A stretch of 64,000 nt of DNA from Lentinula raphanica (lineage: Eukaryota > Basidiomycota > Agaricomycetes > Agaricales > Omphalotaceae): contig JANVFP010000006.1 of assembly GCA_027919835.1 (NCBI GenBank), forward strand, positions 1-64,000, read 5' to 3'. The stretch's first letter is position 1; each line of letters begins with the position of its first letter. Positions 1 through 64,000 of the stretch are shown one piece after another. The notes under the pieces are model-generated. The model was not told where the DNA came from and did no database searches. It saw nothing but the letters and a program-made list of their open reading frames with translations. The translations under genes were made by a program, and so were the position numbers.

Positions 1-525
1 AATCGCCGGAGGCGGTTTCAACAACTTATTGGCCTCGACTTCGAACAACATGCAATAGATCAACAGCTCAGATCCATCCTCGACTCTCAATGGTCGAAAC
101 CTCTGAACCAATTCCAGCATAGCTTTCTTGGAACCCAGGGGTTTGCCAAAGATAGACGGGAACCGCTCAATCATGGCTCGAAGGAATTGATCTGCATCCT
201 CCTTTCCTTCCTCCGCTCCAGGGAGATGCTCTAAGGCTTGCTTCGTCTGGAGGGTCATCCATCCAAAGATCCTTTGCATCTTCACCTTCTCAGAGGTCAC
301 ACCCGTGGCTTGGAACGTCGTTAGACAGAACCTCATCCATTCAGGCATTTGGATCGGATCAGCTAGATCCAAGATCATAGCCGTTTTATGAGTGGCAGGG
401 AACTTCGCATTGTTGTATTCCCCTTGCTCTTCAGGAGACAACGCAGGAGGTCCCAACAGTTTGAGGATATCCACTGGAGCCTCGTTTGCACCTTGTGCAT
501 TTTGGTCATTTTGTGTAGTACTCAT
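1..525 (-). CDS. Retrotransposon gag-like protein, partial (element A)
   Basis: An open minus-strand frame runs from an ATG at 525 off the left edge of the window. It encodes about 175 residues with the helical, tryptophan-containing look of Ty3/Gypsy capsid proteins, for example PEWMRFCLTTF followed by RIFGWMTLQTK. The frame stays open upstream to a stop near 903 without another ATG, so the true N-terminus could be longer, through splicing or a non-ATG start. The upstream part is basic and serine-rich (KRKRVTKKP). A primer-binding-site candidate lies about 440 bp upstream, as expected for gag of an LTR element. The capsid does not resemble the one in element B, so A and B look like different families. 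The missing pol would lie to the left of the window. Confidence 0.65.
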   Translation of the reverse strand, partial: MSTTQNDQNAQGANEAPVDILKLLGPPALSPEEQGEYNNAKFPATHKTAMILDLADPIQMPEWMRFCLTTFQATGVTSEKVKMQRIFGWMTLQTKQALEHLPGAEEGKEDADQFLRAMIERFPSIFGKPLGSKKAMLELVQRFRPLRVEDGSELLIYCMLFEVEANKLLKPPPAI

Positions 526-962
526 CGTTATATTTGGTATTCTGTTCCCAAACACGATACGTTGCAAGTCAAAAGAAATAGAGTTTGGTAATGTAGGATT
601 CAAACTAGTCAAATCGACTGGTTCAGCAGTAACTGCCTGACGTCTACTGCTTCCTTGCACTACACCAGATCTGTTCGTTCTTGGAACTTCAGAAGCAGAT
701 CTAGCAGCAGTCCCGTTATCTGGATTGCTTTTTGCTCGTCCGAGGTTCTTCGGATCGTAGACAGGAACCGTAGGCTTCTTTGTAACACGTTTTCTTTTAT
801 CCGGGGCTTGCACCTCTGGATCAAAGTAATCTAAAGAACCTGCGTTCTTCGACGTCCGAGACTCCCTTGGAGCTATTTTTAAGATCAAACAAAGTTCGAC
901 CTAAGGCAATGGTTTGAGAAATCGATAGATCTCTCGAGTTCGTTCCAAAATATAGATTCCAC

Positions 963-980
963 CCCTCGCGGTGGGCTCCA
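963..980 (-). other. Primer-binding site of element A
   Basis: On the minus strand the sequence begins TGGAGCCCACCGCGAGG, that is, a tRNA 3' end ending in CCA on the plus strand. It lies between the gag frame and LTR-like DNA, which is where a minus-strand tRNA primer site belongs. The identity of the tRNA was not established. Confidence 0.6.
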
Positions 981-1674
981 GATAACGAGGATATGAAGGG
1001 TGCAATTTAATGCTTCGTTGGATAGATCTAATGACCTAGTGACTTTATCACTGAACACTGATCACCAATATACTTCTTATGTCGTTTGTCAAATGTATTT
1101 AAGCGAGGTGTGGGGCGTTGTCAGAGATTCCGCACGATCTTATACCTTAGAACGAACTGGTAGTCCTAAAAGATCTACTGGATCCGCAATACAGGTCAAC
1201 AGAGCGAAGTGACACGGAAGTACAGATCTTTTGATCTGGACTCGAAGGGGGTGAGTGATCCACTCAAAGGGTTTACAAGGAACGAGAGAACTCGTATAGA
1301 TCAGACTTTATGACCACACAAATACTATCAGAACCAGGTTGAAGATCTACTGATCACCGATCACAGGAAACCTTCACAGCTCGTATGGATCACCAATCAC
1401 CACACGTCTGCTTGAACAGAGCCACCGAAACTCTGAACGCTCACTTGGAACAACCGAGAACCAAGCCCTCTGTATCTCCACGATAGGAGTCTACCTTCGA
1501 TTCAAATCTAGCTGAGACTTTATCAACTGACAAGATATCGGGCCTAACGAGATGAGAATTTCACAACCACTTTCGAAGACCGCCCGGCTTACAAAGCCTT
1601 TACTCCTCACGTATGAGAGCAAAGGTTAGCTAGTCAGAGAAACTGGGCACAAAACCTGAATATATTTTTGTAGG
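981..1674 (-). mobile_element. LTR-like DNA of element A, part left of the KDZ insertion
   Basis: Non-coding DNA directly beyond the primer-binding site of element A and therefore its 5' LTR by position. It is rich in AGATCT/GATC words, as is the DNA right of the KDZ element at 19242-20167, so the two pieces may be one LTR split by the insertion. No clean TG...CA end is visible within this piece. Confidence 0.5.
1668..1674. repeat. Left target-site duplication of the KDZ element
   Basis: TTGTAGG sits immediately outside the left TIR, which starts CACTTCAGGC. The same seven bases follow the right TIR at 19235-19241. The next base on each side does not match. Confidence 0.8.
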
Positions 1675-2071
1675 CACTTCAGGCACCTACTTATGAAGAC
1701 CCACTTAGGATGAATAAAACCATCCCATGAATACCCCCTAAGGGGTACTTGGCCATGGGCACGACCAACATGGGATGCCCAAGTTGGGTATCCCAATGCC
1801 TTGGGTAGCCCATGGAGGGGCAGTCCACACTTTGGGCAGCCCTTAGATGGGTAGACCACCCACTTGGGCAGTCCACACTTTGGGCAGCCCTTAGATGGGT
1901 AGACCACTCACTTGGGCAGTCCATACATTGGGCATCCCCCAGATGGGTAGACCACTCACTTGGGCAGTCCACACCTTGGGCAGCCCTTAGATGGGTATCC
2001 CACTCACTTGGGCAGCCCACACCTTGGGTAGTCCAACTTGGGCAGTCCACACCTTGGGCAGACCAACTTGG
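1675..2071 (+). repeat. Left terminal inverted repeat of the KDZ element
   Basis: About 400 bp that match the reverse complement of 18825-19234. The outer 140 bp are unique sequence. The inner part is a run of degenerate short units such as TTGGGCAGTCCACACC and CCCTTAGATGGGTAGACC. Long open frames on both strands here (1626-2141) come from the repeat structure and are not genes. Confidence 0.85.
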
Positions 2072-2162
2072 AAATCCCATTGCCATTGTTATATTTATCT
2101 TCACTGCCTCACACATATTATACTGTCAAGGTTACCTTTAAAACTAAATGTATTCAAACCAG

Positions 2163-5100
2163 TTATACATCAACTTCATCTTCGGTATCATAAGCCTCTG
2201 TAAGATCTAATGCATCCATGCATTCTAAAAGCCCAAAGTCCAATTCTTCATCCTCTATCTCATCATATACTTCCCCATCCTCCTCCTCTTCAGCCTTCGA
2301 TATATAATCTGAGTCTATTTTTGCTGCTGCAATGCTTAAGTCTGTTTCTGAGGGACCCCATGGCAGGAGCTTGTAATCCGGTGGCAGACTGGAAAGTGTC
2401 CTTTCCCAAACCACACATAGGCGGCACATGTCTGAACGCCGTAGTTGTAGTTGATAAAGTATGTGTTTCTCTGTTTTAAAAGCATGTTAACTCCATTCAC
2501 TCGATCAAGCAGCAATGACATACCAGACTCATGTACATCCTCAATCGTCTTCTCAAGTAAGCTCCACTCTTCCGCAAACCATTCCCGCATTACTCGACGT
2601 TCATGAGTCAAACGGCGTAACTCTTCATCACACCGGTCACGAAGTAGAATACCTCGTATCCCAGTACGCACTTGATCGTCTCCCAGCCATGGAGGGACAT
2701 CGAACACGTTAGTGTTCTCATCCAGGCCTACGTCATCCCAGATAGAATCATCAACGTCGAATGTGAACAACTCTTTTGTTGGAATGCTCCGTGGGGCAAC
2801 GGCATGTCGCGGTGCATTTCCGCCTTGAATTAAGTTCGAAATCTTCACGCATAATTTGTTGTAAGTACGCGCCAAGGATTCAATACCAGGATCGCGTCGT
2901 TTGACCGCATCTGCAGTGTGAGCCTGTAGTCGACGTTCTGAACCTGTACATATCATGAAATATGAAGTCAACTTCAAACGCCCAAGCACAAAGCCACTCA
3001 CTACTGATTTGACGTCGGAATGACCGTTCCAAACGGTCACGTTCGAATTTCCTTGCTTTCAGTTTCTCTCGTAGACGGATCTTCACTGCTTTGGCATTAA
3101 GACGCGCGGCTATGAAAGGACTAGATGCCACCTTGCGATACTCTGCATTGGCTTCTATTCCAAGAGATCGTTCCTTCACCCGCAGATCTTTTTCTGCTTT
3201 CTGGAGTTTGGACTTCTGCCCATCAAGATCAGCTTGAGCTTCTTCTACTTCATAAGGCTCTGCGTCGAGGTCAGTAGCGATTGCTTCTAGTCGGCGGACT
3301 CGGTCTCTGAGGGTGTCTCTGACGTTTCGAAGTCGGACTGCATCCTGCGCTGCCTTCTTAGCTGCATTCAGAGATTGACCTGTGCGCAAATTTCATTTCG
3401 TGTATCTTTCAGGAAACGAATATAGATAGACGTACTTGGTAAAGGTCGCGTCTGATATTTCACCTGCTCTGCCCATTGGGCACGCAGGAAGTCAGGATTT
3501 TTCATTGAGAAATGCACATCCTTCTCGCCATCTATGCGTTTAGCCTCTGCGAGTTTCCACTTCCGAACAATCCATGTCGCTAGTCCCCACAGGCTTTCTT
3601 GATCAGCATGTTGAATTTGAGTATCAAGTGAATACAGGCGAAGATAGTGCTAAGGAAAAGATTGTAAGACTTGAGTTCAAGAATCCGCAGTGAAAGCACG
3701 TACACCACAAACTCGAAGATAAGGTACAAGTCTACTAATGGAATGCCAAAATCGCTCGCATCCTTCGCCGTCAGACAGCCCAAAGCCTTTACACTTGCGG
3801 GGGTGGTAGATGCATTGGCAGGCCCAGTTATGACCAAAGGCATGGAAAACGGAGATGGCGAATGCGATACGGGGTAGATAATCTTTGATGAAACCCCATT
3901 TGATGCAACTTCGCTCCAAGGAGCAGCCAATGTCATAGAGAAGTCCGACAGTATAAGACGTTGGGAGATGTTGAAATAGAGCGTCGATCAAAGCAAGTGC
4001 GTAGTGCTGTCGTTCACCGGGAGTCGTGATATTGACCAGCCAAAGTACACGATCGTGACGACACAAGAGGCCCATGAGACCGGTTGAGTCAAAGAACTGA
4101 GTACTTGCTTTGCGTCGGGCTCCGTCAGCAGCCGTGAAACTGCCTTCACAAGCATCCAGAACAGATTTTGGGACTCGAAGCGAACCTTCATACCCGTCAT
4201 CCTCTTCTTGGGTTTTCTTTGGCTTTGAAGTGGGATCTGTTGGGCGTACACTTTCCACGAAATGTTGCCAGGTAGCAACGTCAGACTCGGGGATGAATAC
4301 GGATCTGGGATGCTGCCTCTCTGGGTCCCGATGTGAACGTGCATTGTTCTTCTGTGTAAAGCAAGCGTCGAGACACACAATGCAAGATAGACTGACCAGA
4401 AAGTTTTTAGTTCATTTCCACGTTCAACAAATGACAACACTCACTCATTGTCCAAGGTACTAGTTCCACCAAAGCACAAAGGGCATCGCCGCCGCAGATA
4501 TTCACTAGGTTGTAACTTGGTATCTGCTTCATTTTCTCCCTCGGTAATGTGACGAGCGCGCTTGGACTGGCGATGATCATCAGCATCGTTGGTAGATGGC
4601 GTTGCTGGTGTCTGGGATGATGTTCTCGAGTCTTCGATCACACGATCGATGTACCGAGTAGCGACATCTTGTAAAGTATTAAACCATTGTAGAGCATTCG
4701 CAAAACGGCGACGCAGAGGATCCTAGAAAAAAAATCAATATAGGGTAGTATAGAGAGTATGCGTAACAGTGATCACCTGGCTATGCAGATGATATCCTTG
4801 ATTTTGGAGAAAATCTTGCAGCGCACTGCACCAAGCGGTGTTATTTGGAGAAACGCGAAGGTTCAGGCGTGTCACGAAGTCGAGGACTCTGAGATCCACC
4901 GCCAAAGACGGTTGTAGTGGTGCACATCCAAATAGGCCCAATTTCATGAGCTGGACGGCTGCAGGAAGACAAGAGCATATGCGAAGCTTCAAATGTTGCA
5001 ACTCTACTGCCAGTCTCAGTGATGCTCGATAATCTGAATACAATCATAATGCTTACCATGGAATCGCACTACCACGACCTTGAGCTCCCTCGGTTGACTC

Positions 5101-5582
5101 ATACAAACGCAATCCTCCAGAACTTCACCAGGCCGATCTGCCAAGTTACTGGAAGACTGGATATATTCTAGATATACCCGGACCAGACGAGGGATGGTTT
5201 CTTCAGACCATCGTTTGTACTGCGTAATGCGTTTGCGCCGATGAGTGGTTTCTGGGGGTGCAGGGGCAGTTGGCGTAAGTTGCAACGTCATGGTCTCTCC
5301 AGATTCATGTCGATGTTTTTTAGGCGTCGTAGGTTCCACGGTTTCAGATTCCGAGTAAGGGCGCATTCGGAAGCCTACTTGTCCTCGAGGAGTCGGAAGT
5401 GGAAAACGTTGAGTGAAAGATCCTCCAGCAGTGACAAAGAGCCCTGGAGTCGTTTCTTTGCCCCGTTTTGATGGCGAACTTGAACGCGAGCGACATCCTA
5501 TGAGGCTGTAGGACTCTTTGGTGGTGGCAACGGGGCTCTGATCGTTCGCTCGAAAATGTTTTGGAAGACGTGCACGAGACAT
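2163..5582 (-). CDS. KDZ transposase with N-terminal cysteine-cluster region
   Basis: A spliced minus-strand gene, the presumed mobility enzyme of the element. The ATG at 5582 starts a basic, serine-rich region. Next comes the cysteine-cluster part typical of KDZ proteins: YKRWSEETIPRLVRVYLEY, then CVC, and in the next exon CSC and LMKLGLFGCAPLQPS with AVDLRVLDFV. The catalytic part reads LDACFTQK (Asp, about 4369), LLYDIGCSLE (Asp, about 3934) and GEGCERFWHS (Glu, about 3757-3766), matching the expected D-D-E order of a RNase H-fold transposase. A coiled-coil-like, Arg/Lys/Glu-rich region (3380-3020) and a very acidic tail ending at 2163 follow. Apparent stops between exons fall in short GT-AG introns, for example near 4440. 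I see no disabling change. Exon limits are approximate. Confidence 0.85.
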
Positions 5583-5892
5583 GCTAGAGTAGGAGAGAGG
5601 AATACCAGTGGCGGTCGTGAGATGGTTGCCCCCGGTGGAGGACAATGAACGGTCTCAACCACCCCACCTGCTAGTTTAACGTCATTGCGGACGCGACATG
5701 TTAATGATCTTTATTGTTGGGCTTTACTTGTTCCGGCTCTGCGCAGTCGTGGTCCTCCAAGCAAACAACCACAGTAGAATATCACGGTCTCCAGCTTTGG
5801 ATTGTAAACGTTCGAAAACAGTTCATTTTATTTGGAAGTAGATGTAACATACAATCAGGAGTGTATTGTAAGATGAATCTACAACGCAATGT

Positions 5893-6978
5893 CTACTCTG
5901 ATTTTTTGGCTACATTGATACCATAATGGCAATTGATAAAATGATGGCAAGCTTGTCCAAAAATCTCGTTCGGGAGTGTGTATATCAAGTCAGACTCGCT
6001 CAACTCTTCTTTACCAAAGAGATGGTCAAATCGGTCAATCTTAACGGACCAGGACGACCAATCACTGATTTCCTTGAGTCGAATCACGAACTGCTGATGA
6101 ATTCCGTGAAAGCCTTCAGGATCGTGACGCAGAAGGAACTTCTCTAACTGCACCCAATTCTTGGAAGCATCAGTGGGTGGGATCCATGGGACGTAGTCAG
6201 GATGAGGCAGTGCACGATATTTGGGATGGTTCATCGGCCTGTCAGCAATACGAGCCAACGCCTCCATCTGTAACTCCATGCGATCTACAAGGCGTTGGGT
6301 CGCAAAAGGGTTGACAGTCTTTGATAAGGCAAGGAGCTCCTTTCGGATTTTGATCAACTTCGGGTAGTCACTGCAAGCCATCGTTTGGACCTCGTACTCG
6401 CTAGCTATGGCAGAAGTGTCGACCTTGGGCTGTCGGATACCAGCCATAACGTCGAGGAGAATCAGATGATCTTCGAAGGTAAGATCGCACATTGCCGGGT
6501 CACTAGGTGGTTCCCAACCAGCGAGAGGATGAGCGTGGGTGAGGGAACGCATGGTTGGTGCGGGTGAGGGTTTCATCAAACTTGGGCGCAATAGTGCTGA
6601 ACGGTTTCGCGAGGATGGAGTAGGTGAAGAGGGAGGAGGTGAGGAAGTGGGTGTGCCAGTCTGATTATCGTCGATGAACTCCGGTGACCGCAGAAGGTCA
6701 GTCCTTGCCTGTTTGCTCAATTTTGTCAACCTTCGGTGCAAAGGAGTTGACGTAGGAGCAGCCTTGGTCCCAAGAGCAGGATAGCCGATAATGGGGGAAC
6801 CGCGAACACGGTTCCTGGAGGACAGAGTAGGAGAAGAGGCAGCAGATGGATCGAAGTCGTCTTCGACAAACTGACGCCAGCCCACGGGCTTAGGCTTCAG
6901 ACGGTGAGGCCTACCAAACATGCTCGGATGTGGTTGCGGGGATGAGTGATAGCTCTTGATCGTTGGTTCACGAGGCAT
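5893..6978 (-). CDS. Hypothetical 361-residue protein in the KDZ element
   Basis: A single uninterrupted frame with a clear ATG at 6978. I do not recognise the family. The first half is low-complexity and basic (Pro, Ser, Arg, Thr). From about residue 160 it becomes ordered-looking, with stretches such as LTFEDHLILLDVMAG, RKELLALSKTVNPFATQ and HPDYVPWIPPTDASKNW. There are no membrane segments, signal peptide or cysteine clusters. It lies 310 bp upstream of the transposase on the same strand, so it probably has its own promoter and belongs to the element's gene set. An accessory DNA-binding or regulatory role is possible by position only. Confidence 0.6.
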   Translation of the reverse strand: MPREPTIKSYHSSPQPHPSMFGRPHRLKPKPVGWRQFVEDDFDPSAASSPTLSSRNRVRGSPIIGYPALGTKAAPTSTPLHRRLTKLSKQARTDLLRSPEFIDDNQTGTPTSSPPPSSPTPSSRNRSALLRPSLMKPSPAPTMRSLTHAHPLAGWEPPSDPAMCDLTFEDHLILLDVMAGIRQPKVDTSAIASEYEVQTMACSDYPKLIKIRKELLALSKTVNPFATQRLVDRMELQMEALARIADRPMNHPKYRALPHPDYVPWIPPTDASKNWVQLEKFLLRHDPEGFHGIHQQFVIRLKEISDWSSWSVKIDRFDHLFGKEELSESDLIYTLPNEIFGQACHHFINCHYGINVAKKSE

Positions 6979-7198
6979 TTCTATGCCAAAGGCAAGGGTG
7001 GTAAGTCACAGTTGGGTCGGGCTATAAATTCCACCTACCAAGAGGATGATGAACGTTGAGCAGGATCAGTCAGTGGCAATGTATGTTGCATTTTATAGTG
7101 GCATCGCTCCATTGTCCAAGCGGTGTGTGGTAAGACAAGCGTGGTTCCAACCTCGTTTCGGACATGCTATTGTGAGGCGCACTGGTGGTGAAAGAACT

Positions 7199-7517
7199 TT
7201 GGTCCAGCGTTCCAACGGCCAACGCTACGCAGTTTAAGGTCATGCAGGACCAGCTTCAAATGTGTTCGCACATGGACGTTGGTTTCTATCAGTTAGTACA
7301 TATATTGGTCCAGCATTCCAACGGCCAACGCTACGCAGTTTAAGGTCATGCAGGACCAGCTTCAAATGTGTTCGCACATGGACGTCGGTTTCTATCAGTT
7401 AGTACATATATTGGTCCAGCATTCCAATGGCCAACGCTACGCAGTTTAAGGTCATGCAGGACCAGCTTCAAATGTGTTCGCGCATGAACGTCGGTTTCTA
7501 TCAGTTGGTACATATAT
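7199..7517. repeat. Three tandem copies of a 106-bp unit
   Basis: The unit starting TTGGTCCAGCRTTCCAAYGG recurs at about 7199, 7305 and 7411, with only a few substitutions between copies. It lies between the 3' end of the Spt5-like gene and the start of the 361-residue orphan, so it may serve as part of that gene's promoter or as a spacer. Confidence 0.9.
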
Positions 7518-7605
7518 TCAAACATTAGAAATTACAAACTGTTATATAGATTATACCGAAAGATACAAGCTGTTATATGTAGATATTGTCTGATGAGAGA
7601 TACTT

Positions 7606-10600
7606 CTAAGTGTGTCCTAGCTTGACTATGCGTCCATGCCCATCGACGTCGTAACCGTTGGTATTTCCTCCCGCAGCTTTACGCACAATGCACATCATCT
7701 TGTTCCCAGCTTCAGAATCTGATCGTGACTCATGAACCATGACAAGCGCATTGCCCGGTATTCTCTTCAGCACCGGGTCACCATCATCAATCTCTACAGA
7801 GAATTGCTTTCTCCGCTCTGGGTGAAACTTCGGGCGCATTACCTGCAACACTCACAAATTTCCTTCCGCGAAGTAATTCGCCCGTCGGACAAGCTTCCCT
7901 GTATGTTCGCCTTCACATATGATGTAAAGACCACTCGCCGAATGACCCTTCGTGACTTTACTGCATCGAGGATTGGAAAGAATAGCTCTTGGATCCACTT
8001 CCCGTGTTGCGACATTCACTTTGAGGCCTCCTACATGACTGTCCTGAGTAGATACCACAACTTCACCACTGGACCCGATGTGCAAAGCAACCCGAACTGC
8101 ATCCTTCTCAGAACGAACATTTACCCATATATCTCTTCCCCCAAGACCTTGGCAAATACGACGATCCAGAATCCAGTGCTTTGGTGGCAGAGGAGCAGAA
8201 GCCGATGAAGATGAAGATGAAGCATATGGGTTTGGTGTACGAGAGCTTGGATCCCATGCGGGAACACTGTAGTCAAAAGCTGTCCAATGTCTCATTGGTG
8301 TACGACTGCCATCTGCTGATTCAAGCGGAAGAGGTGTGATTGGGGTTTCATTTTCTTGGTGCCGAGGTATGTAACCCATTCGCAAGTTGAAATATGAGCT
8401 GGTCTTCTTGGTGAAGCTGGATTCATGAATGAACCCGCCGTTATCCACCCGTCGCAGCTGATCATAATCATACCACTCTTCGAGGTTGCCGACTAATGAA
8501 GGAGTTTGGAATCGAATGAGTACAAGAAGGCCACTCTTTGTGTTTTTCCAGTCAGATTTTACATCCAACACCATGCCCAAATATCCCTTCCGTTCCCCAG
8601 TGATTGGTTTGACCTCCTGATGCAGCCAAGGTATTCGTCCGGTGTACTCTGTACGAGGAACTGTGCCTTCAGTCACTAGATAACCTAGTAGCGTAGAGCG
8701 AATAGTGGGATTGACAAAGGAGATCATTTGATCGATGGAAGAGAGTGTAGAAGTATCCGCTGCGTTACGGTTTTGGAGTCGTCTCAGGTCAAAACGGTTC
8801 ACTTCACGGGATATGAAAGAATCGGCCAGTTCGGCTAGGTCTGCCTTCTGGTCGAGGTCTCCAATCTTCTGGATTGCCAAAAGATAGGGTTTGAGAGCGA
8901 TGGTAGCCCCCAAATTAGACGTCTTGGGTTGAAATCCAGATTCCAGACCAGAAAGTTCTGCAGATCCTGCTACCTCTTGTACAGAGTTGGGATGAACGGT
9001 GCAGATGGAGTTGATATCGGTCAACCAGACCTCGATTTCATGCAATTTGACCTTGGTGACGAGTCCAGTTTTACCTGCTGGGTTGATTTGTTCTTCGTTG
9101 AGTGTTGAAACTCCAGAGTAGCCCAGCTGTTCTCGAGTGCGTAGCACGACAGATGGAGTGTGAGGAGAGAGTTCCACAATCTGACCCAACCTCCACTTTT
9201 TCCGCAAATGACGTTTGAGAACAGATATGTTGGCCTGGCTGTGTGAAAATAGAACCTCACACTCCAACAACCCATCCTTTTGAATTATTCCCTGCTCTCC
9301 TGTCTTCACCTCTCCAAGTCCCGACCCTTCTGGAACGTAGACGACAGTCTCACCCGCAAAGAAAGACCATGTACGCGAAGGGGGTAGACGACTTTGTTGC
9401 ATATCTGGAATAGGGTACTGCAAAAACCTCTTTAACGTTAAATCATCGATGCTCTCAGCGATCTTGAGATCAGACAACGGATGTCGCACAAGTGCGAGGC
9501 CACCACGTATGACCACTTTATCAAACATGAAGCGCTTCCGGTAGTGTGGTTGATGTTGGCATGTGAGAGGAGTTTCGCATTGCTGAGAGCACCTAGCTTC
9601 AAAGGTGACGTCCTTGAGTTTAGGGTTACAAGAACAAAACGATTTCCATTGAACTTCCAGATTCTTTTCGAAGTCGAAGTGGAAGATGAGCTGAGGAGGC
9701 CGTTTGATGTTTCGATATTTGGCAGATACAGTCATTTTAGGAATTCGGGGTTCAACTGGGAGCGGGAATCCCGCCTCTTCGAAGTCTGGTAGCTCGAAGC
9801 GAGACTCGCGCGCAGTTGGAGTACTCTGGTTATACACCTCTTCTGAAGTAGTCTGGGACTGGCGGGATGGTTCGGGGTCAGAGGACTTGAATGGATAGAG
9901 AGGGTGGTTTTTGCTAAAGTTCGGACGGGGTATGAAGAGTACCAAACACTCTGTACTTTCATCAATCTCATCAAAATCATCGAACACCACCAGTCCCATA
10001 TCTCCCCGATACCTACCCTTCGTAGGCACCACCCAAGTCCCCGGTCGAAAAGTAGTAGCATAGAACCTCCGTTGAGAATCTTCAGTGCCCGAAAGATCAT
10101 CCACCAACGTGTGAAGGGGCATTCCAAGACCGAGCCTATCCCACTCCTCCCACAACTGTGATATCGTGGACGGAGGATCGTCGAGGGTGGCCGGGCTTAC
10201 AGAGATTCTTTTGCCACGGGGATAAATGAGGTCCGGTATAAGATTGAGATACAATGCTAGCGGTACATTCCCAGGTAACATGCTGCGCGTTTGAAGGTAA
10301 AATCCGCCAGGAAATAGCGAGATGAACGCGGCGCGAATGAGATTGAGAGGGATTGTTTCGGAGGCAATATCATCGTTGATGCGTTTCACTATCGCTCGTT
10401 CAAAACCCCTCTAAGTAAAAAGAATCAAATTGAATCTCGGAGTGACGAACGATAGATGTTAAGTAGGGTCATACCTTACAGCGAACATGATATACATGAT
10501 AATGGAATGGCCCCGATGTCAGGACGTGATGGTCTTTGCTCCTCTGTCATGTCGAACGCATTGCCCTCGAACTCCTCATCGTCATCATCACCGTTGTCAT

Positions 10601-12557
10601 TGTCGTCGTCATGTTCATCGGTGGCACTGAAAGAAAAGTTCAATGAAGACTCAAACTAATCAAAGTGTTATTGTACATACGTTTGGCCAGAAGGAAGGTC
10701 TGCCATGATATAGTCTCCATCGCCGTTGTTCGGAGATGACACTTGCACGGGGTCAACATCCATTGGAACACCCCCGTCAATGTCAACATCGATTGCGATC
10801 GGATGAGCCGCACTCCCAGCAGCAGTCACGGATTTCGCCTCAACATCATCGATAACGATTATAGTCGGATCTCCAGACGATGTAGTAGGAGGAAGAGGCG
10901 AAGGAGTTGAGCCACGGTCGTGACGAAAGAATCCACCTTCACGCTCCCTATATTCATAGCCCGGTGGGCATAATGAAGAATCATCAGCATACCAAGTATC
11001 GTCAACTAGCGTGAAGTATTTGCTATTCGGCTCCCAGAAATTCGTCGTGGGTGGGGGTAAAATCCACAATGGGAGGTCTGGAGGAGGAGACACTCGCGAC
11101 ATATGTTGAGACGGTTTGAGCTGTGCAGATGATACTTGCGGAGCCCCGGAATACGATGGATGTGCTGTAGTAGCATTAGAAGATAAACCTCCGGTGCCCT
11201 CTGTAGAGGTAGACGGAGGAGGCGCAGGATATGGCATTTTCGCTTCAGAAGTAAAATCTCCTGAGGCATTCGAAGACGAAGGAGGAGCGGGACGTGATAC
11301 ATTCGGCATGTTCGCTTCAGGTGCTGCAGGAGTTACATCTCCTGAGCCCTCGGAAGACAGAGAAGAAGGAGCAGGAGGGGCGACGAAAGCCGGAGGTGCA
11401 GGAGAGGGAGGACATGGTATGTTCGCTTCAGGTGCTGCAGCAGTTACATCTCCTGAGCCCTCGGAAGACAGAGAAGAAGGAGCAGGAGGGGCGACGAAAG
11501 CCGGAGGTGCAGGAGAGGGAGGAAATGGTAATTTCGCTTCAGGTGCTGCAGGAGTTACATCTCCTGAGCCCTCGGAAGACAGAGAAGAAGGAGCAGGAGG
11601 GGCGACGAAAGCCGGAGGTGCAGGAGAGGGAGGAAATGGTAATTTCGCTTCAGGTGCTGCAGGAGTTACATCTCCTGAGCCCTCGGAAGACAGAGAAGAA
11701 GGAGCAGGAGGGGCGACGAAAGCCGGAGGTGCAGGAGCGGGAGGAAATGGTATGTTCGCTTCAGGTGCTGCAGCAGTTACATCTCCTGAGCCCTCGGAAG
11801 ACAGAGAAGAAGGAGCAGGAGGGGCGACGAAAGCCGGAGGTGCAGGAGAGGGAGGACATGGTATGTTCGCTTCAGGTGCTGCAGGAGTTACATCTCCTGA
11901 GCCCTCGGAAGACAGAGAAGGAGTAGGAGGGGCGAAAGACTGGTACTTCACTTCAGGAGCTGCAGGAGTTACATCTCCTGAGCCCTCTGAAGACGGAGGA
12001 GGGCCAGGAGGAAGGGAGGAAAGCACACTTGGTGCAGGAGCGGGAGGCGATGGCATTTTCGCTTCAGGAGCTGCAGGAGTTACATCTCCTGAGCCCTCTG
12101 AAGATGCAAGAGGGGCCGAAGGGACAGGTGATTCGATTTTCGTTCCAGGATCGGACCTGGAGTCTTCATAGCGTGTTGAAGACGAAGCATACGTGGGGAG
12201 AGCAGGCGGGGGTGGGGTTTTCTCGGGCAAGATTTGCGATGGGGGAGGCGAGGGTGATAGGGAAGACCTGGGAAGGGGACGGATTTTGCGACGTGGAGCT
12301 GATTTCGCCGGTTCGATTGTGTTCTGTTCCGTTGCGTTGAGTCGTTTCTCCCAACGAGACACCACGTCTTCTAGCATGGTCTTCTCCTTCCGATCTCTGA
12401 GTTGAACGCTCTCCGCCTTCTGACGTGCACGCTCTGCCTCTTCCCGAGCCGCCAACTCCTCATCATCATCATATTCGTCACCCCAATCCAATTCCTCCTC
12501 CTCTGCTTCATCGAGAATAAAAACCTGACGTTCGACGTCTCGAGTGTTGTCAGCCAT
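7606..12557 (-). CDS. Spt5-like KOW protein with proline-rich repeats, carried by the KDZ element
   Basis: A large spliced gene starting at the ATG at 12557. The N-terminus is acidic (EEEELDWGDEYDDDEE) with a charged helix. Next is a proline/alanine/serine region of 37-residue tandem repeats. After an intron near 10670 comes an acidic exon containing EEFEGNAFDMTEEQRPSRP. A second intron leads into a region with an NGN-like look and several KOW-like segments: GTWVVPTKGRYRGDMGLVV (about 10040), GETVVYVPEGSGLGEVKTG, KGYLGMVLDVKSDW, and near the C-terminus EGEHTGKLVRRANYF. A final short intron near 7850 joins the last exon, ending at 7606. The layout recalls transcription elongation factor Spt5 and related proteins abundant in mushroom genomes. 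What it does for the transposon is unknown. Exon joins at 10680-10390 are the least certain part. Confidence 0.7.
11310..12100 (-). repeat. 111-bp coding minisatellite in the Spt5-like gene
   Basis: Copies of a 111-bp unit encode about 37 residues each, built on SSEGSGDVTPAAPEA plus a PPSPAPPAFVAPPAP linker. Adjacent central copies (for example 11411, 11522, 11633) are almost identical. The outer copies are shorter and more diverged, as expected for slippage or unequal exchange. A 351-codon frame on the opposite strand here is only a shadow. Confidence 0.9.
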
Positions 12558-12805
12558 CGTTAAACAAACGTTACCACCTAGAGATAACGAAGTTCGTCAG
12601 CATGAGTTGCAGCGACATGATCTCTTTTCGCGTTATTCAACATTTCACTCAATTTTGCTTCTCAATGTGGGCCTTTAGCCGTCTTTACTTCACTCACGGT
12701 TGCGCTAACGATGTCGATCATGTATTCAAAGTGACTTAAGACCGATACTACTCTACTGTATCTTATACCGACGCAATGACCGACGAAATTGGACTTACCC
12801 CCGCA

Positions 12806-13093
12806 CAGCGTTGGTGATAGTAACGAAAAGAAAGAAAAAATGGTTACGTAATACAAACGAGGGAAAGTTGAAGCCTGCCGAACTAGCAAAGTGTTGCTCA
12901 TCGCCGAAGTAATGGTTACGTAATACAAACGAGGGAAAGTTGAAGCCTGCCGAACTAGCAAAGTGTTGCTCATCCCAGAAATCATGGGACTTCGGCGATG
13001 AGCAACACTTTGCTAGTTCGGCAGGCTTCAACTTTCCCTCGTTTGTATTACGTAACCATTTTTTCTTTCTTTTCGTTACTATCACCAACGCTG
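12806..13093. repeat. Perfect 105-nt-arm palindrome between the two gene arms of the KDZ element
   Basis: Bases 12806-12910 are exactly complementary to 12989-13093. The 78-nt spacer contains a further direct copy of 64 nt of the left arm (12911-12974). Each of the three copies carries the 8-bp palindrome TTACGTAA (12844, 12916, 13048), a word resembling bZIP sites. It lies 250 bp upstream of the Spt5-like start and 1.25 kb upstream of the acidic gene. Confidence 0.9.
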
Positions 13094-14341
13094 TTCGTCT
13101 GACGACGGCGAAGAGGCTTTCTTCATCGTCGTCAGACCTCTCTTACCTTCTCTACTCGCTAGCTCTTGCTGCTCAACGCTGTGACTGACAACGGCGAAGC
13201 AGTTCTCTCCCACCTGGTTTGATTCGTTCACCGACATCATATATTCTCTCTCAACTCCTCCATTCGTTCTCCTTTCACCGATACCGCGACATCGCTCATC
13301 GTCCTGCTCAATTCCCCACCGTCTCAGCATCAACGACTGCAAATCAATCTCTCCGCCTCGTGAACCGTAACTTCCTGGTTACATAGCCAGCGAACGTGTA
13401 GAGGAGGAGGAGGAGAAACAGCAGGGACAGGTGTACTCTTTACCCGACAGGACGGTTTGCTCGATAGCTCTACGTCTACGTCTTTCGGATGTTGTCAACG
13501 GTATATCTGGTTGGTATAGTTCTGCATCAGGTACGTAGCCGATAGACCTTACGGATTCGAGAATTTTGTTAAACCTCACAGCAGATCACAGTCTTCGTTG
13601 AAGAGGCAGCATGCTCCTCCTTTCCTGCACCCGCTCTTCCCATGTGCAAAGCGTAGACCACACGGCCTACACAAGCTTTGTTGAAGCTTTCGAAAGTCCA
13701 AATCACTCACATCGTCAAGGCCTCATCCTCCTACTACTACTTTCTCATAGGACGATTCTCATAAGATCTAATAGAGTAACTCAGTCTCGGGGTACGTATG
13801 CTGAACTCTACGATACGTGGGCTACACTAAAATCGCAGAACATCCAAGGTTCCGGTTGTCAAACTGGTTGTCGACAGGATCTGATGAACATCATCTCAAC
13901 TATCGGGACCTCGCTGTGTTTTCCTGCGAGGGCTTTTTTCGTGTAGTCGTTGTAATATAATCGTCCTTGTTTAAAATAGTCGTACTCGCATGCTGTAGTA
14001 TTTCCGTCAATATACACTGAACTCGTTATAAAAATGAAGAACTCGTTATAAAATTAATGTGTGTTATCAGTCGGCTGCCCAAATAAGACACGGTGCGGCT
14101 GCTGCAAGGTCGCTGGCGGTTGAGTGAAGAACGATAGAACATACAGCGTCCCAAATGACGTTAGAACAATGGAGCGTCCGAAACGACGTTAAACTACAGT
14201 GTGGTGTGGCCCTTTGACGCGAATCAACAATAGCAAGGGCCTTTCGCTAGCGTTGTTGAACAATGGTGTGGTCTTACGACGAAAATCAATAATGGGAGCA
14301 AGACAAGAGCCTCCATCTACTCCTTCACCCAAATTTCCATC
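13094..14341. other. Right part of the divergent intergenic interval
   Basis: No gene could be supported. There is a short direct repeat, GAACTCGTTATAAAA, at about 14021 and 14039, which could be promoter-related. Small frames at 13611-13946 (plus) and 13379-13579 (minus) are discussed separately or rejected. Confidence 0.5.
13379..13579 (-). other. Small unassigned frame with a CPCC motif
   Basis: A 66-codon minus-strand frame without an ATG start, encoding NKILESVRSIGYVPDAELY followed by an arginine run, EYTCPCCFSSS and a stop. The residue choice looks more protein-like than its surroundings, so it may be an exon or the remnant of a captured gene. No partner exon was found and the family is not recognised. 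Confidence 0.2.
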
Positions 14342-17300
14342 ATGCCACAAACTAGAGCAAGGACGCGCGCTCAAACAAGAGCTCTGGTGAATCAAGACTC
14401 GACGAACGATCAGCAGTCGACGAACGCTCAGCAGGCGTCGAACGCTCAGCAGGCGTCGAACGCTCAGCACACGTCAAACGCTCAGCACACGTCGAACGAC
14501 CAGCACACGTCGAACGACCAGCAGGAGACAACTGGAGGAGGTAAATCCAACTATCAATGAGTGTTAGTACACCTGCTGATGTTGAACTTTTGCCGCAGAG
14601 ACTGTGATTGCTACTGAGGTGGTTAACAGCAAATCAAAGAAGAAGAAGAATGCCGGTTCGTCTCATAGTATTGTGCTCAACATATTGACTGGCGCTGAAT
14701 GTTGAATGTCGACAGTGGCATCGATTGGCGGTGAAAAGGTCGGGAGCAAATCCAAAACAAAGGGAAAGGGCAAGGTTAAGGGTAAGAAGAAGACAGCAGA
14801 CTCTGTGAGTGAATCCTTGTTCAGCTACATCAAGTACTGCTGGCTGACAGCACTTTCTCAGAAAAGTAGCGCAGAGAAGAACACATCGCGTCCACTGATT
14901 TCGCCCCGCAAATCCACGTCTTTGGACATTGCGCTGAGAGTCCCTCCACCAACGAAGAAAACCGGGTATGCATCATGATTAACGAGTCTTCGTCATACTA
15001 ACTCCTGAATGTTCATCAGCCGTACAGACCACGATCCCACCTTCGTAGAAGCTTTTGCTGTTTTACGAACTTTCTTGACGTCGAATATGACGCTCCCTCA
15101 AGCTCAAGAAGCATTGGACTCTTTATTCGGCCGTCCGGTTTCGGAGGAGCACCCCTGGTGTGGCTTGCTCAGCAAGATTACCAGCGTTGAGGACGAAGAA
15201 GGGATGGCTGATATTCTCAACGAGCTCGACTCCTTGTCGAAGGTGCCCCAGGCTAGCACGGGGGGTCATTCTGTTGATGGTATCCACAATTCAGTTGTTG
15301 TCCCTGCCCATGCGCCGGTCCAGGACGATATCTCGAACCCAGAATCCAAGTCTCGCGGCAACTCTCATCGCACTGCCTCTCCTTCGGCGGCCGTTCATCG
15401 TAACATCCCTTCACCACGCAGCCCTACCCATGCACCTCCAGAAGAGTTGTCTTTTGATCCTGAAGGGGATCTGTTCAATTTCGAGCTCGAAGAATTCGAT
15501 GAAGAAGACCGGGAGCTACTGGAGGCTGTAAATGAAGACATCTACCTCGATGCAGACAGATATTCTGCGGCAGCCGTCTGCGATAAGCTTGCAGCGGATA
15601 GCGTCTGGCATCAACTAAACGACGGCCTTTACGATGCAGCGCAAACGGCAGTGCTATACCAAGAAGATCTACCAAGATCTACAGCCCCTGCGGAGCTCCG
15701 CGCTATATCTCGAACCAACGACTTCGATCATTATCAACTTCTGAGAGACACGGCGCGCACCGATTGGGCACAAATACGCGAAAGCTATCTAGAGGAAGAG
15801 TTGAGACCTGCATCGCCAAAGTCGTTATTCGGAGATTCCAACGAAGAGGCCATAGATCGAGATATCTCAAATTCCCCGAAAGCCTTGGTGGATTATGCTT
15901 CCAGTACCTATGATCCAAACGGAGACTTCGATGAAGAAGATTTCGCTGGGGACAATAACGGTGACTTCGGCTACCCAGAGAATAATGATGAAGAGGAAGT
16001 GGACGAGGAGGACGGAGAAGGGGTGGAAGAGGAGGACGGAGAAGGGACCTACAAGGAGGACATTGAAGAGGACGACGACGAGGAGGTAGATGAGAACGAG
16101 GAGGTAGATGAGAATGAGGAGGTAGATGAGAACGAGGAAGGCAGCGATGAGGGAGAGGGGACTAACAAAGCCGGACAACTGCCCCGAGTCGTCAAAGAGG
16201 AGCTACGCAAAGTACAGGAGGAGTACGAAGAGAAGGTTGCAGCCATAGCTGCTCGTGCAAAGAAAAACGTCCATACCTGCTGGCGTTATCTTGACGAAAA
16301 GACCAGTACCCCTCGGGAACTCACTGCGTTCAACGCATTCGAATCGTGGTACCGTGTCCACGGTGACGTGAAGCCCTCAGATGAAGGTAAGCAAGGTTTT
16401 ACATGAACGAGGGGCAATACGGGTCTGATAATTCCAAACATTGAAAGGCGTAACAAATTGGGCTGGCTTTGTTGCCGCCCGGTATGCTGCAATCCTAAAA
16501 GAGAAGCTTCCACCAAAAGATCAGAAGAACGAAGCTCTGGCTCGCGAAGTGTTTGCCAAACAGATAGAATGGTACGAATCGCAACACGAAGCATTTGTGA
16601 CCGAAAAGAAAGGAAAAGGGAAGTTGGGCCGCACCGTGAAATCAATGCTGCAGCCTTTGTATGCAATTGTAAGTGCCCTCAGTATCGGTATGTTGCCTCG
16701 TCTAACACCTGGTAGGGGAAGCAACTATATCGGTACACCGGTGCACATCTATTGGGACATGTCATCATCACAGACCATGATGTCGAAGGCAAAAGGCAAA
16801 GTTTCAGTTGGGGGTGCTCGTCAATCGTGCAGCAAGTGATCACAGCTCATGCGGTTGATTTGAGATCCCAGTTGACCGACATAGAGACACTGATCAGGTA
16901 AGTCTTCTGTTTGTTCAACGTCCCATGAAATCAATGAGTATGTACAGGATGAAGGAGATGAAACAGCGAGGAGTGGATCCTAAACTGGCAGAATTAGCGG
17001 TTACCTGCAGCAAGAAGGCTGGCAAGTCAGGGAGAGACAGAAACCGCAAAGCAATAAGGGCGATCTTCTCTTATGATGTCGGTGAGTAATCCAGATGTGT
17101 TTATGAAGAGATCGAACGGTGTTGATATAAGTGTATAACAGAGCGCGTTCTCAACGAAGACCCCAAAAATGACTTGACGCCAATGCAATTCGTAAGAAAT
17201 GCATATCGGTATCATGTGCGCATCATCAATTGGCCGGTGGACGTTCCCTTCTTCAAAGCGGGTGTGGAAAGCATCCACAAGATGACATCGCCAGACCTGT

Positions 17301-18689
17301 GCAAGGTGGCCTTACCACGTATTGCGCAAATTTTCGAGGAGGCGCAAACTGAAGTGTCAGAAAAGATGGAGAGAAGAGCGTTAGAAGAGGCGGCAACACA
17401 GAAGGGCTTCGAAATCATATCGTGGGATGAGGGTAAGTGGTCTTTACCTTCAAGCCATGAAATAAGGGTGTTAATGAACCGTTGGCCTTGTATTAGATGA
17501 AATGAAAATGGACCTCGAAGAGCAAGCTACTCTACCCATCGTTGAAGACACCGACGGCAATGTCATCGTTACGGTGTCATACTCTGAACTTTATCAGGAG
17601 GAGGTGGGAATAATCAATGAAGACGTTGCTTCGAACGACAAAGATCAGGGGGGCAACGAAAGCGACGCCAGCGACCGTTCACATTTCCAACCCCTTTTCC
17701 TTGATAATACCTCCCCACCCCCCTCTCCAGACAGCGAATCAGATGCCGTCGTACTCAATCGGTGGTATGAAGAGCCAGATTCTAGCAAACTTAACCGTTC
17801 TCGTTCTGGACATACGAAGCACTTTCCACAACGCTCTGGGCCGCAAGCTCGGGTGGTGCCAGCTAAACGACAAACGTTGAAGAATTCTTCAAATGCAACA
17901 AGTTCACATGAAGAACGTCAAACAGCTCCAATAGTTCCGGCCCAACGTCAAACGATGCTGTCGACGTTGAGGGAGACTCAACAACCAGGTTTACATAAAC
18001 GACTGAAGCCTCCGGCTTTTTCTGCCAAACATGCGATGATAGGGTCAACATCGCACGTCTCTCAAAATGCTCCTCCATTACACCTACGCAACAGACAGGC
18101 TCCGCCACTCCATGCCCGAAGTTCTATACAACAAAGAGCGGGAAGAACAGGTCCGGTAGTGGACGAACGGAGGGATGAACGAATTGCTCGGAGCGGTGGA
18201 CCAGTTGATCGACGGGATGAACGAGTTATTCCGAGGGATGAACGAGTTGATCGACGGGATGAACGAGTTGTTAGGAGGGATGAACGAGTTGTTAGGAGGG
18301 ATGAACAAGTTGATAGGAGGGGTGAACGAGTCAAACGAAGGGACGAACTCGCTATACGAAGAGGTCAGGAAACTCTCGGGGACGTGTCTAGGAGGGATGA
18401 ACGAGTTGTTAGGAGGGATGAACAAGTTGATAGGAGGGGTGAACGAGTCGTTAGGAGGGATGAACAAGTTGATAGGAGGGGTGAACGAGTCAAACGAAGG
18501 GACGAACTCGTTATACGAAGAGGTCAGGAAACTCTCGGGGACGTGTCTAAAGCAGGTACAAAAAGAAAGACACCTCTGTCTAACATCGACGATCCTCCTC
18601 CTGCGAAGCGCTTGAAGGCAAATCCTCTTCCAAAGCGTTCACAGATGACCATGAACAAATCGAAGGGGGCAGGGTTCGTGAAGAGATAG
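14342..18689 (+). CDS. Large acidic hypothetical protein in the KDZ element
   Basis: A spliced plus-strand gene. The ATG at 14342 opens a region of six-residue repeats of the SNAQQT type. Small lysine-rich exons follow (SKSKTKGKGKVKGKKK). A long exon from 15056 begins TDHDPTFVEAFAVLRTF and becomes extremely acidic (15900-16160). Around 16300-16640 is the best-ordered part: ELTAFNAFESWYRVHGDVKP, then WAGFVAARYAAILKEK and QIEWYESQHEAF, which has the length and spacing of an HMG-box-like or similar helical module. Further exons lead to a DER/RRDE-repeat region and a basic tail (KRKTPLSN, PAKRLKANPLPKR) ending at 18689. Introns have good branch points, for example CTAAC at 14998. I do not recognise the family. 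Nuclear location is likely from the basic signals. Confidence 0.6.
14399..14525 (+). repeat. 18-bp coding repeat
   Basis: Seven or so copies of an 18-bp unit like CGAACGCTCAGCAGGCGT encode a Ser-Asn-Ala/Asp-Gln-Gln/His-Thr/Ala hexapeptide near the N-terminus of the acidic protein. Confidence 0.85.
18160..18565 (+). repeat. 21-bp coding repeat (RRDERV type) with a larger internal duplication
   Basis: Degenerate units such as GGAGGGATGAACGAGTTGTTA encode runs of RRDERV/RRDEQVD. A larger block ending GQETLGDVS occurs twice (about 18270-18390 and 18410-18546), so a cassette of several units was itself duplicated. The repeats encode highly charged, probably unstructured or helical protein. Confidence 0.85.
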
Positions 18690-18824
18690 AAACATTTGAT
18701 AGGTTCACTTTTAACTATCCACATACAACTCACATTCTTTATATCTTTTGGATGTACGAAAAACAAACTTTAATATCATATTATTCATTATTCATTACAT
18801 GCAGGAGTGAATGAGTACTTTAGT

Positions 18825-19234
18825 CCCAGCTGGTCTGCCCAAGTGGGTCTTCCCATGTAAGGGCTGCCCAAATTATGGACTGCCCAAGGTGTGGACTGCC
18901 CAAGTTGGACTACCCAAGGTGTGGGCTGCCCAAGTGAGTGGTCTACCCATCTAAGGGCTACCCAAGGTGTGGACTGCCCAACTGAGTGGTTTACCCATCT
19001 AGGGGATGCCCAAGGTGTGGACTGCCCAGGTGAGTGGTCTACCCAAGTGAGGGTCTGCCCATCTAAGGGCTGCCCAAGGTATGGACTGCCCATCCATGGG
19101 CTACCCAAGGCATTGGGATACCCAACCTGGGCATCCCATGTTGGTCGTGCCCATGGCCAAGTACCCCTTAAGGGGTATTCATGGGATGGTTTTATTCATC
19201 CTAAGTGGGTCATCTGAGGTAGGTGCCTGAAGTG
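18825..19234 (-). repeat. Right terminal inverted repeat of the KDZ element
   Basis: Reverse complement of the left TIR. The outer unique part is about 90% alike, and the inner short tandem units match with small rearrangements. It ends GGTGCCTGAAGTG at 19234, followed by the TTGTAGG duplication. Confidence 0.85.
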
Positions 19235-19241
19235 TTGTAGG
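19235..19241. repeat. Right target-site duplication of the KDZ element
   Basis: TTGTAGG, identical to 1668-1674. Confidence 0.8.
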
Positions 19242-20167
19242 CTACGTCCTTAAGTACTTCTACGAAGAGATCTGTAGCCAATTTACTATTTTATGGAATA
19301 GATCTATAGATTTGAGAGAACGGAGTCCGAGATCTGATACAAATAAGGAAAGATAGGACGAGAAACGATACAAACACCAGAGAAACAGAGAGTAAAAGGG
19401 ATAAAAACAAGTAAAATGTCCATTTCGGGTGGTCCTTCGTCGAGATCTAGTTGCCTGACCTTCGAATCCGGACCTGGTCTGTGCGTCCATCCACATGCTG
19501 GTGGTTAAAGGGCACGGATAAGCTCCTGCACAGGTAACTCAAACGTTTCCTCATTTGATTCCACTATGTGAACGGTTGTATGCCTCTCCAACTGAATGGG
19601 AGTACATATAAAGGGGGGAAACCTGTCCCAATAGGTTCGTTTGGCTTCTAGCTTTCCAACGATATGCATATATCGAATAGATCCAGAGGTTTAACAATGG
19701 TGAAGTCGAAAGATCTACCCTTGCAACACTCCTGGTCAAAGCTGTACATCTCAGGCGTCTATTTCCCATCTAGGAAACGTCCACATGTAACTGGGATGCT
19801 ACACTTTGGTTGTTTCTCCGTTTAGTCACATTCCTGCGACCTGATCCATCCTGAAACTCGATCTAAGTGAACAGATCTGTTGAGTCTGGGCCTTGAATAA
19901 TCCATCCCCACTGGTAATACGAATAGATCTATTGGTTCTAAGCTCGTCTCGGTGCAGTATCATACTCAGTTGGCCGTTAGGCGTTGAAAACTAAGTTGAT
20001 AATCCCTTGATAGCTCATATCAGAGGTGGCTTTGTCTTGAAGGACTCCCCGACCAAGGGACTCGAGTGTTAACTCTTATTATTCGTCAGGATGTGTTTTC
20101 CTGTCTTGTATTTGACGTCCTGGCATTAACATGATACAAGTTTGACTGTCAGCTCGGGCTCACTACA
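19242..20167 (-). mobile_element. LTR-like DNA right of the KDZ insertion
   Basis: Non-coding, AGATCT-rich DNA. Read on the minus strand it starts TGTAGTGAGCCCGAGC at 20167, a plausible LTR start, 13 bp beyond the pol stop of element B. It is either the 3' LTR of B or the upstream part of the LTR of A. It does not match the DNA beyond B's primer-binding site at 27958 onward, so I favour A inserted next to B's pol end, but this is not proven. Confidence 0.45.
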
Positions 20168-20180
20168 GTCCTTTAGTACT

Positions 20181-23100
20181 CTACAAGGCTCTAATCGTTA
20201 AAATTAGGCCATTGCATGCCTGCACGCAAAATGGGCGTATTATCGAGTCACCCGATTTCCAAAGAATCTTGAACATAGCGTCGGCACGATTGCCTTTATG
20301 AGTCAATACGCGGTCCACCTTCCATTCTCCTTCGTCCGTTCCAAGCAATTGTTTGTAAGAGCGACCGGGAAACAGACGGTCGTCATTTGGAATGTGAATC
20401 CTGAGCAGCGATGCATGAAAGACATCATGGATTCCACGACGCTTGAGGTCAGGAGGAAGTTCTAACCGATAAGATGTCTCGGCAAGTGTTTGAATTATCT
20501 TGAAAGGGCCAATGAATTTCGGAAGGAGTTTACGGGCCAAGCCTCTTGTGAAAGATAGGTTCAGGGTTGAGAGATAGACAAGATCCCCATCTTGAAAAGG
20601 TGAAGGGATCCTTCGCCTGTTTTCATCTCGAGTCTGCTTCACGCGGTGAGCTAGAAGGCTATCGTGAGCCGCAATGATAGCAATTTTCATATTTTTGGCA
20701 AACTTCTTCACACCTGGGAATTCGGAAGGTTTGGGGTTGTTCCATAAGAAAGAGCGCGGAACGCGACCAGTGTTAAGGAAGAATGGAGCGAACCCGGTGG
20801 ACTCCGATCTAGCGAGGTTAATAGCAAACTCAACCGCAGGAAGCTTTGAAACCCAGTCAGTTTGAAAGTCATTTACACATTGGCGGAGCATCTGAGTGAT
20901 AGTCCGATTGGTTCGTTCGGTCAGTCCATCAGTCTGCGGATGATAAGAGCTTGATAATCGTAGCTGAGTACCTATCAGCTTATGCAGATGCGACCAGAAT
21001 CGAGAGGTGAATAGGGAATCGCGGTCACTGACAATGACCCTTGGCAGACCATGATGCTTGTACACCTCAGAGAAAACCAGCTCTGCTACATCAACGGCTC
21101 CATAGTCTATTCGACTGGCGACTAAGTGGACCATACCCGTAAGGTGATCCACAATCGTAGTTATGGAGTCGAAAGAACCATCCCTGTTAGAACTCAACGG
21201 CAAAGGACCCACAAAATCCATGCCTATCACGTCCCAGGGTTCACTAGGGACTGGTAGTGTTTTCAACAGCCCATAAGGCTTATGATTCAACGATTTGGAA
21301 GTAGCGCAGGTTACACAAGACTCACAATAAGATTGAACGTCCGACGCCATGCTTTTCCACCAGACATGATCGCGTAAGTATGCAAGAGTTTTACGCGTAC
21401 TAAGATGCGCCAGAATTGAATGGGCCTCGCTGATAATAAGTTCACGAATACTCCGTCCGTTGGTAACGATTTTCGGTATGCATAGCAATCGGCGGTCGAG
21501 TATCTTGATAAAGACAAGCCCATCTTCGACTTCGAAGTTGCAAAATTGTTTGGGATTAGCCAGAATAGGCGCAAAGGTAGAATCATCGGAGTACTTGTTC
21601 TGCACCAGCTTGGAGACATCAGCACCCAGAGGGGAGTCCCTTAAGAGATGAAGGAAAGAGGAATCCACAGGCCGGGTTTCCGTAGGCGAACGAGGGTGAT
21701 CAACAATATCAGGTGATTCCGAAGTCGAAGGATCAGAGTGATCCGCGGAAGATATTTTGGGTAACACCTCACGTACGCGTTGATCCCCGATCAACGAGTC
21801 CACAGGTGGTGGTTGGGTTCTCCCCACCACCTCAGGACGCGCTTTGCCACGTCCGGTATCCTTCTTTTCCTTTCTTTCTCTGTCTTCCATTTCGGCCCTC
21901 TTAGCAGAGGGACGTCTATTCTTCCGAAGCTCCATGGCATGGATATATACCTCGTCCGGGATGGAACACGTCGCTTCAGTATCCACCAGCAATGGGATTG
22001 TTATCGTCGACAAGTCCAATCTGTCGTTACTGGAAATGTCATGATAGGTATATTCAGAACGCGACCTCACAGTGCCGGGAGCATCATTGGAGTATATGCG
22101 TGAGAGCGCATCCGCGAAGACGTTGTCCTGACCAGGTAAGTATTCAATCTTGAAATTGAATTCTGCTATCTTTTCTAACCACTGAGCCTGTCGACCAGAC
22201 AAGTCCTTTTGGTTGATTAGATGAATGAGGCCTTTATGATCCGTTACCCATACGAAAGATACGCCTTGCAAGATGTCGCGGTGTCTGAGCATCGTCTCCA
22301 CCCCAGCCAACATCTCAATCTCATGGACCGGGTAGTTCTGCTGGGTGGGATTCAATTTCGCTGAAAAGAACGCGGCGACGGTCGCCCTCTCATTCCATGA
22401 CTCTCCTTGCAGAATGCAACCTGAAATCCCCGTAGCGCAACCATCGGTTACCATCCACACGGCAGGTGCGCCCTCAGAGTAATCTAGAGGGACTCGATGA
22501 TGCATCTTTGAACGGCAAGTGAGGTCCTTAATCTGCTGAAAAGCACGTTCTTCATTGAAGCCCCAGCGAAACGGAACGGTGTCGCCAGTGATAGTGCTTA
22601 AGTGACCCATAGGGATTCGAACCGAAGCAATGTCATCCGCGAGGTATCCAACGGATCCAAGGAAACCCCTCAGGAGATCCCTGTTCGTGGGGGTCTTCCA
22701 CTTTGAGATCGCGTCGACCTTATCTGGGTCCATTCGGATTCCTTCGTCATCGACAATTCGACCCAATATTTTCAATTCGGACGCGAGGAAGTTCAACTTC
22801 GACTCACTCAGGTAGAGTTTCTCCCTCACTAGGATGTCTATGATGAGTTTGATGTGCTGAATATGGTCTTCCAGGGATTCGGAATACACGATAATGTCAT
22901 CAAGGTATACATCCATGAACCGTCCGAGGTAGGAGGAGAACAAGAAATTCATTAGGGTCTGATACGTCGAAGGTGCGTTACAATCACCCTGCTGGATCAC
23001 CAAACTAACCATATTTCCATCTGGCGTAGAAACAGCCGTCTTATATACATCCTCTGGAGCAATCCTAATCTGCTCATACGCATCCTTCCCATCCATCGTC

Positions 23101-25990
23101 GAACGGAATCGTGCACGCGCTGCGCGGCATAGGATGCCATCAATATCAGGCAGAGGGGAAGCCAACTTCCTCGTGTTGGCGTTCCTTCTTCGTAAATCGG
23201 CTACCACGCGGAGGCGATTCTTCTGTGAACCGTGTTTCGGAATCAGTAAAAGCAGAACGGTGTTATTAGAGGTAGTTATTCTCCACCTACCACTCTTGAT
23301 ATAAGCATCCCTCTTCTCAACCCAATCTTCCCGGAATTTCTCAGGTAAACGCGACGGCCTCCAAGGAATAATCAAGGAATCATCAATAAGCGGAATGCGA
23401 TGGTTGATCTCCCGCAAGGGAGGCAACTCCGTTTCCGCCATCGTTCGACACAAGGGTCGAGCATAGGCCCGTAGTTCCTCTCTGGCCTTTTCCAACTCAT
23501 CGTCTTCGACACGAACAGCCTGCGACGCGATTTGAGAAACGGTAGGGCCCCTCAACGGTAAGCCTTCATTGCTTCCTATGACCACACGGGATGGGTTAAA
23601 GCCTATGGTGACACTATGTTGGAACATCCAGTCCGTTCCCAAAATCATCGGGTAGTTGATATTCGCCACGTCGAAAGTACGCTCCTCATCGATGGACTGG
23701 TATTCGAACCTCGCGAACACCCGTCGATTTATTTTGGAGCGAGAACCCTGGACTGCTAACTGCAAGGTGAGTGGTGGTTCCACCGTTTCGACACGAAACT
23801 TGAGCTGATCTAAGAGCGTAGTACTCATGAAGGTACCCAAAGAGCCGGAGTCCAGCAGTGCCGTCACAGGATGGCCGTTGATACGAACAACGATGACGAT
23901 GGGACGAGCAACCTTTCTTCCCGGATCTCTAACGCGTGCCGCATTCCTTTGTAGACTCGGGTACTGGTCAGCTGGAACTTGAACGCCGTTGAGTTGAAGT
24001 TGAATTCCATCCGAGAAACTGTTGAATGAGCCCCTGACTAGCTGATGCAACAGATACCGATCTCCTGGCATCGTTCCTGCGGGCTCATCACCATCCAAAA
24101 GGCTAAAAAACTCCTCTAGGAAAGGCGGTTCCTGCCACATATCCCAGGCAAAGCATTCCCGGAAAAGACCCACGAGACGTTTTCGATACCATCGGTAGAC
24201 ATCAAAGCGTGGATCCTCGATCAAGTTCAAAGACAACGGCCACCTCAACTTCAACAGTCGGTCCTCCACCACGTAGTGCCTACAGCAGGAAACAGACTCG
24301 AAGCAGTTGAACCGCTGCTCACCCGTTTCCCCGAATAGGTAGTGCTCCGCTGCAAGGTAGGGCAGATACCTGCCAGGGTACTCATCAGATCCGTTTAGGA
24401 TTTGGGCAATCCTTTTCCCTCTCGGATCTCCCATCGTTTTTGTGCTGCCATTCTGAACGTGAAGGATAGGATCCTCCGGAATTTCTCTTACTCGATTGAA
24501 CCATTCGACCGGCCGGAAGTCAGGATCGAGGAGGGTTCTCGAATCAATACAGTAGTCTCCTTCATCCAAGGTAGAGTCCAGCAAGATATATTCGGTGTCC
24601 GAAACGCGCACCGCACAGAACCTCTCCACATCAGTGAAGGATTCGTCGGTCTCATCCTCTCCAGGGTACGGCGCCCCCTTATGCAGCAAAAACTCGAATT
24701 GTTCAGCAACTGGATCGCCGAAACACCGTTGTTGAGGATCGTTCCGGAAGCCAAAGTGTGAGTTATTCAACTCATTGTGAAGGCCTCGGCCTCGTAGTTC
24801 CTTCTTCCAGAAGCCTAAATGTTCCTTCCTCAGCGCAAAGATTGAATGCTTTCCACCCAAGTCACGTATACTGCGTATGAGTGAGGGATCGTAGTTATCC
24901 CTCACTCTCAAAAACAGGTAGGAAGAGTCCTCCCATTCAGGATGAAGGTATGGCTCACCACGCTTCGCAGCGTATTCCTCCTCCGAATCGGTCTCATAAG
25001 TTTCCGCGTCGCTTTCAGAAGCATCCGAAGAGTAGTCATTATCTGCATCATAGTACACTGCTTCCACGGCCGAATACGACGCTTTCACTATCGGGACTAC
25101 TGCTTCATCGTCCGTAGGCTCGCCCTCCAGATCACAATCCCTTTGCAGGGGGTTCACGGGTCGTTCACCCACGTTCGCGAAGTTCTCGGTTGGGAATACA
25201 TCTTGCATTGATACATCGGAGTCACTTCCACTTTCATCTGAATAGTAAGTGTCTTCCACATCCTGGAACCAATCTATGTGGTTGAGAGACATTTCTACCA
25301 CTTCAGCCTCGTCTGAACTCCCATCAATGAGCTCGAACTCCATGTTGTAAGTAGTGAGTCCAGGTGGACCGCTACTCTTTCTCGCGTCAGGCTGTACTGA
25401 GTTTCTCTTAGGACAGTCGCGTGAACGATGCCCGGCCTCCCCGCATTCGAAACATTTCCCTGCAGCTCGATACTCATTCTTTTGTTGTTCGGTAAGTCGG
25501 TTCCCTTTCTCTGAACCTTTTGGGAAAGAAGACTGACTTCCTTTTTCAGAATTCTTGTCTTTTCCTGTAAAGGAGTTCCGCTGCGTGTTCGCATTCCACC
25601 TCGAACCCGAAGAGCGCGAGGCTTCAGTCTGGCCCTTAGGGCTATCCTTCTCGGTACTGTTAAAGGTACGCCCTCCGAACCGACGCTTTGAATTGAAGGT
25701 CGAACCAGCCTGAGCTGGACTTTCCATTTTTCCTGTAGGCTTCCCTACATTCTCAATCAATTCAACCTTTTCGGCGTCTTCGACTATTTCCAGCAACGAG
25801 CTTGTCTCTGGAGTGTGGCCCATCCGGAGAAGGCCTTTAGTAATGGTGGGATGGAAACTATCCCACAAGAAGATTATCTTATGGCGTTCATCAAGAGTAC
25901 CGGCCGTATTACACAGATTGTTGAAGAAACCAACATGCTCTCGTACACGACGATTCCCCTGCTGCAAGCTTACGAGCTTACGACGCTGCT
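20181..25990 (-). CDS. Ty3/Gypsy Gag C-terminus and Pol polyprotein (element B)
   Basis: One open frame of more than 1,900 codons, continuous with gag and split from its N-terminal part by the foldback element. In order along the frame it has the gag C-terminus; a zinc knuckle CFECGEAGHRSRDC (residue about 172); an acidic region of about 450 residues of unknown role; protease LLDSGSLGTF (about 700); reverse transcriptase with the YLDDIIVYS active site (about 1025); RNase H (WVTDHKGLIHL, about 1244); an integrase zinc region with paired His and Cys (about 1530); and the integrase core with DFVGPLP, SDRDSLFTS and HPQTDGLTERTNR as the D-D-E residues. The C-terminus is short, with only the beginning of a chromodomain-like region (KVDRVLTHKG). 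No stops interrupt pol. The Pol half looks functional, but its Gag is broken. Confidence 0.9.
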
Positions 25991-25997
25991 CGGTGCG
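25991..25997. repeat. Left target-site duplication of the foldback element
   Basis: CGGTGCG, repeated exactly at 26569-26575. Confidence 0.85.
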
Positions 25998-26217
25998 CAG
26001 CTGATTCTGCCAGGCTTTTGCAAAAGATTCCGATAACTATCCAAACATGTTTTGCAAAAAATCTGGATAACTCATCGGCCCTACTAGAAAACTAATATTT
26101 AAATGATTTAAAAAAGAATCAAAATATTATTTTTAATAATGAATTGCTTATATCTCTTGAACCAGCCATTTTTAGAGAAAACTGAGACCCCCCTTATGTA
26201 ATATAGGTCTAGGGCTA

Positions 26218-26326
26218 CCTCCCAACCCCCAACCCCAACCCCTAACCCTAACCCCTAACCCATGAAAAATATCCTCAACCCCTAACCCCTAACAGTCCCC
26301 AACCCCCTAACCCCTAACCCTAGTTT
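26218..26326. repeat. Telomere-like CCCTAA/CCCCTAA repeats inside the foldback element
   Basis: Irregular units of AACCCC, CCCTAA and CCCCTAAC run through this stretch, interrupted once by ATGAAAAATATCCTC. The complementary unit TTAGGG is the usual basidiomycete telomere repeat, but the irregularity and position show an internal array and not a chromosome end. Confidence 0.8.
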
Positions 26327-26362
26327 CCTTATGTTGGGCAACAAATCAGACCCCTCCCTATG

Positions 26363-26390
26363 TGGGGGTTAGCACAAGTGCTAACCCCCA
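26363..26390. repeat. Perfect hairpin in the foldback element
   Basis: TGGGGGTTAGCAC and GTGCTAACCCCCA are exact complements separated by AA. An outer pair, CAACAAATCAG and CTGATTTGTTG, encloses it. Confidence 0.85.
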
Positions 26391-26575
26391 CGGTCGGTGC
26401 CTGATTTGTTGCTTAATCCCAGTTTTTTAGTATTTTTATTATTTTTTAATTCTTTTTTAAATGATTTAAATATTCATTTGTGGCAGTGCTGATAACTATC
26501 CAGATATTTTGCAAAACATGTTTGGATAGTTATCGGAATCTTTTGCAAAAGTCTGGCTGAATATGGTGCGGTGCG

Positions 26576-27892
26576 GAAATCAATAGGAAATGTGAAATCA
26601 TACAATTTCTCGTAAAAGTCTTTCAATGTCCATTGACTCGCGTTCTCTCCACAGATACGCTCGAAGAAAGTGTAAGCCTTTCCCTTCAAGAATCGGGACG
26701 CGACCTCAACCTGTCGATAATCTGGAACTCGTCCATCTTCGAGATAGGCAATAATCTCCCTCATATTCCATTGGAAGGATCGCAGATTCGCAGACCCGTC
26801 GAAGATTTCGGTGGGTTTCAAAGGCTTGATATTCATACCCTTAGCTTTCCAAGTGGGTTTTTCGTCTGCCCAAGGTTCGTTCTCTTTATCAGAGTCCGAG
26901 TAATAGTCACGGTCAGCAATTCTCATCTGATTGAACAGCTTCCCTACATGACTCGAGGGTGCTATCAATTCAGATGGTCGCCCTGGCAACCTTCGACCAT
27001 TCTCCACCGAGATCCTGACCCGCTTGGGTTCAGGTTCATCCACTATGATAGGAATATCACGAAGCACTTCTGGTTCTTCCATTTCCTGTTTCACCTTCTT
27101 CTCGAAAAGTTCTCGCTTCAACTCCTCGAGTTGCTCCTTCATCTTCGTTTCGAAGCGTTCAGTTTCCTGGTGTTGCCAGGCCTGAAACTCCTCAAACATT
27201 TCATGCATCTGGGAGCGCTTCTCCCTCGAATCTTCCTTTTTCTTCACTTGGGCATTTCCCAGACTGGCAAAAATCTGAGCTTGGACATCTGGATTCATTT
27301 CGTCGTGGTCTAACTGAGTAGCTCCCCAGTTTCGGGGATCAACACCCTTTCCTTTACCAGAAGACGGTCCCTCGCCATGGGACTCCTCGTCATCGGCAAT
27401 AATTCTTACAGAGTTCTGGCGTCGCGTGAAGTTTTCACGCTGTTGGTCATTCAAAGCGGCTTCGGCCATCTTTACAGTGAGCTCTTGTTCAGGGCTCAAG
27501 AATTTTCCATTGACAGTTTCTACAGGATTGATATCAAAAATCTTCTCAGGGGCACTATTCCCTGCAGAAGTGTTACGCCCATCAGCCGTTCCACCGAGTG
27601 GACGCTCAACAGGATTCTCTCGCCCTCCAGCCACTCCACCAGATTGTGGAGGCTCGACAGGGTCGTTAGCTGGTTCATTCAACTCAGCTGGATCCGGCTC
27701 AGGCAGCTCGGATCGGATTCCTTGCTCATCCAGCGAAGGATTAACCGACGGTCCTTCCGACTCAATCGGCGTCAAAGGGGATTCGGGGCGAGGAGAACTT
27801 CCCAAGTTCTCCTCAGAGTGGGAGAGAGCGCCCGGAACAGCCGGGTCGCTCATGGCACGTCGTCGAGAGCGCAAAATTCGACGAGATGACAT
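26576..27892 (-). CDS. Ty3/Gypsy Gag N-terminal part (element B), interrupted
   Basis: The ATG at 27892 opens a Pro/Glu-rich N-terminus. A glutamate-rich coiled-coil-like stretch follows (EMFEEFQAWQHQ, then KMKEQLEELKRELFEKK), and then a capsid region with NLRSFQWNMREIIAYLEDG and LYDFTFPIDF. The frame then enters the foldback element and stops 103 bases in (26474), giving a 472-codon truncated product. The ATG lies only 48 bp from the primer-binding site. The continuation is on the other side of the insertion, so this copy should not make full Gag-Pol. Confidence 0.85.
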
Positions 27893-27939
27893 CGTATCTA
27901 TTCAAAAGCAATAAAATTCGGTTTCGGTGCAAAAATTGT

Positions 27940-27957
27940 TCAAACCTGTCGTTACCA
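27940..27957 (-). other. Primer-binding site of element B
   Basis: On the minus strand it reads TGGTAACGACAGGTTTGAAC. The plus strand looks like a tRNA T-loop and acceptor end, GTTCAAACCTGTCGTTACCA. It is not a tRNA gene, since nothing upstream folds as the rest of a tRNA. It fixes the inner edge of the 5' LTR at 27958. Confidence 0.65.
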
Positions 27958-28954
27958 GAGGATGGTCCAGTTGATCAGACTGGATGAGTGCCTTCTAGTA
28001 AGTCAAATAACACAACTTGTGAATGCTAAAAAATATGTCGCGGTAGCTTATCGGAATAAGGGGAACGCGACACGGAAATCAGATTCTTCAGGAATACTTA
28101 GCTTTGAGAGTTCTCAAGAGCACGCAGAACTAGCAGGATCAAGTTATGCGATTCGAAAAGAGTCCCCGTAGAGTACAACGTAGATAAGCTTATATACTCG
28201 ACGGAATAAAGATCAGGAGTGATCGACGAAAGACCTGCGTACACTGAGTCAAGAATTTATGAGTCAAAAATCTAACCGGAGTAAAGACAGTCTGCGGTCG
28301 GAAGTGGAAGGAAAGCTCGGATAGTCCGAGGTGGTTGTGGCACGGAGAGGCTCTATGGCGCTGACTCGGTCTAGATACATTCGACGACGGAGTGTGCGTC
28401 AATGTCGATGGTGGACTGGTATGTACTGGTAAATGAGAAATGAGTTCGCCTACCTCAAAGTTTTGAGTTTGCAAGGGAACCGTGAAAGTAGCTGACATGT
28501 TGGCAGCTGTAAGCAATGGTGACGTGGAAAGCGTCGAATTTTCTGAGTGATGGAAGGGAAGGTCTTCGAGGAGTCGGTAGGTGCGACTTTGAGAGCGAGT
28601 GGTCCGAGTGGTATCGTTTGTGATGACCTTCCTCTTGTTCCGAATCATATACCAAGTGGTATATCTGTTGGTTAGCGTTGTCCTATGGACAATAACTGCA
28701 AGCTAAAAAAAGTGTAAAGCGTCTCTCACCGGGCCCGTTGCCCAATACCTAGCTCGAACAGGTTTTAATATAGTCCGTAGGTACGACAGGCAGATATAGG
28801 CGGTGGTAAGAGTTAAGGAGTGTGATCTAGAGGCCGTGGCCTTTTATATGTAGGAGAGTCCGTGCGCAATTATGTTAGTAAATGAAAGTAAGATACCGTA
28901 AGGGTATATGGAGCCTTTACAGGAGGAGTGGGTGGATGCCTTTCGGAGCTCGTA
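27958..28954 (-). mobile_element. 5' LTR of element B and adjoining DNA, outer end not resolved
   Basis: The LTR must begin at 27958 because the primer-binding site ends there. I could not find its matching copy within the window or a convincing TG end, so its outer limit is unknown. A 152-codon minus-strand frame at 28190-28648 has no recognisable features. No other gene seen. Confidence 0.4.
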
Positions 28955-29131
28955 CTACGTACGGATTCTGCCTAGTAGAGTAGGCGTCAGGTGTGCTGGA
29001 CCTTGCCGCCATGAAAACTTCAAAGCGCTCGGAATACTGACCGAACGGCGAAGATTGATATGATAGGGAAGAGATGCGGCGGACACCGTGACCGCCAAAG
29101 ACGAAAAGACAAACAGAGGGAAAAGGCGCAT
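28955..29131 (-). CDS. Possible short secreted peptide
   Basis: The ATG at 29131 opens a 58-codon frame starting MRLFPLFVFSSLAVTVSAAS, a good signal peptide with an Ala-X-Ala type cleavage site, followed by a basic, cysteine-free tail. The start resembles those of the secreted proteins at 33353, 36966 and 38440 (MR, aromatic, hydrophobic core). It could be a truncated relative whose later exons are lost, or a chance frame. Confidence 0.35.
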   Translation of the reverse strand: MRLFPLFVFSSLAVTVSAASLPYHINLRRSVSIPSALKFSWRQGPAHLTPTLLGRIRT

Positions 29132-29391
29132 GAAACTTGGAAGAAATTTGAAGAGATCACCTGGATTTTTTGCCACTAAGAAGATTTCTCCGACCAGCAG
29201 AGAATCGCAGCAAGATGATAGAGAAGGGTAGAGGAAGAGCGGAAGAGTGAGTGAAACGAGGGAATTATTAGTTGATACGAAAACACAGCCCACGGGTCAC
29301 TGATGTTGCGCTTATGTATCAGGATAGCTGAGCCTAGTTGAGTAGTGGCAGAAACAAGCGTCGGCGAAACCCTGCCCGTCAACTTGATCAA

Positions 29392-29414
29392 CATCGTTTC
29401 TTCTGAGAGGTCAA
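29392..29414. repeat. Left 23-bp direct repeat flanking the 2.14-kb element
   Basis: Begins CATCGTTTCTTCTGAG. Identical to 31554-31576, and possibly 24 bp because the next base is C on both sides. Confidence 0.85.
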
Positions 29415-31553
29415 CACCTCATATGCCCATATGACGAAGTAATCAACCTTAGCCAAGGGGGGTACTTGGCTAAGGTTCTATCTATGGTTTTCCGTCGGTT
29501 CTCTATAGCGCAATAAATATTCAATAATTTGTCTCAGCTTTGGTTGTGCTATGTCCGAGTCTTTTTGAATCTATGTACGCGAGAGACCCTTGACTACGCC
29601 ATCACCCGATATAGGGTATATGTGCGCTGTGCAGCCATCGGGTTTGAATCACATGAATCCAATCCCGCCCTTGTTGTCCCACCTTTCCCGCCTGCCCGCC
29701 GCCTCTGTGACTATACCTCTTGTTCATGCTATACCTCACTCAAAACTCACTGTACTACTTGTGCCCATTGAATGAAGAGTTAGAATTTAGATCAAACAAA
29801 CCTACTTACTGTCATGATGCCATAGCCACGGCCAATCTTATGCTTGACCGTCGTTGGCATCATTGCTGATTGGACAAAGGCTGAATTTTTACAGCGAGGC
29901 AAGTTTGGGTGTAAGCCTGCGGCCGGTCATATGACAAAGCCTCAGCCTATGCGCCTCGGTTTTGACAACATTGAACATGAGGAGCTAACGGAAGATCTCA
30001 CTTCGAACAAATGTTGTGTACATGCAGAGTGGTAAGGACATTCCTCAATCAAGGCTCACAGCGGCCTTTGCCCCAGCCCGCCTTTGGCATACAAAGGCAT
30101 ATAAAGAGTACTGACTGGATAACATACAACTGAAAGGAGAGAGAATCCCCAAGTTTCAAGATAGGAACATCAACGAGTGGTTCTTACAGCTACCACAAAT
30201 TCTCAGCCCAACATCTGGCCGGAAATCCATTGCGACATGAGGGATGCACTTGGTGTATGCACGATCACTAGCACTCTTGGTACTGTACACAGCTAACAGT
30301 ATTCATTGTCAGTAATTGTAAAGCAAAATTTTGCAATCAATTTGGACTCGAGGGAACACTGCAGAAAGTTGCTCAATAAAAGGAAAGCAGATTGAAGAAG
30401 AGCTCCGAGATTTGGAAATATCGCATACTTTAGATGAGCTAGCATTTGATCCATGATGTTGTATCGATATGCAAGTTTTCCGATTGTAGAACCATGTCGG
30501 ATTCTGTTCAACTTTATCACCTTGCAGAATCACAAAAAATTGACTGGGGCTCAGATTTTAGATCCGCTCATCCTCATGTCATTCCTCGAAGGATTTTGCA
30601 GCACGCTCAATGTCTGTCTTGCTACTGAGATATCAATGCAAGAGATCTGAAAGCAGTATGGCTCATTCAACAAGAAGGTAAGGAAAGAATAGGCCTTAAT
30701 TTTTTTTCCAGCCTCCTGAAGACATATAGAGTCGACTACAACAGCGAGACCATCTAAAGCTTCACATCTTCAGTCAGAAAAATTTAGTATCGATTCTGCA
30801 ATCATTCTCAATGTACCCGGCTCGAATTAGATCATTAAAGGCCACAAAAATTCATTAAAATAGCTCTATGCTATGGCTTGAGGCTCCTGCAAGCTCCCAG
30901 TAAAATTGACAAAGACATCGCATGTAGATTGAGATATCGGGCATCAGAAGTCATGGCCGGGGTAGGTACCATGGGGAAACCTGCCATTTTGAGGCTTGGC
31001 TGGGCGTTAATCTACCCTTCTGGGCTATATTTTATGGGCGCTTAGTAACAGTTAGTACGGAGGAAAACAGAGACATTCACCCCATTCAATAGGGTCTTGA
31101 AGTGCATCGCAGCTGAGCAGAACAAACCAGTGGCATCACAACACAAGACACAGGATAAAACTTGTACTCTTTGATAGATAGAAGGGCTCACACCTCAGAT
31201 TGAGGTTGTGACTCAATATTCTCAAGTCTCAACCCCATTGTTTTCTGCAGTGCGCTCACCAAGAAGTAAATAGGCGGGGGGCGGGATAGGCGGGAGGAAT
31301 CGGCTAAATGACAGCTGCCCTTCCGTCTTCCGCTCACAGCGGCGAGCGCCCATATTCAGTGATGACGAATCACAATAGTGGTAAAACAACTTGATTTTCA
31401 CACCTTAGAGAAATTCTTAATGGCATCTAAGGACATGAATTATTGAATAATTATTGCGTTATAGGCGACTAACGGAAAACCATAGATAGACCCTTAGCCA
31501 AGTACCCCTCCTTGGCTAAGGTTAATTACTTCGTCATATGGGCGTATGAGGTG
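29415..31553. mobile_element. 2.14-kb non-coding element with long inverted termini
   Basis: The left end (29415-29530) and the complement of the right end (31438-31553) match over about 116 bp, starting CACCTCATAYGCCCATATGA. Within each TIR is a smaller inverted pair, CCTTAGCCAAG and CTTGGCTAAGG, so each end can form its own hairpin. The interior has no frame longer than about 80 codons and nothing recognisable. The flanking 23-bp direct repeats look like an exceptionally long target-site duplication. Probably a non-autonomous DNA element, class unknown. Confidence 0.75.
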
Positions 31554-31576
31554 CATCGTTTCTTCTGAGAGGTCAA
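31554..31576. repeat. Right 23-bp direct repeat
   Basis: Exact copy of 29392-29414, immediately outside the right TIR. Confidence 0.85.
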
Positions 31577-32259
31577 CCAGGGTCAACCGTCAATTGCTTG
31601 ATTGAGGCATATCTAGAATTTCATGTCTATAAGAACAATTGAGATATCTATTCAGGCTAATTTGGACTAATATACTACACAAGAGGCGAGACTGATGAGT
31701 CTGATCATGTTCAACATTCTAGTCGTACTGGATGGAGCTTGGTTTCGCGCTATAGGAATATCTCGAGCAAAAGACCATATCTCGGAACGTACAGACTACA
31801 TTTGAGAATCCTGAACACGAATATCATCAAATCAAGGGAAAAAGGTGGGGAGATAAGAGAACGACGTACGATGGTGACCAAAGAATGAGCACCCTGATGG
31901 ACACGCCGACGAAATTACGCGTGCACCGCTATAGGTGTCGTAGTACTACCAAAGCCCAGGTTATGGCTGCCGAATTGCGACCCGTATAACTGTGAATTCT
32001 GGAGAACGTGAGTCTGGGTTCAATGCGAGCTGTGAATTCTTGTCAACGAACCGGTGAGTTCGGCGAGACCGGCGAAGCTTTTTCTAGATCAACCGGAGAA
32101 CTAAGAGGCGAAATCCCATTGGGATCCAGGCGACCCCTTTGAGAGGCCATATAACCCCCTTGAGGGACCGCAGGAACCTTGTTCGACGTCTGATAGTTGG
32201 TTCTTTGAGGATAGCCTTTATGAGACTTTGTAGTTCCACGTCAGTCCGTATGATACAAG

Positions 32260-33353
32260 TCATCCAACACAATTGAGACATACCGATTCTGGATGTGCTG
32301 TGTTCGGCTCTGAAGACCCAGTAAGACAAGCTGGAGAAGTGTACGATAGTTTGGACACGGACCTGTCTTCAGATCTTCTGGCTTGAAAAGGATGACTGGC
32401 CGGGATCCCACCACTGGTACATCACACAAACCAGCCGCTACTAAATTCTTCGTGTCCTTGACTTGTTCCTTGTAAAAAGGATCCGCAGAGGAACCTTGGA
32501 GAAATACTCTCAAGGTGAATGGGCCCTGTAGTCCTTTGTATTTGTATGATTCTGGAATATGATAGTTGAAATATCTTGCATCATATTGGGGAATTTCTGG
32601 TCTTGGGAATTTCGTAAAATCTATAATGACCGAGTCTAAGACGAAGAACCGATAAGTAAAGCTGGACAAGGGTGCCATAGTTTGAACACAGACCTTTCTC
32701 TATCTTCGGTGTCGTTAGCGGCTTTGGCTTTGCTGATGTCGCTTCTGGCTTAATAAGGATGACTGGCCGGGATCCCACCACTGGTACATCACACAAACCA
32801 GCCGCTACTAAATTCTTCGTGTTCTTCGCGTTCTTGACTGCTTCCTTGTAAGACGGATCTACGGAGTTGACTTGGAGAAAGACTCTCAAGGTGAACGGAC
32901 CCTTCTGTCCGTTATATTCGTATGATGCTGGGATTGGATAGTCGAAATATTCTGGATTGGCTCTCGGAATTGATACTTTGGGAATTTTATCGAAGTCGAG
33001 GTGAACCTGATCTGAGATAAGAAAACAAATCAGTAAAGCTGGCCAAGTGTGTATGAAAATTTCAGATACAGACCTTGTGTCTGTTCTTTCGGTGAATTGG
33101 AGTTCGAATTCGCGCTGCTTGGGCTGTTGGACGACGGATGTCGTTGATCTACCGTAGAGGGATATGAGCCCATATAGCCCCCTTGAGGGACCATAGAACT
33201 CCCTTGCGGGGCCGTAGAACCTCCCTGAGGGGAAGTGGAGGTCCCTTGAGGTCCCTTAGAGCGCCATGGAAGGTATCGAGAGAGCCCTGGGACCGGCGCT
33301 GCAAAGGTAGTTGCGAAGATGGAGGCGATAATGAAGCCGACGTATATGCGCAT
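32260..33353 (-). CDS. Secreted protein with two tandem copies of one exon-encoded domain
   Basis: The ATG at 33353 starts MRIYVGFIIASIFATTFAAP, a signal peptide. A Gly/Gln/Ser-rich linker follows (PQGGSTAPQG, SNSPSSANSN). After a phase-1 intron (about 33071-33013), one exon encodes a domain of about 100 residues with YFDYPIPASYEYNGQKGPF, TLRVFLQ and AAGLCDVPVVGSRPVILIK. A second phase-1 intron leads to a homologous exon (YFNYHIPESYKYKGLQGPF, TLRVFLQGSS, same core). A last short exon gives a stop near 32260. No known family. Shared features with the genes at 36237 and 37625 (signal start, Ser/Asn linker, an FDYP followed by a Y-G/K segment) suggest a diverged paralogue. Probably secreted; function unknown. 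Confidence 0.65.
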
Positions 33354-34861
33354 GTCGCAGTAGTAGTGAAATGGTTGGTATTGCAGGAAAGAAGGGACTT
33401 CTAAACCACCAGGATTTAAGTTGTATCCGACCAGCGGAAGTTGAACGTTGGAAGTGGTAGTGTGAGGGTGAAGAAAGGATGGTGGATGTCGATGCAAGAC
33501 CAAGGAATCTATAAATGATTGTAAATCAATCATTTACTTATTAATGATCCCAAAACGACCGTCGGCTCCAAGAGACGTAGACCCGCCTTCGGAACTTCCG
33601 AATCGGAAGTCGTTTCTTGTCGCTCCCTTCCAGTCTCTTCCAACCTCGAAGGGAAACGTACTACGTAGAAAGACCGGAGCTGACTGTTGAAGCGGTCGTA
33701 GGACTCTGTATACGGATAAAGTATATGAGTACTATAGGGCTGGTAAGGACTGGTTTATTCTTGCTACTTGAAGTTGTACCGTCGGTTCCAATGGCAATTG
33801 CTGTGTAGGAGATAGATTTGACTTTGTGCGCCAAAAGAATGCACAGGACTTACACAAAACTTGGAGACCGAGGCCTCTGGTTGGTGCTTGGCTCCTCGTC
33901 AACACTGATGTCTGGCATCATCCAAATCTCCAAGAAAGACGTGCCGGCCTTCGCGACTAGCGGTCATTGGAATTCAGGATGAGGAACTACTTATGCTATC
34001 ATGGTAGTACGGCCTGATGAATCTTTTGAGAGCACACGCCTTCCGAACCAGCCTTGGCGAATATAACAGAAACTCTTCAATAAACTGACTCCAGGCTGAC
34101 TCCAGTTGAACACGTTCAAACTTCGAAGAGGTTCGAAATCAAGGCTGAAGCTGAAGCGCGGTGCCATCGGATAAATTGCAAATGTGGCTGTGCTATTGCT
34201 TATTTTGTTGGTGACCTTCAAACCTCTTCAAATTTCAAACCCTGGCAGTTCCACTTCCAGTCTCCTCCTTCGCCTTCGTTTCCTGCCTCAAAGTTGAATT
34301 ATTGTTAGGAGCTACAGTACACTCATCGGGACACCTGAAACTACCTGAAACTACCAGAAACTGCGTGGTACTCCAATCAACAACCCATATATAGGGGGAA
34401 AGTAGCAGCAGCAGCAGTAACTTTCAAGTTTGCACGGGCGACCCATGCTACTTATGGTCTCATCGAGCCAATACCACTAACAGTAAGCCCTCCTTCTCGG
34501 CCTTAGCAGGCCTTAGCCTACTCGGTTCACTATAGTATTTTCCTTGTGGTAGGTTTTTATCTGAGTCCATTCCTAGTATTCGCGATGAACGTTCGAACAT
34601 CATCGATCATCACTGTCAGGTGGCAGGTAGTCTTTATGAAGTCGGTCTGCCACTCTAAACGCTCAGATTGTCCATCGACCAAGGTCATTGGTCATCTTAG
34701 GCTGTTTCATTCAACAAGTATCGACTTATACGACGGTCATGCTTGACGTGGAATCTAGATTTGTTCCTCAATGCCTCTGGAAATAAACTTCTTACAGACG
34801 GGACTCCACGATCATCAGAACTGTGGGACCAGTGGACAGTTCGCCAGAGTCCCCACTGCTC
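33354..34861. other. Intergenic, no gene seen
   Basis: A 76-codon minus-strand frame (33991-34221) and a 63-codon plus-strand frame (33617-33808) have no recognisable features. A short CAG run at 34408-34421 is the only simple repeat noticed. Confidence 0.5.
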
Positions 34862-34868
34862 TATAAAA
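34862..34868 (+). promoter_or_regulatory. TATA box of the glycopeptide-like gene
   Basis: TATAAAA, 52 bp before the ATG at 34920, in a good position for a fungal core promoter. Confidence 0.6.
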
Positions 34869-34919
34869 GTGAGAGTAAAGACAGATATCCAAGTACGTTG
34901 TTGCTTGTCCAAACTCGAC

Positions 34920-35959
34920 ATGTTGCTCTCTGCTAAATTCGCTGCTCTTATTGTGTTTGTTGTTGGTGTTCAAGCCGAGACCCACACGGTTGTTTTTGTC
35001 AATCGGTAAAGCATTTTTTTGTCTCTTTGAACAAGATTATGAATGAAGATATACTTGATCACCTTGATCACAGTTGCGGAAGAGGTACAGTGAGTACTCG
35101 GAATCTTCTGGCAGTTTCAAAACCCTGGTTCACTGACACCTATGTCAATCAAGCCGCGCTTGAAACGGAATGGGGTGACATTGTCAACGGGAGGACCATA
35201 TACGTCTAACGGTAAGCACCGATTGTGCACGGCAAGCTCCCAAGTTGATCATATTTTGTTCAATCTTCAAGGACCTCTCGAGGCGGCCATTGCGTGAGTA
35301 CTTACACTTCGTTGATTTCAACGTTTCTTTTGGTTGAGATGTATTATATGTAACCATCGATTCTTTGTAGATACCTCGACGTTGGTGAGAGTTCCCTGAT
35401 TTTGATGTCCCATGTTGTAGTTACTGATAGCTCGAACAGGATGCGGTGCTGATGGAGAGGGTTGTACTATGGTGGAAACCACCCTAGTCAATCCCACTAC
35501 GCCTGGGTCTGGTTCGAGCACTGATATTACTTTGATCCCCCCGTACGTCCGCCCATCGTTTGTTCATATGATGAACGGATTGTCTACAAGTGCTGACATT
35601 CAATCAGCCATGAATTCTCTGTTACCACTGGATTTGGGTGGGTTTTTCTTGTCACTATCTGGAACTTATTCTATGCATAGTGATTTTGCGAAAATTACAG
35701 ATACTATAACGGTTGTGATGGTGCTGGCACAGACTGTATGCTCCCCTTATCCTCTCTAAACTCGGAGAATGTTGCTGAAGCATCCCTATAGGTACCAATC
35801 CTAGCTGCCCTTTGGCGTTTCGCAAACCCAGCGATACTTTTGCTCAGGTTGCATGCCAGGCTGATAATGTGAGTACTATATCATGTCTCTCACTCTTGGG
35901 CTCAGGGCGACACATAATATCTTCGATAGGTCAACCTTGCTATTACTTTCTGTGATTAA
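34920..35959 (+). CDS. 'Glycopeptide'-type cysteine-rich small secreted protein
   Basis: About 155 residues from nine small exons. The signal peptide MLLSAKFAALIVFVVGVQA is followed by ETHTVVFVNRCGRGTP, LSTGGPYTSNG, AAIAYLDVGCGADGEGC, then LVNPTTPGSGSSTDITLIPP, HEFSVTTGFGYYNGC, TDCTNPSCPLAF and QACQ-like VACQADNVNLAITFC before the stop at 35959. This succession, with conserved cysteines, matches the small secreted 'glycopeptide' family (thaumatin-like in overall look) of Agaricomycetes. Every exon join keeps the family alignment and has GT-AG ends, which makes the model firm. Function in this family is not settled; some members are associated with cell-wall or host interaction. Confidence 0.85.
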
Positions 35960-36236
35960 ACGTCTATGTTTACAGAATGGCACTGTAAATGGGAACTAAT
36001 TTTGTTCTTGATCGGACTCATTCATGATACTCAGTATCATTGGTGTCACCTTCTTGACTCTCTGACGCTTGCTAGCATTTCGCGCTTGAATAATAAAGCA
36101 TCGAAGTAGTTCAGCTACATACATCCGATACAAAGTGGCCTGCACATGGGTAGAAGTTGACAACTATATAACTTTTGAAATTGACATTATATCAGTCTCT
36201 TGTCGTCATGAGTGCAACCATATGAAAACATACCTA

Positions 36237-36966
36237 CTACAGACGTTCCTCAAACCACGAAGTTCCCGGTTGCTTTGCTGTCTGCAGAATGACAACGTAG
36301 CTGGTGTGCTTTTCAGACTTCATGGACTTCCAAGTCTTTGATTGAGCCACACTATTGGGCAGCTTAGAGTTGCGTGGATCATAGAAGAAACCCGAATCCA
36401 CGTATTCGTAACCATCAACACCCTTCAGCTCTGTCGTACCGACCCCCAGAGTCTTGCGCAGCCCGTCGAAAGCTGCCTTGTTCTTTCCGAAATCCCTGAG
36501 AATCAAGTCGGTCTTCCCGTTGTACTCTTGCAGGGGATAGTCAAAGAAACCAAATTGATCTCCTTGATCTCCTTGACCTCCCTGAATTCCATTCCGTTTC
36601 CGAGGCAGACTGTCTTGACCGATTTTCTCCACGTCTATATTGACTTGTTGAAAAAAAATGATTACTATGAGGGATATCGAACAGGTAGAGCCATGAACAC
36701 CTACGCTCATGTAATGACTCGGATTTCGATTCTGAAGATGGCGTGACTGCAGCTTGGTTGGGCGTCGAAGGACCAGATGTATCCCCACTTTGCTGAGAGA
36801 GTTGATTGCCCCTCTGAAGTTGCACAAATGTTACTATGAGTAATTGAACAGTGAGTGCTAGACGTACACGTTCAACAAGGCTAGTACCGCGATCACGATT
36901 CGGGTGAGGTGCGGCGAGGACCATAGCCAAGATGGAGGAGACAACAAGGATAGCGTAGAAGCGCAT
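36237..36966 (-). CDS. Small secreted protein, tandem copy 1
   Basis: The ATG at 36966 starts MRFYAILVVSSILAMVLAAP, a signal peptide. An intron follows LVER, then a Ser/Gln/Asn-rich linker (RGNQLSQQSGDTSGPSTP). A second intron leads to the domain exon with EKIGQDSLPRKRNG, FGFFDYPLQEYNG, KTDLILRDFGKNK and YEYVDSGFFYDPRNSKLP. The stop used here is at 36237, but the sister gene at 37625 reads through an extra exon, so the 3' end is uncertain. A TATA-like sequence (TATAAAG on the minus strand, about 37083-37089) lies 117 bp upstream. Unknown family; probably secreted. Confidence 0.65.
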
Positions 36967-37624
36967 TTTGATGTTTCGAGGTTGTAGTTATGTAGATAGA
37001 ATGATTCAAGCTCTACTTTCTATTTTCTGAACCAGCAGAAAAGAGCGATGTTGAGAGAAGAGAGAGGGGGGTTTGAACAGGACTTTATAGGAGCTTCTAT
37101 GGTTACCCACTAGTCCAGCAGATGCATGTCAAAACACGAATCACGACCATCTCTGATGCTCTTTTCGATGATGATCGAATGGAGCGAATAGGAGTTGTGG
37201 GAGGTTGTGGGCCTGTTTCTAGCAGGGATCCGCCGACGGGAGGGAGTGTTGCAGGATAGATCGAGCTATGATAAAATTGGCTGTATTTTGGCTTGGCCCT
37301 TGGGTTTGCTCGGTTTGCTCGGTTAGAGAGTAATAGGAAGCCATTGATGCCGTAGAGTTCAACTGAAGTAGCTGCGTCTGAAGCTTGCTCGACTGTGTAG
37401 CTGGTAAGACTCCAGGGACCAGAACAGACTTCAACAGAGACGATTACGGGCGTCTATACTCTTCAATGTAATTTGAATTAGCGCCCAATTTTTTTCTGTT
37501 TTGACGCCGACCATCAGATTCGAATTTCAGGTGCTAAATTCGCGACCACCTCGAGAACGATACAAAGTCTTACAAAGTGGCCCGCACATATGTATGAATA
37601 AGTTGACAACTGTTAAAATTGACA

Positions 37625-38440
37625 TTATATCAGTCTCTTGACGTGTCGAATCCAGTAATTTGAAAACATACCTACTAGTGTTCCTCCTACCACGAAATTC
37701 CCGGCTGCTTTCCTAGCTGCTGGACTCTCTGCTGTCTGGCTGCGCAAAATGATAACGTAGTGCAAGTATTTGAAATTGTTGAACTTTGATACGGATATCT
37801 TCGCTTGTGCGATAGCATTGGGCAGCTTGGAATCGCGTGGGTCATGGAAGATACCCGAATCCACGTAAATGTAGCCTTCATCCGTCTTGGCATCTCTCGC
37901 CCAATCCGCCTTCCTCTTGTCCCGCAGATCGTTACGCTGCTTGTAGAAACCCTCCTTGTCCTTTCCGAAATCCCTGAGAATCAAGTCGGTTCTCCTCTTG
38001 TACTGTTGTAGGGGATAGTCAAAGAAACCAAATAGATTTTCTTCAAGAACTCCTTTCCGTTTCCGAGGCAGACTCTCTTTACCGATTTTCTTCACGTCTA
38101 TATTGACTTTGGGAAAAGGAAATGATTAGGAGGAGGGGTATTGGACAGGTAAGGTCATCCGAAACACCTACGTTCATGCAATGGCTCGGATATCGATCCT
38201 GAAAATAGCGTGACCGCAGCCTGGTTGGGCGTTGAAGAACTAGGAGTATCTCCGCCTTGCTTAGAAAACTGATTGCCCCTCTGAAGTTGCACAGATGTTA
38301 CTGAGTATTCTGAGTAAGTGGACATTGAGTGTGAGGCGTACACGTTCAACAAGGCTAGTACCGCGATCACGACTCGGGTGAGGTGCGGCGAGGACCATAG
38401 CCAGGATGGATGAGACGACAAGGATAGCGTAGAAGCGCAT
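37625..38440 (-). CDS. Small secreted protein, tandem copy 2
   Basis: The same gene structure as its neighbour at 36237, about 1.45 kb upstream on the same strand: signal peptide from the ATG at 38440 (MRFYAILVVSSILAMVLAAP, identical to its sister), Ser/Gln linker, then a domain exon with KKIGKESLPRKRKG, FGFFDYPLQQYKRRTDLILR and YIYVDSGIFHDPRDSKLP. The last part (AAGNFVVGGTLVGMF) differs from copy 1. The TATA-like sequence at 38560-38566 is also conserved. Substitutions concentrate in the mature protein while the signal region is unchanged, which could reflect selection for diversification; this needs a codon test. Confidence 0.65.
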
Positions 38441-39019
38441 CTTGGTGTTTCGAGGTTGTAGTTATGTAGATAGAATGACTCGAGCTGTACTGGTAGATTT
38501 TCTGGACCAGAAGAAAAGATCGACGTTGAGAGAAGAGAGTGGGGGTCGTTTGAACGAGACTTTATAGGAGCTTCTATGGTACCCAGTAGTCCAGCAGATG
38601 CATGTCAAAACACTAATCACGACCATCTCTGATGCTCTCTTTTCGATATTGATCGAATGGAGCGCTCAGCGAATAGGAGTTGTGGGCCTATTTCTAGCAG
38701 GGATCCGCCGACGGGAGGGAGTGTTGCAGGATATCGAGTTATGATAAAATTGGCTGTATTTTGGCTTGTCCCTTGTGTTTGCTCGGTTTGCTCGGTTAGA
38801 GAGTGATAAGAAAACATTGATGCCGTAGAGTTCAACTGAAGTAGCTGCGTCTGAAGCCTGCTCGACTGTGTAGCTGGTAAGACTGCAGAACATTCAACAA
38901 AGACGATTACGGGCGTCTATACTCTTCAATGTAATTTAAATTGGCGCCCAAGTTTTTTTTCTGTTTTGACGCCGACCATCATTTCAGGTGCTGACAGTGA
39001 ATTCAGGACCACCTCAAGA

Positions 39020-42000
39020 ATGGACAGGACTCATCGCTTGGACGATGAGGACCTGATGGACGTCGATGCTTCTCCTACTAAACGATTCAAGGTTCGCTCT
39101 GCGAGCTATCGTCCTTTTCAAACCATTGACTTGTATGCCAGTACAAATCTTACAACGCGGAACTCAAAGATGTTCATCTACCCTCTGCTCTGAGTGCACA
39201 CTCTAAACCAGATGACGAGATTGAGGTCAGTATCTCTACACTCTCATCTATGAAGCCTTAAAGAAAACCTTGCATAGGATACACAATCCCATTTTTACGA
39301 GGCGTTATTACACTGGCAACAACTAAACCTGTCCCCCAGTTTCATCAAATTTTCTCAAAAATCGGCACCGCTGTCTTCGACTTTGCCGCTTCTGCTGCAT
39401 AATTGGCGTGAAGTGTTAGACTTATGGCTGGAAGCTCAGGCGGCATCAAACGATGAGGGTTTGAAAGCTCTTCTCGAGTGCGTTGGCCTCTAGGAATATA
39501 CTATGTCCGTTCTAACTGAAATCGCTCAGCCTTCTCCAAAAAATTGCTCAGGACTTGCGACTTACTCTGGCCCCAGCATATACACAACTGCTCGATCGTT
39601 TACTCCAGCTTTCGACAGGATCGGTTTCCAGCGAAGTTCTCACCACACTTCTGACTACATTGTCCGCACTTTTCAAATATCTGCTTGTGCCTTCTACGGA
39701 CTCTGTACTCTTGGAACAAACATGGCCTGTTTTTCGACTAACATTACCGAAATGCCTTCCTGAAATACAGAGAGCGCTCGCAGAAGTCTGGGGAACTGTT
39801 TTGCGAAGGTTGAAGGCTGCTCTTCGTGTAAAAGCTTTGGTCCTACTGTCCGAGGATCTAACAGGCATTGACGACGCCGCTGCTTGGTGTTTAGCATCTG
39901 CTTGCAAAGTGCGTACACAAGTCAGTATCGTTCCATCACTTGAACTCAACTTTTTCTATACAGTCCGTGTCTCAAACTCTGCACACCGTCACTCCAAGTC
40001 TAATCACGCCTCTCCTCGAGTTTCATCTGTCCTGTGAGGAGAGCGATGCATCTTATACCCTCATTCGGCGCGTTTTCACCGCGCTCATTCATCATGTCAA
40101 AGGCGCAGATCAATTTTCTTCTGTTGCAGAGCTAGTTGTCACCCAGTACGCCCAGATATCTTCCTCAGCCGAGGATGGACGGGAGGAAAAGCTCAGACGG
40201 ATACTAGAGGTTGCCGCAGTCGTCGCATCTGTTCGAAATGGGTCCAGATTAGCCCCTGCCTACCTTACCCAACTATACGCTTCAACGATGAGCATAAACC
40301 TTCCTGTATCCTCTCATCTGCACTCTGCCATGCTCAAGTTCACATCAGCGCTTCTCATGACCGGTGATCTGTCTATCTGGATGTCGTCTGGTCGGAATCT
40401 GCTCGCGCGGTTATGGCACGATGAGTCTCAGTCAAATAGCACGTTTTGTCTAGAGTTGCATGGTGTTCTGGCGGAGCTGCGATGGGGCGGGTGGAAGTCA
40501 CTTGCTCTGCCTGGTTTGCTTAGGCGCACGGGGAGATTGTTAGAGGTGGAACCGAGTCTCACGTTGAGGTTGATGGCTTCGCTTTGTCAGAATGGCAAAT
40601 TGGGGATGTGGATTTGGTGTGGAAGAAAAAGATTGCGGATTGGGTTTCCGTAAGACTAGAGGGACTGGTGCAAGATGAACACGATACTAGCAGCGAGGAA
40701 AAGGTACGTTGGTTGAGCCCTTTGGTCTACTGTCATCTTTTTGTCTCAACTCGATACCAGGGTAGTGAACTTCACGATCTACTATGTCTATCGACCTTCT
40801 TTACTCCCGACATTTCACGATCGCTTGCTGCCCTCACTGATAGATATATCCGAGATAGTCACACATCACCATCATTTTCATCCAATGAAGACATGGATTC
40901 CTTCCCTCATGCCGCTTGGTACATCAATGCCTGTCTGCGCTCTCTAGTCACACGTCCAGCGTCCGAATGGGTTCAACAGGTTGATGTAACGCAATGGCTG
41001 CAACTCGGTGTTGAACATTGGTCTTGGTCGAGAAATGTCCTTGAGGCTCTGGTTGAGTTGGAGCAAGTTTGGTGTGTATCATGGAATGCTCACTTTTTCT
41101 TTTTTCTTTGAGACCATCTAATTTGCTCTTTGCAGTGATACTTCAAAGCCAATTTTACCCTTCCAGGAAACGTATGGTCACCTGAAGAATGCTATTTTAT
41201 CGCATTCTCGTTCGCTGCGCTTGAGCGCACTCAAGATTTTGGCGTCGCCACTCGTCGATACATCACCAGATGTCCAGGCAGTTATCGATCGGTGCTTACA
41301 AGGGGAGCAAATCTCACTAGATGTTCAAGGTGTCAGGGAGCGTGTAGTGAAGATTGGACGCGTAGTGCAATCCGTGAAGCAAGACGATAACCTCAGCGCA
41401 TGTTTATCTGCACAGTGGCTAACAGGTAATGAACACAAACGCTACACGCAAACTGGTTGTGCTCATATATGACCCCAGCTCAACTGAAAGTAAACCTTCG
41501 CCCGATCTGGTCACCCGCTCAGACTGCCTTGTTTGAACTCTCACAGCGGTTCGGTAACGTCGTTTGGGATGTATTGTTCACGGACTTAAGAGCGCTATCG
41601 CTCGAGGAAGATACAGCGCCATCAAAACATCAGGACCATGATTCAGCGAAAGACGAAGGTGGCAACTCGAATGATCCTTGGGAAGAGGAACGATCTTGGA
41701 GAGATCCCAGTGCTCACAAGCAAAGGGAGGTCGTCATACAGTGGATGAATAACAATCTGAGGCGGAAAAAACTGTTACAAGTAAGCTATCCCCTTCGAGT
41801 CCTTCTTGTGCGTACATTCAAGGTCCCACCCCGTACAGGACTCGCAAGGAACTGATCGTTTGGACAAGCGTTCGTACGAGAATCAGATCCTTCACACTTT
41901 CGAGGAATGTCACTCGATAGCAGAAAAGCATAATCGTGATCTGATTCAGCTTTTCCTTGACATTACTGGTCCAGTGACCGAACCGAAACTTTCTCGAGCC

Positions 42001-45000
42001 AAGCTCAACGTCTGGCTCTCCCTTTTCTCCAAGTTTTCGAACCCAAAAGCACTTCATGCGACCGAATCCTTGCGATCCTTGTACTTTACCCTTCTCTCAC
42101 ACCCTGATCGAACGCTCCAATCTTCAGCTTTATCTTGCATCTTCACGTACAAACAACGCACATTGTCCTTATATGAAGAGAAGCTTCGTACACTTCTGGA
42201 TGATACCAGATGGCGTGACGAGCTTACCTCCTTCGATCTATCCTCCATTGAACCTCAAGATAGATCGGAAGTTCTCGATGTTGTCATCCGACTGCTGTTT
42301 GGAATGATGCTCGAGAAGAAGGGTCGATCGAGAGGAGCAGATCGTCGGTCGGCCGTCTTGACAACTCTTGGAGGATGTTCCAGTGATGAACTTGAACTTC
42401 TCGTCGATCTGATGTTACGGCCGATTACCGAAGGACATGGTTTGAGGCAAGGGCAAGATACTTTTATACAACGAACCTCTTCGGAAGCCTCGAATCGACA
42501 GCTAGTCGGGTATCTTACACTCTTAGGGGATGTGTTGAAGAACCTAGGCTCTCGGCTTGTCAAATATTGGGATGCCCTGCTGGGCACCACCATAGATATC
42601 ATCGCCAAATCTCAGGGAAAGATTGACGGAGATGAAGTTGAGGTAGACATTGAAGAAGCAGAGGATGATGATGCGCCTTCATCATCACCAAGCAAGCTCG
42701 TACGATCCATTCGACAGTTAGGTCTGAAGCGCTTAGCGGATTTCTTCCGCTGCCCCGTAGAGTTCAATTTTGCACTATACATGGAAGCTGTGTTTGCAGC
42801 TTTCATCACTCCTCGAATCCCGTCACTCGACACAGAGAATACGCAAGCACCATCCGCTCTGCTCGAGCTTTTCTACGTATGGACGCTGGACATCAAACAG
42901 GTGTCTTTTTTGGTCGAATATGACCAACAAGTCATACCAAAGATCTTCAGCTGTTTGACTGCGACTAATGTGAAACCTGCCGTTGTTTCTCGTATTTTTG
43001 ACATCGTGGATCGTCTTATCGCTTTTTCTAATGACAATGAGGAAATTTTGGACACCATTCTACGGCCAAATGTGGCCTTGCTCCTGTCGAACCTCTCCAC
43101 CTTTGTCAAACAATCCAAAAGTGTCGCCTCGATTTCCACACCATTAGGCCAACGACAGATCGGAATCCTTTCCCAAATTGCTCAGTACTCGACAAATGCG
43201 GAGGAAGCCGTCATGCTACTGCATCTGTTCTCCCCTCTACTTCGCAAGCCACATAAGGTTGTTTCGGAAAAGATCAAGACGGATATACTCAAAATCCTCG
43301 GCCACCAACTAGGTCTGATTCTTGAACTTCGAGACGCTTCTTCCGACAGCTATCAGCAAGTCTATGAGCTGTTGTCGTTGCTCTTCCTATCTCTCCGCTC
43401 ACGCCAGGCTCGGTTAAGCTTGATTAGCGGATTTCATGATCTTGCAAGAATACAAACATCGTTGAAGGATCTGGCACAACTGATGGACGATCTGAATGCT
43501 TACTCATTAAAGAGGATGGATGAGCCTGATTTTGAACGCCGCTTGGCGGCATTCGCTCGCTTGAACGAGTCGCTTTACCAGAATCTTTCAGTTCCTGACT
43601 GGCTCCCTATCCTCTACAATATGCTCAATTTCATACAAGATCCTGAAGAACTAGCCATTCGTAACCACGCATCGTTCTCTATGCGGCACTTTGTTGACCT
43701 TGTTACCGCACAGACTTCGGCTGAGCACGATAAAGTTTTCCTACGAGTGCTTTTCCCTGGTCTCAAGAATAGCTTGAAGTCGAAGAACGAGATGGTTCGC
43801 GTTGAAGTCCTCGGTGTTATTGCCTACGCTGTTGAAAAATGCGAGCATGTCAAATCACTCCAAGACATGAGAATTCTTCTGGCTCATGGCGATGAAGAAG
43901 CTAATTTCTTCAACAACATTCATCATGTCCAGTTACATCGTCGTTCTCGAGCTTTGCGTCGACTGGCAGATCAATGTGACGAGCAGCCGCTGCGTAATTC
44001 GACTTTAACGGAAATCCTCATCCCCTTGATCTCAAATTACATTGTCGAGACCTCTTCTTTGGACCACCACCTCGTCAACGACTCGATAAATGCTACTGGT
44101 CGATTAGCCAAACATTTATCCTGGAAGTCTTATTATGCACTGGTTCAAAAATATCTTCGCCTTTCCAAGGCGAAAGACGAGAGGGAGCGGGTATACATAC
44201 GAACGGTCGTTGCGATTCTCGAGAACTTTTCTTTCTCTATGCAGGAAGAGAGTGGAGGTAACGAAGGGATCGTCGAAGAAGACAATGTTGAAAGCGATGA
44301 CATCGAGACTACCGAGTCTCCCTCTAAGCCAGGTCTACAGTCAACCAGCCAGATTGCCGATGCGGTCAACCTCCACCTTCTCCCGTCACTTCTCGCTTAC
44401 CTCGAATCGCGAGATTCGACCACGGAGGACACCACGCGGATACCCATTGCTGTGGGTATCGTCAAAGTTGCCCGCCATTTGCCTTTTGAATCTGCACAAT
44501 TGCAGATTACTCGCCTTTTGACCACGACTAGCCAAATTCTACGCAGCAAATCTCAAGAAACGAGAGATCTTACGCGAGATACCCTTTGTCGAATAGCAGT
44601 CGTGCTGGGATCGGAATACTTGCCGTTGATCATCCGAGAGCTGAGAGCTGCGTTGCTACGCGGTCCACATCTTCATATACTCGCTGCAACTGTTCATCAT
44701 CTACTAGCCCAAGTGACTAAGGAAGAAGGGTTTGGTGTCCTCGATGAAAGTGTTTCCGACATTGCATTCGTATCTGCAGAAGTCATATTCGGGGAATCTG
44801 GCAAGGACGTTCAGGCAGAAGGATTCAAGACCAAACTGCGTGAAGTAAAGAGCTCTGCATCAAAAGGATTGGATTCGTTCCATATCACTGCCAAACACAT
44901 CTCCTCGGCCAGGATTAATGCGCTCCTTGTGCCTCTGAGAGACATCATGCACGAGACAGAATCAATCAAAGTAATGCAATCGGTCGACGAGGTGTTGAAG

Positions 45001-47430
45001 CATATCGCGAGTGGTTTGAACGCGAATACTCATGTTACGCCCTCGGATCTACTGTCGCTGTGCCATACACTTATAACGCAGAATTCCCGTTTCCTTCAAC
45101 AAGCGGCTCCCCGGAGGAAGCAACTCGTGAAGGACGATGCTATTGTTCAAACTAAACGACAGGTTGCTGTCCATACAGACCATTTTGCCAATAACTCTTT
45201 CCGGTATCAACATCTATCCTTTGTGTCAAACGTAACCTCCTAAACTGACTTGTTGCTTTCAGATTTGTGGTTTTCGGGTTAGACCTTCTCAACACCTCCC
45301 TACGCCGGAATCGATTCGACTTTCAAGACACTGCAGTTATGTCTCGTCTAGAAACAATGGTCGTGGCCGTTGGTGATACACTCTACTCGACCAGTTCTCC
45401 TGTGCTGATATCTGGCCTGAAAACGGTGGTGGGTCTCGTGAAGTGTCCTTTGAAGACCCTGTCTAGCTCTTTGCCTGTGTACATCAGGCAAACTTTGGAC
45501 ATCGTGAAACAAATCGGCACGACTGAATCAGAGGTGGTTCAGACTGCTCTAAAGACACTGTCAACCATATTCCGTGATGGACCGGCTGTTAATGTCAAGG
45601 AGAAAGATCTTACTTTCCTACTGGAGATCATCACACCGGATATTGAGGAGACTTCTCGTCAAAACACTGCATTTGCGATCCTTCGTGCTGTTGTTGCGAG
45701 GAAGTTCGTTGTCCCAGAGATTTACGATATCATGGACAAGGTCTCCGAAATCATGGTCACCAGCCAGTCAACACAAGTACAGGAACTCTGTCGAAGTGTT
45801 CTGCTACAGTTCCTACTCGATTACCCCCAAGGCAAAGGTCGGCTTCGCAACCAGATGACATTCCTTACCAAGAACTTGTCGTACGAATTCGAAAGCGGGC
45901 GAAAGAGCGTCTTAGAATTGCTCGGAGCTATCATCTCCAAATTTCAAACTGGTCTTATCCAGGAGTACTCAGACTTACTCTTCATCGCTCTGGTCATGGT
46001 CTTAGCGAACGATGATTCATCCAAGTGCCGAGAAATGGCAGCCCATCTTGTCAAAGTGCTGGTCGGTCGTCTCGGTGAGCGCAAGAAGTCTGAGATGCTG
46101 TCCCATCTGCACACTTGGTCTCTGCAGCGCACTCAGACTCCCCTGGTCCGTGTGTCAGCACAGGCGTACGGGCTGATGGTTGATGCACTCGAGAAAGAAG
46201 TGGGTGCTTTCACCTCTTCAATACTCGAGGATGTACAAGCATCGTTAGAGGAGAGCGCTAAGCAGGTTGAAAGCATCGACGCTGATTCCATGGCTGTCGA
46301 TCTTGAATGGCAACTCCCATATCAATGTTTGACGACTTTAGCAAAAGTTACAAAGGTCTGTCCGGAACTCGTGACCGAGTCAAAGGCTATAGACTGGAGC
46401 CTAATCGTAAAACACCTACTCTTCCCGCATGCATGGGTTCGGACAGCTTCTTCGCGTTTACTTGGGACCTTCTTCAGCCTTGCAACGATACAAACTCCTC
46501 TATCCGACGGCAGCGCGCATTTCTCGCCGCTGTCCAGCTCGGGCATGAGAACCATTGTTCAAAAGCTGTGCCAGCAGTTGAAAAGTGAACATCTGGACGA
46601 TAATCTGAGCCTCCAGACTGTCAAGAATCTATTCTTCATCGGAAGATGTTATGCTACCATTCCCTTCGCAACGGATACTGATGACGACTTGACTGCAGAA
46701 GAAGATCGACATGATGATGAGTTGAACGAAGATGATCCCGACGCCTCTCAAAAAGACCATCCTTTACCTTGGATGTTCTCCAAGCTGTCGTATCAGATAA
46801 GGTCTGCTCTCATCTCCAAAAGGAAGTATCCAACAGGACGGGTGAGCGTTCTAGTCTTCATGTTCCCCTTCAGAATCTCAATAGTAGCTCTTTAGCCCAA
46901 TTGGTACCATCAACCGTTTGCCGTGCTTCGCTGGTTCGCCGCTATGGTTACATTCCTCGATGCTACAGCTCTCGAACGATTCCTCATTCACGTTCTTTCG
47001 CCCATTTATCGCATCGTTGAGGACGATACCATTCGAGATTCTAAAATGAGTAAGATCCTTCGTTGTAACGTCTTACAATGACTCAAGCCCGCTTTATAGA
47101 CGAACTCAAAGACACAGCGGTAGAGTTAAGAGATCTCGTGCAGTCTAAGGTGGGAACGACCCAATTTTCCTCGGTATACAACCAAATTCGTCAAAACATT
47201 GTGGCTCTGCAACGCGAGCGTAAGGAGACGAGGGTCTTACAAATTGCTACCAATCCTCAAGCAGCAGCAAGTCGCAAGGCGCATAAGAACGCGTCCAAGA
47301 AAGAGAGCAGGAAAAGGAAGAACCAAACGTTCGTGTGAGTAATTGTCGTTCGGTATCGTTCTTCGATGTGAAGACTCACGATCATTGCAGAGACGGTAAG
47401 GGCAAGCTGAAGAGAAGACGCGAAGATTGA
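39020..47430 (+). CDS. utp20: UTP20/DRIM, U3 snoRNP (SSU processome) component
   Basis: A very large HEAT-repeat-like protein of about 2,500 residues encoded in many exons. The ATG at 39020 starts MDRTHRLDDEDLMDVD with a basic patch (SPTKRFKVRS) close behind. Long exons at 41861-45230 and 45264-46839 give the family's central and C-terminal parts, for example RSLYFTLLSHPDRTLQSSAL, SMRHFVDLVTAQTS and LQFLLDYPQGKGRLRNQM, the last highly typical of UTP20. The protein ends in a basic tail (KKESRKRKNQTF, then GKLKRRRED) with a stop at 47428-47430. It acts in the nucleolus in early 18S rRNA processing. The acidic linkers near 42650 and 46690 are normal for this protein. Small-exon limits at 39020-41860 are not all resolved. 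Confidence 0.9.
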
Positions 47431-47754
47431 TACTTGATTTTTCGCGCTCTGGTTGATTGTATCCATAACTCAGTCTGTATCGATATACACATTTTCCGTG
47501 ACCGTGGCTGCTGACGTGATATAACACGGTCTGTGATCTGTCGCTGCTGAAACTTTGAAAAATGTTATCTAAGGCTGTTGGACTGAGACGATGAATTCCT
47601 ATGATGAGTTCAAGTCTCAAACTGGATGCAACTGATGCGTCATAGCTCACTGCTATCCATTATATAAAGCGAACAGTCCATCCACAACCTTCAACTCGAA
47701 CTCCCATCACATCTACACAACAACAACCAATCTTCACTTAAATAAACATACAAG

Positions 47755-48136
47755 ATGTCGCAAAACAACTACAACGTACGCTCGTTCGTTGATCATCTAT
47801 TCGCGGTACTCACTTTTAGCAGGTCGGTGACCGTGTTGAATACCAAGGTATTGGTGGAGGCAACGTCGGCAACTCCACCACCCACGGTGAAATCACCGAC
47901 ATCATCACCGAGAAACAACCCGCAGGAAGCTCTGGCAACACTGTCAACGTATGTCGCTTCATTACGCGAACATTCAGGATACTCACCCTTTTTAGGCTTC
48001 GGAACAAGACCCCCGATTTGTTATCCGTAACGACAACGTCCGTCTTTTCAGTCATTGAATGTTTCTTGTGCTAACGTTTGTGCAGACTGGAAAGGAGACT
48101 GCCTACAAGTCCGAAAACATCAAAGGCCAGGAGTAA
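47755..48136 (+). CDS. Small HVA1/Tudor-type protein
   Basis: Four exons give about 82 residues. MSQNNYN is followed, after an intron (47776-47821), by VGDRVEYQGIGGGNVGNSTT and GEITDIITEKQPAGSSGNTV. Then come ASEQDPRFVIRNDNTGKETA and YKSENIKGQE with a stop at 48136. The GDRVEY...GEI...Y/RNDNTGKET..Y..NI pattern matches the small 'hypervirulence-associated protein, Tudor domain' family of fungi and bacteria, which consists of one SH3/Tudor-like barrel. Role unknown. Its 3' end faces that of the GH7 gene. Confidence 0.8.
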
Positions 48137-48394
48137 ATTGATAGTGCCGTCATGGTTGTGTCTTTGTAGACCTGTTTGTAGAAATTGAAACACAGTCTCT
48201 TTTTCGTTTGTTGCATCCCTGAATAGCTAATGCTAAGTCGTAAAAGAGCGAACCTCCGTAGTGAGCCCATATTATCGCGCGCCAAATAATCTAGATGATG
48301 TATGTGCGACGTGCGTTCTCGGAGCGTGCTTTTTATTCGTATGGTATAAAACACGTTCCTACATTTCGCTATGCTCTGTTCTACGTACAAATTT

Positions 48395-50103
48395 TCAAGA
48401 GAAGGTCGAACCAATGGCGCCAAATTTGATGTTGGAGAAGATGACCTGAGCGTTAGGAGATTGGGCTTCGACGGTCGCAGGTACGCCGGACGAGGTAGCG
48501 CAAGTACCACGGAAATCTCCAGGTGTGGTGCCGTCGGTTGGGTAGGTAGAGTCGAGCCAGAGCATGTTGACAGCGTAGTCATCCCATAGACTGAGTACCA
48601 AAACCATACCAGCAGACATCGCATCTCCCATTCCGCTCATTCCGCCCTTGGAGTCGAACGTGTCGGTGTCACCGAAGGCAGCCTTCTGTTGTTCACAGAA
48701 GTCAGCGTCAATCTCATTGGTAGTGTCGATTCCGGGGATGTTAGTCTCGGAGTTTTGGATGACCACTCCGTTCTGAACGTAGAGCCGGCGAATGGCAGAA
48801 AGCGAGCCAGTACTCTCGTTGTTGGACGAGACGAATTGAGTGACGACGGTGAAGGGTTGAGTGGTGTCGACTGTCATTCCTGGGCCGTAGAAAGTCGTGT
48901 CTCCGAGACGGTAAGAGTTGAAGTCACATCCGGCCTGGTCACAGACTCCTGCGGTGGAGTTCGGGGAAGAGCAAGTGCTACCAGTGCACGAGGTCTGTCC
49001 CGTCACAGTGCAAGGGTGAGGGGTAACCGCAGCGGAGATAGAGTTGGCTTCCCAGATCTGACAAGAATGTCAGTAATGCAATCCAGGAGAGTAGTGAAAA
49101 AACAAAAGGCATACATCCATCTCAGCGCAGCAGGTTCCAGTGTTTCCAGTTCCAGTGTTGGGGTTGTTGGTCGAGGGAGTCCAATCGACAATGTTAGCCT
49201 GGATATATGCGTGAGATCTGTGGACCAACAACAGAAGTCTTTCTTTCACTTACCAATCCATCAATGAACTTGATGTCGTGGGGGCACTGGGAGTCACAGT
49301 ATCCAGTTCCGTACTGAGCTCCAGCCTTGTTGGTGGGGAATCGGGACTGCAGAAGCGAGTCAGATACTGTCTACAAATACTACTCTGGGGAAACTGGCTT
49401 ACCACACCACCGTCGGCATCCATTTGCGAAAAGTACAAGGCTCCATTGAGACCGCAAGGGAGCTGAGAGACATCAACGTCGAAAGTGAATTCTTGGTTGA
49501 TCAATTTGAACGACTGGTATTCGCTGGTGCTTCCCGGGGCCATGAGGTACAAACGAGAACCGACGTTCTTTTGTTCAGAGGTGGTAACGAATTTGAGGGT
49601 CAACGAGTCGCCGCTGGCAATAACACCGTAGGTTCCTGGTAAGCGGAGCAGTTAGATTGTGTGGAGGAATCAAGCAGGAATCCAGGAAACCTTCGTAGTC
49701 GGCGCCGTCGAGGGCGCAGTTTTGGGCACAAGTGGTCGGGTCTATCGATCGAAATTATCAGCATATATTCAGGATTCAAGAGAGGTGGAAACTTCGATGA
49801 CCTACCAGGGCAGAGAGTAGTGTCCCAGGTGTTACCTTCGTAACAGTTAGTGGAGCTGGAAACGTCGTGAAGGTAGCGCCAGTTCGCGTCCAAGACAACA
49901 GTAGATGACTGAGTCGTGCATCCAGAGGCGGTACATTCCTGCCAAGTCAACGGAGGGTGAGTTTCTGCCGTCAACGTGCCTGCAAAGAGTGTTGATCAGG
50001 ATTAAATGCAAGAAATATCACAGGAGGAAGGCGTGTTACCAATTTGTTGACCGTAGGCAACGGCGAAGAAGGCAAAGGAGACGAGTGCTGCAAAGTTGAA
50101 CAT
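48395..50103 (-). CDS. Secreted GH7 cellobiohydrolase (no CBM1)
   Basis: The ATG at 50103 starts [18 protein letters not shown], a signal peptide, followed by [20 protein letters not shown], the classic GH7 mature start. Five or so short introns interrupt the gene. The catalytic motif EMDIWEAN gives the Glu-X-Asp-X-X-Glu triad of retaining GH7 enzymes. Other family signatures are [48 protein letters not shown] and [20 protein letters not shown]. The frame ends at [13 protein letters not shown], exactly where the catalytic domain ends, with no linker or cellulose-binding module. It degrades cellulose from reducing chain ends outside the cell. Confidence 0.95.
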
Positions 50104-50153
50104 CCTTGACTGTGTGTGTGGACCGATGAAGATTGGGGTCTGAATGTTTAAGA

Positions 50154-50162
50154 CCTTTTATA
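50154..50162 (-). promoter_or_regulatory. TATA box of the GH7 gene
   Basis: On the minus strand it reads TATAAAAGG, about 51 bp upstream of the ATG, a strong core promoter fitting a highly inducible secreted enzyme. Confidence 0.65.
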
Positions 50163-52062
50163 CACAACGCAAGGTGACCGCAAGACTACCCCCTCGAGCT
50201 CTATCATTCGCAGAAAGAAACATTTGTTCGGTTAGTTTCAGGCACTGAGTACTGAACCTCAGAGAGTACGCACGCATTCTACCGTTTATTCTCCGTCGAG
50301 AGCACATGAAGGTGGGTACCCTGCGTAACGAATTGCAGTATTTGGACAAAGGATAGACACTGGAGGACCAGCAGAGGTTGGGACGGCCCTTCGGAAAACG
50401 ACAGCCGCCCACGTCGGATATTTATCGCATATTTCGAGACAAGCACATTTGCTTTGTATGCATGGTAGGCCTTTAATTGATGGTCTTCAGAAGAACAAGA
50501 AAGACGCGTGTATGTATTTTTGGCTCCCTTGTAATGAGCCTCACTGGACCTGACTTTGAGTTATCGGAGTTGTCACTTCGTATACGAGCAAGAATAGACA
50601 CCGAAACGTTTGTTAGTTGGGTCAGACCTCGTCCATATTAGGCAAAATCGAGCTTGTGTTGCATCCAGCGACACCCGTGCATTTCCCACCACGACGTCGA
50701 ACCGCTACTGCGGATTGGCTGCAACCCGTAGAGATTTTCCGAAACTTGAGTTCTTGACTCGAGGATTCGATAATTTTAACTCTGTCGGAGGTCAGCTGTA
50801 GTGGACCCAGCAAGCGGGTTGGAATACGAGCACCTGCCTTTCTTCCTTTCGTCTAGAAGCATACTGTAATCTGACGGAGATTGAAGACAAACCACGAGTC
50901 GAATGAGTTGAGTGTTAATTCTTGGCCCGGATCCAGTGGTACAACGGGAAGAAACATGGTGATTTTCCACATTTTGTTCGACATCACATGTAGCCACGGG
51001 CCGTGAGGCTGCTTGGACCACCATGTTCTGGCAGAATACACGACGTGCGCAGATGGATGAAGTAGTGGACGAGAAACTCTTGTTGACAGGGCTACCAAAT
51101 GCGAGGTTGTAGATTGTAGCACATCGCCGGATTGATACGAGGTTATTTCTGCATGTCAAGCTGTAGCCTCCTGCTGTAGCTAGTTAGTCAGTCACGTTTC
51201 AAAAAGGGTTGAGACTTCACATCCGTAAGAGGAAGAACGAAAGAAAATCATGACTTGACGTGGCAAGAGAGGCATGGAATAATACTTGCAGTAGAGAAAT
51301 CTTGATATCAGAACCGGCATCGAGTTTATATACGTACAAACATAGAAAAGGAGAGCGCGCGCGAGGTTTTGTTGAGAAGAATGCTGAAAGACATAGTCGG
51401 TTGAAGAACATCTATTACCTGAAGACTTACAACAAGTTCAACATACTGAAGACGCGAGGAGAAGTAACAAGTACCTGAAGCAATTATGACCTCACTCGAA
51501 AGCCGCTATCACCGTAGATTAAGCTTCAAGTCTAATATAAATAATTTAAGTCTCGTCTCTCCATAATGAAATCTGTACCTGGAATTAGGTGCGCACCTAA
51601 GCCTACCTAAGCCCTTAAATTCTAGGATGTTGTATCTTTGTCCTAGGCCCTGGCCAAGTGAGGTTGACGACTAAAACGTTAGAACGACCCTTTGCTGGTT
51701 GGAAGGGCAAGAACATTGAGGGTGGTGAAATCTTGCCCAAGTAGAGCAAATAATCCCAGTACCTGATTAATATAGCATCAGAGAGAATGACATTTACATG
51801 TTCACTTCCAAAGTGAGTTCACTGTCTTCTGTAATCGTTTGGCGCCAGAAAGCAGTAGATGACGTGAGGCAGGGTGCAGAGATAACGAACCAGGTAAATC
51901 GCCTTCAATCGAAACCTGGGTACCGATGGAACTACATGGCATATAGCGACTGAGAGTGAATCGGAAGGACGGTTGTCTCTTCCAGGAATCTCTATATTCT
52001 GTAGTACAGCATGATACACGAGGGGTTCTTCTTGATCTTTCTTCATTTCTTCTGCGACGACG
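50163..52062. other. Intergenic, no gene supported
   Basis: About 1.9 kb between the GH7 start and the end of the PPAT gene. The longest frame (50776-51159, minus strand, 127 codons) has no recognisable motif. Part of the DNA presumably serves as the GH7 upstream control region. Confidence 0.5.
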
Positions 52063-53229
52063 CTAAACGACCGGTGAAATCCAGCCAAATTCACCTCGTT
52101 CTACTGGCTTCGTTTCATCTTCTGTAAGTCGTGTTTGGGCTTCCTGTTGCTGCTTCTCGCGTGCAGCAATCCAATTTCTGATATGCGTGCTGCTCATTTT
52201 CGTTTGTCGCATGAGAGAGAGGTCCTGTTCGGTGATGTTTGAGGACGTATGGGATATTACATCAATGATGAAGACGGTAAGCTTTGGTAGCTGTTGCTTT
52301 TCCCTGTGGGTAGCGACTGAGAAGGGAGGGCAGTATGAGAAGCGTTCGTAGATATCAGATCATGGATGCATACTCATATCCGCTCCGCTAATAGTCTCTC
52401 GACTGACAACCAGGGCCTGAATATTAGGATCCCAGCCCGTTGGTCCGTAGACGTCGTCAATGGTGACAATATCATACTCGAGCCCAGGCTTGAAGAGCTC
52501 AAGGAAGGTCCGTACATTCGTTTTACGCATCTCTAGAGGTTCGAGCACATGTGCGTTCGATTTCGACTTTAGAAGTGTAGAGTCGGTTACGCCTACAATG
52601 ACTTTCTGGTTGGCTATCCACGCAGCCATACTCAGGAGAATCTTGTGGCCAGCGTGAAGATGGTCAAAGGTCCCGCCTAGAGCTACGACAGGGAATAAGG
52701 GTGGCATGTCAGCGTCTTCCGAGGCTTCCGGGGTGTGTCGGCCTTCATCTATTGTGGTGGTGGTGATGTAACGGTGAGAGACCTCGAGCAGTGAAGGTGG
52801 AAGAGCTGCAGCTATGACATCTATGTAGCCATGTATGAGGGAGGAATGTTCAAAGACGACAGTAATAGCAATACCTCCGGATAAACGATAAATAACTTCA
52901 CAACCTTCTCCAATATTCTCGGGCAGTATCTCTTGCCCGCTCATGCCCTTCAGCAGCACGTCTACTTGTAGAAGCGGATTGTCCATATCCTGGGCAGTCT
53001 TCGTAGCCTGCACATAGACGTATGTCAACAGTCTCTGAACATTATCCCAGTTATGTGTGTGTGAAATGGCATCGACGTCGAAGAGCCTGGAGAAAAGGAC
53101 GATACGAAGTCGACTGGAGGCCGCGGTTGCTGCAGAGACAATAGCGGGCGCCAAGAAGTGTGGGGTAGATAATGAAGGGAGAGATGCGAGAAGGAGGACA
53201 CTGGATATAGTTTCGGAAGAGGAAGCCAT
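52063..53229 (-). CDS. CAB4: Phosphopantetheine adenylyltransferase
   Basis: Two exons (53229-52374 and 52317-52063), about 370 residues. The adenylyltransferase domain begins VALGGTFDHLHAGHKILL, with the nucleotide-binding T/HxGH motif, and continues with KVIVGVTDSTLLKSK, LEPLEMR, YDIVTIDDVYGPT and ALVVSRETISGA. The second exon adds QLPKLTVFIIDVI and KMSSTHIRNWI, which ends the fold (the S-S-T/S motif binds ATP). The N-terminal 180 residues are typical of eukaryotic forms and are poorly conserved. It makes dephospho-CoA, the fourth step of CoA synthesis. No dephospho-CoA kinase domain is fused, as in yeasts. Shares a 262-bp promoter region with the fumarate reductase gene. Confidence 0.9.
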
Positions 53230-53491
53230 TCTAATCTTATCTTATCGCAATTATCAATCTAATCCTTCGAAGTTCGGTCCTCCGACTCCTTGACTCCTTC
53301 CACCGCAATCTTATTTCTTCCAATCCTTCATCTATTAACTGACTCTGTTCTTGTGCTCTGTTACGGCCTTGTTCTAGGGCTTGCCGACAGTACTGTCAAC
53401 CTCAGGACCCAGGTCGGTCATGATCTCAATCTAGACCTAATCCTCTGCTCTTTATAAATCGTCACGGACTCAATGCACAAAAAGGGATCAT
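53230..53491. promoter_or_regulatory. Divergent promoter region of PPAT and fumarate reductase
   Basis: 262 bp separate the two start codons. Close to the PPAT start is TCTTATCTTATCGCAATTATC, which includes repeated GATA-type words (TTATC). A TATA-like CTTTATAAATC lies 40 bp before the fumarate reductase ATG. Confidence 0.4.
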
Positions 53492-55323
53492 ATGCCAACG
53501 ACCCCACGAATTATATTTCTCCTTTCAGCATCAGTGGCTCTTTTCACCCTTGCTTTCTTCAAATCCCCAGTAACGTACTGGAAACTCACAATGGAACCGG
53601 TCATTGTTGTTGGAGGTGGACTGAGCGGATTGAGCGCGGCGCATTCTGTGTTGGAACATGGAGGAAAGGTCGTACTCTTGGATAAGAAACCGGCGTAAGT
53701 CCTCGTATCTGATTTTGCCAACATGTATCGCCGACAGTCTGCCCTATAGTCTAGGCGGGAACTCTGTCAAAGCAAGCTCTGGAATCAACGGTGCTGGAAC
53801 AGATACACAGGCGCGGTTGAACATCAGTGATTCTTCTCATAGTTTGTAGGTCAATGTCACCATGGATCATAGCAGGGATTAACCGCTCCTCATACAGCTA
53901 TGATGACACGACGAAATCCGCAGGCCAATTGGCTAGATCCAATCTGATCACTGCGCTCACTTCGAATTCTGCTTCTGCGATCGAATGGCTAACCAAGAAC
54001 TTTGGAGTTGATCTATCACTTGTTTCGATCTTGGGTGGTCACTCTGTCCCGAGAACTCATCGAGGAACAGGTGGAGCCCCAGGATGGGCAATAACGTCTA
54101 CGCTCATGAAGAAGTTGGCGATCGAAGAAGAAGGGACCGACCAGAGAGCAAAGATCCTGAAGAATTCGAAAGTGGTAAAACTCTTGCAAACTGGGAATAA
54201 GGTCACCGGAGTTGAGTATGAGGATGGACAAGGTCAGACGCTGAAGCTTCAAGGCCCAGTTGTGATTGCTACTGGGTAAGTTAATTATCTGGATCGTAAT
54301 TCTGATAATTCCTCAAGTACCGTCGCAGTGGATTTGGGGCTGATTTTTCCTCTACCGGTCTAATTGCTACCCATCGTCCTGATCTCATGCAACTACCAAC
54401 GGTGAACGGAGACCATGCGACTGGCGATGGTCATGTACTTGTCACCTCACTTTCGTCAGATCCGGGAGTGTTGATCGACATGGACCAAGTACAAGTTCAC
54501 CCGACAGGGTTCATTGATCCTGCGCAACCTGATGCGAAGACTAAATTCCTAGCTGCCGAAGCTCTCAGAGGCGTAGGAGGTCTGCTATTGAAGAAAGATG
54601 GGTCGCGTTTTGTTGATGAGATGGAGAAGCGGGACGTTGTCACGGCTAAGATGTGGGAGGTCATTCAGAATGGACAGGGGCCGGTGAGGCTCGTGCTAGG
54701 CCTGCAAGCTGCGACAGAGCTCAAAACTCATTGTAAGTTGTCACAGATGTCCAACTACGCAGCTGCTCACGCGAATCGCTGCAAGGCGACTTTTATGTCT
54801 CGAAAGGTTTGATGAAGAAATTCAACAATCTTCAGGAAGTAGCCGAGGATATTCAGATTCCATTAAGGGATCTTCAAACGACCTTTACTTCTCACAAATC
54901 CTATGCTTCAGGACAAGAGAAGGACCCGTATGGTAAAAGTGAGTCAGCCGTATTGACGTCTTTTACAATGTGGATATCAACGTTATCTCCATAGCCCACT
55001 TTCACAATTCAGATATCCATGAGGAAGAACCATTCCTTGTTGCATTAATCACTCCCGTTGTGCATTATGTGCGTTGACTCGATAGATTGTACCTGCTCAC
55101 ATCTAATAAGCTATTTACTCTGTAGACAATGGGGGGTATTCTTGTTGATGAAGATGCTCATGTTTTAGATGCTTCGGGCAAGCCCATTCCCGGGCTATAT
55201 GCGTCCGGAGAAGTCATTGGTGGTGTACACGGTAAGAACAGGCTCGGAGGCTCTTCACTATTGGAAGCTGTGGTATTTGGAAGAATAGCGGGAAAGAGAG
55301 CAGCAGACTATGTAACTAATTAA
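53492..55323 (+). CDS. OSM1: Soluble fumarate reductase, FAD-binding (Osm1/Frd type)
   Basis: About seven exons give a protein of about 490 residues. The ATG at 53492 begins with a hydrophobic N-terminus (IIFLLSASVALFTLAFF) that may target an organelle or anchor the protein. The FAD-binding motif VIVVGGGLSGLSAAHSVLE and ALGGNSVKASSGINGAGT follow. Then come LGGHSVPRTHRGTGG, ATGGFGADFSSTG and DMDQVQVHPTGF, the substrate region found in fumarate reductases. The C-terminus has HYTMGGILVDEDA and GEVIGGVHGKNRLGGSSLL. It reduces fumarate to succinate with FADH2 or FMNH2, helping to reoxidise carriers under low oxygen. All introns are 50-60 nt and frame-consistent; no defect seen. Confidence 0.9.
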
Positions 55324-55452
55324 GAAAACTTTGTAAAATTGTAACCGGAGCCCAAAATAGCAAGCTTTGTTCCGTGAGAAAATATATTTGCCTCCGTTTT
55401 AATTGTAGACAGCGACCAATTGGGCTGGTCTTACTCAGAGTCACAGCCCAAG

Positions 55453-58096
55453 ATGGCGTCCCCACACTCTTTCAACTTTTCTTTGCCTCCTTCTCCTTCT
55501 AAACGTAACTCTCCTAGCCAGCTGCCTCTTCCATCAAGCATGAGCACGCCCTTAACAACAAACTCACATCCAATAACTCCCAATCCCAATATCATCCCTG
55601 CCTCAGCTGTAGCAAAATTAAGGAACCCAGGCTCGCCAGTATCGGCCACATTCCCCATCACCCAAACGTTTCCGATGCACACCAGCTCAACGCATGCAGG
55701 TGGTGTGCAACCCTCTGCATCGTTTTTTCGGCCTTCCAGACCACATTATTCTCCGCCAGATTCACCTTCGTCCTCGCATATGATGGAAGACAAAGATGTT
55801 TTTCAACTCACGGACCTCAAACGACACTCGGATAGCACGGCGGAAAACTCGGAACTGGCTATTGGGGAGACGAGTGACTTGTCGATGCAGGAGCAGCAGA
55901 CATCGAAAAGCCGAGAGCCACTTCTGCTCACAGGGGAAGGTCCTCGAGTGGTGATTAGCACGTCGGCAGGTAAAGACCGCTCGGACAGCCATCATATTGC
56001 TAGGCCTCAGATTCCGCATTCAAGGAGCGGTCTACGGACAAGTTTGGACCTTGTTCTGAATCTTCGCAGAGGTCTCTCCATTGATTCACATAAATCCACA
56101 TCTACACCGAGTCCCGCTACACAGTCGCATCGCCGAAACGCACATTCTGCCTCTTCTGAAGGCGGGTTCAGCTCATTAAATGACAAGCGGAGAATACATG
56201 ATGTGGAAAGAGGATATCCCACTACTACTCACTTTTCCTCCCTCAAAAGACATTCCATCGCGTCCTCACACGAGCCTTCTTCTTTTACCACCACAACTCC
56301 CAAATTCCTTCCTCCTATTCCTATGTCGGCTGGATATAAACCTACTCCTTCCAAGAAAGCCCAGTACTCGGAGGAGAAGAAGCACCATATTTTCGCTGTT
56401 CCTATGTACACCCCTCGTGGTCAGGTTATCCGCAAATGGCAGCTACATCCCTCACGGAATAAGTTCTTTCTACGTGGACATGTACTCACCGGAGGCGATT
56501 CACCGTGGGCGTTCATCGTTTCCTTTGTTGTGCTCTGTGCTGTTGCCGGACTTTGGTTTGGCTCGACGTGTCAGTGGTGGTGGTTACAAGAAGGAGCCGG
56601 GGGCAAAGTTATGGTGTGTATCGGAGGCTACTTGGCCCTGATAGTTATTTCGAGCATGCTGAAGACTGTACGACGTTCACTGCATTTTTTACTCCCATTG
56701 ATAACGCTGATGGTTGCAATTGTAGGCTTTCACGGATCCTGGTATCCTACCGCGGAATCTTGATCCTGATCCTCCGTACCCAGCAACGTCACCGTCAGAT
56801 GGTGGTGTTCGAGCACCGATGCCTAGGGATTTGAAGGTTAGGGCGGATACGTGCGTACACCTACTTTTTTTTGCGGTAGGTCTAACCATGACACGTCCGT
56901 TAGTGTTCGCGTCAAATACTGTCCGACATGTAAGACTTATCGGCCTCCTCGTTCAAGTCATTGCAAAATGGTCGGTCTATTTCGCGTAGACACCTCCGTT
57001 CCATGCTGAGGTTCTTTCACTAGTGTGACAACTGCGTAGACGGATGCGATCACCATTGTCAGTGGGTCAACAATTGTGTTGGTCGGCGGAATTACACAAC
57101 GTTTTTCGTTCTGCTGTTGACTGCGGTAAGTAACGGAAGCGATGAATTCTGTTCGGACTTGCTCATTCGGTTTGTAGACCATCAACCTTCTTCTTATCAT
57201 CGCTACCTCCGTCGCCCATTTATATTTCCTGACGCAACGAGGCGGTCCAGGGACCCCTCCTGGTCCGATCAGTTTCAAGCAAGCTATCTCGTCTTCACAG
57301 GGAGCAGGAAGTGCTGCAGCATTCTGTCTGAGCGCTGTTGTCATTTGGCCTGTAGCAGCCTTGTTCAGTTATCATGTCAGAGTAAGTTGTGTATAACTTT
57401 ATCAGTGCACAAGGACGGTCGTTTGATCTGCTTTCGTCATCCAGCTGTTGTTCTTGAATATCACCACCATCGAACAGGTGAGTAAGATAGCCGTCCATTT
57501 GCCTTTGCGTGCTCTTTCTATATACCTTCGTGCCTCTTCACACCCACTCCGAGCTCGGTTCTATTTCTTCTGTCTATCAGCTCCTATAGTCTGCTGGATG
57601 ATGTGGTGTTGAGCTTCCCAGGAGCGGTTAACGTCTGTTCTTCTGTCTGCTGACGTCGGCGGTCTTTTTTGTGCTGGCATTGCCCATTCTTTCCTCCGTT
57701 TCTCCGACCTTTTGGATAACCTCTTTCAGCTCGTTTTTCCCTTCCGATCTGCGACAATGTTTTTTCTACTTTTTCCTGATACATTCGCTTGGTTCATTTT
57801 TGTTATTTTCATACTCCATCCATCGCCAATGTTCTCTTCTTTTTTACGACAACTGAATTTTTTTTTCACTTGGTACTCTCCAACAGATTCGTAACCAAGC
57901 TCACAAGACGCTCGTACCGGGGCCCGCTCCACCCAATCCCTTTTCGCATGGAACTTGGCGACGGAATATCATGGCGGTTCTCTGCCGACCTCCAGGATAT
58001 TCGTGGTTGGACCCTTGCGCTATCGCGACAGAGGACAGACGAGAAATAAATCCTGGAAGTGCAATGTCTGCCGCGGCTGTCGAAAGCAAGCATTGA
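55453..58096 (+). CDS. erf2: Erf2-type DHHC palmitoyltransferase
   Basis: The N-terminal 300 residues are Ser/Pro-rich. Two membrane segments follow ([19 protein letters not shown] and [18 protein letters not shown]), then [11 protein letters not shown], the DPG motif. The cysteine-rich domain reads [18 protein letters not shown], then [20 protein letters not shown] with the catalytic DHHC cysteine. Two more membrane segments ([17 protein letters not shown] and [20 protein letters not shown]) and the TTIE motif precede a 410-nt intron. The last exon (57890-58096) gives [19 protein letters not shown] and [20 protein letters not shown], typical of Erf2. It palmitoylates Ras-type proteins at the ER with Erf4. 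A frame that appears to stop at 56763 is bypassed by an intron (56670-56727). Confidence 0.9.
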
Positions 58097-59509
58097 TCGA
58101 CAAGTTCAATGCAGATGGTAGGGGGGAAGTTGGAGCGTTTGCCGCACGGTTGATCTTGCGTGATTCGGGTGTGTATGTTGTGTATGTCCTCGGGGCGGAA
58201 TGTCTCTGAGTCATTCGACCGGGGAAAACTAGGTAGTAGTCTTTTCGTGACATACACTCGGAGGATTTCTAGACCGTCTTTGGGAGCCGAGACGCAGGCT
58301 TTTATAAACAACGCATCTCTGCCCTCGCTCCCGACGTCGTTGACTTTGACAGAAGCTTGGGGTGTATTTGGTTTATCTGGGATGAGTCCTGATGCAGATG
58401 AGTCTCGTGGAATGGTCATTTCGCGGCAGTTAACTTCCGAAACCTTAACTCTTTCGAGAGGACAGGTATATTTGTTGTCTACTTATTCGCTACTATTTTA
58501 CTAGGTTATCGATACTGCATTGGTTTTTTAGACTGGCTTTCATATATCATTCCTACCTAGCTATATTTGTCTGGGTCGTTCATAAATCAGTTCAGTTCAT
58601 GGGTTTCAAGGAACCTACCTCTCGACATCGTCTTTTAGCATAGAAGGTTTGGTGGAAAAAAATGACCACAAATTTCACCCTCAACCGGTTTCGGTACTGG
58701 CCATTGAATATTGGGATAGGACGTCGACTTCTCCAGCTCTCACCAGCATCCACCCTTTTTCACCTCGGTAACTGTGTACCTGAACAAAAACAGTAACTCG
58801 GAAAGTCCCGCTGAGAAACACGAAAGAAGAAGAATGGTGTTGTTTTTTTTCCTAGTCCTGACGCGTGGCGATGGGTTGTTGTTGTTGGGGGCCCCTTGTA
58901 ACTTGTTCGTAACGTTCTATCTAGTTTACCTTACCCGTCTTGCCCGTATCGTGTATAATCGTGCAGGTGTAGGATGTATTGCTCCACTTGCATGAGGTTG
59001 TGTGATACTTGTATTCAGTTTTGATTGAATCGTAATGATTCGGATATGGGGGGATATATACATCGGGAATTTGGGAAAACGGAGGTGTAAAGTTGGTGGC
59101 TGGGTTGAACGAGTACCGACCTAAGAGCTAGTGCTATTTTATGATATTTTATTTCATCGTAGTGAGAAGAGAGGGGAAACCAAAAAAACAAGAAAGTTAC
59201 CCGAAGCCGGAAAAACCTCGATTCGGGGATCAATAAGAATTTAATTGCAGGGACGCAGAGTTGTGGCTATCCAGTGAAATTGAAGCGGCGCTCGAACCGT
59301 GGGTCGGCATCAGTGGCTGAAAAGTTGAACTATGATGCCGACTCTTTCCTCCCAACGCCGCAGTTAAGAAAGAGGAATAGTGAGTGTTAAGATAGCTATG
59401 TTTTAAAGTTTCTGACAAAAAGAAAATAAAAAGGGACAGAAGATTAGAAGAATAAAGGAAAAGTTACGCGTGGAAGAGATCAAGCCGTTGAAAATTCTAT
59501 AAATCCGGA
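58097..59509. other. Intergenic, no gene supported
   Basis: 1.4 kb holding the Erf2 3' end and the promoter of the transcription factor gene. A TATAAAT at about 59498 lies close to the next ATG. The overlapping frames at 57901-58504 have no family features and lie mostly in the shadow of the Erf2 last exon. Confidence 0.5.
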
Positions 59510-62500
59510 ATGCAAACAAATACGAAATCAGGTTCAGAAACTCCTCCGGGCAACAAGCCCAAGCAAACTTCTCCATCGCCGTCACTGCCGTCGGTGCCGC
59601 CACCTGCTCCGCCACAGAATCCCAAGCCGTCCTCGACAACGAAGAAATCTCGGCAGCGAAAGTCTCCAGCCGTTCAACGTATGTTTTTGTCTTCTCCTTT
59701 CTTCTCTTTTTCTCTCTTCTCAATGTCTTCTTCAACGACTAGCTACTCCTACAGATCCTCCTCCTCAACCTGCTCTACCCCAGGGTCCTGTTCTTCAGCC
59801 TTATCCTGGTCCTCCGTACTATATGAACCACCCCTATCCGATTAACGGTCCTCCTTATCAACAGCCTCAACATCCAGGCTATCCTCCTCCTCCTCAGCCT
59901 TCTTCAACTCCAGGCGCTCCTCCGCCTCCTCCTCCGCACTATGCTTATCCTATGGCTGCCAGTCCCCATCCTTACTATACCTATCAATATCCTCCTCCTC
60001 CTCAGCCTATGATGGTCTATGGTGCTCCGCCACCTCCTCAGCCTATTCCTGCAGAGTCTGCCCAGGCTGCTTCTCCGCCGCCTCCTCAGACTCCGACGAT
60101 GAGTTCCAATGCCGGCGCAAAGAGGAAGAGAAAGGGCGCAAAAGAAAAAGCTGTATCCGATGACGAAGCTGCGTCCGGACAGGATGGCTCACGTTCTCAG
60201 GGACAGTCCCAGGGAGATCCGAAGAAGCGTACCAAAACAGTGAGTATTCTCGTCTGGCTTTATTCTCTTTGCTGACCTTCCTTTCTTCTCAAGCAACGTG
60301 CTTGTGATTCCTGCAGGTTGGTCCTCACGAATTCTCTCTACTCATCTCTGACCTCCATACAGGACACGCAAAATTCGTTGCGATGTCTTGCCTGATTCTG
60401 TGCGTCGGAGTGTTTTATTTCATCGTCAGTTTATCTGAATCCCGTTTCACAGGACCCGCCCATATGCCAGCACTGTCGACAATACCAGTTCGACTGTACA
60501 TTCTTCTTGCCTATCACGGAGACAAGGTTCAAGAAGAAAAAACTTGAGGCTGACGAAATTGACAAGGACAAAACATTTTCTACGAGACCAGGACCTATCC
60601 ATGATCCTAAACGTGAGATCGGTGTCCTCGGTACGTCGTTCATTCACGTCCCACTCCCTTTTCCTGCTTCCACATTATATGGGGAATTTTTGCCTTGTTC
60701 TTATACAACATGGCAGGCGTCACTTCCCCTACACATCTTCTTCATTCCCAAGCCACGATCTCATCCCGTGTTTATCAAGGGTATGATGCCAGATATAACC
60801 ACACCTTTGAACTTAGCAAGAACGGCGAGGGCCTCATATCTGTACAAAAACCCACTAACGAGGAGCCTCAAGCGAAACCCGTTGAATTCCGCGTCGAGAG
60901 AAATCTCATCGAGCAGCTTATCAATGCCTACTTTACCGACGTTGCCCCGCTCTTGCCGGTAATCACCCAAGTGGAATTCCTCGCGCATCCATCTCCACCG
61001 CCAATCTTACTTTACTCCATGTGTCTTGTTGCCGCAGCTAGGCGAGATGTTCCTCAACAGGTATTTGACTCGATACGTTTTACGGTCAATTCTATCATCA
61101 AGGCGGAAGATGTGCTTTCCACTGCGTCTATCGTCAATGTCCAAGCACTTCTTATCCTCTGCATGACCGGAGATTGTCACTCTCCATTCGTGCCCACCGC
61201 CTTATCCGCATTGTGGATAAGGCTCGGGACTGCGATCAGAATGGTGATCTTTTAATATCGATTATATCCCGAATCATACAGTTTACATTGAATGTTAGGC
61301 TCAAGATCTGGGGCTTCATCGCTGCGAGTCTCTTCAACAGAATGTGGAATTACGACGTCGCCTTTGGGGCGCCTGCCTTATTAGCGACAGGTGGTACGTG
61401 TTTCAGTCTGCATAGTCTGCATCTTAGAGTGACATGAGGACTGAAACTCGATTGTGCTGGCCGTCAGGATAAGCCTCACTTACGGACATCCTTATATGAT
61501 TGATATCCAAGATTGTGACGCCCGCCTGCCTTCATCTGGAGATCAGAATGATCTCTACATGGACGAATTGGTACGATTGAGTATCATACTTGGTCGTGTA
61601 CAAAAAGCCATCTACACGTACGTCGGAACGATCTTGTGTGCATCTTCTCGTGACAGGTTTCCTCTGATGTCGACCCATCTCACAGTCCTGCTGGTCTTAT
61701 GGTGGCCACTGATGCTCTCCTGACTCAGATTCTCGCCGATCTTGAGCAATGGAAGGAAAATCTTCCAGAGCAACTCCGGTTTATAGGCCCCGATAGCTCT
61801 CGAGCAGCTGGTATGTTATCCCGTTTCGCTCTATATCCTCGTACTAAAGTGAGTTATAGGCTTGCTCTATCTCCTCTATGTCTGCGTTAGCATGATGTTC
61901 TGGCGTGTTTTCATGCGTATCAGCTATACGTGTCCCGAGCATTTAAAGTTTGGCCTCACCGTGGAGCGATGGAGTACCCTTGTGACGAGTACTGGCCAAG
62001 CTATTGATTGGTTGGATGCGAACGAAAAGATTTACGATGTTTGGCTCTTGGTTGCTTATGCAGCAGCCTCGTGTGGATTTGTACAGGTACGGGAGTTTCC
62101 ATTCCTCCTCCTTTCTCTCTAGAATAGCATCTCATGCATCTGTCTTCCAGTATCATACCTTTGTCAGACGAAAGGATGCGGAGGCCGAAGCCAAGCTTCG
62201 AAAGCTGAGAGATTGCGTAAGACGTTGGGAAAAGAGCATTTCTCCTGACCATATGTCAGCACGACGCAAGGCCAGTTTCTGCTTTCAAACATCTCTATCG
62301 TCGTTCGCTGAGACTGATGTCAAACTTTTTTCTTTGTTTGTTTGTTTGTCGTTCCTTCTGTGTTCTGTCAATTCTTTCCGGATGTTGGTTCGTGTGCTTC
62401 GCGTGCGACTTTCAGACGGCGGAAATCATGGCGCTCTTGTACGAAGCTATTCAAACGCCAGTTATGCCCATGGAGGCACCTGCTCTGAACCCGACTGGTG

Positions 62501-63014
62501 GTGTCAAAGGTAGGCAGCAGGCTGTGCTCGACTACAAGCCGGATCCTACCCGCCCTGGGGCCGGCGTCTTTGTCGCACGCGGTCATACAGGTTCTGAAGC
62601 TTCTGTATCAGCGGCGGCATCAACTTCAACAGCCACAAAAGCGGCAGCTAGTAATCAGCCTACGACTAGCTCCGGGCCTATCGTCAACTTCACTCCTCTG
62701 ACGGGAGGTGGCGTTTCCAATCTGAATCCTGCAATGAACATTCAGACTGGGACAAGTGACCGTATCATCAACACGCTGGATACTCCGGCCACAGTAGAAG
62801 ATCTGGCTGATTTCGCTGTCACGGATACTGGTTTCTTGGAAGGAATGCCCAACCTCATGTTCGACTGGGGTAGGTGTTGTTGTCTCATCTCTTGCTATAT
62901 AATGTTCACTGATTCTTGCACATTCCTATTCGTGCGCCAGGTCAATGGGACAGTTTCTTCTCTCGGTTCAGTGGCGCCTCGGATGGGACCCTTCAGGCTC
63001 AGCCTTCGTCTTGA
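59510..63014 (+). CDS. Zn2Cys6 (fungal binuclear cluster) transcription factor
   Basis: About ten exons. A long proline/tyrosine/glutamine-rich N-terminus (YPGPPYYMNHPYP, GYPPPPQPSS) and a basic stretch (KKRTKTQ) precede the zinc cluster CDSCRTRKIRC, then CQHCRQYQFDC, six cysteines spread over three small exons. The fungal transcription factor domain follows: LIEQLINAYFTDVAPLLPVI, ALLILCMTGD and LWIRLGTAIRMAQDLGLHR, then a helix-rich middle region and VSMMFWRVFMRI. The C-terminus is low-complexity, with NFTPLTGGGVSNLNP, and acidic/aromatic (FDWGQWDSFFSRF), fit for activation. The stop is at 63012-63014. It is a nuclear DNA-binding regulator; target genes cannot be read from the sequence. Confidence 0.85.
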
Positions 63015-63362
63015 ATGTAAATGAGAACGAGAATGTAGATTCTGATTTCTATCTGATTTTCCGTATCATACTTACTTGTGCTATGTGACGTTTTCTACGA
63101 CTACCTCTGCTTTCGTTTTATCTGTCTGCAAAAATAAAATATACATACGTCTCGGTGTACTTTCATTCAATTCGTCTCGTGTGAATCGGAACCGCTTTGA
63201 GCAAATCTTACCGCCGGATTGCTCACTTCACTTGTTCCTTACACAGAGTATGCATCTGTGCTTTGGACGATACTTCGATGCAACGTACTAGACTTCGCAG
63301 GTGTCCGATACCATCTTGATTAGCTGGCTCAAGCTGCATCACGTTGAACGACTACAAAAATA

Positions 63363-64000
63363 ATGCTGCTGCCAGACCTGCCTGAAGACATTCTTGTCCA
63401 TATCGTCACCTTCCTTGACGTTCCTGACATTCTATGCTTCCGTCGAGTGCGTTCTCTCTCTCACTGAAATTCAAGGACTCGTGTTCAATTCGTGTTGATA
63501 GACCTGCAAACGCTTCTATGGGATATCGAATTTGACAATTGTTTGGATCAATGCTTGGGAAACTCATATATCTCGCAATAGATATCCCTTCCCTTCGACG
63601 ATCAGTTCGATGGCAGATGCAAAGAACTGTACAGAGCAGCACCACGAGACAAGTCGAATATGTCTCAGCATACAAGCCATGTCGCGCGCAGAACTCGAGC
63701 AGCGTACACGACACGCGTATCGATTAGCGAGAAAGTGGCTACAACCTGATCATCCAGAGCTCACAGAGTCGTCCTTCGAATGCATCTATGCTCTGCGACC
63801 CCACAGAACTACCAAGTGGCCTGTGTCTCCAAGTATATCTATCACAGATGTCCGCTTCGTGCGATCTGTACGAAGAGGGCTCTCAAATTTAGCCACCGTT
63901 GAAAGTATTTTAGTATTGAGCGTGTCAAAAGGTATCTGGTCTGTCATAACGATATGGGACGTACCCATATTTCCGTATGGGAATGACCATGTCCAACAAC
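63363..64000 (+). CDS. F-box protein, partial
   Basis: The ATG at 63363 opens MLLPDLPEDILVHIVTFLDV, an F-box helix, then a phase-0 intron (63450-63504) and TCKRLYGISN. Downstream is ALELEQ-type MSRAELEQRTRHAYRLARKW, common in the large basidiomycete F-box family, and SISITDVRFVRSVRRGL, the start of a beta-rich C-terminal region. The gene runs off the right edge. It is expected to be a substrate receptor for SCF ubiquitin ligases; substrate unknown. Confidence 0.75.

What the first reader, a model, noticed from the sequence alone, without database searches (positions are those of the whole stretch)
1675..19234. A possibly complete 17.6-kb KDZ transposon with a four-gene cargo
Both ends, the 7-bp duplication TTGTAGG and an apparently intact transposase are all visible, which bounds the element to the base. 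Besides the transposase it carries an Spt5-like KOW protein and two orphan proteins, organised in two divergent arms. A transposon-borne Spt5-like protein suggests control of host transcription or chromatin at the element. Known from the family: KDZ transposases occur with accessory genes in mushrooms. The specific gene set, arrangement and function here are inference.
Basis: partly seen in the sequence, partly recalled or inferred. Interest (0 to 1): 0.85.

Follow-up and report, generated by a model that had tools for sequence, protein, structure and literature searches.

The report
Jumping gene carrying Spt5-like factor
A 17.6-kb mushroom transposon is real and bounded to the base, and one of its passenger genes belongs to a family related to Spt5, a protein that keeps the cell's gene-reading machine moving, which suggests that such elements may bring their own means of staying readable.

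Summary
Window 1675-19234 is a KDZ-type DNA transposon: outer inverted repeats 173/183 identical, a perfect 7-bp duplication, and a paralogous empty site (98.7% over 2,009 bp) showing entry into a high-copy Gypsy element. Five copies whose two ends could be resolved share 13-bp ends and 7-bp duplications; a sixth locus (C27) could not be resolved. The host is very probably Lentinula raphanica. 'Cargo' needs revision: transposase, ORF2, an Spt5-like gene and ORF4 recur together in two other copies and show purifying selection, so they look like element genes. The window copy is a mosaic: its ends are 92-95% identical to the C26 copy, but the middle 6.9 kb (Spt5-like gene plus a long palindrome) is of another type. 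Its own Spt5-like gene has an apparent frameshift, so 'intact' fits transposase, ORF2 and ORF4 only. The Spt5 link is strong for the sister type (S. pombe Spt5, E 7e-11) and indirect for the window's (profile-profile E 3e-16 to the sister type). Two features I found undescribed in the papers searched: the recurrent transposon-borne Spt5-like gene, and the long palindrome on its 5' side in four of four elements read. The mechanism (elongation or anti-silencing control) is inference.

The parts
1668..1674 (.). target-site duplication, left copy (TTGTAGG)
1675..1857 (+). outer terminal inverted repeat, left (starts CACTTCAGGCACC)
   Evidence: 173/183 identical to the right arm
1818..2071 (+). subterminal tandem repeats (48-bp and 16-bp units), left
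2163..5582 (-). KDZ transposase, 8 exons (5057-5582, 4777-5006, 4445-4722, 3704-4391, 3436-3649, 3002-3379, 2524-2943, 2163-2470), 1013 aa, open in the mechanical model
   Evidence: model; Pfam KDZ E 1e-59 and CxC1 4.4e-7; dN/dS 0.17 vs C26 and 0.08 vs C14b (the latter with dS about 2)
5893..6978 (-). ORF2, single exon, 361 aa, function unknown, conserved in other copies (94, 64, 41%)
   Evidence: dN/dS 0.36 and 0.35
7199..7516 (.). three 106-bp tandem repeats; DNA identity to the C26 copy stops at 7266, inside the first one (left junction of the differing module)
7606..12557 (-). ORF3, type-B Spt5-like (KOW) gene with a proline-rich repeat N-terminus, exons 10681-12557, 10480-10626, 7856-10408, 7606-7810 in the mechanical model; apparent change of frame at about 10536 in exon 2 against homologues
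12802..13097 (.). long palindrome (109-bp outer arms, 99%), 244 bp 5' of the ORF3 start
14164..14164 (.). right junction of the module that differs from the C26 copy
14342..18689 (+). ORF4, 10 exons, 1278 aa in the homology-guided model, open; no Pfam family
18831..19110 (-). subterminal tandem repeats, right
19052..19234 (-). outer terminal inverted repeat, right
19235..19241 (.). target-site duplication, right copy (TTGTAGG)

Best explanation
This is a structurally complete, probably recently inserted DNA transposon of the KDZ group with four genes. Shown: the ends, the 7-bp duplication, the empty site, the divergent gene order, the same gene set in two other copies, and a middle module (Spt5-like gene plus palindrome) of another type than in the closest copy. 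Inferred: the transposase moves the element by cut and paste. The Spt5-like protein family (NGN + KOW) acts on RNA polymerase II during elongation, most likely to keep the element's own long, intron-rich genes expressed, or to resist silencing, after insertion into repeat-rich DNA; bacterial NusG paralogs such as RfaH do this for xenogenes. ORF2 and ORF4 are transposition or regulatory partners of unknown biochemistry. The palindrome 5' of the Spt5-like gene is a cis element that travels with it. In this copy the Spt5-like gene is probably disrupted, so it may depend on proteins from other copies.
For: Structure: (5 of the 5 copies with resolved ends have 7-bp duplications and the same 13-bp ends). 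Conservation: the C26 copy has ORF2 94% and is 95.3% and 92.0% identical in DNA over the two outer parts; C14b has all four genes in the same order in 16.7 kb. Selection: dN/dS 0.165 and 0.084 transposase, 0.36 and 0.345 ORF2, 0.135 Spt5-like type A, one exon; 0.457, 0.299, 0.265 ORF4. Spt5 relation: type A vs S. pombe Spt5 E 7e-11, Spt5-NGN above Pfam's cut-off for one of two type-A proteins; window type B vs type A profile-profile probability 98.7%, E 3e-16, negative control ORF4 vs type A probability 0.4%. Co-location: 29 of 70 Spt5-like loci within 12 kb of a listed KDZ match, about 5% expected; 12 of 17 ORF4 loci likewise.
Against: 36 of 70 Spt5-like loci lie more than 20 kb from any listed KDZ match, so the gene is not confined to these elements. 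The window's own ORF3 shows no significant direct match to Spt5 and appears frameshifted. C27 has no ORF2 match, and its ends and duplication were not resolved. Several dN/dS values rest on near-saturated silent sites (C14b, dS 1.6-2.0), and the fourth ORF4 comparison gave none. No expression data. AlphaFold models of ORF3 and ORF4 were useless (mean pLDDT 29.8 and 36.2). Loci multiplied by transposition are not independent, and contig pairs C10/C64 and C3/C60 look duplicated, so the co-location p-values overstate the case.
Confidence: 0.6

Rival explanations
1. Passenger cargo: ORF2, ORF3 and ORF4 are host genes captured by chance and carried along without a role in transposition.
For: The differing middle module shows that modules can be exchanged; an Hsp70 fragment in the C14b element shows capture does occur; 36 of 70 Spt5-like loci are far from KDZ; ORF2 not found in C27.
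Against: Same genes, order and divergent layout in two other copies, dN/dS below 0.51 in every comparison that could be computed, one clear host Spt5 elsewhere (C42, PF03439 E 7.5e-23).
Confidence: 0.1
2. Self-limiting silencing module: the palindrome is transcribed into a hairpin that feeds small-RNA silencing, and the Spt5-like protein works like plant KTF1 in RNA-directed silencing, holding copy number down or silencing rival elements.
For: Long palindromes on the 5' side of the gene in 4 of 4 elements read that hold it; plant KTF1 acts with Pol V in DNA methylation (PMC10229537, start of abstract in the listing; its being an Spt5 relative is recalled).
Against: No small-RNA data; few one-sided (G-U type) changes, 3 pairs against 32 changed on both sides, which points to arm-to-arm conversion at the DNA level rather than selection on an RNA.
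Confidence: 0.15
3. Transposition cofactor: the Spt5-like protein and ORF4 bind element DNA (the palindrome as an internal site, the 16/48-bp repeats in the ends) and help assemble or target the transposase complex.
For: ORF4 is the gene kept in the smallest copy (C14small, perfect 7-bp duplication) and in the nested C26 copy; the palindrome stays on the gene's 5' side in both orientations of the cassette.
Against: Small copies may simply be deletions that moved in trans, and the C14small ORF4 shows one stop in the codon comparison; no recognisable DNA-binding domain in ORF4 (model not usable).
Confidence: 0.15

Closest known systems
Kyakuja transposons, TET-positive, of Agaricomycetes (Kojima 2025, PMC12730594; I read parts 1-4 of 7 plus passages)
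   Same: KDZ transposase, 7-bp duplications, 5'-CA..TG-3' ends, mushroom host
   Different: Kojima reports no TIRs for the two Laccaria Kyakuja families, here TIRs are long; no dioxygenase-like match in the window copy; Spt5-like gene, ORF2 and ORF4 present. KOW and Spt5 do not occur in that main text.
KDZ1-KDZ3 of Cryptococcus neoformans (PMC12810828, 12 of 28 passages seen)
   Same: KDZ + CxC1 transposase; TIRs of 241, 139 and 169 bp; about 9-11 kb
   Different: 8-bp (KDZ1) or 4-8-bp (KDZ2, KDZ3) duplications; only a transposase is described in the passages I saw
Spt5 / plant KTF1
   Same: NGN and KOW-type region in type A; E 7e-11 to S. pombe Spt5
   Different: borne by a transposon; type B is far diverged (22% to type A); Spt4 or polymerase binding untested
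Specialised NusG paralogs RfaH, LoaP, ActX (PMC7593976, PMC7819879; passages seen)
   Same: diverged paralog of a universal elongation factor, some borne by plasmids or encoded within the operons they regulate; RfaH is recruited by a short DNA hairpin
   Different: bacterial; the ops hairpin is short, the palindromes here are 151-296 bp; analogy only

Membership tests
KDZ DNA transposons | KDZ transposase domain | tested here: met
   Pfam PF18758 E 1e-59, 202 bits against cut-off 26.6; candidate acidic residues in CLDACF, YDIGC and GEGCERFW (positions; motif recalled)
KDZ DNA transposons | defined ends bounding the element and a target duplication | tested here: met
   5 of 5 copies with resolved ends; C27 not resolved
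Kyakuja lineage | 7-bp duplication and CA..TG ends | tested here: met
   definition from PMC12730594
Kyakuja lineage | no TIRs (as reported for the Laccaria families) | tested here: not met
   183-bp outer TIRs, 95%; hence filed as KDZ, not as Kyakuja
Kyakuja lineage | transposase falls in the Kyakuja clade of a tree | not tested
   reference sequences (Repbase, paper's supplement) not available here
TET-positive KDZ | TET/JBP dioxygenase gene inside the element | tested here: not met
   none of the 94 genome matches of the C26 gene lies in the window element; that gene itself is TET/JBP-like by recalled motif only
Spt5/NusG family (ORF3) | NGN domain | tested here: inconclusive
   type A: Pfam 23.1 bits vs cut-off 22.4 in C14b, 18.8 (below) in C26; window type B no direct hit, linked through type A
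Spt5/NusG family (ORF3) | KOW motifs | tested here: inconclusive
   best Pfam KOW5_SPT5 E 0.015, below cut-off; profile A2's three best PDB hits are SPT5 at E 0.56-2.1
Spt5/NusG family (ORF3) | binds Spt4 and RNA polymerase | not testable with these tools
   needs protein biochemistry

The most novel reading that the evidence does not exclude
A family of eukaryotic DNA transposons encodes its own specialised Spt5 paralog, which works with a long DNA or RNA hairpin at the 5' end of its gene as a self-contained elongation or anti-silencing switch, a eukaryotic counterpart of RfaH/ops or LoaP; the gene-plus-palindrome cassette is inverted and exchanged between elements as a unit.
Probability: 0.15. 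Interest if true: 0.9.

Novelty: new variant of a known kind. Interest (0 to 1): 0.66.

Why it matters
Some transposons are reported to carry enzymes thought to act against DNA methylation (TET/JBP; PMC12730594). A transposon-borne relative of the universal elongation factor Spt5, present at tens of loci in one mushroom genome and rarely beside the TET-like genes (2 of 110 KDZ loci have both within 12 kb), would be a second route to stay expressed, acting at the polymerase. It gives a set of natural Spt5 relatives with candidate cis elements that could be tested in laboratory fungi.

Tried and rejected
Host-gene cargo was rejected as the main reading (gene set shared by three copies, purifying selection). 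The TET/JBP-like gene in the C26 copy was at first taken as a family gene. Of its 9 closest other genome matches none lies within 20 kb of a KDZ match in the listing (the nearest, C11:547971, starts 20.6 kb away), and Pfam and PDB found nothing for it, so it is left as a possible separate insertion and its label is recalled, not tested. AlphaFold for ORF3 and ORF4 gave unusable models; no fold search was made. The profile of ORF4 found nothing credible in PDB. The first ORF4 exon model missed an intron and was replaced; ORF4 dN/dS used mis-phased exons and is superseded. The ORF3 mechanical model uses splice sites that skirt the change of frame seen. Iyer et al. 2014 (PNAS), recalled as the founding KDZ/TET paper, is not held, so I cannot say whether it mentions these companion genes. 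In print: by titles and starts of abstracts, the rows shown (25 of 6,363 papers; 40 of 68; 3 of 3; 10 of 13; 12 of 13; 8 of 122) name no transposon encoding Spt5; none of the 12 rows holds both KDZ and Spt5. This covers open-licence papers only, and most hits were not shown.
Full report
CHECK OF THE OBSERVATION. The arms 1675-1857 and 19052-19234 are inverted repeats, 173 of 183 positions identical, followed inward by 16/48-bp tandem repeats. Both ends read CACTTCAGGCACC / GGTGCCTGAAGTG and are flanked by TTGTAGG. Joining the two flanks in a script and aligning them to C26 DNA gives one unbroken match, 98.66% over 2,009 bp with 3 gaps across the junction, which is a paralogous empty site. The last 200 bp of left flank have 40 matches in the genome, the window included, all printed as 100% identity (40 of 114 candidates were scored), and the right flank holds a 1,928-aa reading frame with reverse transcriptase, RNase H and integrase zinc-binding domains. 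So the element sits in a high-copy Gypsy-type retrotransposon, and the insertion is probably young. Copies with both ends resolved are five: the window copy, C26 640-27896, C26 11802-19196 (nested in the former), C14 1117828-1122161 (C14small) and C14 1228242-1244951 (C14b). All five have perfect 7-bp duplications and the same 13-bp ends. At a sixth locus, C27, self-comparison gave weakly similar arms (67.5%) but neither those ends nor a duplication. A single end in C28 belongs to a truncated copy, and C30 holds fragments.

GENES. A mechanical splice model gave a 1,013-aa transposase (8 exons, minus), ORF2 (361 aa, one exon, minus), ORF3 (4 exons, minus) and ORF4 (plus). The transposase matches Pfam KDZ at E 1e-59 and CxC1 at 4e-7. 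The ORF4 model was corrected with its closest public homologue, giving 1,278 aa with no internal stop. ORF3 is the weak point. Its closest homologues carry a short stretch that the window lacks, and the window frames before and after meet at about 10,536 and differ. The model stays open only by using other splice sites. I therefore call the transposase, ORF2 and ORF4 apparently intact, and ORF3 apparently disrupted.

NOT MERELY CARGO. The C26 copy matches the window over transposase + ORF2 (95.3% DNA) and ORF4 (92.0%) in the same order and has a type-A Spt5-like gene between them. C14b (16.7 kb) has all four genes in the same order (transposase pieces 43-81% identical, ORF2 35-57%, ORF4 41-45%; ORF3). 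C27 has transposase, a type-A exon and ORF4 but no ORF2 match. Genome-wide, ORF2 has 8 matches, ORF4 54 and the transposase 97 (exon matches, lower bounds). ORF4 clusters into 17 loci, 12 of them within 12 kb of a listed KDZ match where about 5% would be expected. Purifying selection is seen in the comparisons that could be computed: transposase dN/dS 0.165 (C26) and 0.084 (C14b), ORF2 0.36 and 0.345, one exon of Spt5-like type A 0.135, ORF4 0.457, 0.299 and 0.265 against C26, the nested copy and C14small (core exons 0.502 and 0.312 against the first two). The transposase and ORF2 comparisons with C14b have dS of 1.6-2.0, near saturation, and the ORF4 comparison with C14b gives no ratio. Six public homologues of ORF4 and four of ORF2 were found, all named L. 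raphanica.

SPT5 RELATION. There are two types of ORF3. Type A (C26, C14b and others) matches S. pombe Spt5 over the NGN and following KOW region: E 7e-11 as a two-sequence profile, 2.4e-9 with one exon alone; Pfam Spt5-NGN is above its cut-off in one of two proteins. Type B, the window's, has no significant direct match but aligns with type A by profile-profile comparison over 562 columns, 22% identity, probability 98.7%, E 3e-16; the same test between ORF4 and type A gave probability 0.4%. The 17 public homologues of type B come from L. raphanica, L. detonsa, L. guzmanii and Gymnopus androsaceus, and at least four carry a source name beginning 'Chromatin elongation f...'. A clear host Spt5 is at C42 (PF03439 E 7.5e-23). 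Types A and B together make 70 loci; 29 lie within 12 kb of a listed KDZ match (3.5 expected), 34 within 20 kb, and 36 farther. Of 110 KDZ loci, 30 have an Spt5-like locus within 12 kb, 31 a TET/JBP-like locus, 2 both and 51 neither (Fisher p 0.0017). These loci are not independent, C10/C64 and C3/C60 look like duplicated contigs, and the TET/JBP label is mine from a recalled motif, with no Pfam or PDB support.

MOSAIC. Window and C26 copies are alike from 1675 to 7266 (95.3%) and from 14164 to 19234 (92.0%). In between, the DNA matches seen are pieces of the 106-bp repeat and one of 69 bp, 82.6%, E 6e-12, linking window 13,364-13,432 to C26 21,499-21,563. The left junction falls in the 106-bp tandem repeat, the right one just 5' of ORF4. 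The middle holds a type-B gene in the window and a type-A gene in C26. The transposase relatives of the window copy at C26, C2 and C14b (88, 89 and 79% over the best exon stretch) are accompanied by type A, while the nearest type-B genes (C14 586307, 81%; C11 1377113, 80%) either accompany a transposase 67% identical (C14) or have no listed KDZ match within 100 kb (C11). C30, whose transposase fragment is 87%, has a type-B fragment. The simplest reading is that the window lineage received a type-B cassette by recombination; this is inference.

PALINDROME. A long palindrome lies on the 5' side of the Spt5-like gene in 4 of 4 elements read that hold it: window 12802-13097 (109-bp outer arms 99%; 244 bp from the start codon; single-strand folding -146.7 kcal/mol, z -27.7), C26 10485-10698 (98%; 241 bp from the model start), C14b (92%; 133 bp from the model start) and C27 (97%; 1,275 bp from the first type-A exon matched, start not modelled). 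The two resolved copies that lack the gene show none at the threshold used (arms of 45 bp or more, over 80%). In the 179.5 kb scanned the other inverted structures were four with arms of 54-67 bp and a large overlapping one in C28. The window arm also matches at C11 1382.0, C14 583.9, C24 684.8 and C36 430.3 kb (both arms seen at three, one at C24), 2.0-6.9 kb away from, and on the 5' side of, a type-B exon in each case; the C14 one was read and is palindromic, 83%. In C27 the gene lies on the opposite strand to its transposase, unlike in C26 and C14b, and the palindrome is still on its 5' side. Window and type-A palindromes share only a 14-15-bp stretch. Among the three type-A palindromes 52 of 87 pairs never vary, 32 change on both sides, 3 on one side, and 99.6% of cells stay paired; none of 500 shuffles reached these values. 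So few one-sided changes suggest conversion between the arms at the DNA level; a role as RNA hairpin is open.

MECHANISM. Shown: structure, recurrence, selection, relation to Spt5 for type A. Inferred: that the protein acts in elongation on the element's own transcripts. The analogy is RfaH and related NusG paralogs, which activate long xenogenic operons; RfaH is recruited through a small DNA hairpin, and others are encoded inside the operons they regulate (PMC7593976, passages; PMC7819879, passages). Nothing here tests that analogy.

COMPARISON. The element is a KDZ transposon. Its 7-bp duplication and CA..TG ends agree with Kyakuja, but the two Laccaria Kyakuja families are reported to have no TIRs (PMC12730594), so I do not file it there. 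Cryptococcus KDZ elements have TIRs but 8-bp or 4-8-bp duplications (PMC12810828, passages). I saw no description of an Spt5-like transposon gene in the rows of the searches named under Tried and rejected; the 2014 founding paper (recalled) could not be read.

Noticed in passing
L010 1802-9196 (C26:11802-19196): A related 7.4-kb copy with truncated transposase and ORF4 is nested inside the 27.3-kb C26 element, with its own 7-bp duplication.
   Followed up: yes
L012 2829-7162 (C14:1117828-1122161): A 4.3-kb copy holding only ORF4 between the TIRs, with a perfect 7-bp duplication; its main part is 95.5% identical to the nested C26 copy. ORF4 shows one stop codon in the codon comparison.
   Followed up: partly
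L058 2288-2698 (C14b element): An Hsp70 fragment (135 aa, Pfam E 4e-55) lies between the Spt5-like gene and ORF4.
   Followed up: partly
L011 484-2600 (C26 element): A gene with a dioxygenase-like HxD...H pattern (TET/JBP-like by recalled motif); 94 matches in the genome, nothing found for it by Pfam or PDB.
   Followed up: partly
C8, C39, C4, C18, C40, C61 and others: About half of the Spt5-like loci (36 of 70) are more than 20 kb from a listed KDZ match; seven of these are within 12 kb of a TET/JBP-like locus. They may belong to another transposon type.
   Followed up: no
C28:243001-273000, concatenated positions 17196-20324 (L014-L015): A large inverted structure with overlapping arms of about 2.4 kb, 87.5% alike, next to the truncated C28 copy.
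   Followed up: no
window 11308-11935: A 111-bp coding tandem repeat (5.7 copies) encodes proline/alanine-rich units in ORF3.
   Followed up: no
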